Part shown: piece after piece, positions 1-64,000 of the stretch
Layout of the letters: the number at the start of each line of letters is the position of its first letter
Numbering within the stretch: position 1 is the first letter of the stretch
Origin: Candidatus Tiddalikarchaeum anstoanum
Lineage (GTDB): Archaea > Nanobdellota > Nanobdellia > Tiddalikarchaeales > Tiddalikarchaeaceae
Direction of reading: 5' to 3'
Length of the DNA stretch: 64,000 nt
Assembly (NCBI GenBank): GCA_902385255.1
Contig: CABMEV010000005.1
Coordinates: 1 to 64,000 of the forward strand
Made by a program: the position numbers and the translations under genes
Notes under the pieces: generated by a model
What the model was told of the DNA's origin: nothing
Databases searched by the model: none
What the model saw: only the letters and a program-made list of their open reading frames with translations

Positions 1-768
1 ACTGTACGCCTGCACTATTCTTGTGACATCGTAAAATTCTTTAGTCCAACAGTTCACTCCTGTTATGACTTGGCCTAAGTACCTGTCCTCGTTCTGGCAT
101 ATGATGTCAGGGAACGTCATTCCTCCTGCTCCTCCGCTGGTATTGTATTGTATCCACTTTGCCAGTTCTTCGCAGTCATACATGCAGTCGACTTTGTTGT
201 CCCCGTTCGGGTCGCAGCCTTCAGGACCTTCTGCCTTGTCACAAATAGGGTACGTCACTCCCTGCGTGGTGCTTACATATACGTCACTGTTGCTCTTATA
301 CACGCCAATATTTGTTGTCACACTCTGCCCGTTTTGCAGTACTACATAACTGTTATTGCTTGTCTCATCCCTTATGGTTATTTCATAGTATAATACTGGA
401 TAGGATGCGAATGGGTTTCCAGGATCCGCCGTTGCTGCACCGCTGACTAAATCATATCTTAAACAGTTCTTGTGGTTATAATCAAACACTTTACTGACAT
501 CTATTATGCCTGGAATCGCTCTTGAGAATGTGTAAATATTACCTCTTGAATAATAAGTTTCCACTCTTGAAAATGCAAAACAGTCAGGGCTTGCAATAAG
601 CCTCCTTCCATAATTGTAGTATATAGTGTCAACTTTTAATCCTTCAGCCCTGCCGCTCGAGCTGCTTATCAATGAAACGAATAATAGTGTGAAAGTGAGA
701 ATCCCGATTAATCCCATCAAGTGCATGAATATTATGTTTGTAATCTCAGTCTGAGCTTTCCTATGCAT
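1..768 (-). CDS. Partial (C-terminus off window) pilin-like secreted protein with class III-type signal
   Basis: Own translation from ATG at 768: MHRKAQTEITNIIFMHLMGLIGILTFTLLFVSLIS..., open to position 1; KAQ motif followed by hydrophobic helix; start overlaps stop of next upstream gene. Absent from ORF track because it runs off the window. Confidence 0.8.
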   Translation of the reverse strand, partial: MHRKAQTEITNIIFMHLMGLIGILTFTLLFVSLISSSSGRAEGLKVDTIYYNYGRRLIASPDCFAFSRVETYYSRGNIYTFSRAIPGIIDVSKVFDYNHKNCLRYDLVSGAATADPGNPFASYPVLYYEITIRDETSNNSYVVLQNGQSVTTNIGVYKSNSDVYVSTTQGVTYPICDKAEGPEGCDPNGDNKVDCMYDCEELAKWIQYNTSGGAGGMTFPDIICQNEDRYLGQVITGVNCWTKEFYDVTRIVQAYS

Positions 769-1990
769 TAACATCGTCGCACGCTCCTGTGAAAGTATTA
801 TACTTCGTCCCTGAAGCTTCGAGTGTGATAACTCCGTTCTTGTATGAATAGAATGGTTTTAGGCAGGAGCGAATGCTTGCTGAGTAGATGTAATTAGTGT
901 TCAAGTTATTGATTGCTTCAGCGCTGAACACTACGCTTGTTATGTTAACACACTGGTTTCTCGCAGTCATCGTTGATATATCAAAGCAGTAATCTATTAC
1001 GTAATCATTCAGGTTCATGATTAAACCGCTTATGTTAAGGTACTGTTTGACTCCTCTTGCGTAGTCGCCATTCATCATTATGCGCTCCTGGCATATGAGT
1101 TTAGGATTATTTGACGCGTCTGAGTATACGTGCCAGCGGTAGCCTTCCCTTAGCATTAATGCAGTTGCAGTGAAGGAGTCAGGAGTTAATGCATTGTCTT
1201 TGCCATCCCAGTCTTGCTTGAATGCGAATATCGTGTCCACTCCTGCTATATTTTTCACCAAGTTATGCACTTTGCTGCCGTCGCATGCCATATTGTAAAA
1301 ATCATTCAGTCCATCGAGGAAGTCTTTCAGGCTTGTTGGATTCTCAGGCCTCTCGCTCACCGTCTGGTAGTAATCATTAACGTTCGTCTTGGTTACAGTG
1401 AATGAGTAATCTTCAACATTGACGCTGTGCTTTTCATCCCTTAAAAAACTGAAGTCTAAAAAACTTGTTGGGAATTCTGACTGTTGGTAATCGCAGCTTG
1501 AGAATCCGCTAGTCGTGTAAGAGCAGAATTGGGCGTTAAAAAAAGGTATCCCAACATATCCGTAAGCAGGCACTTTCCTTGGGTAAGAATCTGCAGGTAT
1601 GCAAAAATGCCCGTTTCTCTCCCTGCACTTGTCAAAATCGTATTTCATATAAGTGTCATTGTACACGTATAATAATTCGTGGTCGACGAATACGTCATCT
1701 ATTACGACTGCTTCACCGCTGTAGCAGTGAAAGCTTTCTGAAGAGTTGCTTGGCTGTTTGTAATTCCATGTGCAGATACTAGGGCCGTAATAGTGCATCG
1801 TGACTTCTCCCGGCATCGTATAGGCTATATCATAAAGTGTGGCTATATCGTACGCTACTCCTCCTATAACTTTTGATATATCAAGTGCAGGCTGAAGATA
1901 ATAACCTCCAAGAAATACCGAGAGGGCAAGGGCTAATCCTACAGTGACTAAACTGAATACTGTGGTTAGAGAGATGCCTTCAACTGGCAT
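761..1990 (-). CDS. Pilin-like protein with N-terminal TM helix and large extracellular domain
   Basis: 409-aa ORF, N-terminus MPVEGISLTTVFSLVTVGLALALSVFLGG; Cys-containing ectodomain; co-directional in compact operon. Confidence 0.8.
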   Translation of the reverse strand: MPVEGISLTTVFSLVTVGLALALSVFLGGYYLQPALDISKVIGGVAYDIATLYDIAYTMPGEVTMHYYGPSICTWNYKQPSNSSESFHCYSGEAVVIDDVFVDHELLYVYNDTYMKYDFDKCRERNGHFCIPADSYPRKVPAYGYVGIPFFNAQFCSYTTSGFSSCDYQQSEFPTSFLDFSFLRDEKHSVNVEDYSFTVTKTNVNDYYQTVSERPENPTSLKDFLDGLNDFYNMACDGSKVHNLVKNIAGVDTIFAFKQDWDGKDNALTPDSFTATALMLREGYRWHVYSDASNNPKLICQERIMMNGDYARGVKQYLNISGLIMNLNDYVIDYCFDISTMTARNQCVNITSVVFSAEAINNLNTNYIYSASIRSCLKPFYSYKNGVITLEASGTKYNTFTGACDDVNA

Positions 1991-2050
1991 AATAAAGATT
2001 ATAAGTTAGGGAATTTAAAAGTGTTTAGTAGGTGTAAAATAACGTTTTTT

Positions 2051-3034
2051 TTATTGCGCGTCAGCAGTTATTGAACATGCAGCGCCTTGTGATGAATCTA
2101 TTTTTAGTACGAATGTTGTAATATCCATGCGTTTTGCTTCAGTCTTGGAGCCTGCGATGCCGATGAACACTCCGCGTCCTGAATTCATAGTGTTGCCGTG
2201 AAGGTATGGACATGAACACTCGCTTTTAGTTGGTATGGGTATGCATGTTAATACTTCAGTAAAGAGTCCTGCATTGCTTAATCCGTACAAATCCTGGAGG
2301 ATTGGCACTAATACGTCACCACTCTTAGTCTGCAAGTCAGAATTTCCATTATTCATGGTTAATATGTACTTGCCAGCGGAGCCGGAGTAATCAAAGCTGT
2401 ATGTACTTGTTGTCTCAAAGCATCGTCTGATAATGCCTGCCTCACTATTATCCGGACCTGTAAGTTGCTGTTTTAACTGGTCAACGCAGTATTTGAATGT
2501 GGCCATGTCGCTGCCTTTCCAGTTGGCATTATTCTGCGCGCATAAATCGAATCCTGCTTTATTAAACGTGTAAAGTCTTGGGAAACACATTGTATAACTG
2601 AAGTCTAAAAATGTTAAAAAGTCCATCTCGCTTCTTACTGCGCAAAAGCATGCTTTGCTGGAGCACCTCTGAAGCAGATTAGCATTATTTCTCGAGTTGA
2701 ATAATCCTTCATACATTTTCGATGAAGTGTTCAAATTCCCTTCATTGCTGTCAAACAATGAGGATAGTATAATAAATGTATTCCTTGGATAAGTGAATCT
2801 CATAGCGTTATTGTTTGGTATCACAACTTGCACCAGCGCGGTTTTAGCATCATACGTTATTCCTGCTATTGTGCTTATTGCACCTTTTGAGCATAAATCT
2901 GTGAAGAAATTATCAAGGTTGGCCTGTGATGACATTAAAAAATTGGCAGCTAATGCAACCAGTATTAAGAGCGTAGGTATGATTATGAAAAAGTTTACTA
3001 TATGCTGTAATGCTTCTGGTATCCATGCTGCCAA
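2051..3034 (-). CDS. Pilin-like / N-terminally anchored extracellular protein (start likely TTG at 3034, ORF open to 3079)
   Basis: ORF with N-terminal hydrophobic helix AAWIPEALQHIVNFFIIIPTLLILVALAANFL; in-frame TTG just downstream of the preceding gene's stop avoids a 43-nt overlap. Confidence 0.7.
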   Translation of the reverse strand: MAAWIPEALQHIVNFFIIIPTLLILVALAANFLMSSQANLDNFFTDLCSKGAISTIAGITYDAKTALVQVVIPNNNAMRFTYPRNTFIILSSLFDSNEGNLNTSSKMYEGLFNSRNNANLLQRCSSKACFCAVRSEMDFLTFLDFSYTMCFPRLYTFNKAGFDLCAQNNANWKGSDMATFKYCVDQLKQQLTGPDNSEAGIIRRCFETTSTYSFDYSGSAGKYILTMNNGNSDLQTKSGDVLVPILQDLYGLSNAGLFTEVLTCIPIPTKSECSCPYLHGNTMNSGRGVFIGIAGSKTEAKRMDITTFVLKIDSSQGAACSITADAQ

Positions 3035-3036
3035 AA

Positions 3037-4134
3037 TTATTGCACCTCTGCTGTTATGAATGTTGGTGTTGTATAACAAATGTTCGGGTTGGTAACATCC
3101 ATGCTGTGGTCATTATTATTAGACTGGAAGTATTCGACGTTGAACAATTTAAATATTATATCGCTGGCCCTGATGCTCTGCGTTGTGGTGCCAAGCTTCT
3201 GGCTTGCTGATATCATTGCGACAACTCCTGAAGGTCCTGAATTGTTTACGTAATTAAACAAGTAAGGTATCGCATTAGAGCTTGAGCCTATAGCGCAGTA
3301 ATTATTTTTTCCGGCAGTGGCTGCGAAACTAGCCATAGTCCTGCATTCTAATACTCTGTTTATGAATGAGAATTTCGTCTTCTCTGAGAAGTCCTGCAAT
3401 AATCTGACATTCACTTCATTAGTCTGCGACATGACGCTTGGCAGTATTAATATGTCATAATATTTCCCTCTCACTATGCTTCTCTTAATTGCATCATTCA
3501 TGTAACTTGTGCAGGCGCTGCAGATTCCTCCTAATTGTGATACTCCTGTGTTGCACGTGTTCATTATGGACCTTGGATCCCCTGTATTTGTTCTCGTGCA
3601 GCTGTCATAGTTTGAAACGTTTTGACCCCAGCAGAGTTCTACGCAAGCGTTTGGTTTTAAGTAATCCTGGTCGAATATGAGAAAACTTTCCATCTCTCCA
3701 AGGCATAAGCATACGTCGTTTACGCACTTGCTTAATTCTTTTCTCTTCACGTAGCCGTCATTCCATATATGGTTTCCTGTGCTTGATGCCCTGATATCAT
3801 TGAATAATCTGGTGCCGTCAGTGGCGTCCAAGTTTACAGCCACGCTGTTTAAGTGGCTGCCGTCATACTCATAGTAAGGTATTAATGCTTCAGTTGTGAA
3901 TGATGCAAAGAATAATACGTATTTCGGCGATAAGTACATGTTTGTTGCACCGCTCGTTCTTGAACTCATGGAGTCTGCAATTATCTCTCCTGTTCTTACA
4001 AATGTCGTGAACGCGCTGTCTCGTGCAATGCTCGTCACTGCACTGTTTAGGAGCATGTACCCTCCTAATATTGCTACGAATGTGAATAATCCCATGCTAA
4101 GTACTGTCAAGAATGCCGTTACTTCTGTAGCCAT
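3037..4134 (-). CDS. Pilin-like protein with N-terminal TM helix and Cys-rich ectodomain
   Basis: 365 aa, MATEVTAFLTVLSMGLFTFVAILGGYMLL..., multiple Cys. Confidence 0.78.
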   Translation of the reverse strand: MATEVTAFLTVLSMGLFTFVAILGGYMLLNSAVTSIARDSAFTTFVRTGEIIADSMSSRTSGATNMYLSPKYVLFFASFTTEALIPYYEYDGSHLNSVAVNLDATDGTRLFNDIRASSTGNHIWNDGYVKRKELSKCVNDVCLCLGEMESFLIFDQDYLKPNACVELCWGQNVSNYDSCTRTNTGDPRSIMNTCNTGVSQLGGICSACTSYMNDAIKRSIVRGKYYDILILPSVMSQTNEVNVRLLQDFSEKTKFSFINRVLECRTMASFAATAGKNNYCAIGSSSNAIPYLFNYVNNSGPSGVVAMISASQKLGTTTQSIRASDIIFKLFNVEYFQSNNNDHSMDVTNPNICYTTPTFITAEVQ

Positions 4135-4172
4135 TTAAATTAATTAAAAAAGGTATGTTGTTAAAAAGTTTT

Positions 4173-4361
4173 TTAATTGAATAAGCTGTTGGTTGTGGCG
4201 TTAAGTTCGTTGGTTGCTGAGCCTCCAACTTGTCCTATTCCTGAAAACATATTTGAAAGCTGCGGGAAAACTGCTGCGATTATTACAATTAGAGTTGTAA
4301 GCAGCAATATCACTACTACTATTGTCGCCATCGGCAACTCTGAAGCTTTTCGGTTTATCAT
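4173..4361 (-). CDS. Small type IV pilin-like protein
   Basis: Internal ATG at 4361 gives MINRKASELPMATIVVVILLLTTLIVIIAAVFPQ...; K-A-S-E-L-P class III-type cleavage region plus hydrophobic helix. Confidence 0.75.
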   Translation of the reverse strand: MINRKASELPMATIVVVILLLTTLIVIIAAVFPQLSNMFSGIGQVGGSATNELNATTNSLFN

Positions 4362-4374
4362 AAAAATAAAAAAT

Positions 4375-4866
4375 TTATATGTTCGCTGAACATTGTGGGT
4401 AAGTTGTACTAGTTCCAACTTCTGTATATTTATATACTGTTGAAGTAGTTCCACCAGAACTTATTACTTTTTGGCAAAATGTAGCTGTTGAAAGACTTCC
4501 TAATCTACATTGAGTGTAAGCACTTGAACAAAGCTCATTACTTGAAATTAAACCGCTGCCATCTAAGTCTGCACTAGAACAACAGAATGCTTTAATCTGG
4601 TTAATTAAAGTTGCATTAGTAGTGTATGAAGTAATTCCTCTATATTGAGTTTCTGTAACTTGCAAGTTTAATGTGTTACATTTGCTTCTGCAAGTTGATG
4701 TGAATGCTGTTGTGTCAACTTCACCTTGGCTTGGACCAAGACTTGTTAATCCTGATAACATATCTCCGCCTCCGAAGATAAGTACTCCACCAATGATTAA
4801 TAGTACTAACAGTGCTAGTGCACCTACAACGATCATGTTTAAAGATAACTCCTGTGTTTTTCTCAT
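4375..4866 (-). CDS. Type IV pilin-like protein with Cys-rich globular domain containing an EF-hand-type loop
   Basis: 163 aa; MRKTQELSLNMIVVGALALLVLLIIGGVLIF; Cys pairs; DLDGSGLISSNE 12-residue loop. Confidence 0.8.
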   Translation of the reverse strand: MRKTQELSLNMIVVGALALLVLLIIGGVLIFGGGDMLSGLTSLGPSQGEVDTTAFTSTCRSKCNTLNLQVTETQYRGITSYTTNATLINQIKAFCCSSADLDGSGLISSNELCSSAYTQCRLGSLSTATFCQKVISSGGTTSTVYKYTEVGTSTTYPQCSANI

Positions 4867-4893
4867 AAAAATATTGAGAGACCCTAGTTATTT

Positions 4894-5082
4894 TTAAATG
4901 TTACTAGTTGCGACAACGCCCTGAGTTGTACCGTTTAAGAAACCGAGAGTTCCCTGAACAATAGCCATCGGACCACCAGGGGTGCTGAATATGAAAATCA
5001 TCAGCGCAATTAATAATAATAATCCCGCCAGTAATGCTACTATAACACCCATTGGCAAACCAACATCTCCTTTGCTGTTCAA
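4894..5082 (-). CDS. Small pilin-like protein (TTG start)
   Basis: 62 aa; NSKGDVGLPMGVIVALLAGLLLLIALMIFIF; first codon is TTG at 5082, overlapping the preceding TGA. Confidence 0.7.
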   Translation of the reverse strand: MNSKGDVGLPMGVIVALLAGLLLLIALMIFIFSTPGGPMAIVQGTLGFLNGTTQGVVATSNI

Positions 5083-5225
5083 AATATTCCCTCCACGAAT
5101 CCTTTTATTAAATTAGCTATAGTGTCAATATTAGTTATTAGTCCTGCAATCAACACTATTAGCACGAATATTCCTATAATTAATAAAATTATCAGTACTG
5201 CCTGCTCAGGCAGGAATTCAACCAT
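5079..5225 (-). CDS. 48-aa micro-pilin / membrane peptide
   Basis: Own translation: MVEFLPEQAVLIILLIIGIFVLIVLIAGLITNIDTIANLIKGFVEGIF*; start and stop both overlap neighbouring genes; below ORF-track length cutoff. Confidence 0.7.
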   Translation of the reverse strand: MVEFLPEQAVLIILLIIGIFVLIVLIAGLITNIDTIANLIKGFVEGIF

Positions 5226-5367
5226 TCAAATCACCTATTGTCTGGTTAAGACTGTTAACCATGTTTTCCTGGCTTGAATTCACACCTGCTAAGAATATTA
5301 CAAAAACTAATAATGCCACTATTACGAAAATCATTACAACAACAAGACTTATCTGCGCTTTGTTCAT
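5218..5367 (-). CDS. 49-aa micro-pilin with KAQ class III-type signal
   Basis: Own translation: MNKAQISLVVVMIFVIVALLVFVIFLAGVNSSQENMVNSLNQTIGDLNG*; overlaps start of next gene. Confidence 0.75.
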   Translation of the reverse strand: MNKAQISLVVVMIFVIVALLVFVIFLAGVNSSQENMVNSLNQTIGDLNG

Positions 5368-5380
5368 CTTAAATTCCCTT

Positions 5381-6610
5381 TTATGAATATTTCTCATAAC
5401 ATATTACTATTGAGTCCTGCTTCCTTACTCCTATATACTCATTTACTCCCCAGCTTCCAGGGTCAAATATGTTAACCTGATTATCTCTTATTGGATGGAA
5501 GTTATTAAAAACATTAACATTCCCGCAAGCCTTGTAGTTATCACTTGCTGTCTGCATGGAAAGTAAGGTGCCCCAGTTGAAGTAGTCATAGAATGATATT
5601 GTTATCTTACCAGCGCCGTCTATAACTGCTGAATCATCATTAGGTGCAGTTTTTGAATGGTATCCTTCAACGTATCCCAATGAGCATAACGCATACGAGA
5701 ACGGCATGCATGCCGTCGAGTCAAGATTATGGAGCTGTAAGTGTTCATTAATAGTGCTTGGGTCTCTGCATGTCAGGCTTACAAGACTTGCCACCCTTTC
5801 ATTCTCACCTTCTATTACGAGATTGGAAGGTGATGTGTAATAATTATCTGAGTGCGAACCATTCCAGTAATCCCACATCTTATCATAAGGCGTGCATACC
5901 AGCATGCTCTCTTCGTAAGGCAAAAACCATGAATCAAAACACAGCTCTGTGCAGTTAGTTGTGTCAAACACTGAGCATAGAGGAATACAAAGAGGCCTAA
6001 TCAGTGATACTGGAGCGTTTCTTTTCGCACCGCAGCCGTTACGGCTTCCAAATACTGCAAATATGTCTCCGAGAGTTACAGGCTCCTTATAAGTTATATT
6101 ATATATTATTTCAGCGCAGTCAAAAATCCCGTTCTTTCCAATAGGATTCCTGTCACCTAAAGGCTTATTAGTCATTCCTTCAAAAAGAGTCCAGCAGCGC
6201 TCAACTTCGTAGGCGAATAATTGCCTTAAAACTTCAGGGTCATCTATAGGCCCGTAGCTTCCTTTGCTTACATAATTAAAGTTTGAATGTTTCTTGCAGA
6301 AAAAACTTGCAAGCCCCCACAGGTCTGAACCTATCATGCCGACGTTTTCAGTCTGTCCAAGCACTCCTGTTATCATGCTTTCATAAAAACCCCAGACTGC
6401 ATTGTTCGCATTCAATAATGCCGCGCATACGCCGTCATTCACTCCGTCAATTAATCCTCCTCCGAATCCTATAACTTTACTGTTTGTAAACAAATCAGTC
6501 GGTGCACAAGTTGTTGTTGAAACATTAACGAATGCTACTGCTATTATTGCGAGGATTAACGCTGACAGTACTAATCCTAATACTGTGACTGCAAAATCAG
6601 TAATATTCAT
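5381..6610 (-). CDS. Pilin-like protein with N-terminal TM helix and large Cys-rich ectodomain
   Basis: 409 aa, MNITDFAVTVLGLVLSALILAIIAVAFVNVSTTTC... Confidence 0.8.
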   Translation of the reverse strand: MNITDFAVTVLGLVLSALILAIIAVAFVNVSTTTCAPTDLFTNSKVIGFGGGLIDGVNDGVCAALLNANNAVWGFYESMITGVLGQTENVGMIGSDLWGLASFFCKKHSNFNYVSKGSYGPIDDPEVLRQLFAYEVERCWTLFEGMTNKPLGDRNPIGKNGIFDCAEIIYNITYKEPVTLGDIFAVFGSRNGCGAKRNAPVSLIRPLCIPLCSVFDTTNCTELCFDSWFLPYEESMLVCTPYDKMWDYWNGSHSDNYYTSPSNLVIEGENERVASLVSLTCRDPSTINEHLQLHNLDSTACMPFSYALCSLGYVEGYHSKTAPNDDSAVIDGAGKITISFYDYFNWGTLLSMQTASDNYKACGNVNVFNNFHPIRDNQVNIFDPGSWGVNEYIGVRKQDSIVICYEKYS

Positions 6611-8175
6611 GTTACCACCGTAACCGACTGGCTTATTGGCACGCTCTCTTCAGGATGCAATAATTCGTAAGGTATGTAAGGAGTGTAGCCTATTACTAAA
6701 TAATCATGCTTTCTGGAGATTGATTCGCTGCTTATACCCAATGCGCTGAACTGAGTAATATCATTGTCAACTTCAGGGAAGTAAGGCCAAGTGCCGTTAA
6801 GAGCTGCCTGAAGCCAATCAGTATAATCATAAAAACGTATATAAATTGTTCCTCTCCTAAGGATTGTAGACCTGTTAAAAGCGTAACTGTCATCTGAACT
6901 ATTATAAGTCATGTACGGATTTGATATTGGTGCATTCGTATCCACTCCGAATATTAATGCAACTAGTAAATCAAACACGTCGCTAATTATGCTTTTTCTC
7001 TTGTACATTAATTCATAAGGAGTTATGAATCCTGGATACCTGAACAAACTGCTAAGCTCTGGAGTTGCATCATATAAGAATCCGTTAGCTGTCCGTTTAA
7101 GGTTGCAGCTGTACTGGTTGCAGACAGAAAGTGATGTACAATTAACTTCACAATAATTATAATCTGTAAAACTAGTGGCTACGCTTGCGCACTCCCTCAT
7201 GCACAAGTCATTCTTGAACTGGGCAAATATTGGCTCCCTGTTTGATTTTTTAAACGCATTTTGTATCTCGGACGTCACTGTTTTCCATTTGCTTACAGTA
7301 TCTGTCTGCGAAAGGTTTAAACTCCACAAGTTTACCGCACTCTCTCTTAGTGACAAGCACTTTGTTGTAAACAAATCCAAGAATGAGAAGGAGTTATCAA
7401 TGGAGCAGGAGTAATAACTGTAAAGTGTAGGGTCTGCCCCAGTTTCCCAATTGTCATCAATGTAATGGTTAACGTATCCCTCCAGAATGCCTGTGCTCGT
7501 TTTACTGTGGCAGTTCATTCTTGAAGACTGCTCAGTAGTGTAATAGTAATAGTTCGGGTTAAGGCAGAATCTGAAATAATTGTCATAATTGAAAGTGTTA
7601 TACTTGTTATATGTGTAAGTTCCAAAAATACTAGCCAAGTTTGTCAGCCTGTCATCAACGGTGTTTACCTCATCGCCATAGTCAAAATTTTTGTCAAAAT
7701 TACTATTGTTCAATATCTTGTCGTAAACTTTCATCAGGTCTATATAGTGTTCGCCGTCGTCAGGCACGTCGTATATTATCACGCTGCATAAGAAACTGGC
7801 ATATGGAAATAACCCGTTAAGTTTTCCTCCTCCAAATTTGTTGAAGCATTCAACAGCCTTGTTTGCTATCATTTCCTCCACATTTTCAGTGTCAGGCTTA
7901 ACTACTACTGCTTCAGTCTTGCACATTAAAGGAATGGAGTTGAAAACCTTGGTTGGTATAACTGCTCTTGCAATTCCTGAGAATCCTCCGAATAAGTTTG
8001 CGAACATGCTTCGCACCGTGACTGTGGTAGAGCAGAAACTGTTACCCAGGAATGATGATGCAAGATTTGACAGGCTGAAAACGACAAATAATACGACTAT
8101 GATAAAGAAGAGGTAGCCTATTAACTGCACCAAATCGAATCCGAACTGCGCTTTATTGTTTAAATCTTTAATCAA
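6607..8175 (-). CDS. Pilin-like protein with class III-type signal and large ectodomain
   Basis: 522 aa, MIKDLNNKAQFGFDLVQLIGYLFFIIVVLFVVFSLSNLAS...; KAQ motif; 4-nt overlap with the following gene. Confidence 0.82.
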   Translation of the reverse strand: MIKDLNNKAQFGFDLVQLIGYLFFIIVVLFVVFSLSNLASSFLGNSFCSTTVTVRSMFANLFGGFSGIARAVIPTKVFNSIPLMCKTEAVVVKPDTENVEEMIANKAVECFNKFGGGKLNGLFPYASFLCSVIIYDVPDDGEHYIDLMKVYDKILNNSNFDKNFDYGDEVNTVDDRLTNLASIFGTYTYNKYNTFNYDNYFRFCLNPNYYYYTTEQSSRMNCHSKTSTGILEGYVNHYIDDNWETGADPTLYSYYSCSIDNSFSFLDLFTTKCLSLRESAVNLWSLNLSQTDTVSKWKTVTSEIQNAFKKSNREPIFAQFKNDLCMRECASVATSFTDYNYCEVNCTSLSVCNQYSCNLKRTANGFLYDATPELSSLFRYPGFITPYELMYKRKSIISDVFDLLVALIFGVDTNAPISNPYMTYNSSDDSYAFNRSTILRRGTIYIRFYDYTDWLQAALNGTWPYFPEVDNDITQFSALGISSESISRKHDYLVIGYTPYIPYELLHPEESVPISQSVTVVT

Positions 8176-8181
8176 ATTTTT

Positions 8182-8352
8182 TCACTTCGTATTTAAGGTC
8201 ATCCAAAAACCTGACAGCCAACCTAAAAACATAGGTCCATAAGTTTTGAAAACAACATTAATTAAAAACATAATCATTATAAACACAGCCATAGCCATAA
8301 CTATAATCTTTACCACCTCTCCAAGTGAAATATTCCCTGCAGCTTTTCTCAT
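8182..8352 (-). CDS. 56-aa pilin-like membrane peptide
   Basis: Own translation: MRKAAGNISLGEVVKIIVMAMAVFIMIMFLINVVFKTYGPMFLGWLSGFWMTLNTK*; ATGA overlap with upstream gene stop; not in ORF track. Confidence 0.72.
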   Translation of the reverse strand: MRKAAGNISLGEVVKIIVMAMAVFIMIMFLINVVFKTYGPMFLGWLSGFWMTLNTK

Positions 8353-10481
8353 CTCACACACCAGTATATTGTTTTTTCCACTTGGTTATTTGAAATATCT
8401 GCATCTTTTATAACTATTTCACTGTTATATTTCTCGATTACTTTTTTAGGAACCAGTTCAGAGTTGCAGAATAAGTACCTCGTGGTTGTAGTGGTCTCGC
8501 AGCCGCTGCAAATCTGTGACGAGAAACGGGCAACGCAAGTATAATTCGGCAAAGTTATGCAGTTGTCCATGTCATTGGTTGTTTCGGTCACGGCATCGTA
8601 GTGCAACGTGCTGGTATCATTTTGTCCTGTAGTCGAGTTATAATTAGTGATAACTTCATCTCTCGCATCCAAATGGTATGTTACATCATAAACGACTTTC
8701 GGAATTGCGCAAGTTCCTGATTGGAGTGCGAATCCTGTGAAGCTTCCTGTTGAGCATGCAAAGTTGGTAGTGCTGCTCTCTCTTGGGCAGTAACAAGTAT
8801 CAGTTCCTACGCTTACAGGATTACAGTTTAATCCTTCAAAGCCTTTTAGTACAGTTCCTTCAAACCATAAAGGTGTTATCTTATCTATAGGCCTAATGAG
8901 AGCGTCTTCGAAATTATGCGTTGGGCTTACAGTAGTGACAACTCCTCCTTCCACTACGTTGAAAACGAGTCTGCTTCCGTCGGATGCGTAAACATTAAAG
9001 TCCTGTACGGGTGATTGGTACACCACAAAATGTTCAGCATCTGTTGTTCTTATAATATGATGATTCGTGTCGTACTCGTAAACAGGCATTGAAGAACTAT
9101 TTATCAAATAAGTGATACTGTTGTCATAATCGTATTCTATGCTCACTCTCATCTTTCCCTCTGAGCAGTCATATAAGTCTGCAGCTTCGGCCATTAAACC
9201 GTTACGCATCCTGTGAGCTTGGCTTAAATCAACGAGCGCTGAAAAATTAGAGAATGCTCCCACATTAAAAGAGTTATATGATGGCAGAGCCGCGGTTTGA
9301 ATTATCATCTTGTCAAATCCTATCTCGTGATAAGCACCCAAACTATCTGTTATTTCAAATTTCAATTTCATGCTGACATCATTATACTTATTAGCTAAGT
9401 CTATACGCAATAAGTTTGGATTAAACCATGACTCTAAAGGCTGATTAGTCCCTCTCTCATTGCAGACTTCACAATAAAGGTCAGTGCATGTCTCGTTATA
9501 ACCTATTGTTGTATTGCAGCACTTAGAAGGGCCGTTATCGCATGGAGGAGTGGTGCAATAATAAGTATATCTGGTTTCGTAATGACCCCAACAACAAGTG
9601 GTTGGTATCCAAGGAAGACAGTACCAATCACAGACATAGTATGGATTTTCAGGAGGTGAAGGGCTAGGTTTATTGCAGCAGCCCTGTTCGTATCCGCAGA
9701 TTGTACCGTTGCATACATTTGCATATATTGGTGTCTGCGTGCATTCCTCGCCGCACACTTCATTATTGCATACTATTGTATGGTCCCAGCTTCTGTTAAT
9801 TGTGCACGGAGCATTAGAGTCAAACATTCCGTTCATGCACATGTTTCCAATGCTCGGATCAGTCGGAGGATAAAAACAGAAGGATGCATTAAACGAGTAC
9901 TCATTATTGTCAACAACACTTTCGTTGAATATTGAGCTTGCAATACCTGCTCCTAACGTTATCTCTGACGTGCAGTTAAAAAAAGGGAGCAGAAGGATTT
10001 CCGGATAAGTATTGCTGCCAGACCCTATTGTTCTTGGCAGAGTAACTGGATAACTGTATAATCTTTGTGCCAGGACTTCCAGCCCGTTTATCCTCTCCTT
10101 GGTGCATGAACTCGGACTGGCTCCGCACTTCTCATAAGTCATGTATGGAGTTACGCTGATTCTCGCATCAGCCGAGGGAGGTATTGATGTTCTTTTGAAT
10201 CCGTAATTAAACTGGTAGCCTGTAGTTGAATTAATCACTGAATACTTTGTTGGGTCCACATTGAAGATGTTGCCCTCCCTGTAAGTTGTAATATAAACCA
10301 CATCTAATCCGCTTAGCTGCTGGGAATAGATTGTCCTGTTGAAGAAGTCTATGTTCTGGCTTGCAACGTTATTTCCCAAGAATAAGAACACTGCAGATGC
10401 CAGCATGAATAAGAATATCACTGCTGTCAAGAAATTTCCAAGGTCTATCTGCGCTGTTTGATTCATGGCTATTTTACTCAT
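8349..10481 (-). CDS. Large pilin-like protein with Cys-rich ectodomain
   Basis: 710 aa; MNQTAQIDLGNFLTAVIFLFMLASAVFLFL N-terminus; central segment rich in CC/CxxC motifs. Confidence 0.82.
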   Translation of the reverse strand: MSKIAMNQTAQIDLGNFLTAVIFLFMLASAVFLFLGNNVASQNIDFFNRTIYSQQLSGLDVVYITTYREGNIFNVDPTKYSVINSTTGYQFNYGFKRTSIPPSADARISVTPYMTYEKCGASPSSCTKERINGLEVLAQRLYSYPVTLPRTIGSGSNTYPEILLLPFFNCTSEITLGAGIASSIFNESVVDNNEYSFNASFCFYPPTDPSIGNMCMNGMFDSNAPCTINRSWDHTIVCNNEVCGEECTQTPIYANVCNGTICGYEQGCCNKPSPSPPENPYYVCDWYCLPWIPTTCCWGHYETRYTYYCTTPPCDNGPSKCCNTTIGYNETCTDLYCEVCNERGTNQPLESWFNPNLLRIDLANKYNDVSMKLKFEITDSLGAYHEIGFDKMIIQTAALPSYNSFNVGAFSNFSALVDLSQAHRMRNGLMAEAADLYDCSEGKMRVSIEYDYDNSITYLINSSSMPVYEYDTNHHIIRTTDAEHFVVYQSPVQDFNVYASDGSRLVFNVVEGGVVTTVSPTHNFEDALIRPIDKITPLWFEGTVLKGFEGLNCNPVSVGTDTCYCPRESSTTNFACSTGSFTGFALQSGTCAIPKVVYDVTYHLDARDEVITNYNSTTGQNDTSTLHYDAVTETTNDMDNCITLPNYTCVARFSSQICSGCETTTTTRYLFCNSELVPKKVIEKYNSEIVIKDADISNNQVEKTIYWCVR

Positions 10482-12553
10482 TTAACTCCCGTTGCGACAG
10501 CTATGTCTGCAAGTCCCGTAAATATCATGGTAGTAACTGAAACTATTAAAATATATGCAGTTGTCGCTATCAGCAGCGTTTTTGCGCACCTGTCCATGAA
10601 GTAAATCTTGTCTCCTGCGAATTCTATCTGGTTGACTAAGTACACCATTAATGCAACAACGATAACTAAGTATACTCCAACTATTGGCTGAAATTCCCAG
10701 ACTTTGACGCTGCTGCTTAAGTTCAGGAATCCCAATACGAAATCAATGTTCATTCCTCCAGCACCTGAGACATCCCCTGCTCCCCCTGATAATGAGCTAA
10801 TCTGCTGGCCTAAATTGCTGAGTATTAAGAATATCATTGTTGACAATCCGACAACTACGCCTGTTATTAATGGTGCAATAAAGTTAGCCTGGAATACTAA
10901 GCTGCTTATAGTCTCGCTAAGGATATCATTTATTTTCTCATTAATATTCCTTATTGCCTTAGTATACCTTCCTATGTTTGCCATGCTCATGCTCGCAGCC
11001 TCCGCTGATTCCTGGCTTGAGCTCACTAAGATTCTCATTATGCTGTTTACCAGCATTGAAGGGTACATATTGATTGCCCCGTTTTCAGAATCAAAGATTG
11101 CATTCTCAACATCCAATCCTAACTGTGAAATATTATTGCTTATCTTTTCAAAGAATGCGTAAATAGACGAGCTTTTCATCTCCTCTGCAGTTTTTACAAG
11201 CGTTTGTTCAAGAGGGCGTCCTTCACCCATCATGTTTGAGATTATGAACGCCGCATTTGTGAAATCTTCCTCTACGCTTCCAACAAGCCTTCTGATTTTC
11301 ACCCTTTGGAAAGAGTATAAGTAAAAATAAGCTACTGCTGTAAGCATTAATCCAATAACTATTGGGAGCGAACCAAACACGTCATTCTTTGAAGGAGGAA
11401 GCCCCTGCACGCTGTAAATGTATAACAAAAATATACCAACACCAGCAATCAGTGTGAATATTGAGAATATGTATGCAGGAAAGGCTAATTTTTTATTGCC
11501 GGATTTTATGAAAAATTTTCCTTCAGGAGGCACATCAGGGTGTTTTGAGATGTCAGGAATAGGGAAGCCTACAGGCCTGGAACCTAATACTTTGTTTATG
11601 AAAAATACTAATATTACAGGGAGCACTAAGTCGTAGAAGAAGAATATCATGTCAGGAGTGATTAAGTCAGCCATGAAAGCGCTAATCATTGGAAGCATAA
11701 CTAAACCAAGTATTGGGAGTGTTATTCCAATTAAGCTTACTGCCTGAACAGGGGACCTTAAACTGTTTGCGTATTTCACCATCGAATCGTAAGTCCCGTT
11801 AAGTATGGTGTCAACTGCTAAGTCTAATGTTTCGTAGCGCCTTTTCTCATCCAACTGGTGAAGCGCTGATAATACGAGCTGCATGGCGTCGACGAACGGC
11901 GGATTTCTCTCCCTCCAAGTCTGCAGGAATACATTCATCGCGTCATATAAGTCCCTGCTTTTTCTTGTCTGAACATTCCATAATAATAGTTTGAAATCGT
12001 TGCCTAAAGGCCCAGTCAGATTAGTGCTTGCGAATTTTATTGCACCTTCAATGTTGGGCGTGTGGCGCATATATATCACTACGTATAATACTCCAAGCAC
12101 CATCTCGCTTGTCTCCTCAAGTATGTTCTTAGTTGCATTATTCTTTGCATAATTCCTGACATAAGTGTAAGCGTAGAAAGCGACAGGCAGTCCTGCAAAT
12201 GAGAACATTGAATTCGTTAACAGTATAAGTAAGACTGATATGAATAATCCTGCAATTAATACTATTATGCTTAGCCCCGTCACTTCGCCAGGCGTAACAT
12301 TAAGCCCTGAAGCTATTATGTCTTTCTGCAAATTTTCAGTCTCGCTTCGTGAGAGTGATATTTTGAATATTCCGCCGACGCTCTTACAGAGCCTCTCGTA
12401 CCAGCTCTTCCTCTCAACTTTCTCATTAAGAAAAGTCTTATACTCAAAACTCTTGCTTTCGCCTCCGAGTGTTATCTCTTTGCGCAGGCTGTCCCTGTTT
12501 ACTTTGCCTTTGTCATAATCGTCAAATAAGTTGTCCGCCACGTTTTCTGACAA
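10478..12553 (-). CDS. Type II secretion system F / TadC / FlaJ-like membrane platform protein (two modules)
   Basis: 691 aa polytopic; two repeated helical-plus-TM modules (for example EEDFTNAAFIISNMMGEGRPLEQTLVKTAEEM); adjacent to ATPase. Confidence 0.85.
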   Translation of the reverse strand: MSENVADNLFDDYDKGKVNRDSLRKEITLGGESKSFEYKTFLNEKVERKSWYERLCKSVGGIFKISLSRSETENLQKDIIASGLNVTPGEVTGLSIIVLIAGLFISVLLILLTNSMFSFAGLPVAFYAYTYVRNYAKNNATKNILEETSEMVLGVLYVVIYMRHTPNIEGAIKFASTNLTGPLGNDFKLLLWNVQTRKSRDLYDAMNVFLQTWRERNPPFVDAMQLVLSALHQLDEKRRYETLDLAVDTILNGTYDSMVKYANSLRSPVQAVSLIGITLPILGLVMLPMISAFMADLITPDMIFFFYDLVLPVILVFFINKVLGSRPVGFPIPDISKHPDVPPEGKFFIKSGNKKLAFPAYIFSIFTLIAGVGIFLLYIYSVQGLPPSKNDVFGSLPIVIGLMLTAVAYFYLYSFQRVKIRRLVGSVEEDFTNAAFIISNMMGEGRPLEQTLVKTAEEMKSSSIYAFFEKISNNISQLGLDVENAIFDSENGAINMYPSMLVNSIMRILVSSSQESAEAASMSMANIGRYTKAIRNINEKINDILSETISSLVFQANFIAPLITGVVVGLSTMIFLILSNLGQQISSLSGGAGDVSGAGGMNIDFVLGFLNLSSSVKVWEFQPIVGVYLVIVVALMVYLVNQIEFAGDKIYFMDRCAKTLLIATTAYILIVSVTTMIFTGLADIAVATGVK

Positions 12554-14813
12554 CCTCCTTCATCCAGTCTTCAAACAAGGCAAGCATGTCTTTACTTTCA
12601 GGGTATCCTTGTTCATCTTTTAACTTCTCGAATATTTTATGGTAATAATCATTAGCTACTATTACGAAATCACTCTCTAACAAGTCAGGCATTTTATAAT
12701 CATTCGCGAATTTCAATATTGTTTCAACTATTTTGCCTCTTAGCATTATTTCTTCCCAGACTAAATCCCACTTCCCTGCCCACTCCCTCACGTTTCCTGC
12801 AATGTTCTTTAATATCTCGCTGTCTCCTTCAAGGAGTGCCCTGTCTGGTTTTAATTTATCTTCTTTAGCATCATAAGTCATTAAGCTTACAAAACCTTTC
12901 TCCCTCATTGGGTCATCTTCCCAGTGTTTTCTGATTTCAACTATATTCGTAATTCGTCTCCTTTCTGTTAAGCCGTCAGGGCTTTTTAGTTTCTGGGCGA
13001 TCATTATTATATCTGTTGCTTTGAAGCTTGTTCTTGGAACTTTCAGGTCATTTACTACACGGTCGAAGATACCGTAAGCTGAGTCTCCATGTATTGTTCC
13101 TGCAACAACGTTGGCTAATGCTCCAACCCTCATTGCTTCATACAGCGCTACAGCTTCTGTGCTTCTTACTTCTCCAACTATTAATGCACTGTCTCCAAGT
13201 CTTAGTGTTGTTCTGATTCCGTCTGTCGCGTTCATCTCGTTGCTTGTTCCTGCAAGAGCGGATCCGACTTTCATTGATAATATGTTGTAATTCATGTCCC
13301 TAAGATAAGTCACTGGTAGTTCCAGCGTATCTTCAACTACGATTATTCTGAATTTTCTCATTATCTGGACGAGGCATGCTGCCAAGATGCTTGATTTTCC
13401 AGCACCTCTAGTTCCTGCAACGAGTATTGTTCTTGACCCGTCTATTAAGAACCAAAGTAGTCCTGCAGCAAGAGGTGTCATGCTTTTATACTTGACTAGC
13501 AAGTGGAACGTGAATGGTTTCTCCCTGTGTCTTCTGAAAACAAAAGTTAGCCCGTTGGGTGATAATGGCTCCTGCACTATGCTGACACGGGCTCTTATGA
13601 ACTCAGTCTCGAGTTCCGTGTCAAGTACTGGATTTGCGTCATCAAGTGGTCTGCCGCTCATCATTCTAAAACGGCTGGCCCATCCTTTAGCGTCACGAAC
13701 GTTTGGTATAATATTGGTTTTTAATTCTCCGTACTCGGCGTGCTTTAATATTATAGGCACTCTTCCAACAGGGGGGTTTACGTAAATATCTTCTACTTTC
13801 TCGTCTTCTAATAATAATTCTATGAGTCCGAACCCTACTGTTAATCTGACTAGTATTCTTGCCAGTGTTTCTATTTTTTGGAATGAAACTTTCAGGTTTC
13901 TTTGTTTTGCAACTTCCTGCAATAAGTCCCTGCTTAGTTTGAAGAATACATCACGCATCCTTTTGGAGTCTGTGAACTCTTCCTCTCTCGGTTTATGTTT
14001 TGCAAGTATGTCCCTGGCCCCGTTTAATAATTCGTACTCCTCATCTGATAATGCAAACTCTGGCGGGTGAATATAATATTTTTTTGTTACGTCCTCGGGC
14101 ACGTCGTATATTATTACTTCACTCTTGTCTTTTTTTCCAATCTCGTAAGTTTCGACTTCCTGCGCTTTTAACGGCGGGTCCATGACGAGCCTTGCGTACA
14201 TGAAGTTCGGCTTTATTGAGGGTTCAAAGAGTTCCCTGTATATTTCTCTCTCTCCAATCTTGTATCCTGGCAGCCGGTCTTTTAACTGCTGCATCATCTG
14301 AGTCTTACTTAATTCGTCAACGATTGTTGAAAGTTTGAGTATTTGTAAATCGCTTAATTTCTTTAACTGGGTGTTTAATCCTTCATTTCTCGCTTTCTCC
14401 TCCCTTAACTCCCTTATTGCCTTAACGTAAGCGCCGATTGGGTCTCGTTTAAACCTGGAGAGTATTATATCCTTCATCACGCTTAAGTGCTCTATAAGCA
14501 ATTTCTGAGCCTGAGGCTCCTCCACTAAAGGATACTTCATTATTTCAAATTGTTGCTCTAATTTGAGGTATACTTGTGCCACTTCATCGAGAAGTTCTGT
14601 CTGCTCGTATGGGTAAATATAATTCTGGTCGCTGGATAGTATGATATTTGTAACGCCGCCTATTTCGATTAATTTGTTAATAATCATCTCCATGCAGTGT
14701 TCAGAATCTTCTATGCTTGGGTAGTATATGCAGCCGACGCAGTTTATCCTAAGGTTCCTCTCGGAGCCTTCACGCTCTACTTCAAAATCTTCACAAGTGT
14801 TTTGGCCTGCCAT
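12522..14813 (-). CDS. Type II/IV secretion system ATPase (TadA/FlaI/PilB superfamily)
   Basis: Walker A VAGTRGAGKSS, Asp box VVEDTLELP, ALIVGEVRSTEA Walker B, GTIHGDSAYGIFDRVVNDL His box. Confidence 0.95.
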   Translation of the reverse strand: MAGQNTCEDFEVEREGSERNLRINCVGCIYYPSIEDSEHCMEMIINKLIEIGGVTNIILSSDQNYIYPYEQTELLDEVAQVYLKLEQQFEIMKYPLVEEPQAQKLLIEHLSVMKDIILSRFKRDPIGAYVKAIRELREEKARNEGLNTQLKKLSDLQILKLSTIVDELSKTQMMQQLKDRLPGYKIGEREIYRELFEPSIKPNFMYARLVMDPPLKAQEVETYEIGKKDKSEVIIYDVPEDVTKKYYIHPPEFALSDEEYELLNGARDILAKHKPREEEFTDSKRMRDVFFKLSRDLLQEVAKQRNLKVSFQKIETLARILVRLTVGFGLIELLLEDEKVEDIYVNPPVGRVPIILKHAEYGELKTNIIPNVRDAKGWASRFRMMSGRPLDDANPVLDTELETEFIRARVSIVQEPLSPNGLTFVFRRHREKPFTFHLLVKYKSMTPLAAGLLWFLIDGSRTILVAGTRGAGKSSILAACLVQIMRKFRIIVVEDTLELPVTYLRDMNYNILSMKVGSALAGTSNEMNATDGIRTTLRLGDSALIVGEVRSTEAVALYEAMRVGALANVVAGTIHGDSAYGIFDRVVNDLKVPRTSFKATDIIMIAQKLKSPDGLTERRRITNIVEIRKHWEDDPMREKGFVSLMTYDAKEDKLKPDRALLEGDSEILKNIAGNVREWAGKWDLVWEEIMLRGKIVETILKFANDYKMPDLLESDFVIVANDYYHKIFEKLKDEQGYPESKDMLALFEDWMKEVVRKRGGQLI

Positions 14814-14907
14814 TAACCTTTTAACCCCTCTATACCCAAAATTTATATATTACGCTACGACTATTTCAATATTATTGAATCTATAAAAAGGTTGGTAACT
14901 TAAAAAT

Positions 14908-15324
14908 ATGGCACTCCCTCCCGAACAACAAAAATCTCCTTCTGGAATGACTGGACAAGCTGCTCCTTCTCAAGAGACCAGCATGGCCAGCATGATTATC
15001 CAAAGATTAAATGAGGTCAATACGAGGATTAGACTTGCTGAGGAAAGATTGGAGCAGAACAAGGAGCGTCTCCGTGTTTTTGATGACCAGATGTTAAGCA
15101 TTCGTGAAAATATTAACGGTGACATAACTAAAATCAATGCGCAGATTGAAGATATGAGAAAAAGTATTAAAAACATCGATGATACAATACATCATATTAT
15201 AAAGGAGTTGGAATTAACTGCTAAAAAGCAGGAGTTGACTGTTATTGAAAAATACGTTGACATGATGGATCCGACTCGTTACGTGACAAAGGAAGAATTA
15301 CAGAGGTTGTTAAAAAATGCCTGA
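14908..15324 (+). CDS. Coiled-coil protein, possibly FlaC-like accessory component
   Basis: 138 aa, heptad-rich (RLNEVNTRIRLAEERLEQNKERLRVFDDQML...); divergent from ATPase gene. Confidence 0.6.
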   Translation: MALPPEQQKSPSGMTGQAAPSQETSMASMIIQRLNEVNTRIRLAEERLEQNKERLRVFDDQMLSIRENINGDITKINAQIEDMRKSIKNIDDTIHHIIKELELTAKKQELTVIEKYVDMMDPTRYVTKEELQRLLKNA

Positions 15325-16042
15325 AGGTATACCTATACAAAAAGTCGTTGATATGAAAGGCAGAAATGCGGATAATAATGCTATTATTGAAGCGTTAAGA
15401 AGCGAGGGTTATTCTTTTCAGCAGATTCGTGATGCTATCCAGCAGGCAGATTTGAAAAAGACAATTACTGTTTCTCCTGGTGCTCCTATTCCTCAAAGTT
15501 ATCCTCAACAGCAGATTATGACTTCACCGCAGCAAAATACTGCTCAAAGGCCGCCTATGCCACAACAGCAAATGCAGGTAAATCCTGTTCAAGCTCCACA
15601 GATGGCTCAGCAGCAAATGATGCAGGCGCCCCAGCCGCAAGGTCCTTCTCGCCGCAGTGTTGACCTTGATGAGGTGCAGAGAGTTCTTGAGGAGATAATT
15701 GAGGAGAAGTGGAAGGAGAGCGAGGGGCAATTAATTAAGATTAATGAATGGAGAGCTGTTGTTAATTCCAAGATTAAAGAGTTCGAGACTAGGATTTCGG
15801 AATTAAACACTCGTATTGACAGCTTCAACACTGTTCTTGTAAAGAAGGCTGAAAGTTTCGATGAGACTATGCGTAATGTTGACACTGAGATTCAAGCATT
15901 AGAAAAGAGCCTGAACAAGCTTGTTCCAATATTATCTGACAATATCAGCGAGTTAAGAGGAGTCATTACTGACTTGAGAAAAGATCAGCCTAAAGCTGAA
16001 AATCCTCCAATGAGGGATATTAGAACTAGCACGTTATTATAA
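15317..16042 (+). CDS. Protein with N-terminal helical (UBA-like) motif, Pro/Gln-rich linker and C-terminal coiled coil
   Basis: 241 aa; IIEALRSEGYSFQQIRDAIQQADL then PQQQ-rich segment then coiled coil; 8-nt overlap with previous gene. Confidence 0.65.
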   Translation: MPEGIPIQKVVDMKGRNADNNAIIEALRSEGYSFQQIRDAIQQADLKKTITVSPGAPIPQSYPQQQIMTSPQQNTAQRPPMPQQQMQVNPVQAPQMAQQQMMQAPQPQGPSRRSVDLDEVQRVLEEIIEEKWKESEGQLIKINEWRAVVNSKIKEFETRISELNTRIDSFNTVLVKKAESFDETMRNVDTEIQALEKSLNKLVPILSDNISELRGVITDLRKDQPKAENPPMRDIRTSTLL

Positions 16043-16056
16043 AAAAAAATATTTTT

Positions 16057-16626
16057 TTATTTCTTTTGCGTTATCATGTAAGTTATTGCTGCCATTATTG
16101 CAAGTATTAATATCGCTCCTGCTACTTGCGGCTGTGCAAGCACTATTGCTGGATTCGCCAAGTCTTCAGGTGTTATCTCATTGCTTGCAGGTCCTATTGT
16201 TCCTGTAAAATTCGTTCTGCCTACTATGAAATCCAATCCTCCATTCAGTCCAACCATTACTAATACGAAGAGTAATAATAATACAGGTATGAACACTGCC
16301 GGCTGCTGCAATATATTTACTACAAAGTCAGGTTTCACTCCAACCCATTCGAGCAGTAATAATCCTACGAATATGAAAAAAGCAGCTACTATTATTATGG
16401 GTATAAAATTTAGCAAGAAATTCCTGAGGGACCAACTTAGTGTGACTATTATTCCAACGCCTATTGCTACCATTGAGTTAACGTCGTGCCTGTCTTTTCC
16501 GAATATCTGGCTTTTTTCCAGCATTCCGTAAAGCGCTGCTGCACCTATTATGAATGGTACGACTACATCAAAGATGCCTATCCTGTTTATTACATCCAAT
16601 GCTTGTCCTGCTACTGTTTCAACCAT
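16057..16626 (-). CDS. Polytopic membrane protein, paralog of 17313..17981
   Basis: 189 aa; IGIFDVVVPFIIGAAALYGMLEKSQIFG. Confidence 0.75.
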   Translation of the reverse strand: MVETVAGQALDVINRIGIFDVVVPFIIGAAALYGMLEKSQIFGKDRHDVNSMVAIGVGIIVTLSWSLRNFLLNFIPIIIVAAFFIFVGLLLLEWVGVKPDFVVNILQQPAVFIPVLLLLFVLVMVGLNGGLDFIVGRTNFTGTIGPASNEITPEDLANPAIVLAQPQVAGAILILAIMAAITYMITQKK

Positions 16627-16668
16627 ATATTTATTATGACCTTTTATTTTTTATAAACTCTGTGGATT

Positions 16669-17283
16669 TTAGTGCTGCGGAGGCTGCTGTGCTGGAGGCT
16701 GTTGTTGCGGCGGCGCCCCGCTTCCTGGCTGCTTGGCTTTCAAACTGCCGGCTGTTACTCCGACTGCTACTGCTACTGCGATTATTATTACTACTGCTAG
16801 TATTATTGTTCCCGGGTTCTGCTGTTTTATGAAATCTATTATTTGCAGCGGGAATGTGAATAAGCCGTCTCCGAATATTGCCCATAATACTATTATTAAT
16901 GCTAGTACTGAACTGAATCCCATTATGTATGGTGAGTATTTCTTTTTCTTCTCATCTCCCGGCACTATTGATATTAATACGAGCCCTATTCCGAGTGCTA
17001 GTGATGCCAGGAATCCGAACCATTGTAAGTATTGTGTTATGGTTATGTAGAATGTTGTTGCTCCAAAGTATGCTATTGCTAGTGATAATACTATTCTTGC
17101 CATTCTCATCTTCTCGTCTTTAAATGCGGGCACGAAGCTTGCTGCAGCAAACATTATTGAGAATATGAATAAGAATATTACAAAGAAGTGGATGAATCCT
17201 ATTCCTACAACTTCAGGGTTCCCTGGTATCATGGCTGATACTATTGTGTTCATTACTTCTACGAATGTTTGAGGTTCAGCCAT
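16669..17283 (-). CDS. Polytopic membrane protein with Pro/Gln-rich C-terminus
   Basis: 204 aa; TM helices then PGSGAPPQQQPPAQQPPQH tail. Confidence 0.75.
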   Translation of the reverse strand: MAEPQTFVEVMNTIVSAMIPGNPEVVGIGFIHFFVIFLFIFSIMFAAASFVPAFKDEKMRMARIVLSLAIAYFGATTFYITITQYLQWFGFLASLALGIGLVLISIVPGDEKKKKYSPYIMGFSSVLALIIVLWAIFGDGLFTFPLQIIDFIKQQNPGTIILAVVIIIAVAVAVGVTAGSLKAKQPGSGAPPQQQPPAQQPPQH

Positions 17284-17312
17284 TATGTTTTACCTTTTAA
17301 AAAAATTCAATT

Positions 17313-17981
17313 TTATTTGCCAAGTTTGTATATGTACCATATGATGAATATTATTACTGCTGCTACTCCTAATCCAGTAAGTAAACTTCCTGTCTGAACT
17401 TCTACTCCCATCATGTACATTACTCCTGTTTCTGTTAGTTGTGTTATGTCAAATAGTCTTGTGCATTCTCCTTCCCTTGTGTTTAAGGTGTTTACTGGCG
17501 TTAGTGTTCCATCGCATGGTGTGACTACGAGTCCGCTGTAATACCCAACTGCTATTATTGCTCCGAATAATAATGCTATCGCGCCTGTCCAAACGATTGC
17601 CGTATATATTGGGTGTTTTGTTAAAAATTCAGGTTTTGAGAATTCTTCTCCGAATGCGAGTCCTAATAATAACATTACTCCAACAATTATCACTGCTACT
17701 ATTGCGAGTATTGGCAGATAATTTGTTGTTATTCCAACTGCCTGGCTTGCCGCTGTCGCTGTTATCGCTATCGCGAATGCTATCATCGCGTGCATGTTTG
17801 TTACTTGCTTGTCTATCTCTTTCGGCAGTTTTCCGCCTTCTTCCCTTCTTGTGAAAAGCTGTGTTCTTTCAAGCATACCAAACACTATTGAATAGAATAG
17901 TATGAATGGTACCACTATTCTTAAGAATCCAAAATCTATCAGTAAATTAAACGCATCCCCTAAAACATTGCCTGTAGTCAT
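17313..17981 (-). CDS. Polytopic membrane protein, paralog of 16057..16626
   Basis: 222 aa; FGFLRIVVPFILFYSIVFGMLERTQLFT. Confidence 0.75.
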   Translation of the reverse strand: MTTGNVLGDAFNLLIDFGFLRIVVPFILFYSIVFGMLERTQLFTRREEGGKLPKEIDKQVTNMHAMIAFAIAITATAASQAVGITTNYLPILAIVAVIIVGVMLLLGLAFGEEFSKPEFLTKHPIYTAIVWTGAIALLFGAIIAVGYYSGLVVTPCDGTLTPVNTLNTREGECTRLFDITQLTETGVMYMMGVEVQTGSLLTGLGVAAVIIFIIWYIYKLGK

Positions 17982-18045
17982 AAAGATAAAATAAGAAATA
18001 CTATATTAAAAAGGTTATTGAGACTTTAAATTAGTCTCAGGGTAA

Positions 18046-21000
18046 CTAAAGTCTTCGAAGAGTTGGCTCTTTTTCTTCTAGTCCAATAAGGTCTTTTATA
18101 GCGTTTAATGACAACTTAATATATTCAGTGTCGGGCAAAGTGCTTTTTACAGATTCAAGAAGAGTTTTGAATATGTTGTGCGATTCGTCATCTAAGTAAG
18201 TAAATACATTCATTAAAAATAGGCCGTATACGGCCTTTTCATCAGATACGGGCAATAAAATATCATTGTAATATGTTTGTTTTCCTCTATAATCAAAATA
18301 GAAGTTCTTATCTTCCTTAATATCTTTAAGTTTTTTTCTATCTATTTGGTATGAAATATAATTTTTAGGAGGGTAATTAAAAATTAGCCATTCTATAATG
18401 CCGCTGCCTTTCATAAAAAATTTGTTTAGTATATTTGCATTATTAATAAAAAGATCAATATAAGCTTGTTTTATAGATAAACGGCCATCTTTTATCTTTT
18501 CAAAAGTATCTTTTATATCTTTATTAAACGTTTTTATATCCTCAACAAAACCTTCATCTATATCTTCTCCTTTTAATCCTATATTAGTTAATTTAATTAG
18601 ACTTGGATTCTTTAACGCATCCAAGATATTAAGCATTTTTGTGATAATTCCAGAAACTTTTCCACTATCACCAATCGCACTAAGTTTACTTGTTAAATCG
18701 TCTCTATACTTAAGCATATCATTAATATTTGTTATAAATGCGGAGAAGTCTACAGTCCATTTATTAAAAACCTCTGGAAGTCCTTTACTCTTAAAATCAT
18801 GCAAAAAATCACTCAAATTAACTTTTAAATAATTAACAATTAAATCTTTATTAGTAATTTTTGGATTTTTTAAAAACCCTTCAATTTTTAAATATTCAAG
18901 TTTGAAATTGTTAAAATAATCTTTAGCCTGCTTTTTCACTGTACCCATCAATATTAGTTCTCTATTATCGTATGAGTAAAGATTGAGCAATGTTAATACA
19001 GCTCCAAAACCATTTTCTAGAATCCAACTGTCCAGAGAACCTTTCTTGATCTCTCTTATAAGGTCATCAAAGTAATAAGTATTAGATAAAAACACAGTAA
19101 TTTTTTTACCCATATCTTTTGCTAATTCATTAACATTTACTATTTCAAAATTAGATGACACGTTTTTCTTATAATAAACCAAAGTTGAATCATAAGATAC
19201 TAAATTAAGGCCTAGTGGCAATCTAATATTTAATCCATCTTTACTTAACCAAGTTTTGACATTATTTATAACTAAATTAAAATTGTCACCAACTAATATG
19301 TTTTTTAAATCTAGTTTTAATAACTCAATTTTAATTTTATTAAAAGTCTCTGTTAAATCTATTGAACCGAGTGAATTTAATGATATTGCAACCAGATTTG
19401 CAATTCCTAATAGTTCTTCAAATACGGAATACAATTTTTTAATATCATCAGGAGTTGTAAATGATACAACATTCATACAATTTGGGAAGTTCTCCCATTT
19501 TTTATGCCAGCCTGTTAATTTTCTAAAATATAGGAATAACAACACTGACTTTGAATCATCAGCAACAGTATTGGTATAAAATTCAGAAGACAACAATAAA
19601 CTAGGTCCGAGATCAATCGGGAAAGAGTAATCAAAAATTATCTCCCTAAGAGTATATAATAAATTAACAGGAGTTATCATATCTAAAATCATATTTATAC
19701 GAACATTATTATCAGAGGCTCCGCCTTTGGATTTAACATACTCATCTAATAATTTTTTAACTTCTTCATTTATTAAATTATAATTAGTATACAAAAGATT
19801 AACAAATTCATATAAATCACCTATTTTATTTAATATCTTCTCCTTAATATCACTCTCAGTCGAAGACCTTAACAACATTTTGAAAAGATTAAATATAACC
19901 TTTTTAATAAATAAACTTCTTAAATAATTATAATCTTGTAGTTTCTCTAAAGAAATCATTTCTACATCAAGCCTATTATCTAAGTGTAAGAAATATAAAA
20001 TCATTCTAGCCTGATAAAATGTAATTTCAGACAATTTGTTGATAAAAAAATTAATAAATGTATCAGCATTTGTTGGTAGTTCGGTGCTTGTCCCAAAAAT
20101 TGAATCTCTTACACCTGATAAGAATTCTTCTTTAGTGCCTTTTAAGAAGGCGGTTGTGTTTAAGGTTACCTTATCATCATTGAAAAACTCATTAATCAGT
20201 GATGCTTCTTCTTCGGGGTTTAACATCTCTATAAATAATATTATTTTATATAAATCCTCCAAGCTTAAATCGCTTATTTTTTTGAATTTTTCAAGTTTGA
20301 ATCCTATTGCTGTTTTTAATGCCGTAAAGTTAGAGCGTATATAATTCTCCAAGTCTGTTTTAATTCTTGTGTTCAAATTTTCAATAAAATCTTTGAATGT
20401 TTTCTTTTTGAATATAAAAAAAGTTTCTTTTAATTCTGTTCTTAAATCCGGTTTGGGTTTTAAGTCATCATATTTTAATAAATCATAAACAGCGTAATAA
20501 TATTTTTCATAATTATTATTATTAAATAATATAGTTGGGAAATCTCCAAATTCAGATAAGCTTATTTCTTTAAAATAATTATTAAAAAACAAATAGAATC
20601 CTTGGGCTTCGCTGACATTAATAATATCCCATATTTTATCAAAATAATCTGAAACATCTTTTTTATTAAACTCCTTGGGTAGTAGTTTAACAAAAGTGTC
20701 TTTATGGTTAACAAAAATCCTCAAAGTTTCTACAGAAATTTCAAGAGGATTTGGTGAAATTGTTTCGTCAACAGTAGATTTGAATAATGTTAACAGATAA
20801 TTATGTATGTCTTCAAAGCTTAATAAGATATAATCTGAATTAAAGACCTTTTCAAAATAACTTGATAATATGACACGTAAACTATTTTTTTTACTTTTTT
20901 CTTCATATACTTTCTGCAAAAAGATTCTTAGAGGTTCGTATTTTGTTTGATTAAGTTCTGTTAATTTCTCAAGTAATTGATTTAATAAATCAATATTTAA

Positions 21001-22596
21001 GTTGTCAAATTCTGAAAAAGAGTTAAGTCTTTTTCTTGAACCATTTAAAATATATGAGATTTGAGCGACACGTGAATCTATTTCATATTTATTTTCCTCA
21101 AAAAAAGTTTTAAACGTAGAATAAGCTACATTGTAAATCTTTGAGTAGAAATAATTTTCAAATGAATCATCTTTTTTATTAAATTTCAAAGGCATATCTT
21201 TAAATGCCTCTTTTATTAGTTCACCTAATTTAGTAATTAATAATTCACGTTGAGTTTCATCTTCTTTTTTTGCTTCATTAATCAATAATATTAGATGTTC
21301 GGAGATAGGATTACTGGGTGAAAAAAATGCTTTTTTATCTTTTCCAAAAGGATTTTTACTTTTATAAGATTCGCTTAATCTGTTTAGTGCGTCTGAGAAT
21401 ACGATTTCTCTGCTGGTTTTTTCAACTAAGTCTACCTCCGTACTTGTAAGATAATAATATAATAGTCTTGCTTCCTTTAATGTAATCATCTCTAATAAAA
21501 TCGAATAAAATTGTTGCGGACTTGATGAATCAAGTGCGATTAAAAACTTTTTAGCTCTATGTTTAACATCTATTAATAAATCCTTTGTTGCGCCTTTTAA
21601 TCCGCCTTCCTGGTTTTCATACTCTTTTTTCTCATTTTCGTCTAATTTTTCTAATCCAAATATTTCATACTCGAAAGGTTTAAGTGATAAGTATTTAATC
21701 TTTGATATGTTATATTTTCCCTTTTCCTTAATATTAATGTATGATATAAAATCATCACGCAAATCTTCTGATAATGCAGTACTCTTTGCTTCCAACTCTT
21801 TTTCGAAGATATTCTTGTCAGCATGCAAGTTACCTAAAATATTTCTAAATACTTTTTCTAAATGTAATATAATCTCTTTATTGGTTTCTTTAAAGAATTC
21901 AAAGTTAGTTATTACAGAAGCGTCAGTCCTTAATTCTTTTCGTTTTTTATCAAAAGAATTTATTAATTCTTTAAAATTCAGATTATTAAGTGCGGTTTTT
22001 ATTGATAACAGCGAAAAAAATGTATCAAATTCATCCCTAATGTTCGAGTCAAAAAATGAAAAATAGAAATCGAATGCGTTCAACAAATCTTGAGGGGTTT
22101 CCAAAAGTGTTAAATCAAAATTTTGAATAAAATAATTATAAAAATATATAGCATTCAAAAATGCTGAAACTTTTTTCGCATCGGTTGATACATCCTCCCA
22201 TTTTTCTGAGATAAATTTACCATCTCTACTTTTTAAAATTAAAAAAATAGGCATTGACTCATTTTTTTCGCTTTTATAAAAAGTTGAGATAAATTCGTTA
22301 GCTAATTTTAGTAAAGATTTTTTAATGTTATTATCTGTTAATGTATTAAACCAAGTTGTTTGTATGTCTAATATATCACTAAAACTGTCTCCGATCATTA
22401 AAGATGCTACAGCATAATTTTCTTGTATTAATTTCTTAATTTCCCAAAAATTATTCTTTAAAGTGTAACTTAATTTAATATCCAAAGCCTTGTTTACCAA
22501 TAATCTCTTGGCAGTTTCAGGCGGCACTAAAGTTTCCGTGTTCACAATCTCAACTGAACCAAAAATATTATTCAAATCACTAATACTAATACTCAT
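18046..22596 (-). CDS. Giant 1516-aa predominantly helical protein of unknown function
   Basis: Single uninterrupted ORF, Lys/Asn/Leu-rich, no TM or recognisable catalytic motif seen by eye. Confidence 0.75.
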   Translation of the reverse strand: MSISISDLNNIFGSVEIVNTETLVPPETAKRLLVNKALDIKLSYTLKNNFWEIKKLIQENYAVASLMIGDSFSDILDIQTTWFNTLTDNNIKKSLLKLANEFISTFYKSEKNESMPIFLILKSRDGKFISEKWEDVSTDAKKVSAFLNAIYFYNYFIQNFDLTLLETPQDLLNAFDFYFSFFDSNIRDEFDTFFSLLSIKTALNNLNFKELINSFDKKRKELRTDASVITNFEFFKETNKEIILHLEKVFRNILGNLHADKNIFEKELEAKSTALSEDLRDDFISYINIKEKGKYNISKIKYLSLKPFEYEIFGLEKLDENEKKEYENQEGGLKGATKDLLIDVKHRAKKFLIALDSSSPQQFYSILLEMITLKEARLLYYYLTSTEVDLVEKTSREIVFSDALNRLSESYKSKNPFGKDKKAFFSPSNPISEHLILLINEAKKEDETQRELLITKLGELIKEAFKDMPLKFNKKDDSFENYFYSKIYNVAYSTFKTFFEENKYEIDSRVAQISYILNGSRKRLNSFSEFDNLNIDLLNQLLEKLTELNQTKYEPLRIFLQKVYEEKSKKNSLRVILSSYFEKVFNSDYILLSFEDIHNYLLTLFKSTVDETISPNPLEISVETLRIFVNHKDTFVKLLPKEFNKKDVSDYFDKIWDIINVSEAQGFYLFFNNYFKEISLSEFGDFPTILFNNNNYEKYYYAVYDLLKYDDLKPKPDLRTELKETFFIFKKKTFKDFIENLNTRIKTDLENYIRSNFTALKTAIGFKLEKFKKISDLSLEDLYKIILFIEMLNPEEEASLINEFFNDDKVTLNTTAFLKGTKEEFLSGVRDSIFGTSTELPTNADTFINFFINKLSEITFYQARMILYFLHLDNRLDVEMISLEKLQDYNYLRSLFIKKVIFNLFKMLLRSSTESDIKEKILNKIGDLYEFVNLLYTNYNLINEEVKKLLDEYVKSKGGASDNNVRINMILDMITPVNLLYTLREIIFDYSFPIDLGPSLLLSSEFYTNTVADDSKSVLLFLYFRKLTGWHKKWENFPNCMNVVSFTTPDDIKKLYSVFEELLGIANLVAISLNSLGSIDLTETFNKIKIELLKLDLKNILVGDNFNLVINNVKTWLSKDGLNIRLPLGLNLVSYDSTLVYYKKNVSSNFEIVNVNELAKDMGKKITVFLSNTYYFDDLIREIKKGSLDSWILENGFGAVLTLLNLYSYDNRELILMGTVKKQAKDYFNNFKLEYLKIEGFLKNPKITNKDLIVNYLKVNLSDFLHDFKSKGLPEVFNKWTVDFSAFITNINDMLKYRDDLTSKLSAIGDSGKVSGIITKMLNILDALKNPSLIKLTNIGLKGEDIDEGFVEDIKTFNKDIKDTFEKIKDGRLSIKQAYIDLFINNANILNKFFMKGSGIIEWLIFNYPPKNYISYQIDRKKLKDIKEDKNFYFDYRGKQTYYNDILLPVSDEKAVYGLFLMNVFTYLDDESHNIFKTLLESVKSTLPDTEYIKLSLNAIKDLIGLEEKEPTLRRL

Positions 22597-25500
22597 TTAG
22601 ATACCACCTCCTTTAGCTGCCGCTTTTTCCGCTTCTTCAATTTTTGCCCTTCTTTTTGCCATAACATCCTTTACCTCGTTGTGAAGTTCCATTGCAGCTT
22701 GAGGACTCCCTCTTTGTATTGAAGGACTACTCGGTGGACTAGGAGGATTACCCGATGAATCATTATGTTTTGGTGGCGGAGGAGGAAGACCAGTCTTACT
22801 TAAATCAGGTTTAGTTGTTGAAAAAAGTGGATTTTCTGCCAATCCCGGAGGACCATTAAATTGTGGTTGAGGTAGAATAGTAGTACCTGTCTTTGGAGTA
22901 GGCACAATTCCAAAAACGTTTTTCACTGACTTTGCATAGTTTATTTTAGATTCACCTTCCGGATAATCATTATAAACGTTTAAAACGAAAGTACGCAGTA
23001 CACCTAAAACATAATCACGATGAGAAACATAACCATCTAAATCTAAACTATTCAATGAATCATCAATAGAATAAGTCATTGATTTTGAAAAAGTATCACT
23101 TTTATTCATTTCATCAAGATAAGTTACTGCTGCAATCAATTTGAAAAAATCATCAATAAAACTGTCAATATTAGACTTGTATATTGTTGCATCATATACT
23201 TCAAAAGCCCTCCTAAAGAAAGGGAAAAATTTGTTAATATCTATTTTTTTACCCTTAAATGAATTAATATTTTCAACCAAGTTATTTATATTTAGAATAT
23301 TAACATTTAGTATTAATTTTTTATTAATGTCTTTTTTAACAAATGAAACAAACTGGTCAAAGGTTGCAATATTCTTTAGGGAAGATTTCTCATATTCGCC
23401 TGTTTTCTTAAACAAAAAGTTCTGCAAATCCTCAAGAGTTGTATAATTATTATTGTTTTTAATAGCTTGGAAAGTATAATATTTCTTGTTAAACTCTAAA
23501 ATTTTAGAAGTTAAAATAAAATATGCTTGCTGTTCTAAAAATTCAGTATCGACAGTTTGTTTGCAGTTATTACATTTGCCTTCATTGAACCCAGCTGCCT
23601 TGTTGCAATAAGGGCAAAAAGTCAATAATAAACTGTTCAATTCATCAAATAAAGACTCATAATTTACCCTTAATATCTCAGCTAATTTGTATCCAGTATA
23701 CATAGCGACTTTGCCCCTCCAAACACTAATTTGTGGATAAACCTTGACACCTATATTTGAAATGTAATTGTCAATCTTATTTAAACCAATGATATATTTA
23801 ACTGCTTTAAAATCATTTTCTGAAAAAGTAACAGCATCTGAATTTATGCCTTTTTCAATAATATAACTTTTAAATAAACTCATTATCTGCAAATAGATAA
23901 ACTTATCCAAATCTTTATCTTCTGTACTTAATATTTCAACAAAATCTAAAATCGATTTAGTATAAATATCCCTAAACGGGCCGATTAAGGAGTCATCTAT
24001 GCTTTTATCAAGTTCTTCTCTGCATAAATTACCTAAATTATCTGTGTTATCTTTGTATTCATAGCAGATATAATGTACTACTTTGTAAATTATCTCTTTT
24101 TCAACTAAACCTATCTTTTCTATTGGTAAAAAGGATATAATACTCTTGTTTGCAAAGAACAATAAACCGCTAGTGTCCAATAAATAGTTTATAAAATCTT
24201 TTTTAGTTTCTTTATTGAAATTTTTAGGCAAATCCGTTTTTATCTTCAAATCCTGATATTTATACCCTTTATCGAAGACTACATAATCAGGATTTATGTC
24301 CGCAAATAATTTTACTAACTCTAATAATATATACTTGTTATAATATAATCTTTCATCACCTTTTTTAGGTTCATCTTTAAATCTTGAAAAATGGCTAAAT
24401 AAATATAATAAAGATAATAATCTGAACCATCTTTCATCAACGATGTTAAGTATGTTAGGATTCAAATATACAAATTTTTCTTTTTGCGCATTTAATATGC
24501 TAGCATAATCAGATAATTTCTCTATAAATGCATAATAATCATTTAAAACATCTGCTAATTCTCCAAAAAGAGAAAGTTTTTCTTCAAATATTTTAACTCG
24601 CTCAGCTAAATCGTCATATATTAAATTTAATAAACCTTTTTCAACTTCATCTGTCCAATTAGTTTGATCAATCTTGCTTGCTTTGAAACTTTTTTTTGCA
24701 GCAAGTTTTAATGTTTTAAGGATATAGTCTGCAGTCCTCTTAACTCCTTTAACTGCAAAATGCCCTACAGGAATATAAACTCCTTTTTCTACGATGTTTC
24801 TTAATGAAGAAATCTGTTTTTCATCCAAGTAATCCACTAATTTTTTATTATCAAGTTCTGCAAAAGAATAATTTATACTTTCTTTATCTTTTAAAGTACT
24901 AATTATATTCTTAATTTCTGCACCGGATCCGAATTTTATATTAACTATTTTTTTAAAGCCTTTATCTAAATTTAAAAATTTAAAGACTTCTTCAATTTTA
25001 GAGTTTACTTTTTCTTTTAATTTTTTGTATTCGTCTAAAGTTATTTCATAGTTTTTAAGTTTGGATTGTAATCCAATAAGTTCGCTCTTTTTATTTTGCA
25101 ATAAAAGTTTCATTCCATAAATTTGCTTTCTTTTAATAAAAGTATCAAGTGATAATAAGCTTACATCATAATCAATTGGTAAATTATATGTTAAAATATC
25201 ATCAGGAGTTTTAATGCCTTCGTCTTTCATAGTTTCTTCTATTTCAGGTTTAAGTCTGACCATGAATGCTTTTCTAAAAATAGAGATTCCAGAACCGCCT
25301 TCATCTTCCCTATCTTTTATATAATCAAAAATACTAACTTCTCCTACTTTTATTTTCGACACATCATCATTATAAGTATCGACTAATTCTTTTATTACTT
25401 TTAAATCAGAACCAGATATAGTATTTTCTTCGCCTTCCAATACCAAGTTTATACGTTTAGACTCGTCTGTTGGGAATAACATTCTAAGATTTCTTTTAAT

Positions 25501-25704
25501 TTTAGTTAATATGAACCAGTCTGCATCCTCTTTGGCACCCCATATGTATTTATCCGAACTTAATAAACCGGGACTAAAAATTGAAGGCACGCTAACTCTG
25601 CCTATTTGTCTGCCTGGAAGGTGAACATCATATGTTCCAAAAAGAAAAGCCCATAATTTATCAGTTATTTTATCAAACGAGTCAGACATATTTTCTTTAT
25701 TCAC
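22597..25704 (-). CDS. 1035-aa protein of unknown function with zinc-ribbon-like motif and Pro-rich C-terminus
   Basis: CPYCNKAAGFNEGKCNNCKQ (CxxC-x9-CxxC); GLPPPPPKHNDSSGNPPSPPSSPS tail; directly abuts 18046..22596. Confidence 0.75.
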   Translation of the reverse strand: MNKENMSDSFDKITDKLWAFLFGTYDVHLPGRQIGRVSVPSIFSPGLLSSDKYIWGAKEDADWFILTKIKRNLRMLFPTDESKRINLVLEGEENTISGSDLKVIKELVDTYNDDVSKIKVGEVSIFDYIKDREDEGGSGISIFRKAFMVRLKPEIEETMKDEGIKTPDDILTYNLPIDYDVSLLSLDTFIKRKQIYGMKLLLQNKKSELIGLQSKLKNYEITLDEYKKLKEKVNSKIEEVFKFLNLDKGFKKIVNIKFGSGAEIKNIISTLKDKESINYSFAELDNKKLVDYLDEKQISSLRNIVEKGVYIPVGHFAVKGVKRTADYILKTLKLAAKKSFKASKIDQTNWTDEVEKGLLNLIYDDLAERVKIFEEKLSLFGELADVLNDYYAFIEKLSDYASILNAQKEKFVYLNPNILNIVDERWFRLLSLLYLFSHFSRFKDEPKKGDERLYYNKYILLELVKLFADINPDYVVFDKGYKYQDLKIKTDLPKNFNKETKKDFINYLLDTSGLLFFANKSIISFLPIEKIGLVEKEIIYKVVHYICYEYKDNTDNLGNLCREELDKSIDDSLIGPFRDIYTKSILDFVEILSTEDKDLDKFIYLQIMSLFKSYIIEKGINSDAVTFSENDFKAVKYIIGLNKIDNYISNIGVKVYPQISVWRGKVAMYTGYKLAEILRVNYESLFDELNSLLLTFCPYCNKAAGFNEGKCNNCKQTVDTEFLEQQAYFILTSKILEFNKKYYTFQAIKNNNNYTTLEDLQNFLFKKTGEYEKSSLKNIATFDQFVSFVKKDINKKLILNVNILNINNLVENINSFKGKKIDINKFFPFFRRAFEVYDATIYKSNIDSFIDDFFKLIAAVTYLDEMNKSDTFSKSMTYSIDDSLNSLDLDGYVSHRDYVLGVLRTFVLNVYNDYPEGESKINYAKSVKNVFGIVPTPKTGTTILPQPQFNGPPGLAENPLFSTTKPDLSKTGLPPPPPKHNDSSGNPPSPPSSPSIQRGSPQAAMELHNEVKDVMAKRRAKIEEAEKAAAKGGGI

Positions 25705-26983
25705 CCCTCGCTACTTTATTAAAATGCGCAGATAAGTGTCGTGAATCTTCAGCTAAGTCTTCAGCCTGTTCTAGGCTTTGTTTAAGTACTTTATTTTCTA
25801 TTTTTTGAGAGATTGCACGAATTTTTACAGGCTCTCCTCCTGTGTCGGGTGCAGAAATGGACGTATCTTTACTATGTTCTTCTGGAATTTCAAAAGCTGA
25901 TGATTTGTTTCTTAATATCTCATCAAACTTATTTTTTTCTTCATTAGCTCTAACGAGTTCGGCTTTAGCTTTGTTTAGATTCTGTTCCGCATCAGTTAAT
26001 TGACCAGTTATAACTTGATTCGCATATCTTATTGCATTGTTTGCATAATTATTTATATTTTTAACAGAATCATTATCTTTAGGATAATCTTTTATTAAAG
26101 ATAATAGTGTATTAACACCATCTTTAATTTCATTTGCGGCATCTTGATACTCTTTCAGTTTAGTCTTATCAGATTCAACTTTTCTTGCATCTTCTAATTT
26201 CTTTTGCTCCAGCTTTTGGTCTTCCAATTTTTTCTCTTTTTGTTTCTGTTCTTCTGCTAATTTAGCCTTCTGATCATCCGCCAGTCTGGCTGCTTCCCTC
26301 TGCCTGCGCTCTACTTCGGCACTAGTTGAAATAAAAGGCTGCTGCGTCAACGGAACAGGCCCAGTAATTGGATTAATCCTAGCCATTGCTGCCTCACTCC
26401 TTCGAGTGACATAAATCGCAGCTGCTAAAACTATACCAAAAGGAAGAGCTATTATTATAATACCAATACCCGTATCGCTTGGCGTGCTGGAAGGTGTGAC
26501 AATTCCTCCATTGGATGCTGAAACAAAAGGAATATTATAATTAATAAAAATCCAGACTATGACAACAAGTATTACAAAAATTATGAAAAAAATCCTCCAA
26601 GACCACTCTTTAATCCTGGACGTGGCAGCTATAAAAATATAAAATGCAAATATTACAAGAATTGGAATACCAGCTGAGTATAAAGCTGCAAGAGGTCCGG
26701 GATTAAAATATAATCCTGTAAAAACAATACCTGCAAATAAGAAAGGGATGACTCTCCATACTAGACTAATCTCCTTATCTGGACTTGCCGCCTTAACAGT
26801 GGTAAACATAGCAGCTAACGAGAGCACTGCGAAAAAAATACTGACAATAAGATTAAAATCCACCCCATTAGTATCAGCAGCGAAGCCTATATTAAATAGT
26901 GATAATAAGATTAGAACTGCAGAAAACCACTTAATCATCGAATTAAAAATAGCTTTTATCATAATAAAAAAGTTGCTTTTCAA
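25697..26983 (-). CDS. Multi-TM membrane protein with long cytoplasmic coiled coil
   Basis: 428 aa; signal/TM helices, then KAKLAEEQKQKEKKLEDQKLEQKKLEDARK coiled coil. Confidence 0.75.
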   Translation of the reverse strand: MKSNFFIMIKAIFNSMIKWFSAVLILLSLFNIGFAADTNGVDFNLIVSIFFAVLSLAAMFTTVKAASPDKEISLVWRVIPFLFAGIVFTGLYFNPGPLAALYSAGIPILVIFAFYIFIAATSRIKEWSWRIFFIIFVILVVIVWIFINYNIPFVSASNGGIVTPSSTPSDTGIGIIIIALPFGIVLAAAIYVTRRSEAAMARINPITGPVPLTQQPFISTSAEVERRQREAARLADDQKAKLAEEQKQKEKKLEDQKLEQKKLEDARKVESDKTKLKEYQDAANEIKDGVNTLLSLIKDYPKDNDSVKNINNYANNAIRYANQVITGQLTDAEQNLNKAKAELVRANEEKNKFDEILRNKSSAFEIPEEHSKDTSISAPDTGGEPVKIRAISQKIENKVLKQSLEQAEDLAEDSRHLSAHFNKVARGE

Positions 26984-26994
26984 CCATTTTTCAT

Positions 26995-27513
26995 TTATTT
27001 AAAAACCATAAGGAGGCTGAAAACCACTAGTGCAATAAACAATGCAGCTACAATGAATAAGCCAATATCCGCGCCAATCACGGTCTCATCATGAACACTG
27101 CTTATATTAATACCAGGGATGATATTCCCGTTTAGCGCAAGAAATGCTATTATTACAATTACAGTCATTAATATCACTATTATCCTTGACTTGTTATCCT
27201 TCAGTATTGAAATGATATAGATAAAACTCCCGCCAACCGCTAGGACTATAAGATAAGGCGCAAAATCGAACATGAAATTTGAAATTAATGGATTAGCATA
27301 GACTGCATAACTGACAATAAAAGATATACTTCCTGCCAATACTATTACAGAAAGAGGATTATTACTATAACTCTTGGCAACAGGGACTATAACTGTGAAT
27401 AATAGGAGAAACACTATAATTGAGACTATCAGATTAGCAGGAATATCCGGTTCTGCTGAAAATGCCCTGCTTATCGCCAATAAAACAAGCAAGAACGGCA
27501 AAAAACGCTTCAT
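26995..27513 (-). CDS. Polytopic membrane protein, paralogous to N-terminal half of 25697..26983
   Basis: 172 aa; signal-like N-terminus, about 5-6 hydrophobic helices; shared NLIVSI motif and spacing. Confidence 0.7.
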   Translation of the reverse strand: MKRFLPFLLVLLAISRAFSAEPDIPANLIVSIIVFLLLFTVIVPVAKSYSNNPLSVIVLAGSISFIVSYAVYANPLISNFMFDFAPYLIVLAVGGSFIYIISILKDNKSRIIVILMTVIVIIAFLALNGNIIPGINISSVHDETVIGADIGLFIVAALFIALVVFSLLMVFK

Positions 27514-27573
27514 ATTACAGTTAAAATAAAAACGTTTTAAAATTAAAAAGAGTTGCTTTATAATTAAATAGTT

Positions 27574-28221
27574 ATGAAAAAGGCTAAAAAAAATAATACA
27601 ACAACGATAATACTTATAATATTATTAGCGATTATGCTCCTTAGCTCTGTATTGTCAGTTTTCGTGCAGAAAGAAACAAAACCAACAATGAAATTACAGG
27701 TTGGTTATTATATTAACGGACAAACTTACCCTGCACAAGAGGTAAAAACAGACATTAACAACACATTATACGGATTATTAACATCACTAGGCACTGTGGA
27801 ATTAACACAAGAAGGAAATGTGAAATGCTTCGGCCAATACTGCAACAATTTTTTACCTCCTGCCGTGTCATGGACTATATTCGTAAATAATTACCCGCAG
27901 ACAGACTTAACGCGTACGCTGAAAGAGAACGATTACGTCACGCTTTATTTCGGCCACACGTTAAATTTCGGCAACGTAACGCTAACCTTAAACATTGAAG
28001 GATACAATGAAACGAATTCTGTATTAATTGTTGATAATACAATACTTGGAGACATGATGGATAATTATAATGGGACATTCATGAATAACACGCTAAACTG
28101 CTTGTTTGAACTATGCAATAATGAGAACAATACTTGGACAATAATGAAGAATAACGAGATAGTAAATAATTACAATACCACCCTCAGAATTGGAGACGCA
28201 CTAATATTCAAATACGAATAA
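27574..28221 (+). CDS. Membrane-anchored extracellular protein with two DUF4430-like repeats
   Basis: 215 aa; N-terminal TM; WTIFVNNYPQTDLTRTLKENDYVTLYFG and WTIMKNNEIVNNYNTTLRIGDALIFKYE. Confidence 0.65.
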   Translation: MKKAKKNNTTTIILIILLAIMLLSSVLSVFVQKETKPTMKLQVGYYINGQTYPAQEVKTDINNTLYGLLTSLGTVELTQEGNVKCFGQYCNNFLPPAVSWTIFVNNYPQTDLTRTLKENDYVTLYFGHTLNFGNVTLTLNIEGYNETNSVLIVDNTILGDMMDNYNGTFMNNTLNCLFELCNNENNTWTIMKNNEIVNNYNTTLRIGDALIFKYE

Positions 28222-28228
28222 ATGTTCA

Positions 28229-28311
28229 TTGCAGATGATGATAAACAACTCACAAGCAAACCCTAAAATCTTTTTTTTAGGGAGATGGCTTCATACCCGC
28301 AACTGATGCAA
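28229..28311 (+). ncRNA. Candidate C/D-box-like small RNA, copy 1
   Basis: TTGCA stem + GATGATGA (C box) ... CCCTAAAA/TTTTAGGG hairpin ... GAGATGG ... CTGA (D box) + TGCAA stem. Confidence 0.45.
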
Positions 28312-28367
28312 CTAATTCCAATAAAATGATAAGTATTAAAAATACCAATATTTCTTTAAATTTTAAG

Positions 28368-28443
28368 TTTTAGCAGATGAGGAGAAGAACACCCTAGCAC
28401 ACCCGAAAAGGGAGATGGCTTTACCACTCTGTACTGATGCAAA
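28368..28443 (+). ncRNA. Candidate C/D-box-like small RNA, copy 2 (paralog of copy 1)
   Basis: GCAGATGAGGA ... CCCGAAAAGGGAGATGGCT ... CTGATGCAAA; same architecture as 28229..28311. Confidence 0.42.
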
Positions 28444-28454
28444 TTTATTTTTTT

Positions 28455-29159
28455 TTAGACTATCTTATGGACTTTGCCGTTATGCTCATCGCTTACTATC
28501 TTGCCATCCTTCAGTCTGATAACCCTCTTGACAAATTGCAATAAGCTCTCATCATGAGTCACTATTACGAATGTTATTTTCTTGTCAACGTTTAACTCAT
28601 GCATTAATTTGATTATCTCACGGCCAGTCTTACTGTCCAGTTGCCCTGTAGGCTCGTCAGCAAGTATGAGTTTTGGATTATTAATCAGGCTGCGGGATAT
28701 TGCTACACGCTGCTTCTCACCGCCGCTTAACTCGCTAGGGTCATGGTCTGCTCTCTGTAGTATTCCGAACTTGTGAAGAAGCTGCCTGGCATACTCTTTT
28801 CTGCTGTTGCTCAGCCTGTAAGGGACAAGAGGCATTACTACATTTTCAAGAGCGTTAACTCCTGGGATTAAATTAAATGTCTGGAATATGAATCCTATCT
28901 TGTTCAAACGGATATTTGCTAATTCATCATCAGATAATTTGCTCACGTCTACGCCGTCAATTATTACTGAACCTTTCGTAGGCGTATCAAGGCAGCCCAC
29001 CATGTGAAGTAGCGTACTTTTTCCGCTGCCGCTAGGACCTACAACTGCAACAAAATCGCCTACATCTATTTTAAAACTAATATCATCTACAGCTTTAACC
29101 TCATTCCTCTCCCCAATATTATAATACTTGCATAAGTTTTTTACTTCAATCAACGCCAT
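28455..29159 (-). CDS. ABC transporter ATP-binding protein (MacB/LolD-like)
   Basis: Walker A GPSGSGKST, signature LSGGEKQRVAISRSL, Walker B LILADEPTGQLD. Confidence 0.95.
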   Translation of the reverse strand: MALIEVKNLCKYYNIGERNEVKAVDDISFKIDVGDFVAVVGPSGSGKSTLLHMVGCLDTPTKGSVIIDGVDVSKLSDDELANIRLNKIGFIFQTFNLIPGVNALENVVMPLVPYRLSNSRKEYARQLLHKFGILQRADHDPSELSGGEKQRVAISRSLINNPKLILADEPTGQLDSKTGREIIKLMHELNVDKKITFVIVTHDESLLQFVKRVIRLKDGKIVSDEHNGKVHKIV

Positions 29160-29203
29160 ATTTTAATCAACTCACATTTTTCATTCATTTTAAAACTTTT
29201 TTT

Positions 29204-30346
29204 TTACCTCTTTGTCACTGCCTCGACAGGGCTCATCCTGCTCGCCTTATACGCAGGGTAAGAGCTTCCAACCAAACTTAAAGTTACAGCAAAAAGAGTG
29301 GCCTGCCCGATTAATTGTATATCAATCTTTGAAGGTATATTAGTAAATGACACAGCCAAGTTAGATACGAAGTTTCCAAAAATTATGCCTATCAACGCTC
29401 CGACAATACCTAAAACAAAACCTTCAAGTATTATCATTACGAAAACATCACGGTTACGCCATCCTATTGCCTTCAAGACTCCGAACTCCTGGATGCGCTC
29501 CATAACACTCATCAGCATAGTATTCATAACACCTATGCCGCCTACGAATCCTGCTATGCCGCTAACAACCCATAATGCGAGATTAAGGCTTCCTAGAAAA
29601 CCGGCTGTGGCGTCAGAAGCATCCTGCATATTCATAGCTTCTAAAACACCATTATACCTCTCATTTATCCTGTCTTTCAAATCACGCATCCCCATAGGAT
29701 TAATAGGAAGGACTGCAAAATTAGTCACGGTATTATCGTTGAAATTGAAAAGTATCCTCGCTTCATCTATTGTAACAATGACTACGTTAAACATTGGACT
29801 CTTAACTTTTGTCTCGTATATTCCAACAACTTGGTAAGTTATGCCGTTAATCATCATAGTTGTCCCGACAAATAAGTTATACTGGTCTGCAATCTGCGAA
29901 CCTATAACCACGCTCTTCCTGTCATTAGCAGTTAACTTCCTCCCTTTCATTACTGTATAATACGGTGCAATATCATAATTATTGGAAGTTACAGGGTCAA
30001 TGCCTATAACGAATATGAAACGGGCAAGCTGGTTGCTTTGGGTATCAACTCCTCCAATATTCTGGGCGTTACCCCATATCTCAGGAGTGACTACCTTAAC
30101 TCCAGGAATACTCTTTAACTTATTCTGATAAGATATATCAAGCGTGCTCATGCTTGGCATTATAGAACTTGACTTCATAACATACATGCTTTGAAAAGAT
30201 GAAAGCATGCTTGTTGAACGTTCAGCAATGCCAAGACTAATACTCACCAAACTAATTATTGCCGCAACACCGATTAAGATGCCTAACACAGTCAGGAAAC
30301 TTCTTCTCTTATTCCTGAGAACGTTGGAAAAGACAAGCCCAATCAT
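29204..30346 (-). CDS. MacB/FtsX-type ABC transporter permease
   Basis: 380 aa; N-terminal TM, periplasmic-type domain, GGIGVMNTMLMSVMERIQEFGVLKAIGW, C-terminal SRMSPVEAV. Confidence 0.92.
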   Translation of the reverse strand: MIGLVFSNVLRNKRRSFLTVLGILIGVAAIISLVSISLGIAERSTSMLSSFQSMYVMKSSSIMPSMSTLDISYQNKLKSIPGVKVVTPEIWGNAQNIGGVDTQSNQLARFIFVIGIDPVTSNNYDIAPYYTVMKGRKLTANDRKSVVIGSQIADQYNLFVGTTMMINGITYQVVGIYETKVKSPMFNVVIVTIDEARILFNFNDNTVTNFAVLPINPMGMRDLKDRINERYNGVLEAMNMQDASDATAGFLGSLNLALWVVSGIAGFVGGIGVMNTMLMSVMERIQEFGVLKAIGWRNRDVFVMIILEGFVLGIVGALIGIIFGNFVSNLAVSFTNIPSKIDIQLIGQATLFAVTLSLVGSSYPAYKASRMSPVEAVTKR

Positions 30347-31500
30347 TCGTATGTCACCGCCTCAACAGGACTCATGGATGCAGCTATTAATGCAGGATAT
30401 ATTGCACTAACTACACCTATACTTATTGCAAAAAATAATACTTCAATAATTAATGCTGGCGTGACAAAAGTAGGTATGCTGCTAACCCACTCAACTGTTA
30501 AACTGCCAACATAACCAAGCACCACTCCTGATAATCCGCCCATTAATCCAATAAGAATAGCCTCCCACATGACCATTGAAATGATATGATTATTCTTCCA
30601 TCCTATTGCCTTCAAGACTCCAAACTCCTGGATGCGCTCCATAACACTCATCAGCATAGTATTCATAACACCTATACCTCCCACTACTGCTGCAATGCCG
30701 CTCACAATCCAGAGCGCTGCAGTCAGGCTTCCAAGGAAACCTCCAAGCATTTCAGTGGCCTGTTGTGATGTAGTCACACGAAGCTGGGGATAAGAATCCT
30801 CCAGTCTCTGGATTAATTCTTCAGTCTTGGTGCGGTCCGCAGGTATTATGTTAATAAATCCAATCTCATCAGTTGAATAATTTGTCAACTCTCTTGCACG
30901 GTCAAGGGTCATGACTAACATTCCTGTAAAACTGCTCAATGATTTTTCAAGATTGAATATTCCAACAACCCTGTAATTCCTGCCGTTAACCTCAACTACG
31001 CTGCCTACAAATAAATTATTATCCTTAGCTAACTGGTCGCTAAGAAGTATACTATTATCCTCACCATGCATAAGCATCCTCCCTCTGCTTACAGAATACC
31101 AAAATATAGTATCCTTGAACTCTTCCGCTTTCTCAGGCTGGATTCCAATACCCGCCACAATAGTAGCACTTCCTGAACGAAAATTTGAAACCCCTATACT
31201 CTGCCCGTTAAAGGAGCTGACTGTAAAAGAGATGCTTTCAGTAAACGCACCGACTCCGTTAAAACGGCCTATCCTGTCAGCGAGCGAAATTGGTATATGG
31301 CTCATGGTGTCATCAAGTGCATTCTTATCAAGCAGCATAATGTACTGCATCTTTCCAAGTATGTTATTAGCAGTCACTCTTACACCATCGCTGATGCTGA
31401 CAAGACTTATTATTGCCGCAATGCCTATAGTGATTCCTATAGTAGTTAAGAAAGTACGACTCAGATTCCTCTTAAGATTCGCAGCAGAGAGCCCTATCAT
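30343..31500 (-). CDS. MacB/FtsX-type ABC transporter permease (second)
   Basis: 385 aa; same architecture and C-terminal SMSPVEAV; 4-nt overlap with neighbour. Confidence 0.92.
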   Translation of the reverse strand: MIGLSAANLKRNLSRTFLTTIGITIGIAAIISLVSISDGVRVTANNILGKMQYIMLLDKNALDDTMSHIPISLADRIGRFNGVGAFTESISFTVSSFNGQSIGVSNFRSGSATIVAGIGIQPEKAEEFKDTIFWYSVSRGRMLMHGEDNSILLSDQLAKDNNLFVGSVVEVNGRNYRVVGIFNLEKSLSSFTGMLVMTLDRARELTNYSTDEIGFINIIPADRTKTEELIQRLEDSYPQLRVTTSQQATEMLGGFLGSLTAALWIVSGIAAVVGGIGVMNTMLMSVMERIQEFGVLKAIGWKNNHIISMVMWEAILIGLMGGLSGVVLGYVGSLTVEWVSSIPTFVTPALIIEVLFFAISIGVVSAIYPALIAASMSPVEAVTYE

Positions 31501-32615
31501 CTTTTCTTTTTAGCTATAACCCTGTAAATAACATACCCGATTAGTAAGACTCCGCCTATTACTACATATAATATAGTATTATTTCCCTGAGCCGGCAAAA
31601 CATCAAAGTTAATATCCTGGTTTATCTGCCTAGTAACACCCAAGTCATCAATATATGAAACAATTATGTTGCCGCTCATTGATGCTTCGCTGTTTAGCTG
31701 CAAATCAAATATTGCACTTGACAAGTCCTCCCTGTCCAAGGAGCCTAAGTATTCAACCTTCCTGCCTATCGCGCTCTCATTCAAAAATAGCTGCGCAACA
31801 ACGTTGTACGCTTTGCCGCTTCCGACATTTTCAACCTGAACACTTATAGTCTGGGCGGTTCCGCTCAATGGAATCTGAGGGTCCAAACTTATGCCGCTGA
31901 AAGCTAATTCAGGAACACCCCTTACCACAACATTTAACATGTCAGTTCCGGAAAAATCCTTAGCACTCTTTTCCAGCGAGAACTGAAAAGCGTCAGGCTT
32001 GATATTTTTCTCAATATAAATATCAGTTGATACTGTTACCGTCTCGCCGACACGTATTTCATTAAAATAAAATTGTGAACCAGTAGTTGGTATGAAGCCG
32101 TCAGGCAGCACGAGATTCAGAAGCACATTATCCAAAGTGTCGCTTCCCTGATTTGTGACATTGATATAAAACTTGGTTATATCATCAATGACCAGACTTG
32201 AAGTGAAACCATCAACAACCAAGTAATTAACAGGTATTACTGTAACTATCGCGCCTGCACTGTTGCCGTAATGAGTGTCTCCGCTGTCATAATTAACCGT
32301 CAATGATATTGAGTAAGAACCGCTTGGAGTATTATTGAGCGCTTTATATGTAGTGGTAATGAAGCGGGTATCGCCAACATTGAAATCATCAAAGCTAAAA
32401 TGAGTATCAGCAAGCACTAACTGCGAGGTTAATGTCACACCTATGGAGTTAAAAGATAAATCACCTGTATTCTGAATGATGAAGCTGACACTTCCGCTGT
32501 CGCCTGCGTGTATGCTGCTGTCTGAAACTGCAACATTGCTGATTATTATCTTAGGCGCTGCAAAAACAACACTCAAAGATAGTATTAATAAGATAGGTAA
32601 AAAAACACGTTTCAT
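31497..32615 (-). CDS. Secreted, C-terminally anchored protein with CARDB/NEW3-like Ig-fold repeats
   Basis: 372 aa; signal peptide, repeats of ISNVAVSDSSIHAGDSGSVSFIIQNTGD type, C-terminal TM plus KKKR. Confidence 0.8.
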   Translation of the reverse strand: MKRVFLPILLILSLSVVFAAPKIIISNVAVSDSSIHAGDSGSVSFIIQNTGDLSFNSIGVTLTSQLVLADTHFSFDDFNVGDTRFITTTYKALNNTPSGSYSISLTVNYDSGDTHYGNSAGAIVTVIPVNYLVVDGFTSSLVIDDITKFYINVTNQGSDTLDNVLLNLVLPDGFIPTTGSQFYFNEIRVGETVTVSTDIYIEKNIKPDAFQFSLEKSAKDFSGTDMLNVVVRGVPELAFSGISLDPQIPLSGTAQTISVQVENVGSGKAYNVVAQLFLNESAIGRKVEYLGSLDREDLSSAIFDLQLNSEASMSGNIIVSYIDDLGVTRQINQDINFDVLPAQGNNTILYVVIGGVLLIGYVIYRVIAKKKR

Positions 32616-32657
32616 AAATTGACTGAAAGTAATGGAATATATATAAAAGTATTGTTA

Positions 32658-32716
32658 GGCGTGGTAAATATTTATTTACCATATAGTAAATAACTATTAT
32701 ACGGCGTTTCTACGCC
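32658..32716 (+). promoter_or_regulatory. Inverted-repeat cluster upstream of 32728 CDS
   Basis: GGTAAATA-TT-TATTTACC perfect palindrome and GGCGT-TTCT-ACGCC hairpin, with a second GGCGT upstream able to pair alternatively. Confidence 0.5.
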
Positions 32717-32727
32717 AAAACAGAATT

Positions 32728-33738
32728 TTGAAAATGTTTAAAAATAGAAAAAACTCTTTTTCATCCTTGAAAATGCCACCAAATGCACCAGCTAATACTG
32801 AAAAAGATAAGACCGGGATAAAAATGGTTAAAGCAGGTTTAGCTACTGCGCTAACTTGGTTTACTGCAGGACTTTTCTGGGTCGTTTATGGCAGTGTAAA
32901 ACTTGGCGAGTACGCAGGCAAGAAGTATACATTAAATGATATTAAAAAATATTCAAGCTGTGATACGTTGACTAATAGTACTGCAAAACTTGCAGGTGCT
33001 AATGGTGCAGCAGTTAATTTGGATAATAATTATATGCCTTATGGTTTGTTTAAGGAGAAGTTTCCTAATGCAACTTCTAATGAAGCTTTTATTTATTCAA
33101 AATCGGGAAATACTTACAAGCCAGTTAAGGTTACAGCGTTGGATGATGAAACGAGTTCTGGTGATAATAAAGTAATAAATGATAAAAACGTACTGCACCA
33201 TTATGTTTTAACAGCGAACGAACTTGATAATAATACTCCTACTCGTGCTGCTAACTTGTCTACACTTTTAGCTGTGAAGCATGCTGCTGTGAATGAGTTG
33301 AATCTTACTGATGCTAATGCTGACCAGATTATTGCCGAGTTTAAGAGAAGGAATGTTTTTGGCGATTATCCTGGCGCTCCTCCAAATAGCAGTGTAGCTT
33401 TTACTGGTACTGATGCGAGTGTCGTATACAAGCCTTATTATACTGTTGAACAGACTAACGGGGCTGACGTTGTTAAATGGTTTGGTAATAATAATTCTCA
33501 GTTCTTCTCTAATGATGCTGGCGCTAATGTGTCGAGCTTGTTTGTTAACGATAGTACTGTTAAAAAACTGGGATTATCTCCTGGTTCTATTGCTGGGTTC
33601 AACGTTGCTGCCAAGTTCCCTAATGGTGTTATTTATATGAAGAAGGATAAGAGTTTTGGCGTCGCAGCTGTTAATGCAATACCTGCTGATGCTGATAAGA
33701 TAATAGTGCCTGAGTTCACAACTCTTCAAAAAGCATAG
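32728..33738 (+). CDS. Protein of unknown function with one hydrophobic segment near the N-terminus
   Basis: 336-aa ORF; GLATALTWFTAGLFWVVYGSVKLG hydrophobic stretch. Confidence 0.7.
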   Translation: MKMFKNRKNSFSSLKMPPNAPANTEKDKTGIKMVKAGLATALTWFTAGLFWVVYGSVKLGEYAGKKYTLNDIKKYSSCDTLTNSTAKLAGANGAAVNLDNNYMPYGLFKEKFPNATSNEAFIYSKSGNTYKPVKVTALDDETSSGDNKVINDKNVLHHYVLTANELDNNTPTRAANLSTLLAVKHAAVNELNLTDANADQIIAEFKRRNVFGDYPGAPPNSSVAFTGTDASVVYKPYYTVEQTNGADVVKWFGNNNSQFFSNDAGANVSSLFVNDSTVKKLGLSPGSIAGFNVAAKFPNGVIYMKKDKSFGVAAVNAIPADADKIIVPEFTTLQKA

Positions 33739-33795
33739 GTAAAATCCCTTTTTTAATAAATTTTAAATAATGCAAACTTACTTTGTTTAGTTAAC

Positions 33796-33866
33796 GCCAG
33801 GATGGCAGAGCGGCCATGCAGTCGGCTGCAGACCGACATAGCCCAGTTCAACTCTGGGTCCTGGCT
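33796..33866 (+). tRNA. tRNA-Cys (GCA)
   Basis: Acceptor GCCAGGA/TCCTGGC, anticodon stem GTCGG/CCGAC with loop CTGCAGA, T-arm CCCAG-TTCAACT-CTGGG, discriminator T; CCA not encoded. Confidence 0.93.
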
Positions 33867-34019
33867 TTCCTACTCAGGATTTCTTAACCCAATTTTTCCG
33901 TTGACAAAACCCAGTTATCCTTGCTCTTGATAGAAGCAATGGAACTAGCTAAATAAACAACTATAAAAAAATGAGAAAGGCACTGACTTATTAAATTAAC
34001 ATCCTCTAAAGTATAATAT

Positions 34020-34592
34020 ATGATAACTCCTCTGCAGATGCAAAAAATTAAGGATTATTCTAAAAAGATGAGGTGGACTATTAATGAAGGATACTGGAAT
34101 CACACAACAGAAGTTGTAAAACATTCAATTAACCTTCAGAAAAAATTCGGCGGAAAGAAAGACATAATCGAAGCTGCAGCATGGCTCCACGACATAGGAA
34201 AAAACAAAGGACGAAACAAACTGGAAGATATGAGCAAAGAAAAACACCAAATAGTAAGCTCAGAAATGGCTGATAAATTCATGAAAGAAATTAACATATC
34301 TGATGAAGAAATACGAAAAGTATGCGATGCAATACTGCAAAGCCACAGCACGAACGATTATCCAGCAAATAAGGAGCAAAGCATAATCGCATGCGCAGAC
34401 AAGATGGCAGTATTAACTGATAATGACGAAGCAAGAAGATGGCACGGAAAGAACTTATCCAAAGAAGACAAATTATTAATAACAAATACGCTGAAAGATA
34501 TATTTTTACACATAAAAAACTCTCCATTCCCATCCGCAGCGGAATACGTGCAGGAACAATATGTTAAAAAACTGGAAAAATACAAAGCATAG
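34020..34592 (+). CDS. HD-domain phosphohydrolase
   Basis: 190 aa; AAAWLHDIGKNKG HD motif and downstream Asp. Confidence 0.88.
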   Translation: MITPLQMQKIKDYSKKMRWTINEGYWNHTTEVVKHSINLQKKFGGKKDIIEAAAWLHDIGKNKGRNKLEDMSKEKHQIVSSEMADKFMKEINISDEEIRKVCDAILQSHSTNDYPANKEQSIIACADKMAVLTDNDEARRWHGKNLSKEDKLLITNTLKDIFLHIKNSPFPSAAEYVQEQYVKKLEKYKA

Positions 34593-34641
34593 AACTTTTG
34601 GATAACTATTTAAAAGTGAATTTTTAAAATAAAACCTGATA

Positions 34642-35286
34642 ATGAAAAAGTTAGAATGCGTATTATTCGATGCAGACGGCACAATTTTCGACACCGCTAG
34701 GGCATATTACACCACACTCATTAATTCATATAAGAAACTCGGATACAACGAAGATGCAAGTTTTGAATTTTTCAAGAAAAAATTAGTCAACAAGAACTAC
34801 TTTGAATTATTGTCTAAAAAAGGGTTAAACTTGGGCAATAAAAAAGATATTGAAGAGTTCCAAAACTATTTTGAAAAAAGCGCAGTGGAAGAAACTCAGC
34901 CGTTTAAAGGCATTGAAGAACTGATTAAAAAATTGTACAATAATGTAAAATTAGGAATTGTCTCAAACGCTGATTTCGAAATAATGAGCAAAATATTGTC
35001 AAAAACAAATTTAGAGAAATATTTCTCAACAATTATTTATGAAAGCGAAAAACCAGGAATATCCGGAGTAAATATGAGCGTTGATTTATTATCAGTCCCG
35101 AAAAACGGAACTGTACTAATCGGGGACGAGAAAATAGATGCCATATGCGCGGCCAATGCAGGCATTAATTTTATCGGGGTGTCATGGGGATACTCTGACA
35201 TTAAAGAATTTGAAAGATATAAAAAAATAGGAATAGCAAAAAACGTCGGCGAACTTGAATCCATGATATTTTCTTTAATGCACTAG
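34642..35286 (+). CDS. HAD-superfamily hydrolase
   Basis: 214 aa; LFDADGTIFDT motif I, GIVSNADF motif II, VLIGDEKID motif IV. Confidence 0.88.
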   Translation: MKKLECVLFDADGTIFDTARAYYTTLINSYKKLGYNEDASFEFFKKKLVNKNYFELLSKKGLNLGNKKDIEEFQNYFEKSAVEETQPFKGIEELIKKLYNNVKLGIVSNADFEIMSKILSKTNLEKYFSTIIYESEKPGISGVNMSVDLLSVPKNGTVLIGDEKIDAICAANAGINFIGVSWGYSDIKEFERYKKIGIAKNVGELESMIFSLMH

Positions 35287-35293
35287 CTACATC

Positions 35294-36691
35294 TTATCTT
35301 ATCTTTTCTAAGACATCTAGATTAGGTTTAACATCACCTATCACCTTTAACACATCCTGGACCGGTTTAATTCTAGTGTCTTTGAAATTTTCAATCACTT
35401 TCTTAATATCCTCTTCTCCAAATATGCGGGACTTCCATGAATTCCATAACTTGCCGTCCTTTTTTATCAAGTCAAAAATCAGCAGAACAAAACTGCCCGC
35501 ATTATCTGATTCGAAGCCGTTCTCGCTTAAAAACTCGAATAATTTGTCATTGTTGGATTGTATGAATATTAATTCCTTATTGCTAAGGGGTGTTTTAATC
35601 TCGCTTTTTGACAGTACATTAAGAGGTTCTGATAAAATCCATCCTTCCGTACTCTCTTGGCTTTTGAAATAATTCTTAACCTTTCTGCCATACGTTTTTT
35701 CAAGCTCCAGTATTTTTTGAGGGTTAAGCCTTCCTTTTATAGGGTAAAGGTACAGCACGCTTAAATCAACAATAGCCGGGTTCTCTCCCGCCCATCCGCC
35801 CCTAAGCTGATTGATAGATGTGAATACAACATTCTTCATCAGCTCGTTAACTTTCTCCAGCTTCTTGGCGCTCGATTCCTCCTTAACATTCTCTATTAGT
35901 AAATCCTGTACGTACTGCCTTGCCATCTTGAATGTCTGCCCCGTGCTGACATCCTCATCCAAGATTACAACCTGCTTTTTATTCAATAAATAATCAATGA
36001 ATTCGTCATAATCTTCCTGGAATAAAAACATAAACTTTGTATCCTTCCATTTATTTATTGAAAACCTTACTGGGATATAATTAATGTTAAATCCGAATTT
36101 TTCAAGATATAATTTCGCAAGCATTCCCGCCCTAATAGCTCCGAATGCGAAGCTAATAAGCATAATATTCTTGTCAGAAAAGTATTCGTTATATTGTTTA
36201 GCAAGCATTAATACATACTTTGGAGATGACAGCCACTTAGTAGGCCTTGACTGCGGCTCTTCAACAACCACATTCCTTACCATGTTAAAATAAGTTGTTT
36301 CTTCAATCTTCTCAAGCAGTTCTTTGACAAGTTCAATCTTTCCAATCATTGCAAGTTCGAATAATACGTTTATCAAGCTATAAAATTTGAAATTGCTGCT
36401 GTCCTTTTTATTAATGTCCGGAATGCTTTGCTTCACAACTAATCTTACAAGCACAGGTATCCTGGAATATAATATGCACCAGTCTTCAATTGAAGTCTTT
36501 GAATACTTGTCAATGCTCGCGATGAGTCTTTGGCAGGCATTGATTAAAACCCTGAAAATCTCCTTTAATTCTTTCTTATAACCAACTAAAGGTTCCAAAT
36601 CTTTGGGTATAACTACTTCCCAGTTTGAAGACTTCAATTTAGCAAGCAATGCATCATATTTTGCAAATAATTCGTCTAATTCTTCAGTCAT
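35294..36691 (-). CDS. Protein containing a type I phosphoribosyltransferase-like domain
   Basis: 465 aa; QVVILDEDVSTGQTF PRPP-binding-like loop. Confidence 0.65.
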   Translation of the reverse strand: MTEELDELFAKYDALLAKLKSSNWEVVIPKDLEPLVGYKKELKEIFRVLINACQRLIASIDKYSKTSIEDWCILYSRIPVLVRLVVKQSIPDINKKDSSNFKFYSLINVLFELAMIGKIELVKELLEKIEETTYFNMVRNVVVEEPQSRPTKWLSSPKYVLMLAKQYNEYFSDKNIMLISFAFGAIRAGMLAKLYLEKFGFNINYIPVRFSINKWKDTKFMFLFQEDYDEFIDYLLNKKQVVILDEDVSTGQTFKMARQYVQDLLIENVKEESSAKKLEKVNELMKNVVFTSINQLRGGWAGENPAIVDLSVLYLYPIKGRLNPQKILELEKTYGRKVKNYFKSQESTEGWILSEPLNVLSKSEIKTPLSNKELIFIQSNNDKLFEFLSENGFESDNAGSFVLLIFDLIKKDGKLWNSWKSRIFGEEDIKKVIENFKDTRIKPVQDVLKVIGDVKPNLDVLEKIR

Positions 36692-36772
36692 ACTTAAAAT
36701 AAGGAATAAGACTCTTATTTTATATTTTTTGAAAAGAATCTTTATATAATTAGTAAGTTATCAGAAGAATCA

Positions 36773-37489
36773 GTGATGGAACGGTTATTAATCAAGATAG
36801 GGAGCGACTTGGCGGGGAAAAACGCAGTTTGGAAAGTTGGCGAGTTAGTTAAGTATTTGAAAGGGAAAAACGTCCACGTAACGCTAATTAGCTCGGGCGC
36901 CAAGAAATTAGACAAGGAGTTATATGCAAAGATATATGAAAATACTAAAGTTTCTAAAGGCGCGCAAAGGGCAAGAGGACAAGTTGAGCTGATGCACTTA
37001 TACAAGAATATATTCAAAGACCATGAATTAAACATAGGAATGATACTGATAAACAAGAAAGACTTGGAGGATTCTGAAAACTTAACAAGAATTAAACAAG
37101 TAGTTGACGAGTTGTACGAACAGAACACTATTCCAATCATAAATGAGAACAGCATGTTAACTAATGATGAGACAACATTCGGAGACAATGATTTGCTTGC
37201 AGGGAATCTTGCAAAAAAAATGGATTATACCAAGATAGTATTCATCTCCTCAGTGAACGGGTTATACAAGAATTATGGCATGCCGAATCAGGAACTGATC
37301 AAGAAAATAAGATATGAAGACGCGTTGAAATACGTTGTTGAAAAAAAATCTGAGAACGGTAAAGGCGGGATGAAATCCAAACTAACTGCTTGTAATTTAT
37401 CAGGCAAGGAGTGCATAATAACAGACGTTAATTCAGCACTATCAGTCATAAAAGGAACTAATAAGAAGTATACTTTAATAACACCTTAA
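36773..37489 (+). CDS. Amino acid kinase family protein, glutamate 5-kinase-like
   Basis: 238 aa; LLIKIGSDL, LISSGAKKL, GVxPIINEN-type IPIINENSML, FGDNDLLAG. Confidence 0.8.
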   Translation: MMERLLIKIGSDLAGKNAVWKVGELVKYLKGKNVHVTLISSGAKKLDKELYAKIYENTKVSKGAQRARGQVELMHLYKNIFKDHELNIGMILINKKDLEDSENLTRIKQVVDELYEQNTIPIINENSMLTNDETTFGDNDLLAGNLAKKMDYTKIVFISSVNGLYKNYGMPNQELIKKIRYEDALKYVVEKKSENGKGGMKSKLTACNLSGKECIITDVNSALSVIKGTNKKYTLITP

Positions 37490-37493
37490 ACTT

Positions 37494-38087
37494 TTATTTG
37501 TAAAATAATTTTTCAATGTCTAGTTTTATCTTCTCTTCTTCAGCTAATACTTTTTTAATGTCAGCTTTCGTTGACGGCTGATTCGGAACGAACGGGCACA
37601 CCCCTGTGCTTATTGTCGTGCTTATATCAAAAGTCCCGATTTCTTTTGCAACGCTTATTATATCATTCTTATTTAAACCTATCAACGGCCTAATTATAGG
37701 TATTTCAACAGCTTTGTCAAGGACAGTCAGGTTCTGCAATGTCTGGCTGGCAACTTGGCCTATGCTCTCCCCTGTTATAATAAAATCACAGCCTTCTTTT
37801 TTGCATACGTAGTCTGCGCACCTGTAAAGAAAACGCTTGCATATCAAGCACGTATACTTATTATCGCAATTCTCTGATATTGTCTTTAACGCTGACCTGT
37901 GATTCACATAGTATAACTTGCCTTTTGGGCTGATTATTTTTACAAGCTTCTCAACCTTTTCGTTCTTCTCCCCTTTTCCGCCGTGAAGAAAAATGACATC
38001 AACACCCTTCTTAATCATCAAGTACCCGGCGACAGGGCTGTCAATTCCTCCGCTTATAAGACAAACTGCTTTCATTTCCTTAGTCAC
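37494..38087 (-). CDS. Stand-alone PP-loop domain protein, ThiI C-terminal-domain-like
   Basis: 197 aa; LISGGIDSPVAGYLM PP-loop, CLICKRFLYR, ITGESIGQVASQTLQNL, CPFVPNQPSTKA. Confidence 0.85.
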   Translation of the reverse strand: MTKEMKAVCLISGGIDSPVAGYLMIKKGVDVIFLHGGKGEKNEKVEKLVKIISPKGKLYYVNHRSALKTISENCDNKYTCLICKRFLYRCADYVCKKEGCDFIITGESIGQVASQTLQNLTVLDKAVEIPIIRPLIGLNKNDIISVAKEIGTFDISTTISTGVCPFVPNQPSTKADIKKVLAEEEKIKLDIEKLFYK

Positions 38088-38170
38088 ATTTGTTTAATCT
38101 AGATTTTATAAAAACTATTATTTTTCGGAATCAATAAAAATTTAATAACATGAAATTTACTTAAAAGTAT

Positions 38171-38344
38171 ATGAAAAAAGAGACTCAGTTAGTTTATGAC
38201 TCATTATTTTCAATAGAGGATATTAGGCAGCTTCTTAGAGATACAGTTCCGGAACATAAACTATCAAAGGAGCAAAAAGAGTTATTGAAAAAAAAGGTTG
38301 AACTAATCAAGAAAGACTGCGACGAATTGGTGAAACTATTATGA
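38171..38344 (+). CDS. 57-aa helical protein translationally coupled to SepCysS
   Basis: Own translation MKKETQLVYDSLFSIEDIRQLLRDTVPEHKLSKEQKELLKKKVELIKKDCDELVKLL*; ATGA overlap with 38341 start; not in ORF track. Confidence 0.65.
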   Translation: MKKETQLVYDSLFSIEDIRQLLRDTVPEHKLSKEQKELLKKKVELIKKDCDELVKLL

Positions 38345-39444
38345 CTGAAACTAGGTGCTTTGAGGAAGATTATATTAACATTAATCCATTACAGACAGGT
38401 GGAAAAACCAATAGTGATACGAGAAAAAGCATTGATTCTTACATAGACGGCTACTCAGTCTGCGATTTCTGCGCAGGAAGTCTTCACAAGATTAAGAAGC
38501 CTGATTTTGAAAAATTATTAAACGAGATTAGCCAATTTCTCGGCTGCGATGAGACAATATTCACAAACGGATGCAGGGAAGCTAAGTTTGCAGTCCTAAA
38601 CAGTTTGTGCGAAAAAGGCGACACTGTATTAATTGACGAGAACAGGCATTACTCTACTGACGTTGCAGCCGAACTTGCTGGTGTGAAAAAAGAGTACGTT
38701 AAAAATAACGGCGCACCAACTTTTCATATTAATCCTGAAGATTACAGGAAAAGGATAGACGAGACTAAACCTAAACTTGTGATACTAACTCACGTTGACG
38801 GGAATTACGGGAACATCGTTGATGCCGAGAAGGTTGGGAAAATCTGCAGGGAGAAAAACGTACCCTTCTTGTTAAATACTGCTTACAGCAGCGGCAGGAT
38901 GGTTATTGATAATAAAAAGATTGGCGCGGATTTCATTGCTTGTTCTTGCCATAAGAGCTGGGGTGTTGGTGGAGGAACTCTCGGGCTTTTAGCTATTAAT
39001 AAAAAATTTGATGATAAAGTATTCAAAACCAGTGTTGATTATAAGAAGAAGATTCTGCAAATACTAGGGTGCAGTGCGAGGGGAAGCAGCACTATAGCCC
39101 TGCTTAATAGTTTTCCTTCAGTAAGAGAGCGCGTCAAGAAGTGGAATGTTGAAGTTGATAATGCAAAATGGTTCATTGATAATATGATTAGTAATGAGGG
39201 CATCCAATTATTAGGAGACTATCCTCACATGCATGATGTTATGCATTTTGAAACCCCTAAGTTTGATGAGATTGCAAATAAGCATAAGGATAAAGGATAC
39301 TTCCTGCACAAATTCTTGGACAAGAAAGGCATAACAGGGATTATTCCAGGTAGGACTAAGAGTTTCAAGATGAGCACGTACGGCTATTCAAGGAAACAGT
39401 TAGAGTACTTATACGAATCTTTTTTGGAAGCGCTTAAGTTATGA
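38341..39444 (+). CDS. pscS: Sep-tRNA:Cys-tRNA synthase (SepCysS)
   Basis: ININPLQTGGKT, YSVCDFCAG CxxC, HVDGNYGNIVD, CHKSWGVGGGTLGLL PLP-Lys region, ILGCSARG. Confidence 0.9.
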   Translation: MTETRCFEEDYININPLQTGGKTNSDTRKSIDSYIDGYSVCDFCAGSLHKIKKPDFEKLLNEISQFLGCDETIFTNGCREAKFAVLNSLCEKGDTVLIDENRHYSTDVAAELAGVKKEYVKNNGAPTFHINPEDYRKRIDETKPKLVILTHVDGNYGNIVDAEKVGKICREKNVPFLLNTAYSSGRMVIDNKKIGADFIACSCHKSWGVGGGTLGLLAINKKFDDKVFKTSVDYKKKILQILGCSARGSSTIALLNSFPSVRERVKKWNVEVDNAKWFIDNMISNEGIQLLGDYPHMHDVMHFETPKFDEIANKHKDKGYFLHKFLDKKGITGIIPGRTKSFKMSTYGYSRKQLEYLYESFLEALKL

Positions 39445-40259
39445 AACGCTGCGTTATATTAAGGTATGATGAGATTGGATTAAAAACCAAGTTTGTAAGA
39501 TATAATTTTGAAAAAATTCTGATAAAGAACATTAAGCATTTCATACCTTTGACTGATGAGGAAGTAGTTATCAAACGTTCAAGGATTCTGATATACACTG
39601 ATGATAATGAAGCTTTGGCCAGGAAGGTGAGCAAAGTTTTTGGGTTAACTAGCGCTAGCCCTGCGTTCGAGTTAACTCCTGATATTGAGCTGATTAAGGA
39701 GACTGCCCTTAAATTGTATAAGAAAGGTTCTTTCAGGATTTCAACCCAGCGAGCTGACAAGGATTTTCCTTTAAAGAGCCAAGAGTTAAACAGCGTAGTC
39801 GGTTCTTACATAGTTGAGAAGACTAATGCGAAAGTTGACTTGGAGCATTATGACACTAATATAGGCATCGAGTTATTCAACAATAAAGCATACATGTTTA
39901 ATGATATTTTCAGGGGTTTTGGAGGGCTTCCCAGCGGTTCTCAGGGCCAAGCGTTATGCATCTTGGATAGTGAGGATTCAATACTTGCAGGCTTGATGAT
40001 TATGAACAGGGGATGCAACTTATTATGTATTGGTTCCAGGAAATATTTCGACAAGTTAAAAGAGATAAATAATAGCGGACCAATCGGTTTCAAAGAGGAG
40101 TTAAACGACAGGGAAAAGTTCTTCGCGGTAGTGATGGGTAAAAAATTAGCGGATTACAAATCTTTCCCAAACGACAAGGCTAAATTTAAAGTTCCTGTTT
40201 TTTATCCTTTAGTCGGCGTTGAAACGAGTGATATTAAAAAGAAATATAACTTAGTCTAA
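39441..40259 (+). CDS. ThiI N-terminal (ferredoxin-like + THUMP) protein with degenerate PP-loop-like C-terminus
   Basis: CVILRYDEIGLKTKFVRYNFE, FRGFGGLPSGSQGQALCILDSEDSILAGLMIMNRGC (PP-loop SGG lost). Confidence 0.82.
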   Translation: MKRCVILRYDEIGLKTKFVRYNFEKILIKNIKHFIPLTDEEVVIKRSRILIYTDDNEALARKVSKVFGLTSASPAFELTPDIELIKETALKLYKKGSFRISTQRADKDFPLKSQELNSVVGSYIVEKTNAKVDLEHYDTNIGIELFNNKAYMFNDIFRGFGGLPSGSQGQALCILDSEDSILAGLMIMNRGCNLLCIGSRKYFDKLKEINNSGPIGFKEELNDREKFFAVVMGKKLADYKSFPNDKAKFKVPVFYPLVGVETSDIKKKYNLV

Positions 40260-40649
40260 ATGTTTCATTCTTAATCGTCCAAAAAGCACTGAACGTTTAA
40301 ATGATGTGTAATTTTTAGATTTAATTATATCATCCGCCTTTTTTTTAAACACATCTGACAAATCCTTTATCTTGTTTTCTATATACTCTTTTCCTTCCTC
40401 TGTTACAGTCAGTTTATCCTCGCCGTTAATAATATTATACGTTTTATAATCGGAAAGTATGTATTTTAAATAAGGTATTCTTAATCCGTCAAGTACTTCC
40501 ACTATATTTGTTAATATAATATTATTCTTTCCTAATTTTAGGATTACATCCTCCAAGCTTTTTGAATCAAAAGTTATCTTAAAATCATTCGATACTTTTT
40601 TGATTACGTAAAAAATCTTGCTGTCATCGTGAACGTATTCTTCGCTCAT
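40251..40649 (-). CDS. Small hypothetical protein, possibly wHTH
   Basis: 132-aa ORF overlapping the 3' end of polX. Confidence 0.6.
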   Translation of the reverse strand: MSEEYVHDDSKIFYVIKKVSNDFKITFDSKSLEDVILKLGKNNIILTNIVEVLDGLRIPYLKYILSDYKTYNIINGEDKLTVTEEGKEYIENKIKDLSDVFKKKADDIIKSKNYTSFKRSVLFGRLRMKHLD

Positions 40650-42331
40650 AATATCTTCGAAACCTCCTTAGTGTTTAAGATGTCTTTTTTTGTAAGCCCC
40701 GCCCTTCTTGCAATTCCAAGCCCCAGCCTGATATAGTCCAAGTGTTTTATTGCGTGGCTGTCTGTGTCTATGCAGAACGTTACCCCTCTTTTCTTGGCGC
40801 GTGAAGTCATCATGTCATTCAAGTCCATCCTGTTGAAGAATGCGTTAATCTCAAGGGGCTTGTTGTACTTCACTGCAGCCTCGAAGACTTTATCCTCGTT
40901 AAACAGTATTGGTTTTCTTCCGAATATTTCCCTGCATGTAGGATGCCCGAGCAGCGAGACTTTTTCATTCTTCAAAGCGTTAATCAATCTGTTAGTCATG
41001 TCATCAATGCTTAAGTTAAAGCTTGAGTGGACTGATGCTGTTACGAAATCAAACTTTGACAATGCATTGTTATTAACTCCTAATTTTCCATCTGGCTTGA
41101 TGTCTACTTCTGCACCGTTTATTATCTTGAACCCTGAGTAAGTGCTGTTTAAGTCATTAATCTCTTTCAGCCTTTTTGCTGCATCCTTCTCATTCATCGC
41201 GTTTGCAATCTTTAATCCGCCGAAGTGGTCGCATAATCCTATATACTCGTATTTCAGCACGTCTTTGCAGTAATTTGCTATTTCCTCTATGCTTGTTAAT
41301 CCGTCGCTGAATTTGGAGTGCACGTGCAAGTCCCCTCTTATGTCGCTCTGTTCGACTAATATTGGCAGTGCGTGCCTTATTGCCAGGTCTATCTCCCCGG
41401 TGTTCTCCCTGAGTTCAGGCGGGATGTAATCCATGCCCAGTGCTTTGTATACTTCATCTTCAGTCTTTCCTGCTATTAATTTATCATTTTTGAATAAGCC
41501 GTACTCGCTAAGTTTGAATCCCTTACTTATTGCTATCTTCCTTACTTCAACGTTGTGCTCTTTGCTTCCTGTGAAGTATTGGAGTGCGCTTCCAAACTCT
41601 GACTGTTTGACAACTCTGACGTCAACTTGGAGTCCTTTATTGGTTCTTATGCTGGATTTAGTCTCCCCTTTTGATATTACTTCTTTCACAACGCTCATTT
41701 TTGTGAACACATCCATTAATTCTTTCGGCTTCTTTGAAGTGCAGAGTATGTCTATGTCGCCTATTGTTTCTTTCATTCTCCTTATGCTTCCGGCAGCTAT
41801 TCCAGTTTCAACCAAATTGCTTTTCTTGAGTGTTGTTATTATTTCATCGCTCGTGTCTAATCCTTCGATTAAGAATGTTCTTTTCTCCTCTTTCTTCTCT
41901 AACTGTATGTGTGATAATATTTTCTGCTCCATTACTGCGCCGAGACCTTTTATGTTTCTAATCTTCTGTTTAAGCGCTGCTTCCTCCAGGTCTTTTTTGT
42001 TTTTTATTTTTAGTTCTTTGTATAGTTTGAGTATGGTTTTTGGCCCCATGCCTGGCACTGTTATTAATTCTTCAATGTTTACAGGAACTTTCTTTTTCAG
42101 CTTCTCGTAATAGTCCAGTTTTCCTGTTGTTAATAATTCGTTTATCTTTTTTGCTATGTGTATTCCTATGTTTGGGAGGCTGTCTAAGTCTTTTATTTTA
42201 GACAAGTCAGTGTCAAGGCTTGTTATTGTCAGCGCTGCTCTTCTGTAAGCGACTGGTTTGAACGGGACGTCCTGCATTTCGAGCAGTATTGCGATATTAT
42301 TGAGTATTCCTGCAACTTCAGCGTTATTCAC
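40646..42331 (-). CDS. polX: Family X DNA polymerase with C-terminal PHP domain
   Basis: HhH motifs (VPGMGPKTI), GSIRRMKETIGDIDIL, VDVRVV, PHP DLHVHSKFSDGLTSIEE; likely GTG start at 42331 (ORF open to 42436). Confidence 0.93.
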   Translation of the reverse strand: MNNAEVAGILNNIAILLEMQDVPFKPVAYRRAALTITSLDTDLSKIKDLDSLPNIGIHIAKKINELLTTGKLDYYEKLKKKVPVNIEELITVPGMGPKTILKLYKELKIKNKKDLEEAALKQKIRNIKGLGAVMEQKILSHIQLEKKEEKRTFLIEGLDTSDEIITTLKKSNLVETGIAAGSIRRMKETIGDIDILCTSKKPKELMDVFTKMSVVKEVISKGETKSSIRTNKGLQVDVRVVKQSEFGSALQYFTGSKEHNVEVRKIAISKGFKLSEYGLFKNDKLIAGKTEDEVYKALGMDYIPPELRENTGEIDLAIRHALPILVEQSDIRGDLHVHSKFSDGLTSIEEIANYCKDVLKYEYIGLCDHFGGLKIANAMNEKDAAKRLKEINDLNSTYSGFKIINGAEVDIKPDGKLGVNNNALSKFDFVTASVHSSFNLSIDDMTNRLINALKNEKVSLLGHPTCREIFGRKPILFNEDKVFEAAVKYNKPLEINAFFNRMDLNDMMTSRAKKRGVTFCIDTDSHAIKHLDYIRLGLGIARRAGLTKKDILNTKEVSKIL

Positions 42332-42367
42332 AAATTTTTTATGGTCGGTTAGAATTAATAAATAATT

Positions 42368-42781
42368 GTGGTAGACAAGTTTTGCTGTATAATTTTCAGG
42401 AATGACATGGACGGCCCTAAGTTCTTCTTGTTGCATAAGAATACTTGGTGGAGCGGCTGGGAGTTCGTGAAAGGCGATATAATCCCTGGAGACAGCGTTT
42501 CCGAGTCGGTTATTAAGTGTGTGAAGGAGTTGACTGGATTAAACGTCACCAAGATAGACAATATCCCTTTCAATTATTCTTATAATTATCTTAAGGGTGA
42601 GAAAAATGTTGACGCGAGTATTGCCTGCTTCGTAGCTAAGACCGAGGGCGCTAAGGCTAATATTAGCAAGGATTATGATTTTTACAAGTGGGGCAGTTTT
42701 GAGACTGTTATGAAATTGTTGGATTTTGAAGAGCAGAAGAAATTATTGGAGTTCATAGATAAGAAGGTATTATCTCGTTAG
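42368..42781 (+). CDS. NUDIX-like protein with degenerate catalytic box
   Basis: 137 aa; NTWWSGWEFVKGDIIPGDSVSESVIKCVKELTGLNV. Confidence 0.7.
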   Translation: MVDKFCCIIFRNDMDGPKFFLLHKNTWWSGWEFVKGDIIPGDSVSESVIKCVKELTGLNVTKIDNIPFNYSYNYLKGEKNVDASIACFVAKTEGAKANISKDYDFYKWGSFETVMKLLDFEEQKKLLEFIDKKVLSR

Positions 42782-43234
42782 TTGTATTATTCCTTTGTTG
42801 TTTTCTACTTTTGTGAATACGCCATGGAAAGATATTGGTAAGTAATTCACTCTTTCTGGGTAGTCGCATTTTAGTTTTAATGTTGTGCTGTTATCATTAT
42901 CGTTTAATACTATTCTGTAATGTGTGTATTTTTCCGGCACTAGGAATACGAACGTGTCGTCGAATTGTTCCAAGTATAATTCTTTAATGTCTAAGTAATG
43001 TTCAGGTATTTCTAATTCTGGTGTGTCTTTGAGTATTTCATTTAAGAATTTTTCAGCTTTCTTGTTAGGGTTCGCTGGCGAGTATATGTTTCCGCCTTTG
43101 AAGGAGATTACTGAGCTTTTTCTTCCTGTTTTTTCAACCCTGCTCGTCTTTACTTCAGTGACACTTTTGTCGTAATCTTCCTTTTCAACTTTGGTGTTGA
43201 ATGCGAAATAATTAGTTAATTCACCCATAACCAA
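42770..43234 (-). CDS. Hypothetical protein
   Basis: 154-aa ORF, consistent orientation with neighbours. Confidence 0.6.
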   Translation of the reverse strand: MVMGELTNYFAFNTKVEKEDYDKSVTEVKTSRVEKTGRKSSVISFKGGNIYSPANPNKKAEKFLNEILKDTPELEIPEHYLDIKELYLEQFDDTFVFLVPEKYTHYRIVLNDNDNSTTLKLKCDYPERVNYLPISFHGVFTKVENNKGIIQLTR

Positions 43235-43277
43235 GTGGGCTAAATATCTTTATTTAAAAAACTTGCTAATGTTTTTT

Positions 43278-43703
43278 TTATTCGAATATTATTGTATTTA
43301 GTCCGAATATTTTCGCTTTCGTTACTAAGTGTTCTGTTTCCAACTGTTTTGTGTATTTTTCTTTTGATAATGTGTATTCCACGTTTATTGTGAGAAGCTT
43401 ATGTTCTTTTTTTGTGAATGATACTTTGCAGAAGTCAAAGTCTGAGTATAGTGTAATATCTGACGCTGTTGACTCCACTTCGAGTTTTAGCTCGGTTTCC
43501 AGTGTTCCTAGTTTTGAGATGTTTATTATTTTCGACCCTATGCTGAATGTGTCTTCAATACTTATTGGTGTGTAGAAAATGTCGTCTAGTTCTTTCTCAG
43601 CATCGCTGTCTTTTTGTTTGTAGAATTTGTCGTAGCTTTCCTTGTCTACTTGTATTAGCGCATCTACTGGTCTTATGAAGTAAAACTCTATTGATGTATT
43701 CAT
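43278..43703 (-). CDS. Hypothetical beta-rich protein
   Basis: 141-aa ORF. Confidence 0.6.
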   Translation of the reverse strand: MNTSIEFYFIRPVDALIQVDKESYDKFYKQKDSDAEKELDDIFYTPISIEDTFSIGSKIINISKLGTLETELKLEVESTASDITLYSDFDFCKVSFTKKEHKLLTINVEYTLSKEKYTKQLETEHLVTKAKIFGLNTIIFE

Positions 43704-43749
43704 TGAATATTCTAGTTTTTTGGGGAAAAAATCTTGGTTATAAATATTG

Positions 43750-44031
43750 CTATTTTGTGAAGTAGTCTTTCAAGTCATTGTCTAATAGTTCGAATACGTC
43801 TAGCCTTAGTCCCGCGTCTATGTAAGCCCATGATATCATTAGTGCCTCGAATGCCTGAACGAGCTTTTTCTTTTCGAAGAAGTGTTTCGAGTCGCTGAAG
43901 TACGCGAATGCCAGGTCGAACAAGTCCTTGAACTCCTTCTCCTTTAACTCAGTCCTTATATTAGCAAAGACTTTCTCCATGGTAGCAGTGTGCTTGACTA
44001 TCTGCTCAGTCAATTCATCTTCAGCTTTCAT
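43750..44031 (-). CDS. DUF357-like protein
   Basis: 93 aa; YFSDSKHFFEKKKLVQAFEALMISWAYIDAGLRLDVF. Confidence 0.65.
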   Translation of the reverse strand: MKAEDELTEQIVKHTATMEKVFANIRTELKEKEFKDLFDLAFAYFSDSKHFFEKKKLVQAFEALMISWAYIDAGLRLDVFELLDNDLKDYFTK

Positions 44032-44049
44032 ATTTTTTTTATCATCTCC

Positions 44050-46412
44050 TTAATCGTTTATTGTTTGTTCGTTGTCTGTTTCGTTATATTCTTGTATTAT
44101 ATTGTCTGGGTCTGTTTTTGCTGTGATTGTGTAACTCCCTGCACTTGGGTATTCGTATTCTGCTATAATAAATATTTTTTCAATAGCAGTTAAGTTAATC
44201 ATTTTTGTGCTGTTAATTAATGTTTGTCCGCTTACGTTAAATTGCCAGTAAATGTTGCTCTGGTTATTGGTATTATTATTTTCTATTAAGAAACTGAATA
44301 CGCGATACGTATTGCCTGTGCTGTTCATAATTGACAAGTTAAACAATTTAACATTATTGCTAAGTACTTGTGTAATATTTGCTATTGTGTTGCTTGACTG
44401 TCTTGTTAAGTCCCTGTCTGTCGCGCTTGCATTTACTGTGTAATTGCCGATAGCGTTGTACTCGTGCTCTACGTATATGAATATACTTTCTGACTGGTTA
44501 AGATTAATATTTTCACTGCTGGTTGCACTATCACTGTCTCCAAAAGTAGTAGTCCATGATATGTTGTTAATCGGCGTATAATAATTAGTTATGTTAAAAT
44601 TAAACACTCGGCTGCCAAGACAACTATCGCACAAAATGCTTAAATTGCTAATACTGAAATCTTTATTCACTTGGACCAGTAAGGACTGCCAATTACTAAT
44701 ATCAAACGAATTATTCGATGATACATTCACAGTATAATCACCAATATTGTCATACTCGTGCTCGACAAAAACCCAGACATCCTCAAAACCGTCAAGGTTA
44801 ATAGTTTGTGTATTAATAATAGACTCGTTATCACCGAAACTAATATTCCAATTAAAATTATTCATAGTCTCGTTTAAATTATTAAAAACAGTGAAACTAA
44901 ACAAGTTATACTTGCTATCAGAACGAAAAATATCAGTATCCCAAACTACAACATCATGAATACTAGACATAACGCTACGATACGCATCTATTCTGGGGAA
45001 AGTCAGTTTAGACAAAGGGTCATAAACACTAACACCAGTACGCATCATAATACTACGAATATCAAAAGGAGTAAGTGAATTATTAGCCTGCTTCATCAAA
45101 GCAGCCACGCCAGCAACATGAGGAGCAGCCATAGAAGTACCAGAACAAATCATATATTCTCCAAGACATGTACAACCATAATGGCAAGTATCTATAGACC
45201 ACCTAGTCGAACTTATACTATCTCCTGGAGCAAAAATATTCAACAAACTATTACGGTTTGAGTAAGAAGTTATCAAATCACTTTTATCAGTTGCACCAAC
45301 AGACATAGCTCCCGATGCGCAAGCAGGTCTCCTAATACCATTAAGACTTCCGTTATTTCCAGAAGAAACTGAAACAAATATTCCATCATTATATGCATTA
45401 TTCACTTTCGTTACTTCACCTTCAACTGAATCACAAGTATTATTATAAATCTCGTCATTTGCATTCAAACTTGTAGAAATAATTGAAATATTATAATCAT
45501 CTTTTTTCAGAGTACACCATTCTATTCCTTTAGCAAAATCATCACTCCATACATTTCCATCAGAGTCTATAACTCTAACAACAATAATTTTAGAATTAGG
45601 TGCAACACCTTTAATAGTACCGTTCGCAGACACGATTCCTGCAACGTGAGTCCCATGACCCGTCCCATCCATTGCGTTATCATCTTCAGTATCTCCATTA
45701 GGACAGCACTCCTCACCACTGTTGCCGTAACAGAAACATTTTTGAGCAATTACTTTACCAACAAGACTAGGTATTGAACTATTCACTCCAGATCAACTAA
45801 ACAAATAACTTGGTTTTTGCCTGTAATATTAACACCATTAATATTCAAATTCCATACATCATCAGCATTTATTAGCGACACACTTCCAGCTAACTCTTCC
45901 TGCATCCTTCGCACCAGAGTAACCTTTTCCACAAAATCACTGCTTAAAATATCCAATAATCCTCTTTCTGTAACATAACCGGAAAAAGACGGGTCAAGCT
46001 CAAAAATGCGAACAACCTTAAAATTATCATAAGATAAAAAAGGCGAAATTTTGCTCTGCAATTCAGCAACTTGTGCTTTTATTGTGTTTTTATCGTTAGA
46101 AGAGTAATCAATGCTAGAACTCTTAAGAGCCACAAAAACCCTTACAGATTCCTGTTTACTTAAACTTTCAACTACTGCAAATTCTACTTTTGAAAAGTCA
46201 ATATTTGCAAATGTAGTCTTAACACATATATTATTAATTAAAGTAAAATTCTCATCGCAACTTATATTAACAAAAGTTTCATTGATAGAAATGTTCGATA
46301 AATAAGAATTATTAACAAGAGTATCATTTAAACCATAAACTTTTGATATTAATAAGATGAAACATAATGATAACACAAAAAGAATTGTTAAATATTCTAT
46401 TTTTATTATCAT
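44050..46412 (-). pseudogene. Subtilisin-family (S8) secreted protease interrupted by a -1 frameshift at the catalytic Asp (ORFs 45783..46412 and 44050..45786)
   Basis: N-terminal ORF has signal + I9-like propeptide ending ...QVICLVDLE*; second ORF carries GHGTHVAGIV and CSGTSMAAPHVAG; inserting one A after GAT at 45792 restores LVDTGVNSS. Confidence 0.85.
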
Positions 46413-46831
46413 TATTGTTCACCATAGCAATATTCTACTCTAAGGCATGACAGGTTAGGGCACATATTACTATTACCAAAAACTGCAAGCAGTTTCTGGT
46501 TGTCGGTAAAAAACATATAATATGCATATTCTGGTTCGCCACCCGAATTACAAAGACCTTGTGGATCATAAGTAAAAAAATAAGTGGCTTGTTTAACCGA
46601 ACTGCAAGAAGTATTATATCTATAATAGAAAGACACATTTTCAAGATTGTCAAACTTTCCGCCAACCCAATCACAATCGCGAGTGCTTACTTTGAATTTC
46701 TCAGTAATCCAGTTACTAGCTATATCTCTTGGATTCTTCATAAAAGAAATAATAATTAAACTAGATGCAACTAAAGTTATTACACTTATTAATATTATTA
46801 TATTCTTCTTAGTGTAAAATGTGTGTTTCAT
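46412..46831 (-). CDS. Single-TM anchored Cys-containing extracellular protein
   Basis: 139 aa; N-terminal TM IIILISVITLVASSLIIISF. Confidence 0.6.
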   Translation of the reverse strand: MKHTFYTKKNIIILISVITLVASSLIIISFMKNPRDIASNWITEKFKVSTRDCDWVGGKFDNLENVSFYYRYNTSCSSVKQATYFFTYDPQGLCNSGGEPEYAYYMFFTDNQKLLAVFGNSNMCPNLSCLRVEYCYGEQ

Positions 46832-47490
46832 TAATTTTCACCCACTCTTGTAACAAAAACTGAAAATCCATTAAAAATTCCAAATTTGTGTCTTAATAAG
46901 AATTCATTATTAAAAAGAGTTGATAAAATAGTATCTTCAAATTTATCAAAATATTCTGCTCTTGACCTATAAATCTGTCTATTTAAACCAATATTTGAAG
47001 TTAAACTTAATCTGCTTGCATCTGCTAGTCTTACTATAATAGGGGTCCAATTATTAAAACTAAGCTCATAAACAACTATTGGATCAACATCCACATAAGA
47101 TAAGTTTAATAAACATATACTATTAACACAGTGGTAACCTTCCTGACAAGTTATATTATTGCAGGAATTACTTTCAACAAAGGTTTGATTTTGCTGGGTT
47201 ACGTTAAACTCAGTGATATTCTGACAAGTACTATTAATTGACATATTTTCTTGACATGTAATATTTGAAAAAATTTGAATGTTTTCAGAATTATTAAATG
47301 TATAATTAGTTGCAAGAACAGGCTCAAATAGAGAAAATAAAATTATCATACATAGAAAAGTTACTAACTTATTATCAAATAAAGTATTAAAAAAAGTAAA
47401 GTCAATTTTAATACGCTTTGGAATCTTTATTTTAATAGTTACCATTAATGCTCTCCTCCTATTGGCACTGAACATGTATTTCCATTGCAA
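46831..47490 (-). CDS. Secreted protein with subtilase-propeptide (I9)-like C-terminus, no protease domain
   Basis: 219 aa; layout matches the first 150 aa of the neighbouring subtilase N-terminal ORF. Confidence 0.55.
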   Translation of the reverse strand: MQWKYMFSANRRRALMVTIKIKIPKRIKIDFTFFNTLFDNKLVTFLCMIILFSLFEPVLATNYTFNNSENIQIFSNITCQENMSINSTCQNITEFNVTQQNQTFVESNSCNNITCQEGYHCVNSICLLNLSYVDVDPIVVYELSFNNWTPIIVRLADASRLSLTSNIGLNRQIYRSRAEYFDKFEDTILSTLFNNEFLLRHKFGIFNGFSVFVTRVGEN

Positions 47491-47834
47491 AAAGGTGAAT
47501 ATACATTAAATTCACTGTTATTTACTGGTCCAATAATTAATTCCCACAAAGGTAAATATCTTTTATTTATTCCAATAATTGCTCCATCAGAAGCATGAAA
47601 GACCGCAATACATTCATTATCAGAAGAACAACCTAAAATTCTATGCCAATCAATACGTTCTTCTTCGGTTATAGAACATACTGTACTCCAACAAAATTGA
47701 ATTCTTTTAATTGAATTAATATCTATATATAAATAATAACCCAAAACCCCAACTAAAATTAAACAACCAAGTACTCCAATTGTAATCAACCAATTCTTAT
47801 TTTCTTTTATCAAACTGTTTTGTTTTTTGTTCAT
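47445..47834 (-). CDS. Single-TM anchored Cys-containing extracellular protein
   Basis: 129 aa; WLITIGVLGCLILVGVLGYYLY TM; paired Cys. Confidence 0.6.
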   Translation of the reverse strand: MNKKQNSLIKENKNWLITIGVLGCLILVGVLGYYLYIDINSIKRIQFCWSTVCSITEEERIDWHRILGCSSDNECIAVFHASDGAIIGINKRYLPLWELIIGPVNNSEFNVYSPFCNGNTCSVPIGGEH

Positions 47835-47860
47835 TTCTTTTTTTTCACCTCTTTTCTTCT

Positions 47861-48775
47861 TTAGATTTTTGTTTGGTTTATTAGGTTGCTTACTGTGTTT
47901 GTGATATTTGTTGGTGTCCTGTTTTCTCCTTCCCAGATGTAGACCGCAGAAGTTATATCATTCATGTTTGAATAATTTTCTCCAGTTGTTACGTAGTTGA
48001 ACGCCCATAATTGATTATTAGTCTTTACAACTCTGTCAAAACTATTCATATTCTGATCACCTGTTTTATACCTGATATATACTTTCTGGTTAGGATAAGT
48101 TGCAATATTAGACCCGAGAATCGAACTATGTATACCCTCCTCGATTGCAGCACTGCCAGCAGCTTCATCAGCAACAGGGTCTCCCACATCATCCCAGTAA
48201 ACATGATGCGACGTCCTAGCATTCCTTAACGCAATAGCACCTATCGTATACGGAGTTACGCCAGTCAACGTGGTAGCATAAAGAATATTATCATACTTAT
48301 CCTGAACAGTGAAAGTTATAGACGTTGAAGTGTCAACATAACTAATATTCATCTTATACCAAGTATCAACAGTCGGATACAATCCAGCACTACTGCCAAT
48401 ATCACCCCACCCTACACCAGCATTATAATACCTGAAACCCTCATTAACATCATAACCCATTAAGATACCAAACCTCGAAACACCACCAGACTGAATATAC
48501 AATAAGCCACCACTATCACCAAGAGAATAATCAAGCTTAACCCAAACAGTGTACACATTACAACCACTACTGCTCCTATTAATACTAGAAACCATATCCT
48601 GATTCAAACCATAAACACCAATCCTAGGAAAAGAAGAATCAACAGTACCCTTACTATTATAAACCAAATTATAACTATCCAAATTACCACCCTCAAAACT
48701 ATCAACAACACAAACACAAAAACCCATATTAATTAATAAAAATAAACCGAACAAACAAAAATACTTACCCAACAC
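47861..48775 (-). CDS. Secreted concanavalin/LamG-like domain protein
   Basis: 304 aa; signal peptide; DSFEGGNLDSYNLV...YWDDVGDP pattern. Confidence 0.65.
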   Translation of the reverse strand: MLGKYFCLFGLFLLINMGFCVCVVDSFEGGNLDSYNLVYNSKGTVDSSFPRIGVYGLNQDMVSSINRSSSGCNVYTVWVKLDYSLGDSGGLLYIQSGGVSRFGILMGYDVNEGFRYYNAGVGWGDIGSSAGLYPTVDTWYKMNISYVDTSTSITFTVQDKYDNILYATTLTGVTPYTIGAIALRNARTSHHVYWDDVGDPVADEAAGSAAIEEGIHSSILGSNIATYPNQKVYIRYKTGDQNMNSFDRVVKTNNQLWAFNYVTTGENYSNMNDITSAVYIWEGENRTPTNITNTVSNLINQTKI

Positions 48776-48829
48776 ATATCAACTCCTTGATTATTTATTA
48801 GTTCAGTTTAATATATAGTTTCTGATATT

Positions 48830-51289
48830 TTAGAAAAATCCTTCCAGTGTTTTCTGCTCTTTGCCTTCAATCTCAGACTCCTTGAAACCCAGCGTCAACA
48901 AGATAGGTTCAACACTCGGAATAAGCTGATTCTTAATATAATAATCATAATCAGGAACCAACCTCTTCTTCAGCGCATTCTCATAAGTGAAAGCCCTATC
49001 ACTGATACTACCTCCGCCCTTAACAATAACGAAACTAATCATGGAACCCTCAACCAAAACATCACCATCAACATTAGCCTTCATAGCAGCACGAACATGA
49101 GGACCCACATTCTCATAACTGCCCACATTCTTAGTCATACGAGTCTTAATAATAAACTTCTGCAAAGGAACAACACCAGACTTAACATCACTAATCGTAT
49201 CCTTCAAAACCTTGACAGCACCGCGAAAATCCTTATCAACCAAAACCTTCTTCAAAGCGCACAGCTGCAAATCCTTGGCAATAACAGCCCAATCCCTGCG
49301 AACAAACTCAAAACCCTTAATTAACAACTCATTATTCTTATCGCACAATGCGTACTTCTTCTTGGCGCCCCTGACACTGCTCTTCTTAAAAACAAAAATA
49401 CCAGACTTGTAAAAACCCTCAAACTTCAACTCCATAACACCAGGAAGACTCTTATTAACCTTCTCGGCAAAAGTCAACGCGTCATCAACATGAGGGGAAG
49501 GCAAAATAAAAAAACAACTATCAGTATCACCATACAACACTTTAAGACCCGAACTCTCCGCCTCCTTCAAAACACCCTGAATATAACTCCTACCCCACGA
49601 AGTAATACTCGCAGCACACTCCATCGAATACCACCTAGACTTAGGAAAACCCAAATAACCATACATCGCATTAGCCAAAATCTTCATAGCATTCTGCCTG
49701 CTGTCCAAAACATTATAATCCAAATCCTTCTTATCCATCTTCTTCAAAATAGTCTTAATACTATTCCTGCGCTCAATCAACTCCTTAACAAGACTCGGAA
49801 TAAAACCAATAGGACTCTTAGCAAAACGGAAAGACAATAATTCGCCGCCAACCAAAATCTCAGGACTCGTATGAACATCACTTCCCTCCGCATTAAGGGT
49901 TGTAGGACACACATTATGAGCAACAATAATAGACGGATACAAACTCCTGAAATCAAACACGGCAATATGCTCGTAAAAACCAGGAACAGGCTCGTAAACA
50001 AAACCACCCTTAAAAGTCCTGGAAACCCTCGCCATCACATCCTTATTAGACGGACTTCTCAAAATAACCTCATTAAAATTCCTAGTCTCCCTCATAATAA
50101 GACTCTCAACAAGCCTGGAATAACTCATCCTGCAAACATCAAAAATTGGAGCACCAACAATCCTAGTCATCTCAAACATCAAAGGAAGAATCTTCAAACT
50201 AAGACGCAAAGTAAGCTTAGCATCAGCCAAACTATAATCTAACAACTCATCAATCTTATGCTCATCCCATAATTTGTACAAATCAGCAACATCAAAACCA
50301 TCCTTCTTATCACCAAGAAGCTCCTCGCAAACAGAATTCAAAGTATAACTATCAGTCTTCAAATAAGAACTCATAGTAGTCTTAATGAAGGGATACAAAT
50401 CCAAATGAACCAAACCCTTGCTCTTAGCAGCAAACTTAGTACCACTCCTAACAAAAGACAAACTTGCACCATCCCATCCAATATCAAAATCCACCCCGCT
50501 CTTCCTCGCACGCTCCTTAAGATAGGGAAAATCGAAATTATCACCATTATAACTAATAACGAAAGCGGGCTTCTCCCTCTTTAAAAGCTCACAAAAAGCG
50601 GCAAGCATCTCACGCTCATCCTTAAATACTTTAGCAAAACCCTTGCCTGAAACCTTCCACGTTAAGACACCTGACTCGCCGCTGCTTAAAGCGTAACTAA
50701 TCATAGTAATAGGATGAACCTTAACATCACTCACGCCGCCAGGATTATAAGTCTCAATATCAAAACATAAAAGAGGATAAGGAGCAGGCTCAGCCAAATC
50801 ACTGGACAAATTAAACGCCTTAACATGAAAATCAACACCATTAATCTTGTTAAGCTCCTCGCCGACAACCACAACCTTAGAAAGAGGAACAAGCTTCTTA
50901 TCAAATAAGTACTTCATATAAGTCTTAACATCATCATCGAACGTGGACAAGACGCCGTCAATATCCAAGACACCCTTACTTAACGGCTTCAAAGAATCAA
51001 CACTATTACACGTAACCTTCAACAACGAACTAAGCTTGCCAAGAATCTTCCTCTCCACCTTCTCAACACGAGTAACAAAAAACTCCTCCTCGCCATCCCT
51101 AATCTTAAAAGATGAAAGAGCACTAACAACTCTCCCAATATCAGCCTTAACTGAAGGCTGCACTATGAAATAAGGAGCGTACGAATCATCCCTGACAATA
51201 ACCCTCTTCTTATCCTCGGTAAAACCATACAAGACAACGCCATTACCCTCCATGGCTACATCTGTAATGCTGAAAGTTAAAGTAATCAT
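48830..51289 (-). CDS. polB: Family B DNA polymerase
   Basis: Exo I LCFDIETYNPGG, SYNGDNFDFPYL, SLYPSIIVAHNVCPTTL, YGDTDSCF; start likely internal ATG at 51289 (ORF open to 51427). Confidence 0.95.
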   Translation of the reverse strand: MITLTFSITDVAMEGNGVVLYGFTEDKKRVIVRDDSYAPYFIVQPSVKADIGRVVSALSSFKIRDGEEEFFVTRVEKVERKILGKLSSLLKVTCNSVDSLKPLSKGVLDIDGVLSTFDDDVKTYMKYLFDKKLVPLSKVVVVGEELNKINGVDFHVKAFNLSSDLAEPAPYPLLCFDIETYNPGGVSDVKVHPITMISYALSSGESGVLTWKVSGKGFAKVFKDEREMLAAFCELLKREKPAFVISYNGDNFDFPYLKERARKSGVDFDIGWDGASLSFVRSGTKFAAKSKGLVHLDLYPFIKTTMSSYLKTDSYTLNSVCEELLGDKKDGFDVADLYKLWDEHKIDELLDYSLADAKLTLRLSLKILPLMFEMTRIVGAPIFDVCRMSYSRLVESLIMRETRNFNEVILRSPSNKDVMARVSRTFKGGFVYEPVPGFYEHIAVFDFRSLYPSIIVAHNVCPTTLNAEGSDVHTSPEILVGGELLSFRFAKSPIGFIPSLVKELIERRNSIKTILKKMDKKDLDYNVLDSRQNAMKILANAMYGYLGFPKSRWYSMECAASITSWGRSYIQGVLKEAESSGLKVLYGDTDSCFFILPSPHVDDALTFAEKVNKSLPGVMELKFEGFYKSGIFVFKKSSVRGAKKKYALCDKNNELLIKGFEFVRRDWAVIAKDLQLCALKKVLVDKDFRGAVKVLKDTISDVKSGVVPLQKFIIKTRMTKNVGSYENVGPHVRAAMKANVDGDVLVEGSMISFVIVKGGGSISDRAFTYENALKKRLVPDYDYYIKNQLIPSVEPILLTLGFKESEIEGKEQKTLEGFF

Positions 51290-51350
51290 AATCCTTAATT
51301 TGTTGTAAAACCAGTTAAGTATAAAAGTCTTTATTTTCATATAACTAAAC

Positions 51351-53315
51351 GTGAAGGACCAGTCAGGATTCGACTTAAAAGTAATAATACACGAACTAAG
51401 CGGCTTAGTCGGAGCCAGAATAAACAAGTTCTATAATACTGAAGATGGAGAATTACTCATAAAATTATACGACTCGAAAAACGGCAAAATAATCATACGA
51501 GTGCTGAAAGGCTCCTGCATGCACCTCACACAATTTGACAGGGAAAACAGCGAGATGCCAAGCAACTTCACAATGCTGATGCGAAAATACATGAATGAGG
51601 CTGTAATCACATCCATAGAACAGCCGTCATTCGAAAGAATAGCAATCATCAAAGCCAGAAAAATGGGGGCAATATATAATATAATCATCGAACTATTCAA
51701 CAAAGGAAACATAGTAGTATGCAACGAGAAGATGATAATAATAAATGCGCTAAGGACCAGCGTGAATGACAGATTAATGAAGCCAAACGAGGAATACGCG
51801 CTTCCAAAACCGCGCTTCCAGGACGCATTCCTAGACCCTTTAGAATTCAAGCGAATAATAAAAACAAGCAAGCAGGAATCATTAGTCAAATCTGCAGCGA
51901 TGGACTTAGGACTCGGAGGAAAATACGCCGAAGAACTATGCAGATTATCAAACGCTGATAAGATGAAAAACCCGGGATTCTTATCGCAGGACGAGCTCGA
52001 CAAGTTATACAAAGTATTCTTCACGCTATACAATAGCGTATCACACTACCAGAACATTAAACCATGCATCATCAAAAAAGAAAATAAACTGGCAGACTTT
52101 GCGCCATTTCCGTTAAAATCATACGAAGGCGCGGATTTCGTCTTCTTCAAAACATTCAACGAAGCATGCGATTATTACTACTCAAACATCCAAAAACAAG
52201 ACTACGAAGATGAGAACAAGAAAGAATTCGAAAACAAGATGAACAGATTAACCAAGAGATTAAGCATACAGGAAGAAGGATTCAAGGAAATAGAACGTAA
52301 AATAGAAGAGTGCAACAAAGTAGGCGAACTAATATACGCAAACTACGACTTAATCGACACAGTTCTCTCGAAAATAAAAAACGCAAACAAGAACAACATA
52401 TCATGGCCTGAGATAAAAAAAATGGTAAACCATGACAAGGAAACAGGCTCACCTGAAGCCAACATAATAAAAAGCATAAATGAAAACGACAACACGATAA
52501 CATTCGAGATAAACGACCAAGTCTTCTTTGCAGACTTAAACAGCGAAGCAAAACAAGTCGCGGCAGACTACTTTGACAAAGCAAAAAAGATGAGAGGAAA
52601 AACATTAGGCTCAGAAAACAGCATAAACGAAACAAGAAAAGAAATAGAAGAGTTGAACAATGAAGGACTAAAGAAAGACACCAGAGTTGTTGAAAGAGTT
52701 AAAGAGAATGAGGAATGGTTCAACAAGTATTCTTACATTAAAACAAGCAGCGGATTATTATTCGTCTCCGGACGGGATGCGACTCAGAACGAAGTCTTAG
52801 TCAAGAAAGTAGGGGAAGACAATGATTTAATATTTCACGCAGAAATACAAGGCTCCCCTTTTGGAATACTGAAAAACGGGCTTCACGCACCAGGAGAGGA
52901 CAAATTAGAATGCGCAGAGTTCATAGCAGCTCACAGCAACGCGTGGAAGATGGGATTATCAGTCAACGTCTTCGCAGTCAAGAAAGACCAGGTGAGCAAG
53001 ACTGCGCCAAGCGGCGAATACGTAGCCCACGGCGCCTTTGTAATAAAAGGAGAGAGGGAAGTGTTCGAGAATATAACGCCAAAGATATGCATAGGATACA
53101 ATAAGGAGAATAAGATAATAAGCGGGCCGAAAAAGCTAATCTCAACCCAGTGCGAGAATTACGCGGAATTAGTGCCGGGAAACATAGAATCTGACAAGAT
53201 TGCAAAAAGGATTCAGGCAATACTTGGAGAGAAAAACGCGAACGTATTAAGCGTCAAACTTGAAATAATCCAGAGGCTAATTCCCGGCGGAAGCAGGATA
53301 ATACAGGAAAATTGA
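51351..53315 (+). CDS. NFACT-family protein (Rqc2/NEMF homolog)
   Basis: 654 aa; GLVGARINKFYN..., C-terminal SGRDATQNEVLVKK, AHSNAWKMG, KDQVSKTAPSGEYVAHGAFVIKG. Confidence 0.92.
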   Translation: MKDQSGFDLKVIIHELSGLVGARINKFYNTEDGELLIKLYDSKNGKIIIRVLKGSCMHLTQFDRENSEMPSNFTMLMRKYMNEAVITSIEQPSFERIAIIKARKMGAIYNIIIELFNKGNIVVCNEKMIIINALRTSVNDRLMKPNEEYALPKPRFQDAFLDPLEFKRIIKTSKQESLVKSAAMDLGLGGKYAEELCRLSNADKMKNPGFLSQDELDKLYKVFFTLYNSVSHYQNIKPCIIKKENKLADFAPFPLKSYEGADFVFFKTFNEACDYYYSNIQKQDYEDENKKEFENKMNRLTKRLSIQEEGFKEIERKIEECNKVGELIYANYDLIDTVLSKIKNANKNNISWPEIKKMVNHDKETGSPEANIIKSINENDNTITFEINDQVFFADLNSEAKQVAADYFDKAKKMRGKTLGSENSINETRKEIEELNNEGLKKDTRVVERVKENEEWFNKYSYIKTSSGLLFVSGRDATQNEVLVKKVGEDNDLIFHAEIQGSPFGILKNGLHAPGEDKLECAEFIAAHSNAWKMGLSVNVFAVKKDQVSKTAPSGEYVAHGAFVIKGEREVFENITPKICIGYNKENKIISGPKKLISTQCENYAELVPGNIESDKIAKRIQAILGEKNANVLSVKLEIIQRLIPGGSRIIQEN

Positions 53316-53391
53316 ACTTTTCTAAATGCCAAATTAATAAAAAAAGAGAAATAAAACAATAAAGTTAAAAATTGAAATTCAGCGAGCATTT

Positions 53392-53559
53392 TTAGAAGTC
53401 GTATTCTCTTAAAGTGCTTCTGCCGTTCTTCTTTGCTCTCTCTGCAGCCATCTTTACTTTTTCTTCTAGCTTCTTTTCTAGAGCATCTATTGTTTCGTCT
53501 GGGAATCTCATTTCGTATTTCTTACCAGCTTCTTTCGCAGCTTTTTTAACAATTAACAT
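53392..53559 (-). CDS. Histone-fold protein apparently truncated before helix alpha-3
   Basis: Own translation MLIVKKAAKEAGKKYEMRFPDETIDALEKKLEEKVKMAAERAKKNGRSTLREYDF*; strong upstream GGAGGTG; resembles archaeal histone alpha1-L1-alpha2-L2 (GRKTVKAEDI-like); not in ORF track. Confidence 0.7.
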   Translation of the reverse strand: MLIVKKAAKEAGKKYEMRFPDETIDALEKKLEEKVKMAAERAKKNGRSTLREYDF

Positions 53560-53794
53560 CTCGTGCACCTCCTAATTCTTAATTTAACGAGATATAAAGA
53601 CTGTTTAAAAAACTTTTTATCTAAAAGCATTTAAAAACAATTTCAAAATAATAGCTATGAACATTAAATAGCCCAAAATAGACTATTTACGTCATAAACA
53701 CTTTAAATATTCCACATTAAAAATGTACATATAAACAGTTAAACAGAATTATTTATAAATGTTCTGTATATAGATTTCTTTGCAAAATAAGAAG

Positions 53795-53905
53795 GTGTGT
53801 TAGGATATAGGAAAAATTTGCAGTAACAAGCGATAAAAAACCAAACGTCCAAGATTTTGGACAAGAAACAAGCAATAATCAGTAACCTTCCTATATCATT
53901 TTTTT
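53795..53905 (+). ncRNA. Candidate structured ncRNA with closing stem, internal hairpin and T-tract
   Basis: GATATAGGAA (53804-53813) pairs with TTCCTATATC (53888-53897); internal GTCCAA-GATT-TTGGAC hairpin; followed by ATTTTTTTATTT; TATA-like TTTATAAAT upstream. Confidence 0.5.
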
Positions 53906-54796
53906 ATTTAATTCTATCTTGTTCTTCCTGCCGACAGGAGTTACAAATATTATACTCTTAGTTTCAAGAAAATGTATAATCTTTGAAAGCTTAGGCTTCG
54001 AGAAGTCAAGCCCTTTCTCTATGTCATTCTGGTATAAAATTGTTTTTGACTTGAGCACCAAGTCTACAACTTTTTTCTCATCACCTGTTAAGGTCATTGC
54101 TACAATTTCTTTCCTTTTTCTTCGTGACATTATCTGCGACAGGACAAAACCTGCAACGAAACATATGAATCCGACTATTACAAAGCCTTCGAAAGACACT
54201 GAAGGAGTTGTCAGTTTCTCAAAAAATACCATATAACTCCCAGATTCACCGTACTCTATCCTCTCATTCCACTCTATTATTATCTGCTGCCCGTCAGAGT
54301 ACAAATGTGAAGGCTGCGGAGATACTGAGCCGCCGTCTCTCTGCGTTATTCCAAAACCGCTAGGAAGTTTCACTATCATTGAAAAATCATCATCATCGTA
54401 AAAAGAGTTGAAGGAATAAGTCATCAGGTAGTAATCCTCAATCGGCCTGACAACCTTATCATTCAAGAAAACCAGGTTGTAAACCTTGGAGCTGTTTGAA
54501 GGTATAACATCATAAACCTTGATTGTAAACACGCCGTTTGTGACAAAAGATGAAAAATTCATTATACGGTTCGTCCCGTCGTTAATCTCAAGCCTGTAAG
54601 GTGAATCCTCCAGCAATACGTATAATGTGTTTGTCGACTCATTGTAAGGATTATTCGCCGTAACTGATATAGTCTCGGATGATACGCCTGTAGTAAGGTC
54701 CAGTGTTATATGAAACGATGTAACCTCAGCATCCAGCCCGAAGCTCAGCTTAAACAGCATTAAAGAGAGTATTGTAAGAATAATTAACCGTTTCAT
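53891..54796 (-). CDS. Membrane-anchored protein with extracellular domain and cytoplasmic winged-helix domain
   Basis: 301 aa; signal peptide, TM VIVGFICFVAGFVLSQIM, RRKRK, C-terminal LTGDEKKVVDLVLKSKTILYQNDIEKGLDFSKPKLSKIIHFLETKSII. Confidence 0.8.
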   Translation of the reverse strand: MKRLIILTILSLMLFKLSFGLDAEVTSFHITLDLTTGVSSETISVTANNPYNESTNTLYVLLEDSPYRLEINDGTNRIMNFSSFVTNGVFTIKVYDVIPSNSSKVYNLVFLNDKVVRPIEDYYLMTYSFNSFYDDDDFSMIVKLPSGFGITQRDGGSVSPQPSHLYSDGQQIIIEWNERIEYGESGSYMVFFEKLTTPSVSFEGFVIVGFICFVAGFVLSQIMSRRKRKEIVAMTLTGDEKKVVDLVLKSKTILYQNDIEKGLDFSKPKLSKIIHFLETKSIIFVTPVGRKNKIELNKKMI

Positions 54797-54886
54797 GATT
54801 AGTTATGAGAGATGAAAGATGCTTTTATAAATATTATTTAAGTTTAAGGGAATAAAGTTATAAATAGCGGCAATTTTTGTTTTAAA

Positions 54887-55102
54887 ATGAAACAAAAAGA
54901 TAAACAGAACGTACTTAACAGAGAAGTTGGAAAAATAGAATTCCTGTACATAACACAAACAGTTTTATTCCTGCTCCTTGCGGCGTTAGTGGGTGTAAAT
55001 CCAAGCCTTTTACAGTACGTTGTAATGACAACACTTGTAATACTTGCAATAAGTTCAGTAATACTGGCTTATGAATGGGTAAACTTGGAAACAAAACTGT
55101 AA
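54887..55102 (+). CDS. Small two-TM membrane protein
   Basis: 71 aa, two hydrophobic helices. Confidence 0.6.
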   Translation: MKQKDKQNVLNREVGKIEFLYITQTVLFLLLAALVGVNPSLLQYVVMTTLVILAISSVILAYEWVNLETKL

Positions 55103-55149
55103 AAAAATATTTTTTATATATTTTTTTAAATACCTAATCCATCTGTTTA

Positions 55150-56103
55150 GTGATGAATATCTTCCCGAAAAAGCAAGAAGAGACCGGCAGAGAAAAAGTA
55201 ATCATTGTTGAGAATGTCAGCAATAAGTATAATGATGAATTCTTCCTGAAAAATATAAGTTTCGTAGTCTACAAAGGAGAGATATTCTCAATCATAGGTC
55301 TTTCCGGAAGCGGGAAGAGCACGTTGTTAAAGACTATCGTTGGATTGGAAAAGAAGCTTGGCGGAACTATTTCAGTGCTTGGCAATAATATTTTCTTCAC
55401 GAGAAAAATGGTTGGTTTCTCGCCTCAGCAGGACAGTTTCTTCAGCGACTTATCCATCTCGCAGAATATGGAGCTTTTCTCCAGCATGAACGGGGTCAGC
55501 TACAAAACAGGGAAAGAGCTTGGAAAAGAGTACCTTAAGATGCTCGGGATGGAGGGATTTGATGAGAAAAAACCCAAAGAATTATCAGGAGGCCAGAAAA
55601 AGAGGCTGAATATCATACTAAGCTGCCTGCACTCCCCGAAATTATTAATACTTGACGAACCTTTCGCAGCATTAGACTATTATAACAGGAGAATATTATG
55701 GGACTTTTTGATATCGTTGAAAAACAGGGGCATCACTATAGTCCTTACCACTCACTTGTTGAATGAGGCGCAGGAATACTCATCCAGGGTGTTAGTGTTA
55801 AAGAACGGCAAAAAATTCGGCTACGGGACGTTTAATGAAATAAAGGAAAAGATAGGGTTTAATTACCTGCTCCACATCAAGATGTCCCATGTTGCAAACT
55901 CATTCATAGATTCTCTCACTCATTTTTGCATGCTGAAAAAGATAAGGATAGTGTATAACCTTAAGAAGGAATTATTATTCGCCGTTGCCGGAGGGGAAGA
56001 TAAGAGCACTATTGAAGGATTCATGAAGCGCAACAATCAAGAATTTACAGAGGTAGAGTTTAGACCGCCAAACCTGGACGAGGTCATACTCGCAAGCAGA
56101 TGA
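55150..56103 (+). CDS. ABC-2 type transporter ATP-binding protein
   Basis: GLSGSGKST, LSGGQKKRLNIIL, LLILDEPFAALD. Confidence 0.95.
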   Translation: MMNIFPKKQEETGREKVIIVENVSNKYNDEFFLKNISFVVYKGEIFSIIGLSGSGKSTLLKTIVGLEKKLGGTISVLGNNIFFTRKMVGFSPQQDSFFSDLSISQNMELFSSMNGVSYKTGKELGKEYLKMLGMEGFDEKKPKELSGGQKKRLNIILSCLHSPKLLILDEPFAALDYYNRRILWDFLISLKNRGITIVLTTHLLNEAQEYSSRVLVLKNGKKFGYGTFNEIKEKIGFNYLLHIKMSHVANSFIDSLTHFCMLKKIRIVYNLKKELLFAVAGGEDKSTIEGFMKRNNQEFTEVEFRPPNLDEVILASR

Positions 56104-57380
56104 AAATAGTTGAACTTTTAAAAAAAGAGTACATCTTGTTCAAGAATAACAAGAAACAATTAGCCATAACTATACTGCTGCCATTATTCTTCTCGCTGAT
56201 ATACTTATTCATGTTCTCGTTATCGGAGACTGGATTCAAAGTCGCGATATGCAACCTTGATAACGGAATATACTCCGGAGAGTTCATCACAACCATGCAG
56301 AACGAGGTGGAAACTGAGTTGTTAACTGCAAATAACGCCACGGGCTGTTCCATACAGATTAAGGATTCAATAATGAAAGGCGCATTGATTGGCATAATAG
56401 TTGACCCTGACTTTTCAGAAAAAATAGAATCTTACAGGCAGCCAGTCCTTACAATATACTTTGATAACTCGAAGCCTAATCTTGGATTCTTCTCGCAAAC
56501 CTATGTTAACAACAGGATTAACAGCTTAAGCACGCAGGTATTAAGGGACAGCGAGGAAAAAATAAAGAGCGCAACGTTCAAGATAGAGAATGATTTGGAC
56601 AGCACAATCGGCATATTAGAGCTTATTAACTTCTCAATACCTGACATTATAAGAAACCCTTACGACCAATTATACACTAATATACAATATTATAAGGGCA
56701 ATATCAGCAACTTAAACAGGATAGACTTGGAATTCCTGGTTAATCCGATTAGCACACAGCTTGTTGGAGTATTCGAAGGAAGAAACAGCGGAGGATTCTC
56801 ATTCTCAGTATTGTACACTGTGCTTAACCTATTCGTGCTGCTGTTATTGTCAAGCGTAAGCATGGTTTATGACAAGAGGAATAATTTCCTGACAAGATTA
56901 AAGACCAGCACTACGCCAATAATTTATTACATAATATCCAAAATAGTGTTCTTTTCAATAATCGGCGCTTTAATTTTCATACCAAGCTTCCTGGTATTCT
57001 TATTCAAGGACGCGTATTTTAGCGTAAATTATGCAACATTAATAATAAGCATCATAACAATTTCGTCCATCTCGACGCTGCTTGGTTCAATAATCGGGCT
57101 GACAAGCAATGATGAGAGCAGCAGCATAATGGTGTCATTATTCGTTGGGTTAACATTCATGCTGATATCAGGACTATTCTACCCTGTAGAACTACTGCCT
57201 CAGTTAATAAGCACAAGTTTGAATGCGCTGCCAACAAGTTTCGAATTCAAATTATTGAATTATGCTTTGGTGTTTAACAGCGGAATAAGTTCTACAACAG
57301 CCGCAATCGTCCCTCTCATAATATATCTTGGATTATTCATAGCTGTTAATTATTTGCTGATTTCAAAACAGCACGATTAG
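56100..57380 (+). CDS. ABC-2 type transporter permease
   Basis: 426 aa polytopic; 4-nt overlap with ATPase; SGLFYPVELLPQ. Confidence 0.9.
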   Translation: MKIVELLKKEYILFKNNKKQLAITILLPLFFSLIYLFMFSLSETGFKVAICNLDNGIYSGEFITTMQNEVETELLTANNATGCSIQIKDSIMKGALIGIIVDPDFSEKIESYRQPVLTIYFDNSKPNLGFFSQTYVNNRINSLSTQVLRDSEEKIKSATFKIENDLDSTIGILELINFSIPDIIRNPYDQLYTNIQYYKGNISNLNRIDLEFLVNPISTQLVGVFEGRNSGGFSFSVLYTVLNLFVLLLLSSVSMVYDKRNNFLTRLKTSTTPIIYYIISKIVFFSIIGALIFIPSFLVFLFKDAYFSVNYATLIISIITISSISTLLGSIIGLTSNDESSSIMVSLFVGLTFMLISGLFYPVELLPQLISTSLNALPTSFEFKLLNYALVFNSGISSTTAAIVPLIIYLGLFIAVNYLLISKQHD

Positions 57381-57697
57381 TACAGTTTCTCCTTTAACTT
57401 TGTCATCCTGGTTTCCAGGAACTTGTTGCGTGCAGAAATCCTCCTGTACTGGTCTAATAATAAGTTGTACTTGTGCAGCAAATCATTATAGATGTTCATG
57501 CTTACATTTTCAGACTTGAACTTTTCAATTTTCGCTGTTAATTCTTCAACCTTGCTCGATAACTCCACTGTATTCTTCTTGGCTGTGAATATTGCTGAAC
57601 TGTTTCTCTTCCTTAAAATCCTCAAAAAGAAGTTTAAAACGTAAAATCCTATGTTAAGCAGTACAAGTAATATGATTAAACCAGTTATTATGCTCAT
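57377..57697 (-). CDS. TM-anchored coiled-coil protein
   Basis: 106 aa; N-terminal TM then heptads. Confidence 0.6.
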   Translation of the reverse strand: MSIITGLIILLVLLNIGFYVLNFFLRILRKRNSSAIFTAKKNTVELSSKVEELTAKIEKFKSENVSMNIYNDLLHKYNLLLDQYRRISARNKFLETRMTKLKEKLY

Positions 57698-57789
57698 TAA
57701 AGAAATTGGTCTATGTTAGTGTTTAAAAATTATTGTTTTCATCGCGTAGTAATGTATAAATATAAGGTAAAATTCATTAAATACTAATT

Positions 57790-58137
57790 ATGGTTCAGTC
57801 TTGTAATGCTTGCAATTGCAATCTTGTTGATAATGAGAACTCATTGGATGTATTGGCAAAGCTTCGCAGCCATAAAAGCGCGAAAATAAATGAGAAATTC
57901 CCCATGCTTATTGCGGATTTCTACTGCCAGAATACAAAAAACCAGTCCTGCGATTTCAATCTGCATATAATGTGGAAAGATATTGACAATGATATTAACG
58001 TGTTAAAATGTCCGAAATGCGGAGGACAAGTATTATCAAGCATATTCTTAGGTGTTATTAGCGGTTTCTACCTTGAAAGTTTCTGTTTTAACTGCTTGTC
58101 AAGAAGAAACGGCGGCAATATTGCGTATCAGAAGTAG
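57790..58137 (+). CDS. Small protein with two Cys-pair (zinc-ribbon-like) motifs
   Basis: 115 aa; CNACNC and CPKCGG ... CFNC. Confidence 0.65.
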   Translation: MVQSCNACNCNLVDNENSLDVLAKLRSHKSAKINEKFPMLIADFYCQNTKNQSCDFNLHIMWKDIDNDINVLKCPKCGGQVLSSIFLGVISGFYLESFCFNCLSRRNGGNIAYQK

Positions 58138-58517
58138 AACTCGCTTCTTTGCTTCTTAGTAGTATTATCATTTGTCGCTGCTGGTTTCTCCTCTTCTGTT
58201 TCTTTTGGGAAAATAAACATTGGCTCGTTTTTAACTGCCTGCGTTTTCTCCTCAACAATTGCCTCATAAGGTTCTGACAATAAATTGCTGTACTTCACAT
58301 CATGCTCTTTTATGAACATGTCAAGGTTATCCCGAAGTGCTCTTGCCTCGTCCACGCTTAGTTTGAAAGCATTCTTTACAGTGCTTTGTTCTCCAATCTT
58401 AAGTATTAAATTTCCCTCTTTTGGAAAGCCGCCCTCTTTCTCGGGGTCTTTGGACTCTAATTCAAGGAATGTCCTATTGTCCTTCCAAAAATGCGTCTTC
58501 TGAAATATTTTCATCAT
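58128..58517 (-). CDS. Hypothetical hydrophilic protein
   Basis: 129-aa ORF, FWKDNRTFLELESKDPEKEGGFPKEGNLILKIG. Confidence 0.65.
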   Translation of the reverse strand: MMKIFQKTHFWKDNRTFLELESKDPEKEGGFPKEGNLILKIGEQSTVKNAFKLSVDEARALRDNLDMFIKEHDVKYSNLLSEPYEAIVEEKTQAVKNEPMFIFPKETEEEKPAATNDNTTKKQRSEFYF

Positions 58518-59079
58518 TAATTAATATGCATTCAGGTATTTTATTTTTTTCTAAATCAAAATTTAAACCTTTTTTTGTGAATGTCAGATTAAACTCCTTA
58601 TTTTCGCCGCAGTAACTCAAGTTAACGCTTAAACCAGAATCGTACAAGCTCAGCAAAACTTTTGAAAAATAACCCATTTCCTTGAATGAGAAGTCGAGGC
58701 GAACTAAGTCTTTCATGACCCTAGTGCCAAGCGGCGTGTGCCTGAGCCCGAAATTGAAGACTGAATCCAGCTTGAAGGGGCTGATTTCAAAAAAAGGCGT
58801 GCCTGTTCTTAAAACATCATCATAGAACGATAGGTTATACTGCTTTATTGCACCATTTTTCAGGCTTACAGTGAGTCCTTTTGAGTAAAAGCCTATTAAT
58901 ATATTATTATATAATTCGATGTTCCCGCACATGGCGTTTGTTAAATTAATGACTAAACAGTTTAACGGCGTATTCAAGTTGTCATCTCCTATTGCGCTCC
59001 CTTTCGGGAACCTGAACTTATTATCATCATATTTCCGCTTATCATTTGCAAAATAGCCGTAAACTCCCTTAAGTATCAT
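58474..59079 (-). CDS. Hypothetical protein
   Basis: 201-aa ORF; 3' end overlaps the next gene by 44 nt. Confidence 0.65.
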   Translation of the reverse strand: MILKGVYGYFANDKRKYDDNKFRFPKGSAIGDDNLNTPLNCLVINLTNAMCGNIELYNNILIGFYSKGLTVSLKNGAIKQYNLSFYDDVLRTGTPFFEISPFKLDSVFNFGLRHTPLGTRVMKDLVRLDFSFKEMGYFSKVLLSLYDSGLSVNLSYCGENKEFNLTFTKKGLNFDLEKNKIPECILINDENISEDAFLEGQ

Positions 59080-59122
59080 AAGAAAATATATACTAAAAAT
59101 TAATATTATAAAGTTTTTGGCT

Positions 59123-61741
59123 CTAATTCCAGAACCTTCTTGTTCTCACAAAAGTCTTCTCAGCCTCTATGATATCTTTCAACAATTCCTTCTCAGTAGT
59201 CATCCGAGATAATATCCTGGCTCCAACTTTTGGCCCTACGCCGTAACCAGCCAGTACAAAACAGGATTTCTTCCCGTAAGTCAAGAATAAGTTTGAAGTC
59301 TCCTCCAATGTCTTCTTATCATCCTTCTTTGACACATGAACGAATCCTATTGTTTTCGCACCGCAGCGCGGGCACTTCTCATAGGGAAAACCATTAACTG
59401 AAAAGATGCCTAACCTATTATTGCAGTTAGTGCATTGGAAATAGAACTCCTTGTTTAACAACCTCTCCTTGACTAGATCATAAATCTCCTCATAAGACTC
59501 ATCGCTCCTTAATATGCCGCCGAATCCTGCAACCTGCAGTCCTTCATAACCAAGCACTGAAATCTTTCTCGAATCCGAGAATACTAATCTACCTTTTAAC
59601 TCATTGATTACTTTCTTGGCGCCTTCAACATCCATCTTCTCCCTCATAACCTCGTTTAAAGTCTCCTCAAAAATAGGGGTGTTAATGTAAGCTTCAACTA
59701 TTTTACTAATCCTCGACCCTATATATTCAGCGTCGCGGTTAATCACCCCAAAACGCTGGCCCACATTAAAAAACCTAGTCTGGAACATTGTGGAATTCTT
59801 AACGCTTATCCGCACAATATCAGATGCCATCTCGCTGTTCAACCTGGACAGCATAGTCTTAAAATCATTCAGTCCATTGGCATGAGGCAGTGTTAGTATA
59901 ACCCTGTAAGGGTCAACCCTAAGCCCTACGCTCGTATTCTCAGACACAGACAGAAGGCTTGAAAAGATTATGCCTAATGTGTTGTTTATCTTGGAGCCGT
60001 TCAATGAGTGAAGTATTATATTATTTTCAAAGCCTTCGACAAAGTACTTCTTATCATCCGAGACTATGTCTGCCTCATCATAAAAAGAGTGCCTTAACCT
60101 CCCTGCCTCTTTTGCAACCTCCACGCTTACAGGGATTAGTTCACCAACCCATGAAGGGATAGCTGCTGAGAAGCTCCTGCTTCTTCCAACATTAACGACA
60201 TCTTCTTTCACTTCAAGAACTGTCCAAGGCTCGCCGCGCATTATTATATTCGCATTCGTATCGCAGTACTGCATGACAAAAGCATCGTCTAAAGTTCCTA
60301 TCTTAGTGTTGGTTTCAACATTCACAACATCGAAAGTTTTAATGTTAGGTATTGTTGAAACATTCTTGAAATAGTAAAAAAAAGCCCTCTTGCTCAAAAA
60401 CACATGCGAGTCCTCAACTGTCAAATAATTTAATCTCTGCATAAATTCAAGGAATCTTTCAAACTCGGATAACTGCATCTTAAAGCAGTAAGACTTGTTT
60501 ATTATACTGCACATTTCATCTATGGTGAAATACTTGTTATCTTTCAATAAGCCAATAACTTGGTGGGCTAATACATCCAAACTGTTTATCGGGATTATAG
60601 GCTTTTCCAGGTAGCCTTTTACCATTAAATCCTTTATCGCACAAGACTCCAAGTAGTCATCATCACCCATCGTGTAAATCCTGCACCTGCTCTCCTTGTA
60701 ATAAACGTGTCCGCTTCTCCCCATCCTCTGTACTAGTTTGCTAACCTGTCTCGGGCTCAAAAACTGGATTATTAAGTCAATGCTTCCAACATCTATTCCT
60801 AATTCCATCGAGCTCGTTGCAATTAATGCTTTAATCGAGCCGTTTTTCAATGCATCCTCAACGCTTACTCTCTGCTTTTTGGACAATGAGGAATGGTGTA
60901 CTTCCAATGCTAAATCCGGAAAGGCATTCTTAAAATGGTGTGATAAAACTTCAGACTGCTGCCTCGTGTTTACAAAAATTATAACCCTCTCGCTGGACTC
61001 TATGTCTTTTTTCATGCATCTCATTATAGCGGATAATTTTTGAGAAATCCTGAATTTTTTAGCAAGTATCAAATCCTCGGGGATGACGTCGGGGTTTAAC
61101 ACTTCAACTTTTGATTCCTTAATCTCTGACACTTCAACTATTTGAAAATTCCTGTAGCCGCATAAGAATTTTCCAACCTCGTTCAAGTCTGCTATTGTGG
61201 CGCTGATTCCTATTCTTGAAAATTTTGCAAAATTCTCCAATCGTTCCAGCCCCAGAGTTAACTGGCTCCCCCTCTTTGAGGACACCAGTTCGTGAATCTC
61301 ATCAATTATGACATACTTAACCATTGATAAGTTTCGCTTCATCCTCTCGCTGATAAGAAGCGACTGCAGCGACTCAGGAGTGGTTATTAAAATATTAGGA
61401 GGGGATTTTGACTGCTTTGACCTTTCATAGCTTGAAATATCACCATGGCGTTCAGCGATTGTCAAGCCTAAGCGTTTCGCGAAGTCAAAGACGTTCTTTA
61501 ATATATCCCTGTTTAAACTTTTAGTCGGGGCAATATAGATTACGCTTAAGCCGCTAAAGCCTAACTCTAATATTTTTTCAAAAATAGGTATTATCACTGC
61601 GAGGGTCTTTCCGTAACCTGTAGGCGCCGTTATTAATACGTTTTCACCGCTCTGGATTATAGGTATGGCTTTCTTCTGCACACTGGTCAATTCGAATATG
61701 TTATGCTCTTTCAGCCAATTATCCACTATCTTGCTTACCAT
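59123..61741 (-). CDS. Lhr-like superfamily 2 DNA/RNA helicase
   Basis: 872 aa; TAPTGYGKT, DEIHEL, SATIAD, SSMELGIDVGSIDLIIQ, QRMGRSGH; C-terminal CTNCNNRL...CPRCGAK zinc ribbon. Confidence 0.93.
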   Translation of the reverse strand: MVSKIVDNWLKEHNIFELTSVQKKAIPIIQSGENVLITAPTGYGKTLAVIIPIFEKILELGFSGLSVIYIAPTKSLNRDILKNVFDFAKRLGLTIAERHGDISSYERSKQSKSPPNILITTPESLQSLLISERMKRNLSMVKYVIIDEIHELVSSKRGSQLTLGLERLENFAKFSRIGISATIADLNEVGKFLCGYRNFQIVEVSEIKESKVEVLNPDVIPEDLILAKKFRISQKLSAIMRCMKKDIESSERVIIFVNTRQQSEVLSHHFKNAFPDLALEVHHSSLSKKQRVSVEDALKNGSIKALIATSSMELGIDVGSIDLIIQFLSPRQVSKLVQRMGRSGHVYYKESRCRIYTMGDDDYLESCAIKDLMVKGYLEKPIIPINSLDVLAHQVIGLLKDNKYFTIDEMCSIINKSYCFKMQLSEFERFLEFMQRLNYLTVEDSHVFLSKRAFFYYFKNVSTIPNIKTFDVVNVETNTKIGTLDDAFVMQYCDTNANIIMRGEPWTVLEVKEDVVNVGRSRSFSAAIPSWVGELIPVSVEVAKEAGRLRHSFYDEADIVSDDKKYFVEGFENNIILHSLNGSKINNTLGIIFSSLLSVSENTSVGLRVDPYRVILTLPHANGLNDFKTMLSRLNSEMASDIVRISVKNSTMFQTRFFNVGQRFGVINRDAEYIGSRISKIVEAYINTPIFEETLNEVMREKMDVEGAKKVINELKGRLVFSDSRKISVLGYEGLQVAGFGGILRSDESYEEIYDLVKERLLNKEFYFQCTNCNNRLGIFSVNGFPYEKCPRCGAKTIGFVHVSKKDDKKTLEETSNLFLTYGKKSCFVLAGYGVGPKVGARILSRMTTEKELLKDIIEAEKTFVRTRRFWN

Positions 61742-61790
61742 AATCTATTGAATAAAAACGTTTATTATTAAACGTTATCTATAAAATTTT

Positions 61791-62099
61791 ATGATTATGC
61801 CTTTATGTATACTCATAATAGCAACACTTGGCATACACTCCGCACTGGCTATAATGCTGATATTATCATATAAAATGTGGGTTTTCTTCTTCGCAACCAG
61901 GTACTTAAGATTCAGGAGCGTTTTAGACTTGGCTATAATCTCGCAGATATTATACGTGTTCAGGGGTGTGTTTTACTCATTTAACCTGGATGTTATCGTT
62001 ATAATTTTAGACATCGCGATATGCGTGATAGTAAACTATTTCGTGTTCCTGCTCTACTTCACTGTAAGAAGCGGGCTTTTACAAATAGGTGAAAAATAA
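61791..62099 (+). CDS. Small polytopic membrane protein
   Basis: 102 aa, about 3 hydrophobic helices; abuts the next gene. Confidence 0.65.
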   Translation: MIMPLCILIIATLGIHSALAIMLILSYKMWVFFFATRYLRFRSVLDLAIISQILYVFRGVFYSFNLDVIVIILDIAICVIVNYFVFLLYFTVRSGLLQIGEK

Positions 62100-62396
62100 A
62101 TGATGGATATAACAACTATAATCGTGTACGTTATTCTTCTCATAATGCCAATAAGTTATTTATTATTCTTCAGGAAAAAACTTCACTTTTTCACAGGTGT
62201 TTCCCCAAATAAATTCCTGCTCGTGTACATCTTCCTATCGTTTATGGTTACTATGAACTTGTTCGTAATACTTATTGATAACTGCGGACTGACACAGTAT
62301 TACAGCCTTGCCGAGATGGTACAGGCAGCGGCATCCTTGCTTGCTGTAATATCTGGTTTGATATTCTTCAGGAAGATAATTTTCAAAAAAGAATAA
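62100..62396 (+). CDS. Small polytopic membrane protein
   Basis: 98 aa, about 3 hydrophobic helices. Confidence 0.65.
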   Translation: MMDITTIIVYVILLIMPISYLLFFRKKLHFFTGVSPNKFLLVYIFLSFMVTMNLFVILIDNCGLTQYYSLAEMVQAAASLLAVISGLIFFRKIIFKKE

Positions 62397-62431
62397 GTTT
62401 TATTAAAATAAGAATACTTAGTTCCTTCTTA

Positions 62432-63667
62432 ATGGAAGACGTGTTTAAGAAAGTGCTTAGCCGGGTTAACCCTACTGCTGAAGAAATAAGGATAGTGTCA
62501 AATATTGAAAAGGAGATAATTTCAAAACTTGAAAAAGAATCTTACTCGAATAATCTTGATGCTGAAATAGTGCTGGGCGGCAGCGCCTCAAGAGGCACGT
62601 TCATGTCAGGGAACCATGATTTGGACTTCTTCTTCAGGTTTAAAAACGAAGATGACATTAAAAATTATTACAGGAATATAGTCGAGAAGTGTTTTGAAAA
62701 CTTGGTTTTAATGCATGGGACTAGGGATTATTTCAAGTTCAAATACAAAGGGTATGAAATTGAAGTGATACCCTCGGTCAAGTATGATTCCCCAAGTAAA
62801 GCAAAGAACACGGCTGATATCAGCTTTTTCCACATTAATTACCTAAGGAAAAAATTCGAGAAAAATCCTGAGATGCGAAAAGAAGTCTTATTATTAAAAC
62901 AGTTTTTGAAAGCCAACGAATTGTACGGCGCTGAGAGCGCAAAGAACGGCTTCTCAGGCTACGCGTCGGAATTATTGATTGTTTATTTCAAAACGTTCAA
63001 AAACTTGATGGACTTCTTTGAGAATAATAAGCCCAAGATAATATTAGACATTGAAAAATATTACAAGGATGATAAGGATGTTTTGAAACACCTTGGCGAG
63101 ACAAAATCAAATAATCCATTGATAATAGTCGACCCGTTGCTCCCGAAAAGGAATGCAGCAGCAAGCGTGTCATATGATATATTCAGCAACTTCGTATTCA
63201 GGATAAGGCAGTTTCTTCGCCAGCCGCTGATTAAATTATTCAACACTAGAGGGCTTAGTATCAGCTTAGTACTGGAGAGGAGCAACAGGAGAGGGACCAA
63301 AGTTTACGATTTCAAATTGAAGCCTGACAGGAATGAGTATGACATATTCAAGGCCAAGCTTCTTAGCAAGATGAAGCAGTTAAAGAAAGAGCTGGAAACT
63401 GAAGGATGGCTGGTTTACTCTTTCGGCATATGCGACGAGAAAATAGCTTATTTCGAACTGGAGACGATTAAGAACTCCAAGGCTAAAAAGCACTTCGGAC
63501 CTTTCGTATGGGCTGACGCTAAAGACTTCGATAAATTCTTCCAGAAATGGCAGGTTAATGCGCTTGGAAAACCTTACGTGGAGAATAATAAACTGATTGT
63601 GGATGTGTTCAGAAAAGAAGATATAGAGCAGAGTATTAAGAATTACCTGAAGGATTACTTATTATGA
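62432..63667 (+). CDS. cca: CCA-adding enzyme (archaeal class I tRNA nucleotidyltransferase)
   Basis: 411 aa; LGGSASRGTFMSGNHDLDFFFRF; GYEIEVIPSV. Confidence 0.9.
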   Translation: MEDVFKKVLSRVNPTAEEIRIVSNIEKEIISKLEKESYSNNLDAEIVLGGSASRGTFMSGNHDLDFFFRFKNEDDIKNYYRNIVEKCFENLVLMHGTRDYFKFKYKGYEIEVIPSVKYDSPSKAKNTADISFFHINYLRKKFEKNPEMRKEVLLLKQFLKANELYGAESAKNGFSGYASELLIVYFKTFKNLMDFFENNKPKIILDIEKYYKDDKDVLKHLGETKSNNPLIIVDPLLPKRNAAASVSYDIFSNFVFRIRQFLRQPLIKLFNTRGLSISLVLERSNRRGTKVYDFKLKPDRNEYDIFKAKLLSKMKQLKKELETEGWLVYSFGICDEKIAYFELETIKNSKAKKHFGPFVWADAKDFDKFFQKWQVNALGKPYVENNKLIVDVFRKEDIEQSIKNYLKDYLL

Positions 63668-64000
63668 TTAAGAGAGAGTTTGAGAAATCGTACACTGAAC
63701 GCTTCGGGCCGAATTTTGTCAGGGAGTTAACCGAGAAAATATGCACTCACTATAATGATTATATTAGGGTAAATACTTTAAAGATAAGCGTTGCCGATTT
63801 GAAAAAGAGGCTTGAAAACAGGGGTTTTCGCTTTAAAATGTTCAATAATATACCTTACGCATTAAGGGTTATGGAGGAGCCTTTTAGCATATCATCAACT
63901 CCTGAGTACTTGCTTGGATATTTCTACGTGCAGGACGGGGCTAGTATGATGCCTGTAATTGCATTAGACCCCAAAAAAGAAGATTTAATATTAGACTCGT
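63664..64000 (+). CDS. Partial NOL1/NOP2/Sun-family RNA m5C methyltransferase (C-terminus off window)
   Basis: Own translation MIKREFEKSYTERFGPNFVRELTEKI...YIRVNTLKIS...YLLGYFYVQDGASMMPVIALDPKKEDLILDS; ATGA overlap with cca stop. Confidence 0.82.
   Translation, partial: MIKREFEKSYTERFGPNFVRELTEKICTHYNDYIRVNTLKISVADLKKRLENRGFRFKMFNNIPYALRVMEEPFSISSTPEYLLGYFYVQDGASMMPVIALDPKKEDLILDS

What the first reader, a model, noticed from the sequence alone, without database searches (positions are those of the whole stretch)
1..14813. Compact archaeal filament/secretion operon with an unusually large set of giant and micro pilin-like subunits
Seen: one minus-strand run in which most genes touch or overlap, comprising a T2SE-family ATPase, a two-module TadC/FlaJ-like platform, and at least 13 single-TM N-terminally anchored proteins. 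Six or more have KAQ/RKA/KTQ/SKG class III-like signals. Ectodomains reach about 670 aa and are Cys-rich. Established: archaeal type IV filaments (archaella, adhesive pili) normally have small subunits. Inference: the large Cys-rich subunits may be tip adhesins, or the system may be a specialised attachment/secretion device in a host-dependent archaeon.
Basis: partly seen in the sequence, partly recalled or inferred. Interest (0 to 1): 0.78.

Follow-up and report, generated by a model that had tools for sequence, protein, structure and literature searches.

The report
DPANN archaeal pilus with modular subunits
A tiny, probably host-dependent archaeon carries a very large gene set for a hair-like surface fibre built from many different subunits; relatives have fused sugar-binding domains or bacterial-cell-wall-cutting enzymes onto such subunits, so the fibre is probably a grappling or attack device rather than an ordinary hair.

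Summary
Window 1-14813 (minus strand) encodes a T2SSE-type ATPase, a divergent two-module TadC-like platform and 13 N-terminally anchored proteins, packed head to tail. The contig end cuts the operon: its last gene continues on another contig with four more proteins, giving about 24 kb that ends at alba-FKBP-ftsZ-secE-nusG, much as in relatives. ATPase, platform and two divergent coiled-coil genes fit a locus already reported across 'cluster 2' DPANN archaea (Hamm 2024); about 100 of 111 class genomes have the ATPase. The pilin/adhesin array is the new part. Five class III subunits behave as pilins (N-terminal helix conserved 71-82%, ectodomain 42-49%); others are plain anchors or Sec-exported. 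The 710-aa subunit is modular: one relative splits it into a small pilin plus a Sec-type 1024-aa protein; another's copy carries a LamG lectin domain. In eight relatives from seven families, SLT or amidase murein hydrolases sit on at least three different pilin-like stubs within these arrays. Best reading: a heteropolymeric type IV filament presenting interchangeable adhesin or enzyme modules for contact with other cells. Function is inferred; the window's own modules match nothing known.

The parts
12522..14813 (-). Assembly ATPase (763 aa, VirB11/CpaF/T2SSE family, Walker A GTRGAGKS intact)
   Evidence: Pfam T2SSE 1.2e-19; PDB best afGspE 2oap 4.8e-30, FlaI 1.6e-20, CpaF 4e-20; ortholog at 39-76% identity in about 100 of 111 class genomes
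10478..12553 (-). Divergent two-module TadC/FlaJ-like platform (691 aa, 8-9 TM)
   Evidence: weak T2SSF; hhalign 96% to TadC for module 1, E=0.005 for module 2; found next to the ATPase in nearly all relatives read
8349..10481 (-). 710-aa modular pilin-like protein, 36 Cys: N-terminal pilin-like module (1-243) plus distal module (353-565, 669-710)
   Evidence: N part homologous to a 237-aa class III protein, distal part to a separate 1024-aa Sec-type protein of G002; the G003 ortholog carries LamG 8e-24. The window copy has TAQ in place of KAQ
8182..8361 (-). Micro pilin-like protein (59 aa, RKAAGNISLGEVV)
   Evidence: ORF, TM 19-37; a 50-70 aa micro protein occurs near this slot in many relatives
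6607..8175 (-). 522-aa anchored protein, KAQ class III-like, 14 Cys
   Evidence: the G002 ortholog (484 aa) lacks KAQ, N-terminus 43% identical: pilin nature uncertain
5381..6610 (-). 409-aa N-anchored protein without class III motif, 16 Cys
   Evidence: N-terminus 23% vs ectodomain 45% identical to ortholog: plain anchor
5218..5397 (-). Micro pilin-like protein (KAQISLVVV)
5079..5225 (-). 48-aa single-TM protein, no clear class III motif
4894..5082 (-). Micro pilin-like protein (62 aa, KGDVGLPMGVIV)
   Evidence: ortholog in G002
4375..4866 (-). Candidate major pilin (163 aa, KTQELSLNMIVV, 8 Cys)
   Evidence: family A1 (KAQGLPxN, 6-8 conserved Cys) found in 217 of 234 class genomes; N-terminus 82% vs 42% conserved; AlphaFold2 helix 9-43 with high confidence in its core, head not resolved
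4173..4361 (-). Micro pilin-like protein (about 62 aa from MINRKASELPMATIVV)
   Evidence: start codon chosen by motif
3037..4134 (-). 365-aa N-anchored protein, 12 Cys, no K/R class III motif
   Evidence: N-terminus 53% vs 42%: uncertain
2051..3079 (-). 342-aa N-anchored protein, 12 Cys (start uncertain)
   Evidence: N-terminus 20% vs 39%: plain anchor
761..1990 (-). 409-aa pilin-like protein (EGISLTTVFSLV), 12 Cys
   Evidence: N-terminus 71% vs 43% conserved; KAQVDIALTIG-type relatives in G039, G012, G032
1..774 (-). 5' part of a ~400-aa pilin-like protein (RKAQTEITNIIF), cut by the contig end; 3' part on contig C2
   Evidence: window part aligns to residues 2-234 and C2 part to 233-326 of the G002 ortholog; N-terminus 73% vs 49%
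14908..15324 (+). Divergent coiled-coil gene 1 (138 aa)
   Evidence: conserved beside the ATPase in relatives; FlaC_arch only at E=0.11
15317..16042 (+). Divergent coiled-coil gene 2 (241 aa)
   Evidence: conserved beside the ATPase in relatives
16057..17981 (-). Three small 5-TM proteins (189, 204, 222 aa), possible accessory membrane components
   Evidence: similar genes next to the locus in G001, G002, L038, G219; role unknown

Best explanation
This is a DPANN-specific type IV filament system, probably a pilus. The ATPase and platform drive assembly of a filament whose core is made from class III pilins processed by the genome's prepilin peptidase (probable main subunit: the 8-Cys KTQ/KAQGLPxN protein). 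A large set of further pilin-like subunits, several of them modular (pilin stub plus disulfide-rich distal module), is built in at the tip or along the shaft. Sec-exported giant Cys-rich proteins from the same operon probably dock on it, as PilY1 does in bacteria. Several other products are plain membrane anchors that may form the base. The device makes contact with neighbouring cells; in relatives the same kind of slots carry a lectin (LamG) or murein hydrolases (SLT, Amidase_2), so the module set probably sets the partner: archaeal or bacterial surface, or cell wall. Shown: gene content, synteny, orthology, domain grafts. Inferred: filament formation, tip location, adhesion, enzymatic action on bacteria.
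For: ATPase and platform homology; DPANN clade of the ATPase apart from FlaI, GspE and CpaF at 100/100; A24 prepilin peptidase in the genome at C5:67220; class III motif enrichment; pilin-type N-terminal conservation in five operon subunits, 71-82% vs 42-49%; small pilin family in 217/234 genomes; arrays of 9-22 anchored proteins beside the platform in many class genomes; pilin/secreted-protein fission of the 710-aa subunit; LamG in the ortholog; murein hydrolase domains on class III stubs in G080, G056, G205, G219, G086, G061 and on an anchored stub without K/R motif in G110 and G208, at three or more different slots; PKD, beta-propeller and 3-keto-disaccharide hydrolase domains in the giant of G009.
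Against: The window's own ectodomains match no Pfam or NCBIfam family and, where tried, no PDB sequence, and its genome has no SLT/amidase match. AlphaFold2 did not resolve a pilin head (pLDDT 56) or the distal module (pLDDT 40). The A1 profile hits PDB pilins only at E about 0.3. The 710-aa window copy has lost the basic residue of the signal. No expression or imaging data.
Confidence: 0.7

Rival explanations
1. A pseudopilus-type secretion device: the pilins form a short piston that exports the giant Cys-rich proteins or hydrolases instead of a long surface fibre.
For: Sec-exported giants lie in the same operon; many minor-pilin-like proteins, as in T2SS; an archaeal cell needs no secretin.
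Against: Modules are covalently joined to pilin-like stubs at several slots, which suits display rather than release; a class-wide small pilin with several copies suits a fibre.
Confidence: 0.15
2. A cell-envelope or S-layer complex (for example the cone of the Nanobdellota attachment organelle) whose components use pilin-like anchors but do not form a helical filament.
For: Many different large disulfide-rich proteins in near-single-copy genes; proteins of the attachment organelle are unknown (PMC11420986, PMC11104419).
Against: Array, assembly ATPase and platform are linked; pilin-type N-terminal constraint. G022, a 668,961-bp single-contig genome of about the size expected for Nanobdella (identity not confirmed), has ATPase and platform but no array beside them.
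Confidence: 0.1
3. An archaellum variant.
For: FlaI-like ATPase; coiled-coil proteins with a weak FlaC_arch match (E=0.11).
Against: FlaI equivalog score 138.6 against cut-off 550; no archaellin in the genome; tree separates it from FlaI.
Confidence: 0.02

Closest known systems
Cluster-2 DPANN type IV pilus-like locus with CpaF, TadC and two coiled-coil proteins (Hamm et al. 2024, PMC11291902, 'Locus 2')
   Same: ATPase, TadC platform and two coiled-coil genes in the same neighbourhood, in the same archaeal groups
   Different: The published text describes no array of pilin-like and giant proteins, no modular pilins and no enzyme modules; the figure could not be viewed
Modular type IV pilins (PilB/PilC of Streptococcus sanguinis; Raynaud et al. 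2021, PMC8179133; review PMC10191384)
   Same: A functional module grafted on a small pilin; the LamG/ConA lectin (PF13385) is one of the frequent bacterial grafts
   Different: Archaeal class III pilins, many per operon, very Cys-rich; murein hydrolase grafts are not in the passages read
Euryarchaeal clade 1 and clade 2 T4P (Makarova et al. 2016, PMC4858521)
   Same: Multiple minor pilins, some 250-550 aa, with large putative adhesins
   Different: Different ATPase group (afGspE and FlaI fall outside); one fused two-module platform instead of two TadC genes; no linkage to alba-ftsZ-nusG described; up to 22 anchored proteins
PilY1/PilC tip adhesins of bacterial T4aP (PMC10191384)
   Same: Large multi-domain non-pilin proteins that cap the fibre
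   Different: No sequence similarity detected; the role here is by analogy only

Membership tests
Type IV filament superfamily | T2SSE/VirB11-like assembly ATPase | tested here: met
Type IV filament superfamily | T2SSF/TadC-type platform | tested here: met
   sub-threshold by Pfam; module 1 supported by hhalign at 96%, module 2 weak
Type IV filament superfamily | Pilins with class III signal and conserved N-terminal helix | tested here: met
   cleavage itself not tested
Type IV filament superfamily | Prepilin peptidase | tested here: met
   PF01478 at C5:67220-67573, 40.5 bits; not in the operon
Type IV filament superfamily | Forms a helical filament | not testable with these tools
   needs imaging
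Hamm 2024 cluster-2 DPANN T4P-like locus 2 | CpaF + TadC + two coiled-coil proteins in one locus | tested here: met
   coiled-coil proteins recognised by sequence and Pfam coiled-coil hits, not by direct comparison with the published NAR1 proteins
Hamm 2024 cluster-2 DPANN T4P-like locus 2 | Found in cluster-2 DPANN | tested here: met
   ATPase relatives named Woesearchaeota and Parvarchaeota; 1.16-Mb genome
Archaellum | FlaI equivalog ATPase | tested here: not met
   138.6 bits vs cut-off 550; tree
Archaellum | Archaellin (PF01917) | tested here: not met
   no match in own genome; control rings in 4 archaea
Archaellum | FlaH next to FlaI/FlaJ | tested here: inconclusive
   no gene of that kind seen between ATPase, platform and array, but FlaH was not searched for with a model
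Modular pilins | Pilin module fused to a separable functional module | tested here: met
   710-aa protein vs split pair in G002; LamG in the G003 ortholog. Function of the window module unknown

The most novel reading that the evidence does not exclude
The locus is the genetic basis of a class-wide DPANN contact device: a heteropolymeric pilus with interchangeable modules (lectins, murein hydrolases, giant disulfide-rich adhesins) that lets these archaea grip and, in some lineages, breach bacterial cell walls. It may supply parts of the DPANN attachment organelle, whose proteins are unknown.
Probability: 0.35. Interest if true: 0.85.

Novelty: new variant of a known kind. Interest (0 to 1): 0.62.

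Why it matters
How DPANN archaea recognise and attach to partners is open; the proteins of their attachment organelle are unknown (PMC11420986). This locus gives a concrete, widespread gene set, a candidate main pilin, and a reason to look for bacterial as well as archaeal partners, because murein hydrolases on pilin-like stubs would be useless against partners without murein. Murein hydrolases of Woesearchaeota and other archaea were reported before (PMC9723730, PMC12352652), but term searches of both main texts found no mention of pili or pilins. The lectin and enzyme modules can be expressed and assayed directly.

Tried and rejected
Archaellum: rejected. A retraction motor: the second, related ATPase on contig C4 was considered as a PilT analogue, but in G005 it has its own platform and pilins next to it, and in several relatives a MinD-type ATPase nearby, so it is more likely a duplicated pilus ATPase. 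Structure prediction of the small pilin and of the distal module of the 710-aa protein was too uncertain for fold searches, so none was run. PDB sequence searches of the platform, the 522-aa and the 1221-aa proteins gave nothing usable. The ribonuclease hit of the A1 profile (E=1e-4) was judged, without a further test, to be a composition/Cys-pattern artefact. The association of hydrolases with arrays is partly selected: of the nine regions fetched, four were chosen because a pilin or ATPase hit lay on the same contig; of the five chosen without that, three were in arrays.
Full report
Setting. The window is bases 1-64000 of contig C5 of a 1.16-Mb genome in 13 contigs, 94% complete. ATPase relatives with names are Woesearchaeota and Parvarchaeota, so the organism belongs to the Nanoarchaeota-class DPANN archaea.

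Observation. The minus strand of 1-14813 holds 15 tightly packed genes: ATPase, platform, and 13 N-terminally anchored proteins of 48 to 710 aa. The ATPase is T2SSE, nearest in the PDB to afGspE, then FlaI and CpaF. The platform is so divergent that T2SSF scores only 12.7 bits, but a 12-sequence profile aligns its first half with TadC proteins of the same genome at 96% probability and its second half weakly.

The operon is longer than the window. The gene at 1-774 is cut by the contig end. Its remainder, and four more genes (132, 969, about 640 and about 1200 aa), lie at the start of contig C2; the two pieces align to adjacent parts of one G002 gene. In this genome and in the seven relatives read that far, the array is followed by an FKBP-type isomerase gene and mostly by ftsZ and nusG, with alba and secE seen in part of them. 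These gene names rest on recognisable sequence and order; they were not checked with HMMs.

Which subunits are pilins. Strict class III motifs are enriched in the operon (5/16 vs 0/36 controls, p=0.0017). A second test separates pilins from plain anchors: between this genome and G002 the first 45 residues are 71-82% identical and the rest 42-49% in five class III subunits (163 aa, 409 aa at 761-1990, about 404 aa, 132/198 aa and 969 aa), while in the 409-aa (5381-6610) and 342-aa proteins the N-terminus is less conserved (20-23%) than the ectodomain (39-45%). This is expected if the N-terminal helix of the first set packs in a filament core. The last two proteins on C2 have Sec-type signals by eye. 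The 163-aa protein belongs to a family with motif KAQGLPxN and 6-8 conserved Cys present in 217 of 234 class genomes; its N-terminal helix is predicted with high confidence. It is the best candidate for the main pilin.

Distribution. The ATPase ortholog occurs in about 100 of 111 class genomes sampled. Downstream of the platform, the number of anchored proteins ranges from 0 to 22 in about 40 genomes; the giant, Cys-rich form (subunits up to 2777 aa) occurs in a subset that includes this genome. In the tree, ATPases of this locus form one DPANN group (73/94 support, with a related duplicate as neighbour), cut off at 100/100 from FlaI, GspE, CpaF and two other ATPases of the same genome; long branches on the outside make the details there unsure.

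Modularity. In G002 the 710-aa protein is replaced by two neighbours: a 237-aa class III protein matching residues 6-243 and a Sec-type 1024-aa protein whose end matches residues 353-565 and 669-710 (E=4e-29 and 3e-9). In G003 the ortholog (29% over the N-terminal 210 residues) carries a LamG/ConA-like lectin domain (8e-24). A Pfam scan of 101 array proteins found SLT, Amidase_2, PKD and MopE-type domains. Follow-up located SLT and/or Amidase_2 on anchored array proteins of G080, G056, G205, G110, G219, G086, G208 and G061, seven families in all; in six of them the platform lies on the same contig. The enzymes sit on at least three stub types: the last array slot (G205, G086, G061; the similar stub of G080 and G208 lacks an enzyme), the slot after the first micro protein (G110, G208), and the slot after the small pilins (G056, G080, G219). 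SLT copies keep the catalytic ES motif and amidases the HHT/HYT and later His positions, by eye (sequences). The G110 and G208 stubs lack a K/R class III motif.

Reading. The evidence favours a heteropolymeric type IV pilus in which pilin stubs display exchangeable modules. For the window itself the modules are unidentified, and its genome has no SLT/amidase match, so a lytic role must not be carried over to this organism; adhesion is the safer guess.

Known and new. Hamm et al. 2024 (PMC11291902) described two conserved T4P-like loci with CpaF, TadC and coiled-coil proteins across these lineages; the window's core fits their locus 2. Large minor pilins and tip adhesins are known or proposed in archaea (PMC4858521), modular pilins in bacteria (PMC8179133), and murein hydrolases in Woesearchaeota and other archaea (PMC9723730, PMC12352652). 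I found no paper that joins these: the array, its modular subunits and the hydrolase grafts in DPANN appear undescribed in the open library searched, which lacks most subscription papers and all preprints.

Noticed in passing
G017 (L038/L133), G019, G076, G078, G084 ATPase genes: The orthologous ATPase ORF is 1092-1966 aa with the match broken near residues 484-550: probable inteins in this secretion ATPase.
   Followed up: no
G000 contig C2:777 and C2:801 (L091): The 132-aa pilin gene has two in-frame stops (TAG, TGA), after which homology to the 198-aa G002 ortholog goes on in the same frame: truncated gene or assembly error near the contig start.
   Followed up: partly
G000 C4:66248-66805 (L061); relatives L099-L106: A second ATPase, neighbour of this one in the tree, is found in the big-array lineages beside a coiled-coil gene, a class III protein, often a MinD-type ATPase, and in G009 a thermosome-like gene; in G005 it has its own platform and pilins.
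   Followed up: partly
G000 C12:33488 (L059) and C3:60839 (L060): Two further T4P loci with split TadC pairs; C12 has SALEYLITYGWAI pilins and an 828-aa class III protein, C3 a 948-aa one.
   Followed up: no
window 18046-25704 (-): Two large soluble proteins (1516 and 1035 aa, no Pfam hit) between the 5-TM genes and a 428-aa membrane/coiled-coil protein; shorter genes of the same kind in the same place in G002.
   Followed up: no
window 44050-48775 (-): Cluster of single-TM or secreted proteins with a 578-aa protein bearing a subtilase-like HGTHVAG motif.
   Followed up: no
L085 (G009), L088 (G029): Arrays end in secreted proteins of 2777 and 2115 aa with over 100 Cys; the G009 one has beta-propeller, PKD, 3-keto-disaccharide hydrolase and a weak Hint domain.
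   Followed up: partly
L161:1433-3208 (-) and L156:8373-9992 (+): Further possible murein enzymes in arrays: a 3D (MltA-like) domain (4e-10) and a sub-threshold M15 peptidase match.
   Followed up: no

Follow-up and report, generated by a model that had tools for sequence, protein, structure and literature searches.

What might two adjacent, exceptionally large genes of no known family contribute to an operon that otherwise encodes membrane proteins? This question is raised by the window, by which we mean the whole stretch of 64,000 nucleotides analysed here. On its minus strand, a gene for a protein of 1035 amino acids (22597..25704) starts with GTG, or possibly with an ATG located five codons downstream, and is followed by a gene for a protein of 1516 amino acids (18046..22596) that starts with ATG. 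The first gene's stop codon ends at 22597, directly followed by the second gene's ATG at 22596, which leaves a gap of 0 bp. A strong Shine-Dalgarno-like sequence, AGGAGGTG (22605..22612, minus strand), lies within the 3' end of the 1035-aa gene and serves the 1516-aa gene. The original prediction had described two giant ORFs abutting without a spacer, and both were indeed found to be intact. Since the other five frames across these ORFs have stop frequencies of 0.09-0.10, a chance origin of both ORFs is excluded, the probability of a stop-free run by chance being ~10^-67 for the 1516-aa ORF and ~10^-42 for the 1035-aa ORF. Both genes show a coding-like GC1 > GC2. Their composition is strongly shifted relative to the neighbouring genes, and with GC3 values of 0.21 (1035-aa gene) and 0.22 (1516-aa gene) they are AT-rich compared to the average of 0.395 (sd 0.076) calculated from 200 ORFs in a ~330-kb sample of the genome that includes the window.

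Searches with the giants against Pfam, NCBIfam, PADLOC and PDB sequences gave no credible match and none above a curated cut-off. Nothing credible was found among the PHROGs (best E 0.045), and neither 50,697 phage records nor scans of viral contigs yielded a match. A match to a housekeeping family was also looked for, and none was found. Compared by tblastn with 36 genomes of the class, a set later extended to 378, the 1035-aa protein matched only itself. The 1516-aa protein gave just two matches in the 378 genomes, which were rejected as relatives because they scored 16-18 bits and one of them contained four stops. So far as the databases searched here reach, the giants are undescribed. A defence system was considered as well and rejected, as the window proteins have no PADLOC match.

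The two sequence features announced for the upstream giant were both located in the 1035-aa protein. These are a zinc-knuckle motif, CPYCNKAAGFNEGKCNNC (CPYC-x10-CNNC, residues 697-714; 23563..23616, minus strand), and a Pro-rich tail (residues 935-1001; 22702..22902, minus strand). The same C-x2-C-x10-C-x2-C spacing occurs in a protein encoded at the corresponding position in another genome (CPYCKKRVGENASYCPHC; G016, L054). The 1516-aa protein contains a single cysteine. Neither giant has a transmembrane (TM) segment or a signal peptide (maximum 19-residue hydropathy of 1.53 and 1.25), consistent with the view that they are cytosolic. Their helicity, which had been proposed at the same time, is plausible from their composition and from an AF2 model of the 1035-aa protein that was built from the single sequence without an alignment and was unusable (pLDDT 34.9). 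We detected no internal duplication in either giant and no similarity between the two, so that the idea of a duplication linking them was not borne out.

The giants belong to a set of seven minus-strand genes that are transcribed in the order 172-aa protein (26995..27513), 428-aa protein (25697..26983), 1035-aa giant, 1516-aa giant, T1 (17313..17981), T2 (16669..17283) and T3 (16057..16626). The intergenic gaps are 11, -8, 0, 64, 29 and 42 bp, the second value reflecting an overlap of 8 nt between the 428-aa and 1035-aa genes. The seven genes form one operon and are mostly translationally coupled. The giants had been predicted to be flanked by membrane paralogs, and this proved to be the case: three 5-TM paralogs are encoded at 16057-17981, and two 5-TM proteins with signal peptides at 25697-27513. 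The 172-aa protein has a signal peptide and about 4-5 TM segments, while the 428-aa protein has a signal peptide, 5 TM segments and a cytosolic coiled-coil tail; the two are related to each other (phmmer E 1e-4 to 5e-4). T1 is a 5-TM protein of 222 aa, T2 has about 5-6 TM segments, and T3, with 5-6 TM segments, is a paralog of T1 (31% identity). T1 is present in 33 of 36 relatives. The trio matched no known family in Pfam or NCBIfam, and a usable AF2 model of T1, made from 51 sequences (pLDDT 75.1), had no fold match in the PDB by Foldseek (best E 3.0).

Below, the position upstream of T1 is referred to as the slot. The TM proteins of the slot, i.e. the 172-aa and 428-aa proteins and their counterparts in relatives, carry a signal peptide or a leading TM segment, ~5 TM segments in total and often a cytosolic helical tail. 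A profile of the trio recognised a 366-aa protein of genome G002 (E 1e-4), a 169-aa protein of locus L066 (E 4e-3) and, marginally, the 428-aa protein of the window (E 0.14), and a profile-profile comparison of the slot TM proteins with the trio gave a probability of 60. Judged from these sequence comparisons, the slot TM proteins appear to be weakly related to one another and to the trio. In three other loci a single protein combines the cytosolic helical part with a TM anchor (L055, 946 aa; L059, 678 aa; L061, 544 aa). These fusions hint at a possible binding of the giants to the TM anchors of the slot.

Beyond the operon lies a set of genes that points to a secretion-type machine. A CpaF/FlaI-type secretion ATPase of 763 aa (12522..14813, minus strand) matches PF00437 (T2SSE) above the gathering score (E 1.2e-19) and is also matched by archaellum and TadA models; the ATPase was found in 18 of the 18 relatives searched. 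It is followed in nearly all loci by a TadC/FlaJ-like platform protein, which in the window has 691 aa and about 9 TM segments (10478..12553, minus strand). With respect to T2SSF, the window platform has no Pfam match, and 3 of 10 relatives gave matches that fell short of the curated threshold (E 6e-4, 0.06 and 0.12). Two plus-strand genes (14908-16042), convergent to the seven-gene operon, encode coiled-coil proteins without signal peptides, namely a 138-aa protein (14908..15324; 59-63% identical among members of the window's taxonomic family) and a 241-aa protein (15317..16042; 52-63% identical). The order T1-T2-T3, two coiled-coil genes, ATPase and TadC recurs in most of ~80 loci. On the same strand downstream of TadC, a run of genes (761-10481) encodes large proteins with one N-terminal TM segment, several of them Cys-rich; those at 8349-10481 and 4375-4866 match no Pfam family. 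The products of this run are candidates for pilin-like proteins or surface components.

GTDB genomes were scanned with an ATPase alignment, which led to MAGs of Nanoarchaeota, Woesearchaeota, Pacearchaeota and Parvarchaeota, the nearest ATPase being that of 'Candidatus Nanoarchaeia archaeon' STB_47 (71% identity). On the basis of these relatives, the genome of the window (1.16 Mb, 94% complete) belongs to the DPANN archaea, class Nanoarchaeia. A contig titled Candidatus Aminicenantes bacterium (L126, JAFCCF010000021.1) carries a Woesearchaeota-type trio-ATPase-TadC locus and is therefore probably a misbinned DPANN contig.

A machine of this general kind has been reported before. Hamm et al. 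(2024; PMC11291902) described type IV pilus (T4P)-like loci in cluster-2 DPANN archaea, of which 'Locus 2' comprises CpaF, TadC and coiled-coil proteins, and 'Locus 1' comprises GroEL, CpaF, TadC and pilins; the reported coiled-coil proteins include the sigma-1-like NAR1_03220 and NAR1_01690. Such loci are leading candidates for the contact organelles of small host-dependent archaea (PMC11291902). By gene content, the window corresponds to 'Locus 2', as it combines a CpaF ATPase, TadC and coiled-coil genes, whereas neither the giants nor the 5-TM trio are named in the text and figure legend of PMC11291902. As in the archaellum and archaeal type IV pili, a FlaI/T2SSE ATPase adjoins a FlaJ/TadC-like membrane protein and has coiled-coil partners. 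However, no match to FlaH or to a recognised pilin family was obtained among the window genes tested, the 5-TM trio sets the present loci apart, and the giant cytosolic proteins have no counterpart in the literature consulted. Consequently, the proposal of an undescribed machine was only partly upheld: the giants are an undescribed element of a membrane-complex operon, but the core around them matches the reported T4P-like locus in gene content. The surrounding machine belongs to a known kind, and the novelty lies in the giants.

To see how the slot is filled in relatives, we compared the 61 loci in which 3 kb or more of DNA is available upstream of T1. A co-directional gene within 250 bp upstream of T1 was present in 19 of these loci, and an ORF of at least 700 aa in six: the window, G002 (755 and 869 aa), G003 (1051 aa), G010 (1387 and 1065 aa), G019/L066 (994 and 727 aa) and L055, in which the 946-aa ORF is the TM-fused protein mentioned above. 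In G001 (L063) the contig ends within the apparent 'giant', of which a C-terminal fragment of 346 aa remains. In a tree of the ATPase, the slot was occupied in all 13 rows of the window's clade (SH-aLRT 100), two of which represent one genome and three of which have slots cut by contig ends, compared to 9 of the 52 rows outside. The core is conserved across relatives, and the variable part is the position upstream of the trio. The concern that the pair might be restricted to a single genome without synteny was answered in two parts, as the sequences are confined to this genome, yet the position is syntenic across the clade. Since most loci outside the clade have no large slot proteins, the giants are dispensable for the core machine. 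They are accessory, clade-limited and extremely variable, and they are not the conserved heart of a machine.

A parallel to the window is found in G002, where the slot is bracketed in the same manner, by ABC genes together with a gene for a 215-aa protein at one end and by the trio at the other. It contains genes for a 366-aa protein with 6 TM segments and for the 755-aa and 869-aa proteins, spaced by -4, -4 and 58 bp. The 366-aa protein is homologous, in its N-terminal region, to the 172-aa protein of the window (phmmer E ~1e-7, 31% identity). The similarity of the 1035-aa giant to the 755-aa protein is borderline (E 0.01, z 3.6), and there is none between the third slot genes of the two genomes (z -0.1). 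Judged by Smith-Waterman z-scores, the 1516-aa giant is more similar to the 755-aa than to the 869-aa protein. Across genera, such scores for pairs of slot proteins give a mixed picture and mostly fall at 0-5, and for this reason no orthologs were assigned except for the 172/366-aa pair. Within the window's taxonomic family, identity declines from the ATPase (71-84%) through the coiled-coil proteins to T3, T1 and T2 (29-67%) and to the 172/366-aa pair, and becomes undetectable for the giants. Because detectable homology among the slot proteins is scarce, the view that they have the same function rests on position.

Taking these observations together, we tentatively propose, at a probability of about 0.45, that the giants are fast-evolving, cytoplasmic and probably mostly helical scaffold subunits of a DPANN type-IV-filament-like machine, docked on 5-TM anchors. 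In this scheme, the ATPase and TadC would drive the machine, and the trio and the signal-peptide 5-TM proteins would make up a membrane assembly particular to these archaea. The giants, encoded in the same operon and devoid of export signals, would assemble beneath the membrane on the 172-aa and 428-aa anchors and the trio. As a scaffold or a ring they might couple the CpaF-type ATPase and the platform protein TadC or hold them in place, in loose analogy to the archaellum with its FlaC/D/E-FlaH layer, and their rapid sequence change may reflect matching to variable partners, for example host-contact proteins. The basis of this reading is the operon structure, from which we infer the cytosolic scaffold role, the docking on 5-TM proteins and the link to host contact. 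The tight gene spacing, the synteny with G002, the clade-wide occupancy of the slot, the TM fusions, the recurring zinc knuckle, the T2SSE ATPase and a second pair of large proteins in the same genome all speak for it.

This second pair, found in the ~330 kb sampled, consists of adjacent low-GC3 genes for proteins of 730 and 866 aa (G000:C3:49257-54055). Its neighbours on one side are GroEL, one coiled-coil and one pilin-like gene, and the opposite side carries a FlaI ATPase, pilin-like genes and a split TadC. With GroEL, pilin-like genes, CpaF and TadC, this locus on contig C3 resembles 'Locus 1' of Hamm et al., and we refer to it as locus 1, and to that of the window as locus 2. The pair is followed by genes for a tail-anchored protein of 152 aa and a secreted, Cys-rich protein of 1048 aa with an HExxH motif (HEGTH), the four genes forming a cassette at C3:49257-58251 (L160:9257-18251). 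G002 has a related, partly inverted cassette (L168), as judged from homologues of the 1048-aa protein (E 4e-20), the 152-aa protein (134 aa, E 3e-4) and, less clearly, the 730-aa protein (518 aa, E 0.07). In G001 (L169), a member of the same taxonomic family, and in G005, G014, G016 and G017 the cassette with the 730/866 pair is absent from that position, although the locus itself is present.

The distribution of the locus 1 set bears on a quite possible alternative, in which the giants are a replaceable accessory cassette, that is a cargo or conflict module exchanging at DPANN T4P-like loci, which is not structural and perhaps takes part in host interaction with a secreted partner. The lack of the locus 1 pair in G001 fits this explanation at least as well as the scaffold reading, and at locus 1 the cassette is favoured. 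It also agrees with the comparison of G001 and G003, two members of one genus with ATPases that are 84% and T1-T3 proteins that are 67-71% identical. In contrast, no similarity is seen between the two genes that adjoin T1 (z -0.1), whereby it should be noted that the comparison involves the 346-aa fragment of G001 and the 1051-aa protein of G003, and that, since the G001 slot is cut by the contig end, a homologue of the latter could sit further upstream. Base composition points in the same direction. The GC3 of the giants, far below that of the genome, could indicate a foreign origin, slot genes are likewise AT-rich in G001, G003 and G010, and within G002 one of the three slot genes has a GC3 of 0.21 while the others have 0.41-0.45. 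On the other hand, the slots at locus 2 are filled in every member of the clade, always co-directionally and with tight spacing. Moreover, the window locus has no integrase, flanking repeat or tRNA, the search for repeats as a sign of insertion having yielded only short AT-rich chance matches, and no recognisable toxin domain was found in the window giants.

A bolder reading is also conceivable. DPANN T4P-like contact loci would then have a dedicated slot for a giant cytoplasmic pair, constant in position but rewritten in sequence between congeners and present at both loci of one genome, and this pair would represent a hitherto undescribed hypervariable intracellular module of the host-contact machine. 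We regard this as speculative and less likely than not. In concept only, it recalls a hypervariable module of Thermococcales that is centred on an Ig-domain protein (PMC8416519), and in which the gene content at a constant site is likewise highly variable and a large protein is encoded. In contrast to the variable protein with Ig domains presented there, the variable proteins considered here have no signal peptides and are encoded in a T4P-like operon.

It is improbable that the giants are ORFans of viral or plasmid origin that lie beside the operon and have no role in the machine. Their low GC3, the absence of a cellular family and the lack of credible relatives in the 378 genomes of the class would be expected in this case, but the searches of phage records, viral contigs and PHROGs gave nothing credible, large proteins occupy the same position in several genera, and the giants are tightly coupled to the membrane genes of the operon. 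Lastly, the idea that the giants are decaying pseudogenes or arose from errors of assembly or annotation, for which only the shifted composition might be cited, can be dismissed. It is contradicted by the length statistics and coding-like base usage of the ORFs, the good ribosome-binding signal and the presence of similar ORFs in genomes that were assembled independently.

These findings bear on the open question of how contact organelles are built in small host-dependent archaea, and the archaea carrying the present loci are probably host-dependent. If the scaffold reading is true, host specificity could be sought in a large cytosolic component that is restricted to one clade and differs within a genus, and the annotation of such systems would need synteny rather than sequence. 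If the giants are instead an exchangeable cassette, they would mark a new cargo site in DPANN genomes.

Two further regions of the window were noted. A SepCysS/SepSecS-like PLP enzyme (38341-39444) is encoded within 37494-40259, with the two parts of a split ThiI on either side, a PP-loop/ThiI-domain gene (37494-38087, on the minus strand) and a gene for ThiI-ferredoxin/THUMP (39441-40259). The group lies 4 kb from a tRNA-Cys gene (33796-33866), and together they are possibly a cluster for tRNA-dependent cysteine and thiouridine synthesis. In addition, a secreted subtilase (44050-46412) is encoded by two overlapping ORFs, one with a signal peptide (45783-46412) and the other with an S8 domain, PKD and CARDB (44050-45786). 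It lies in or beside an AT-rich patch (GC 0.28 at 46-48 kb; GC3 0.18-0.28), and its division into two ORFs perhaps reflects a frameshift or a separate propeptide.
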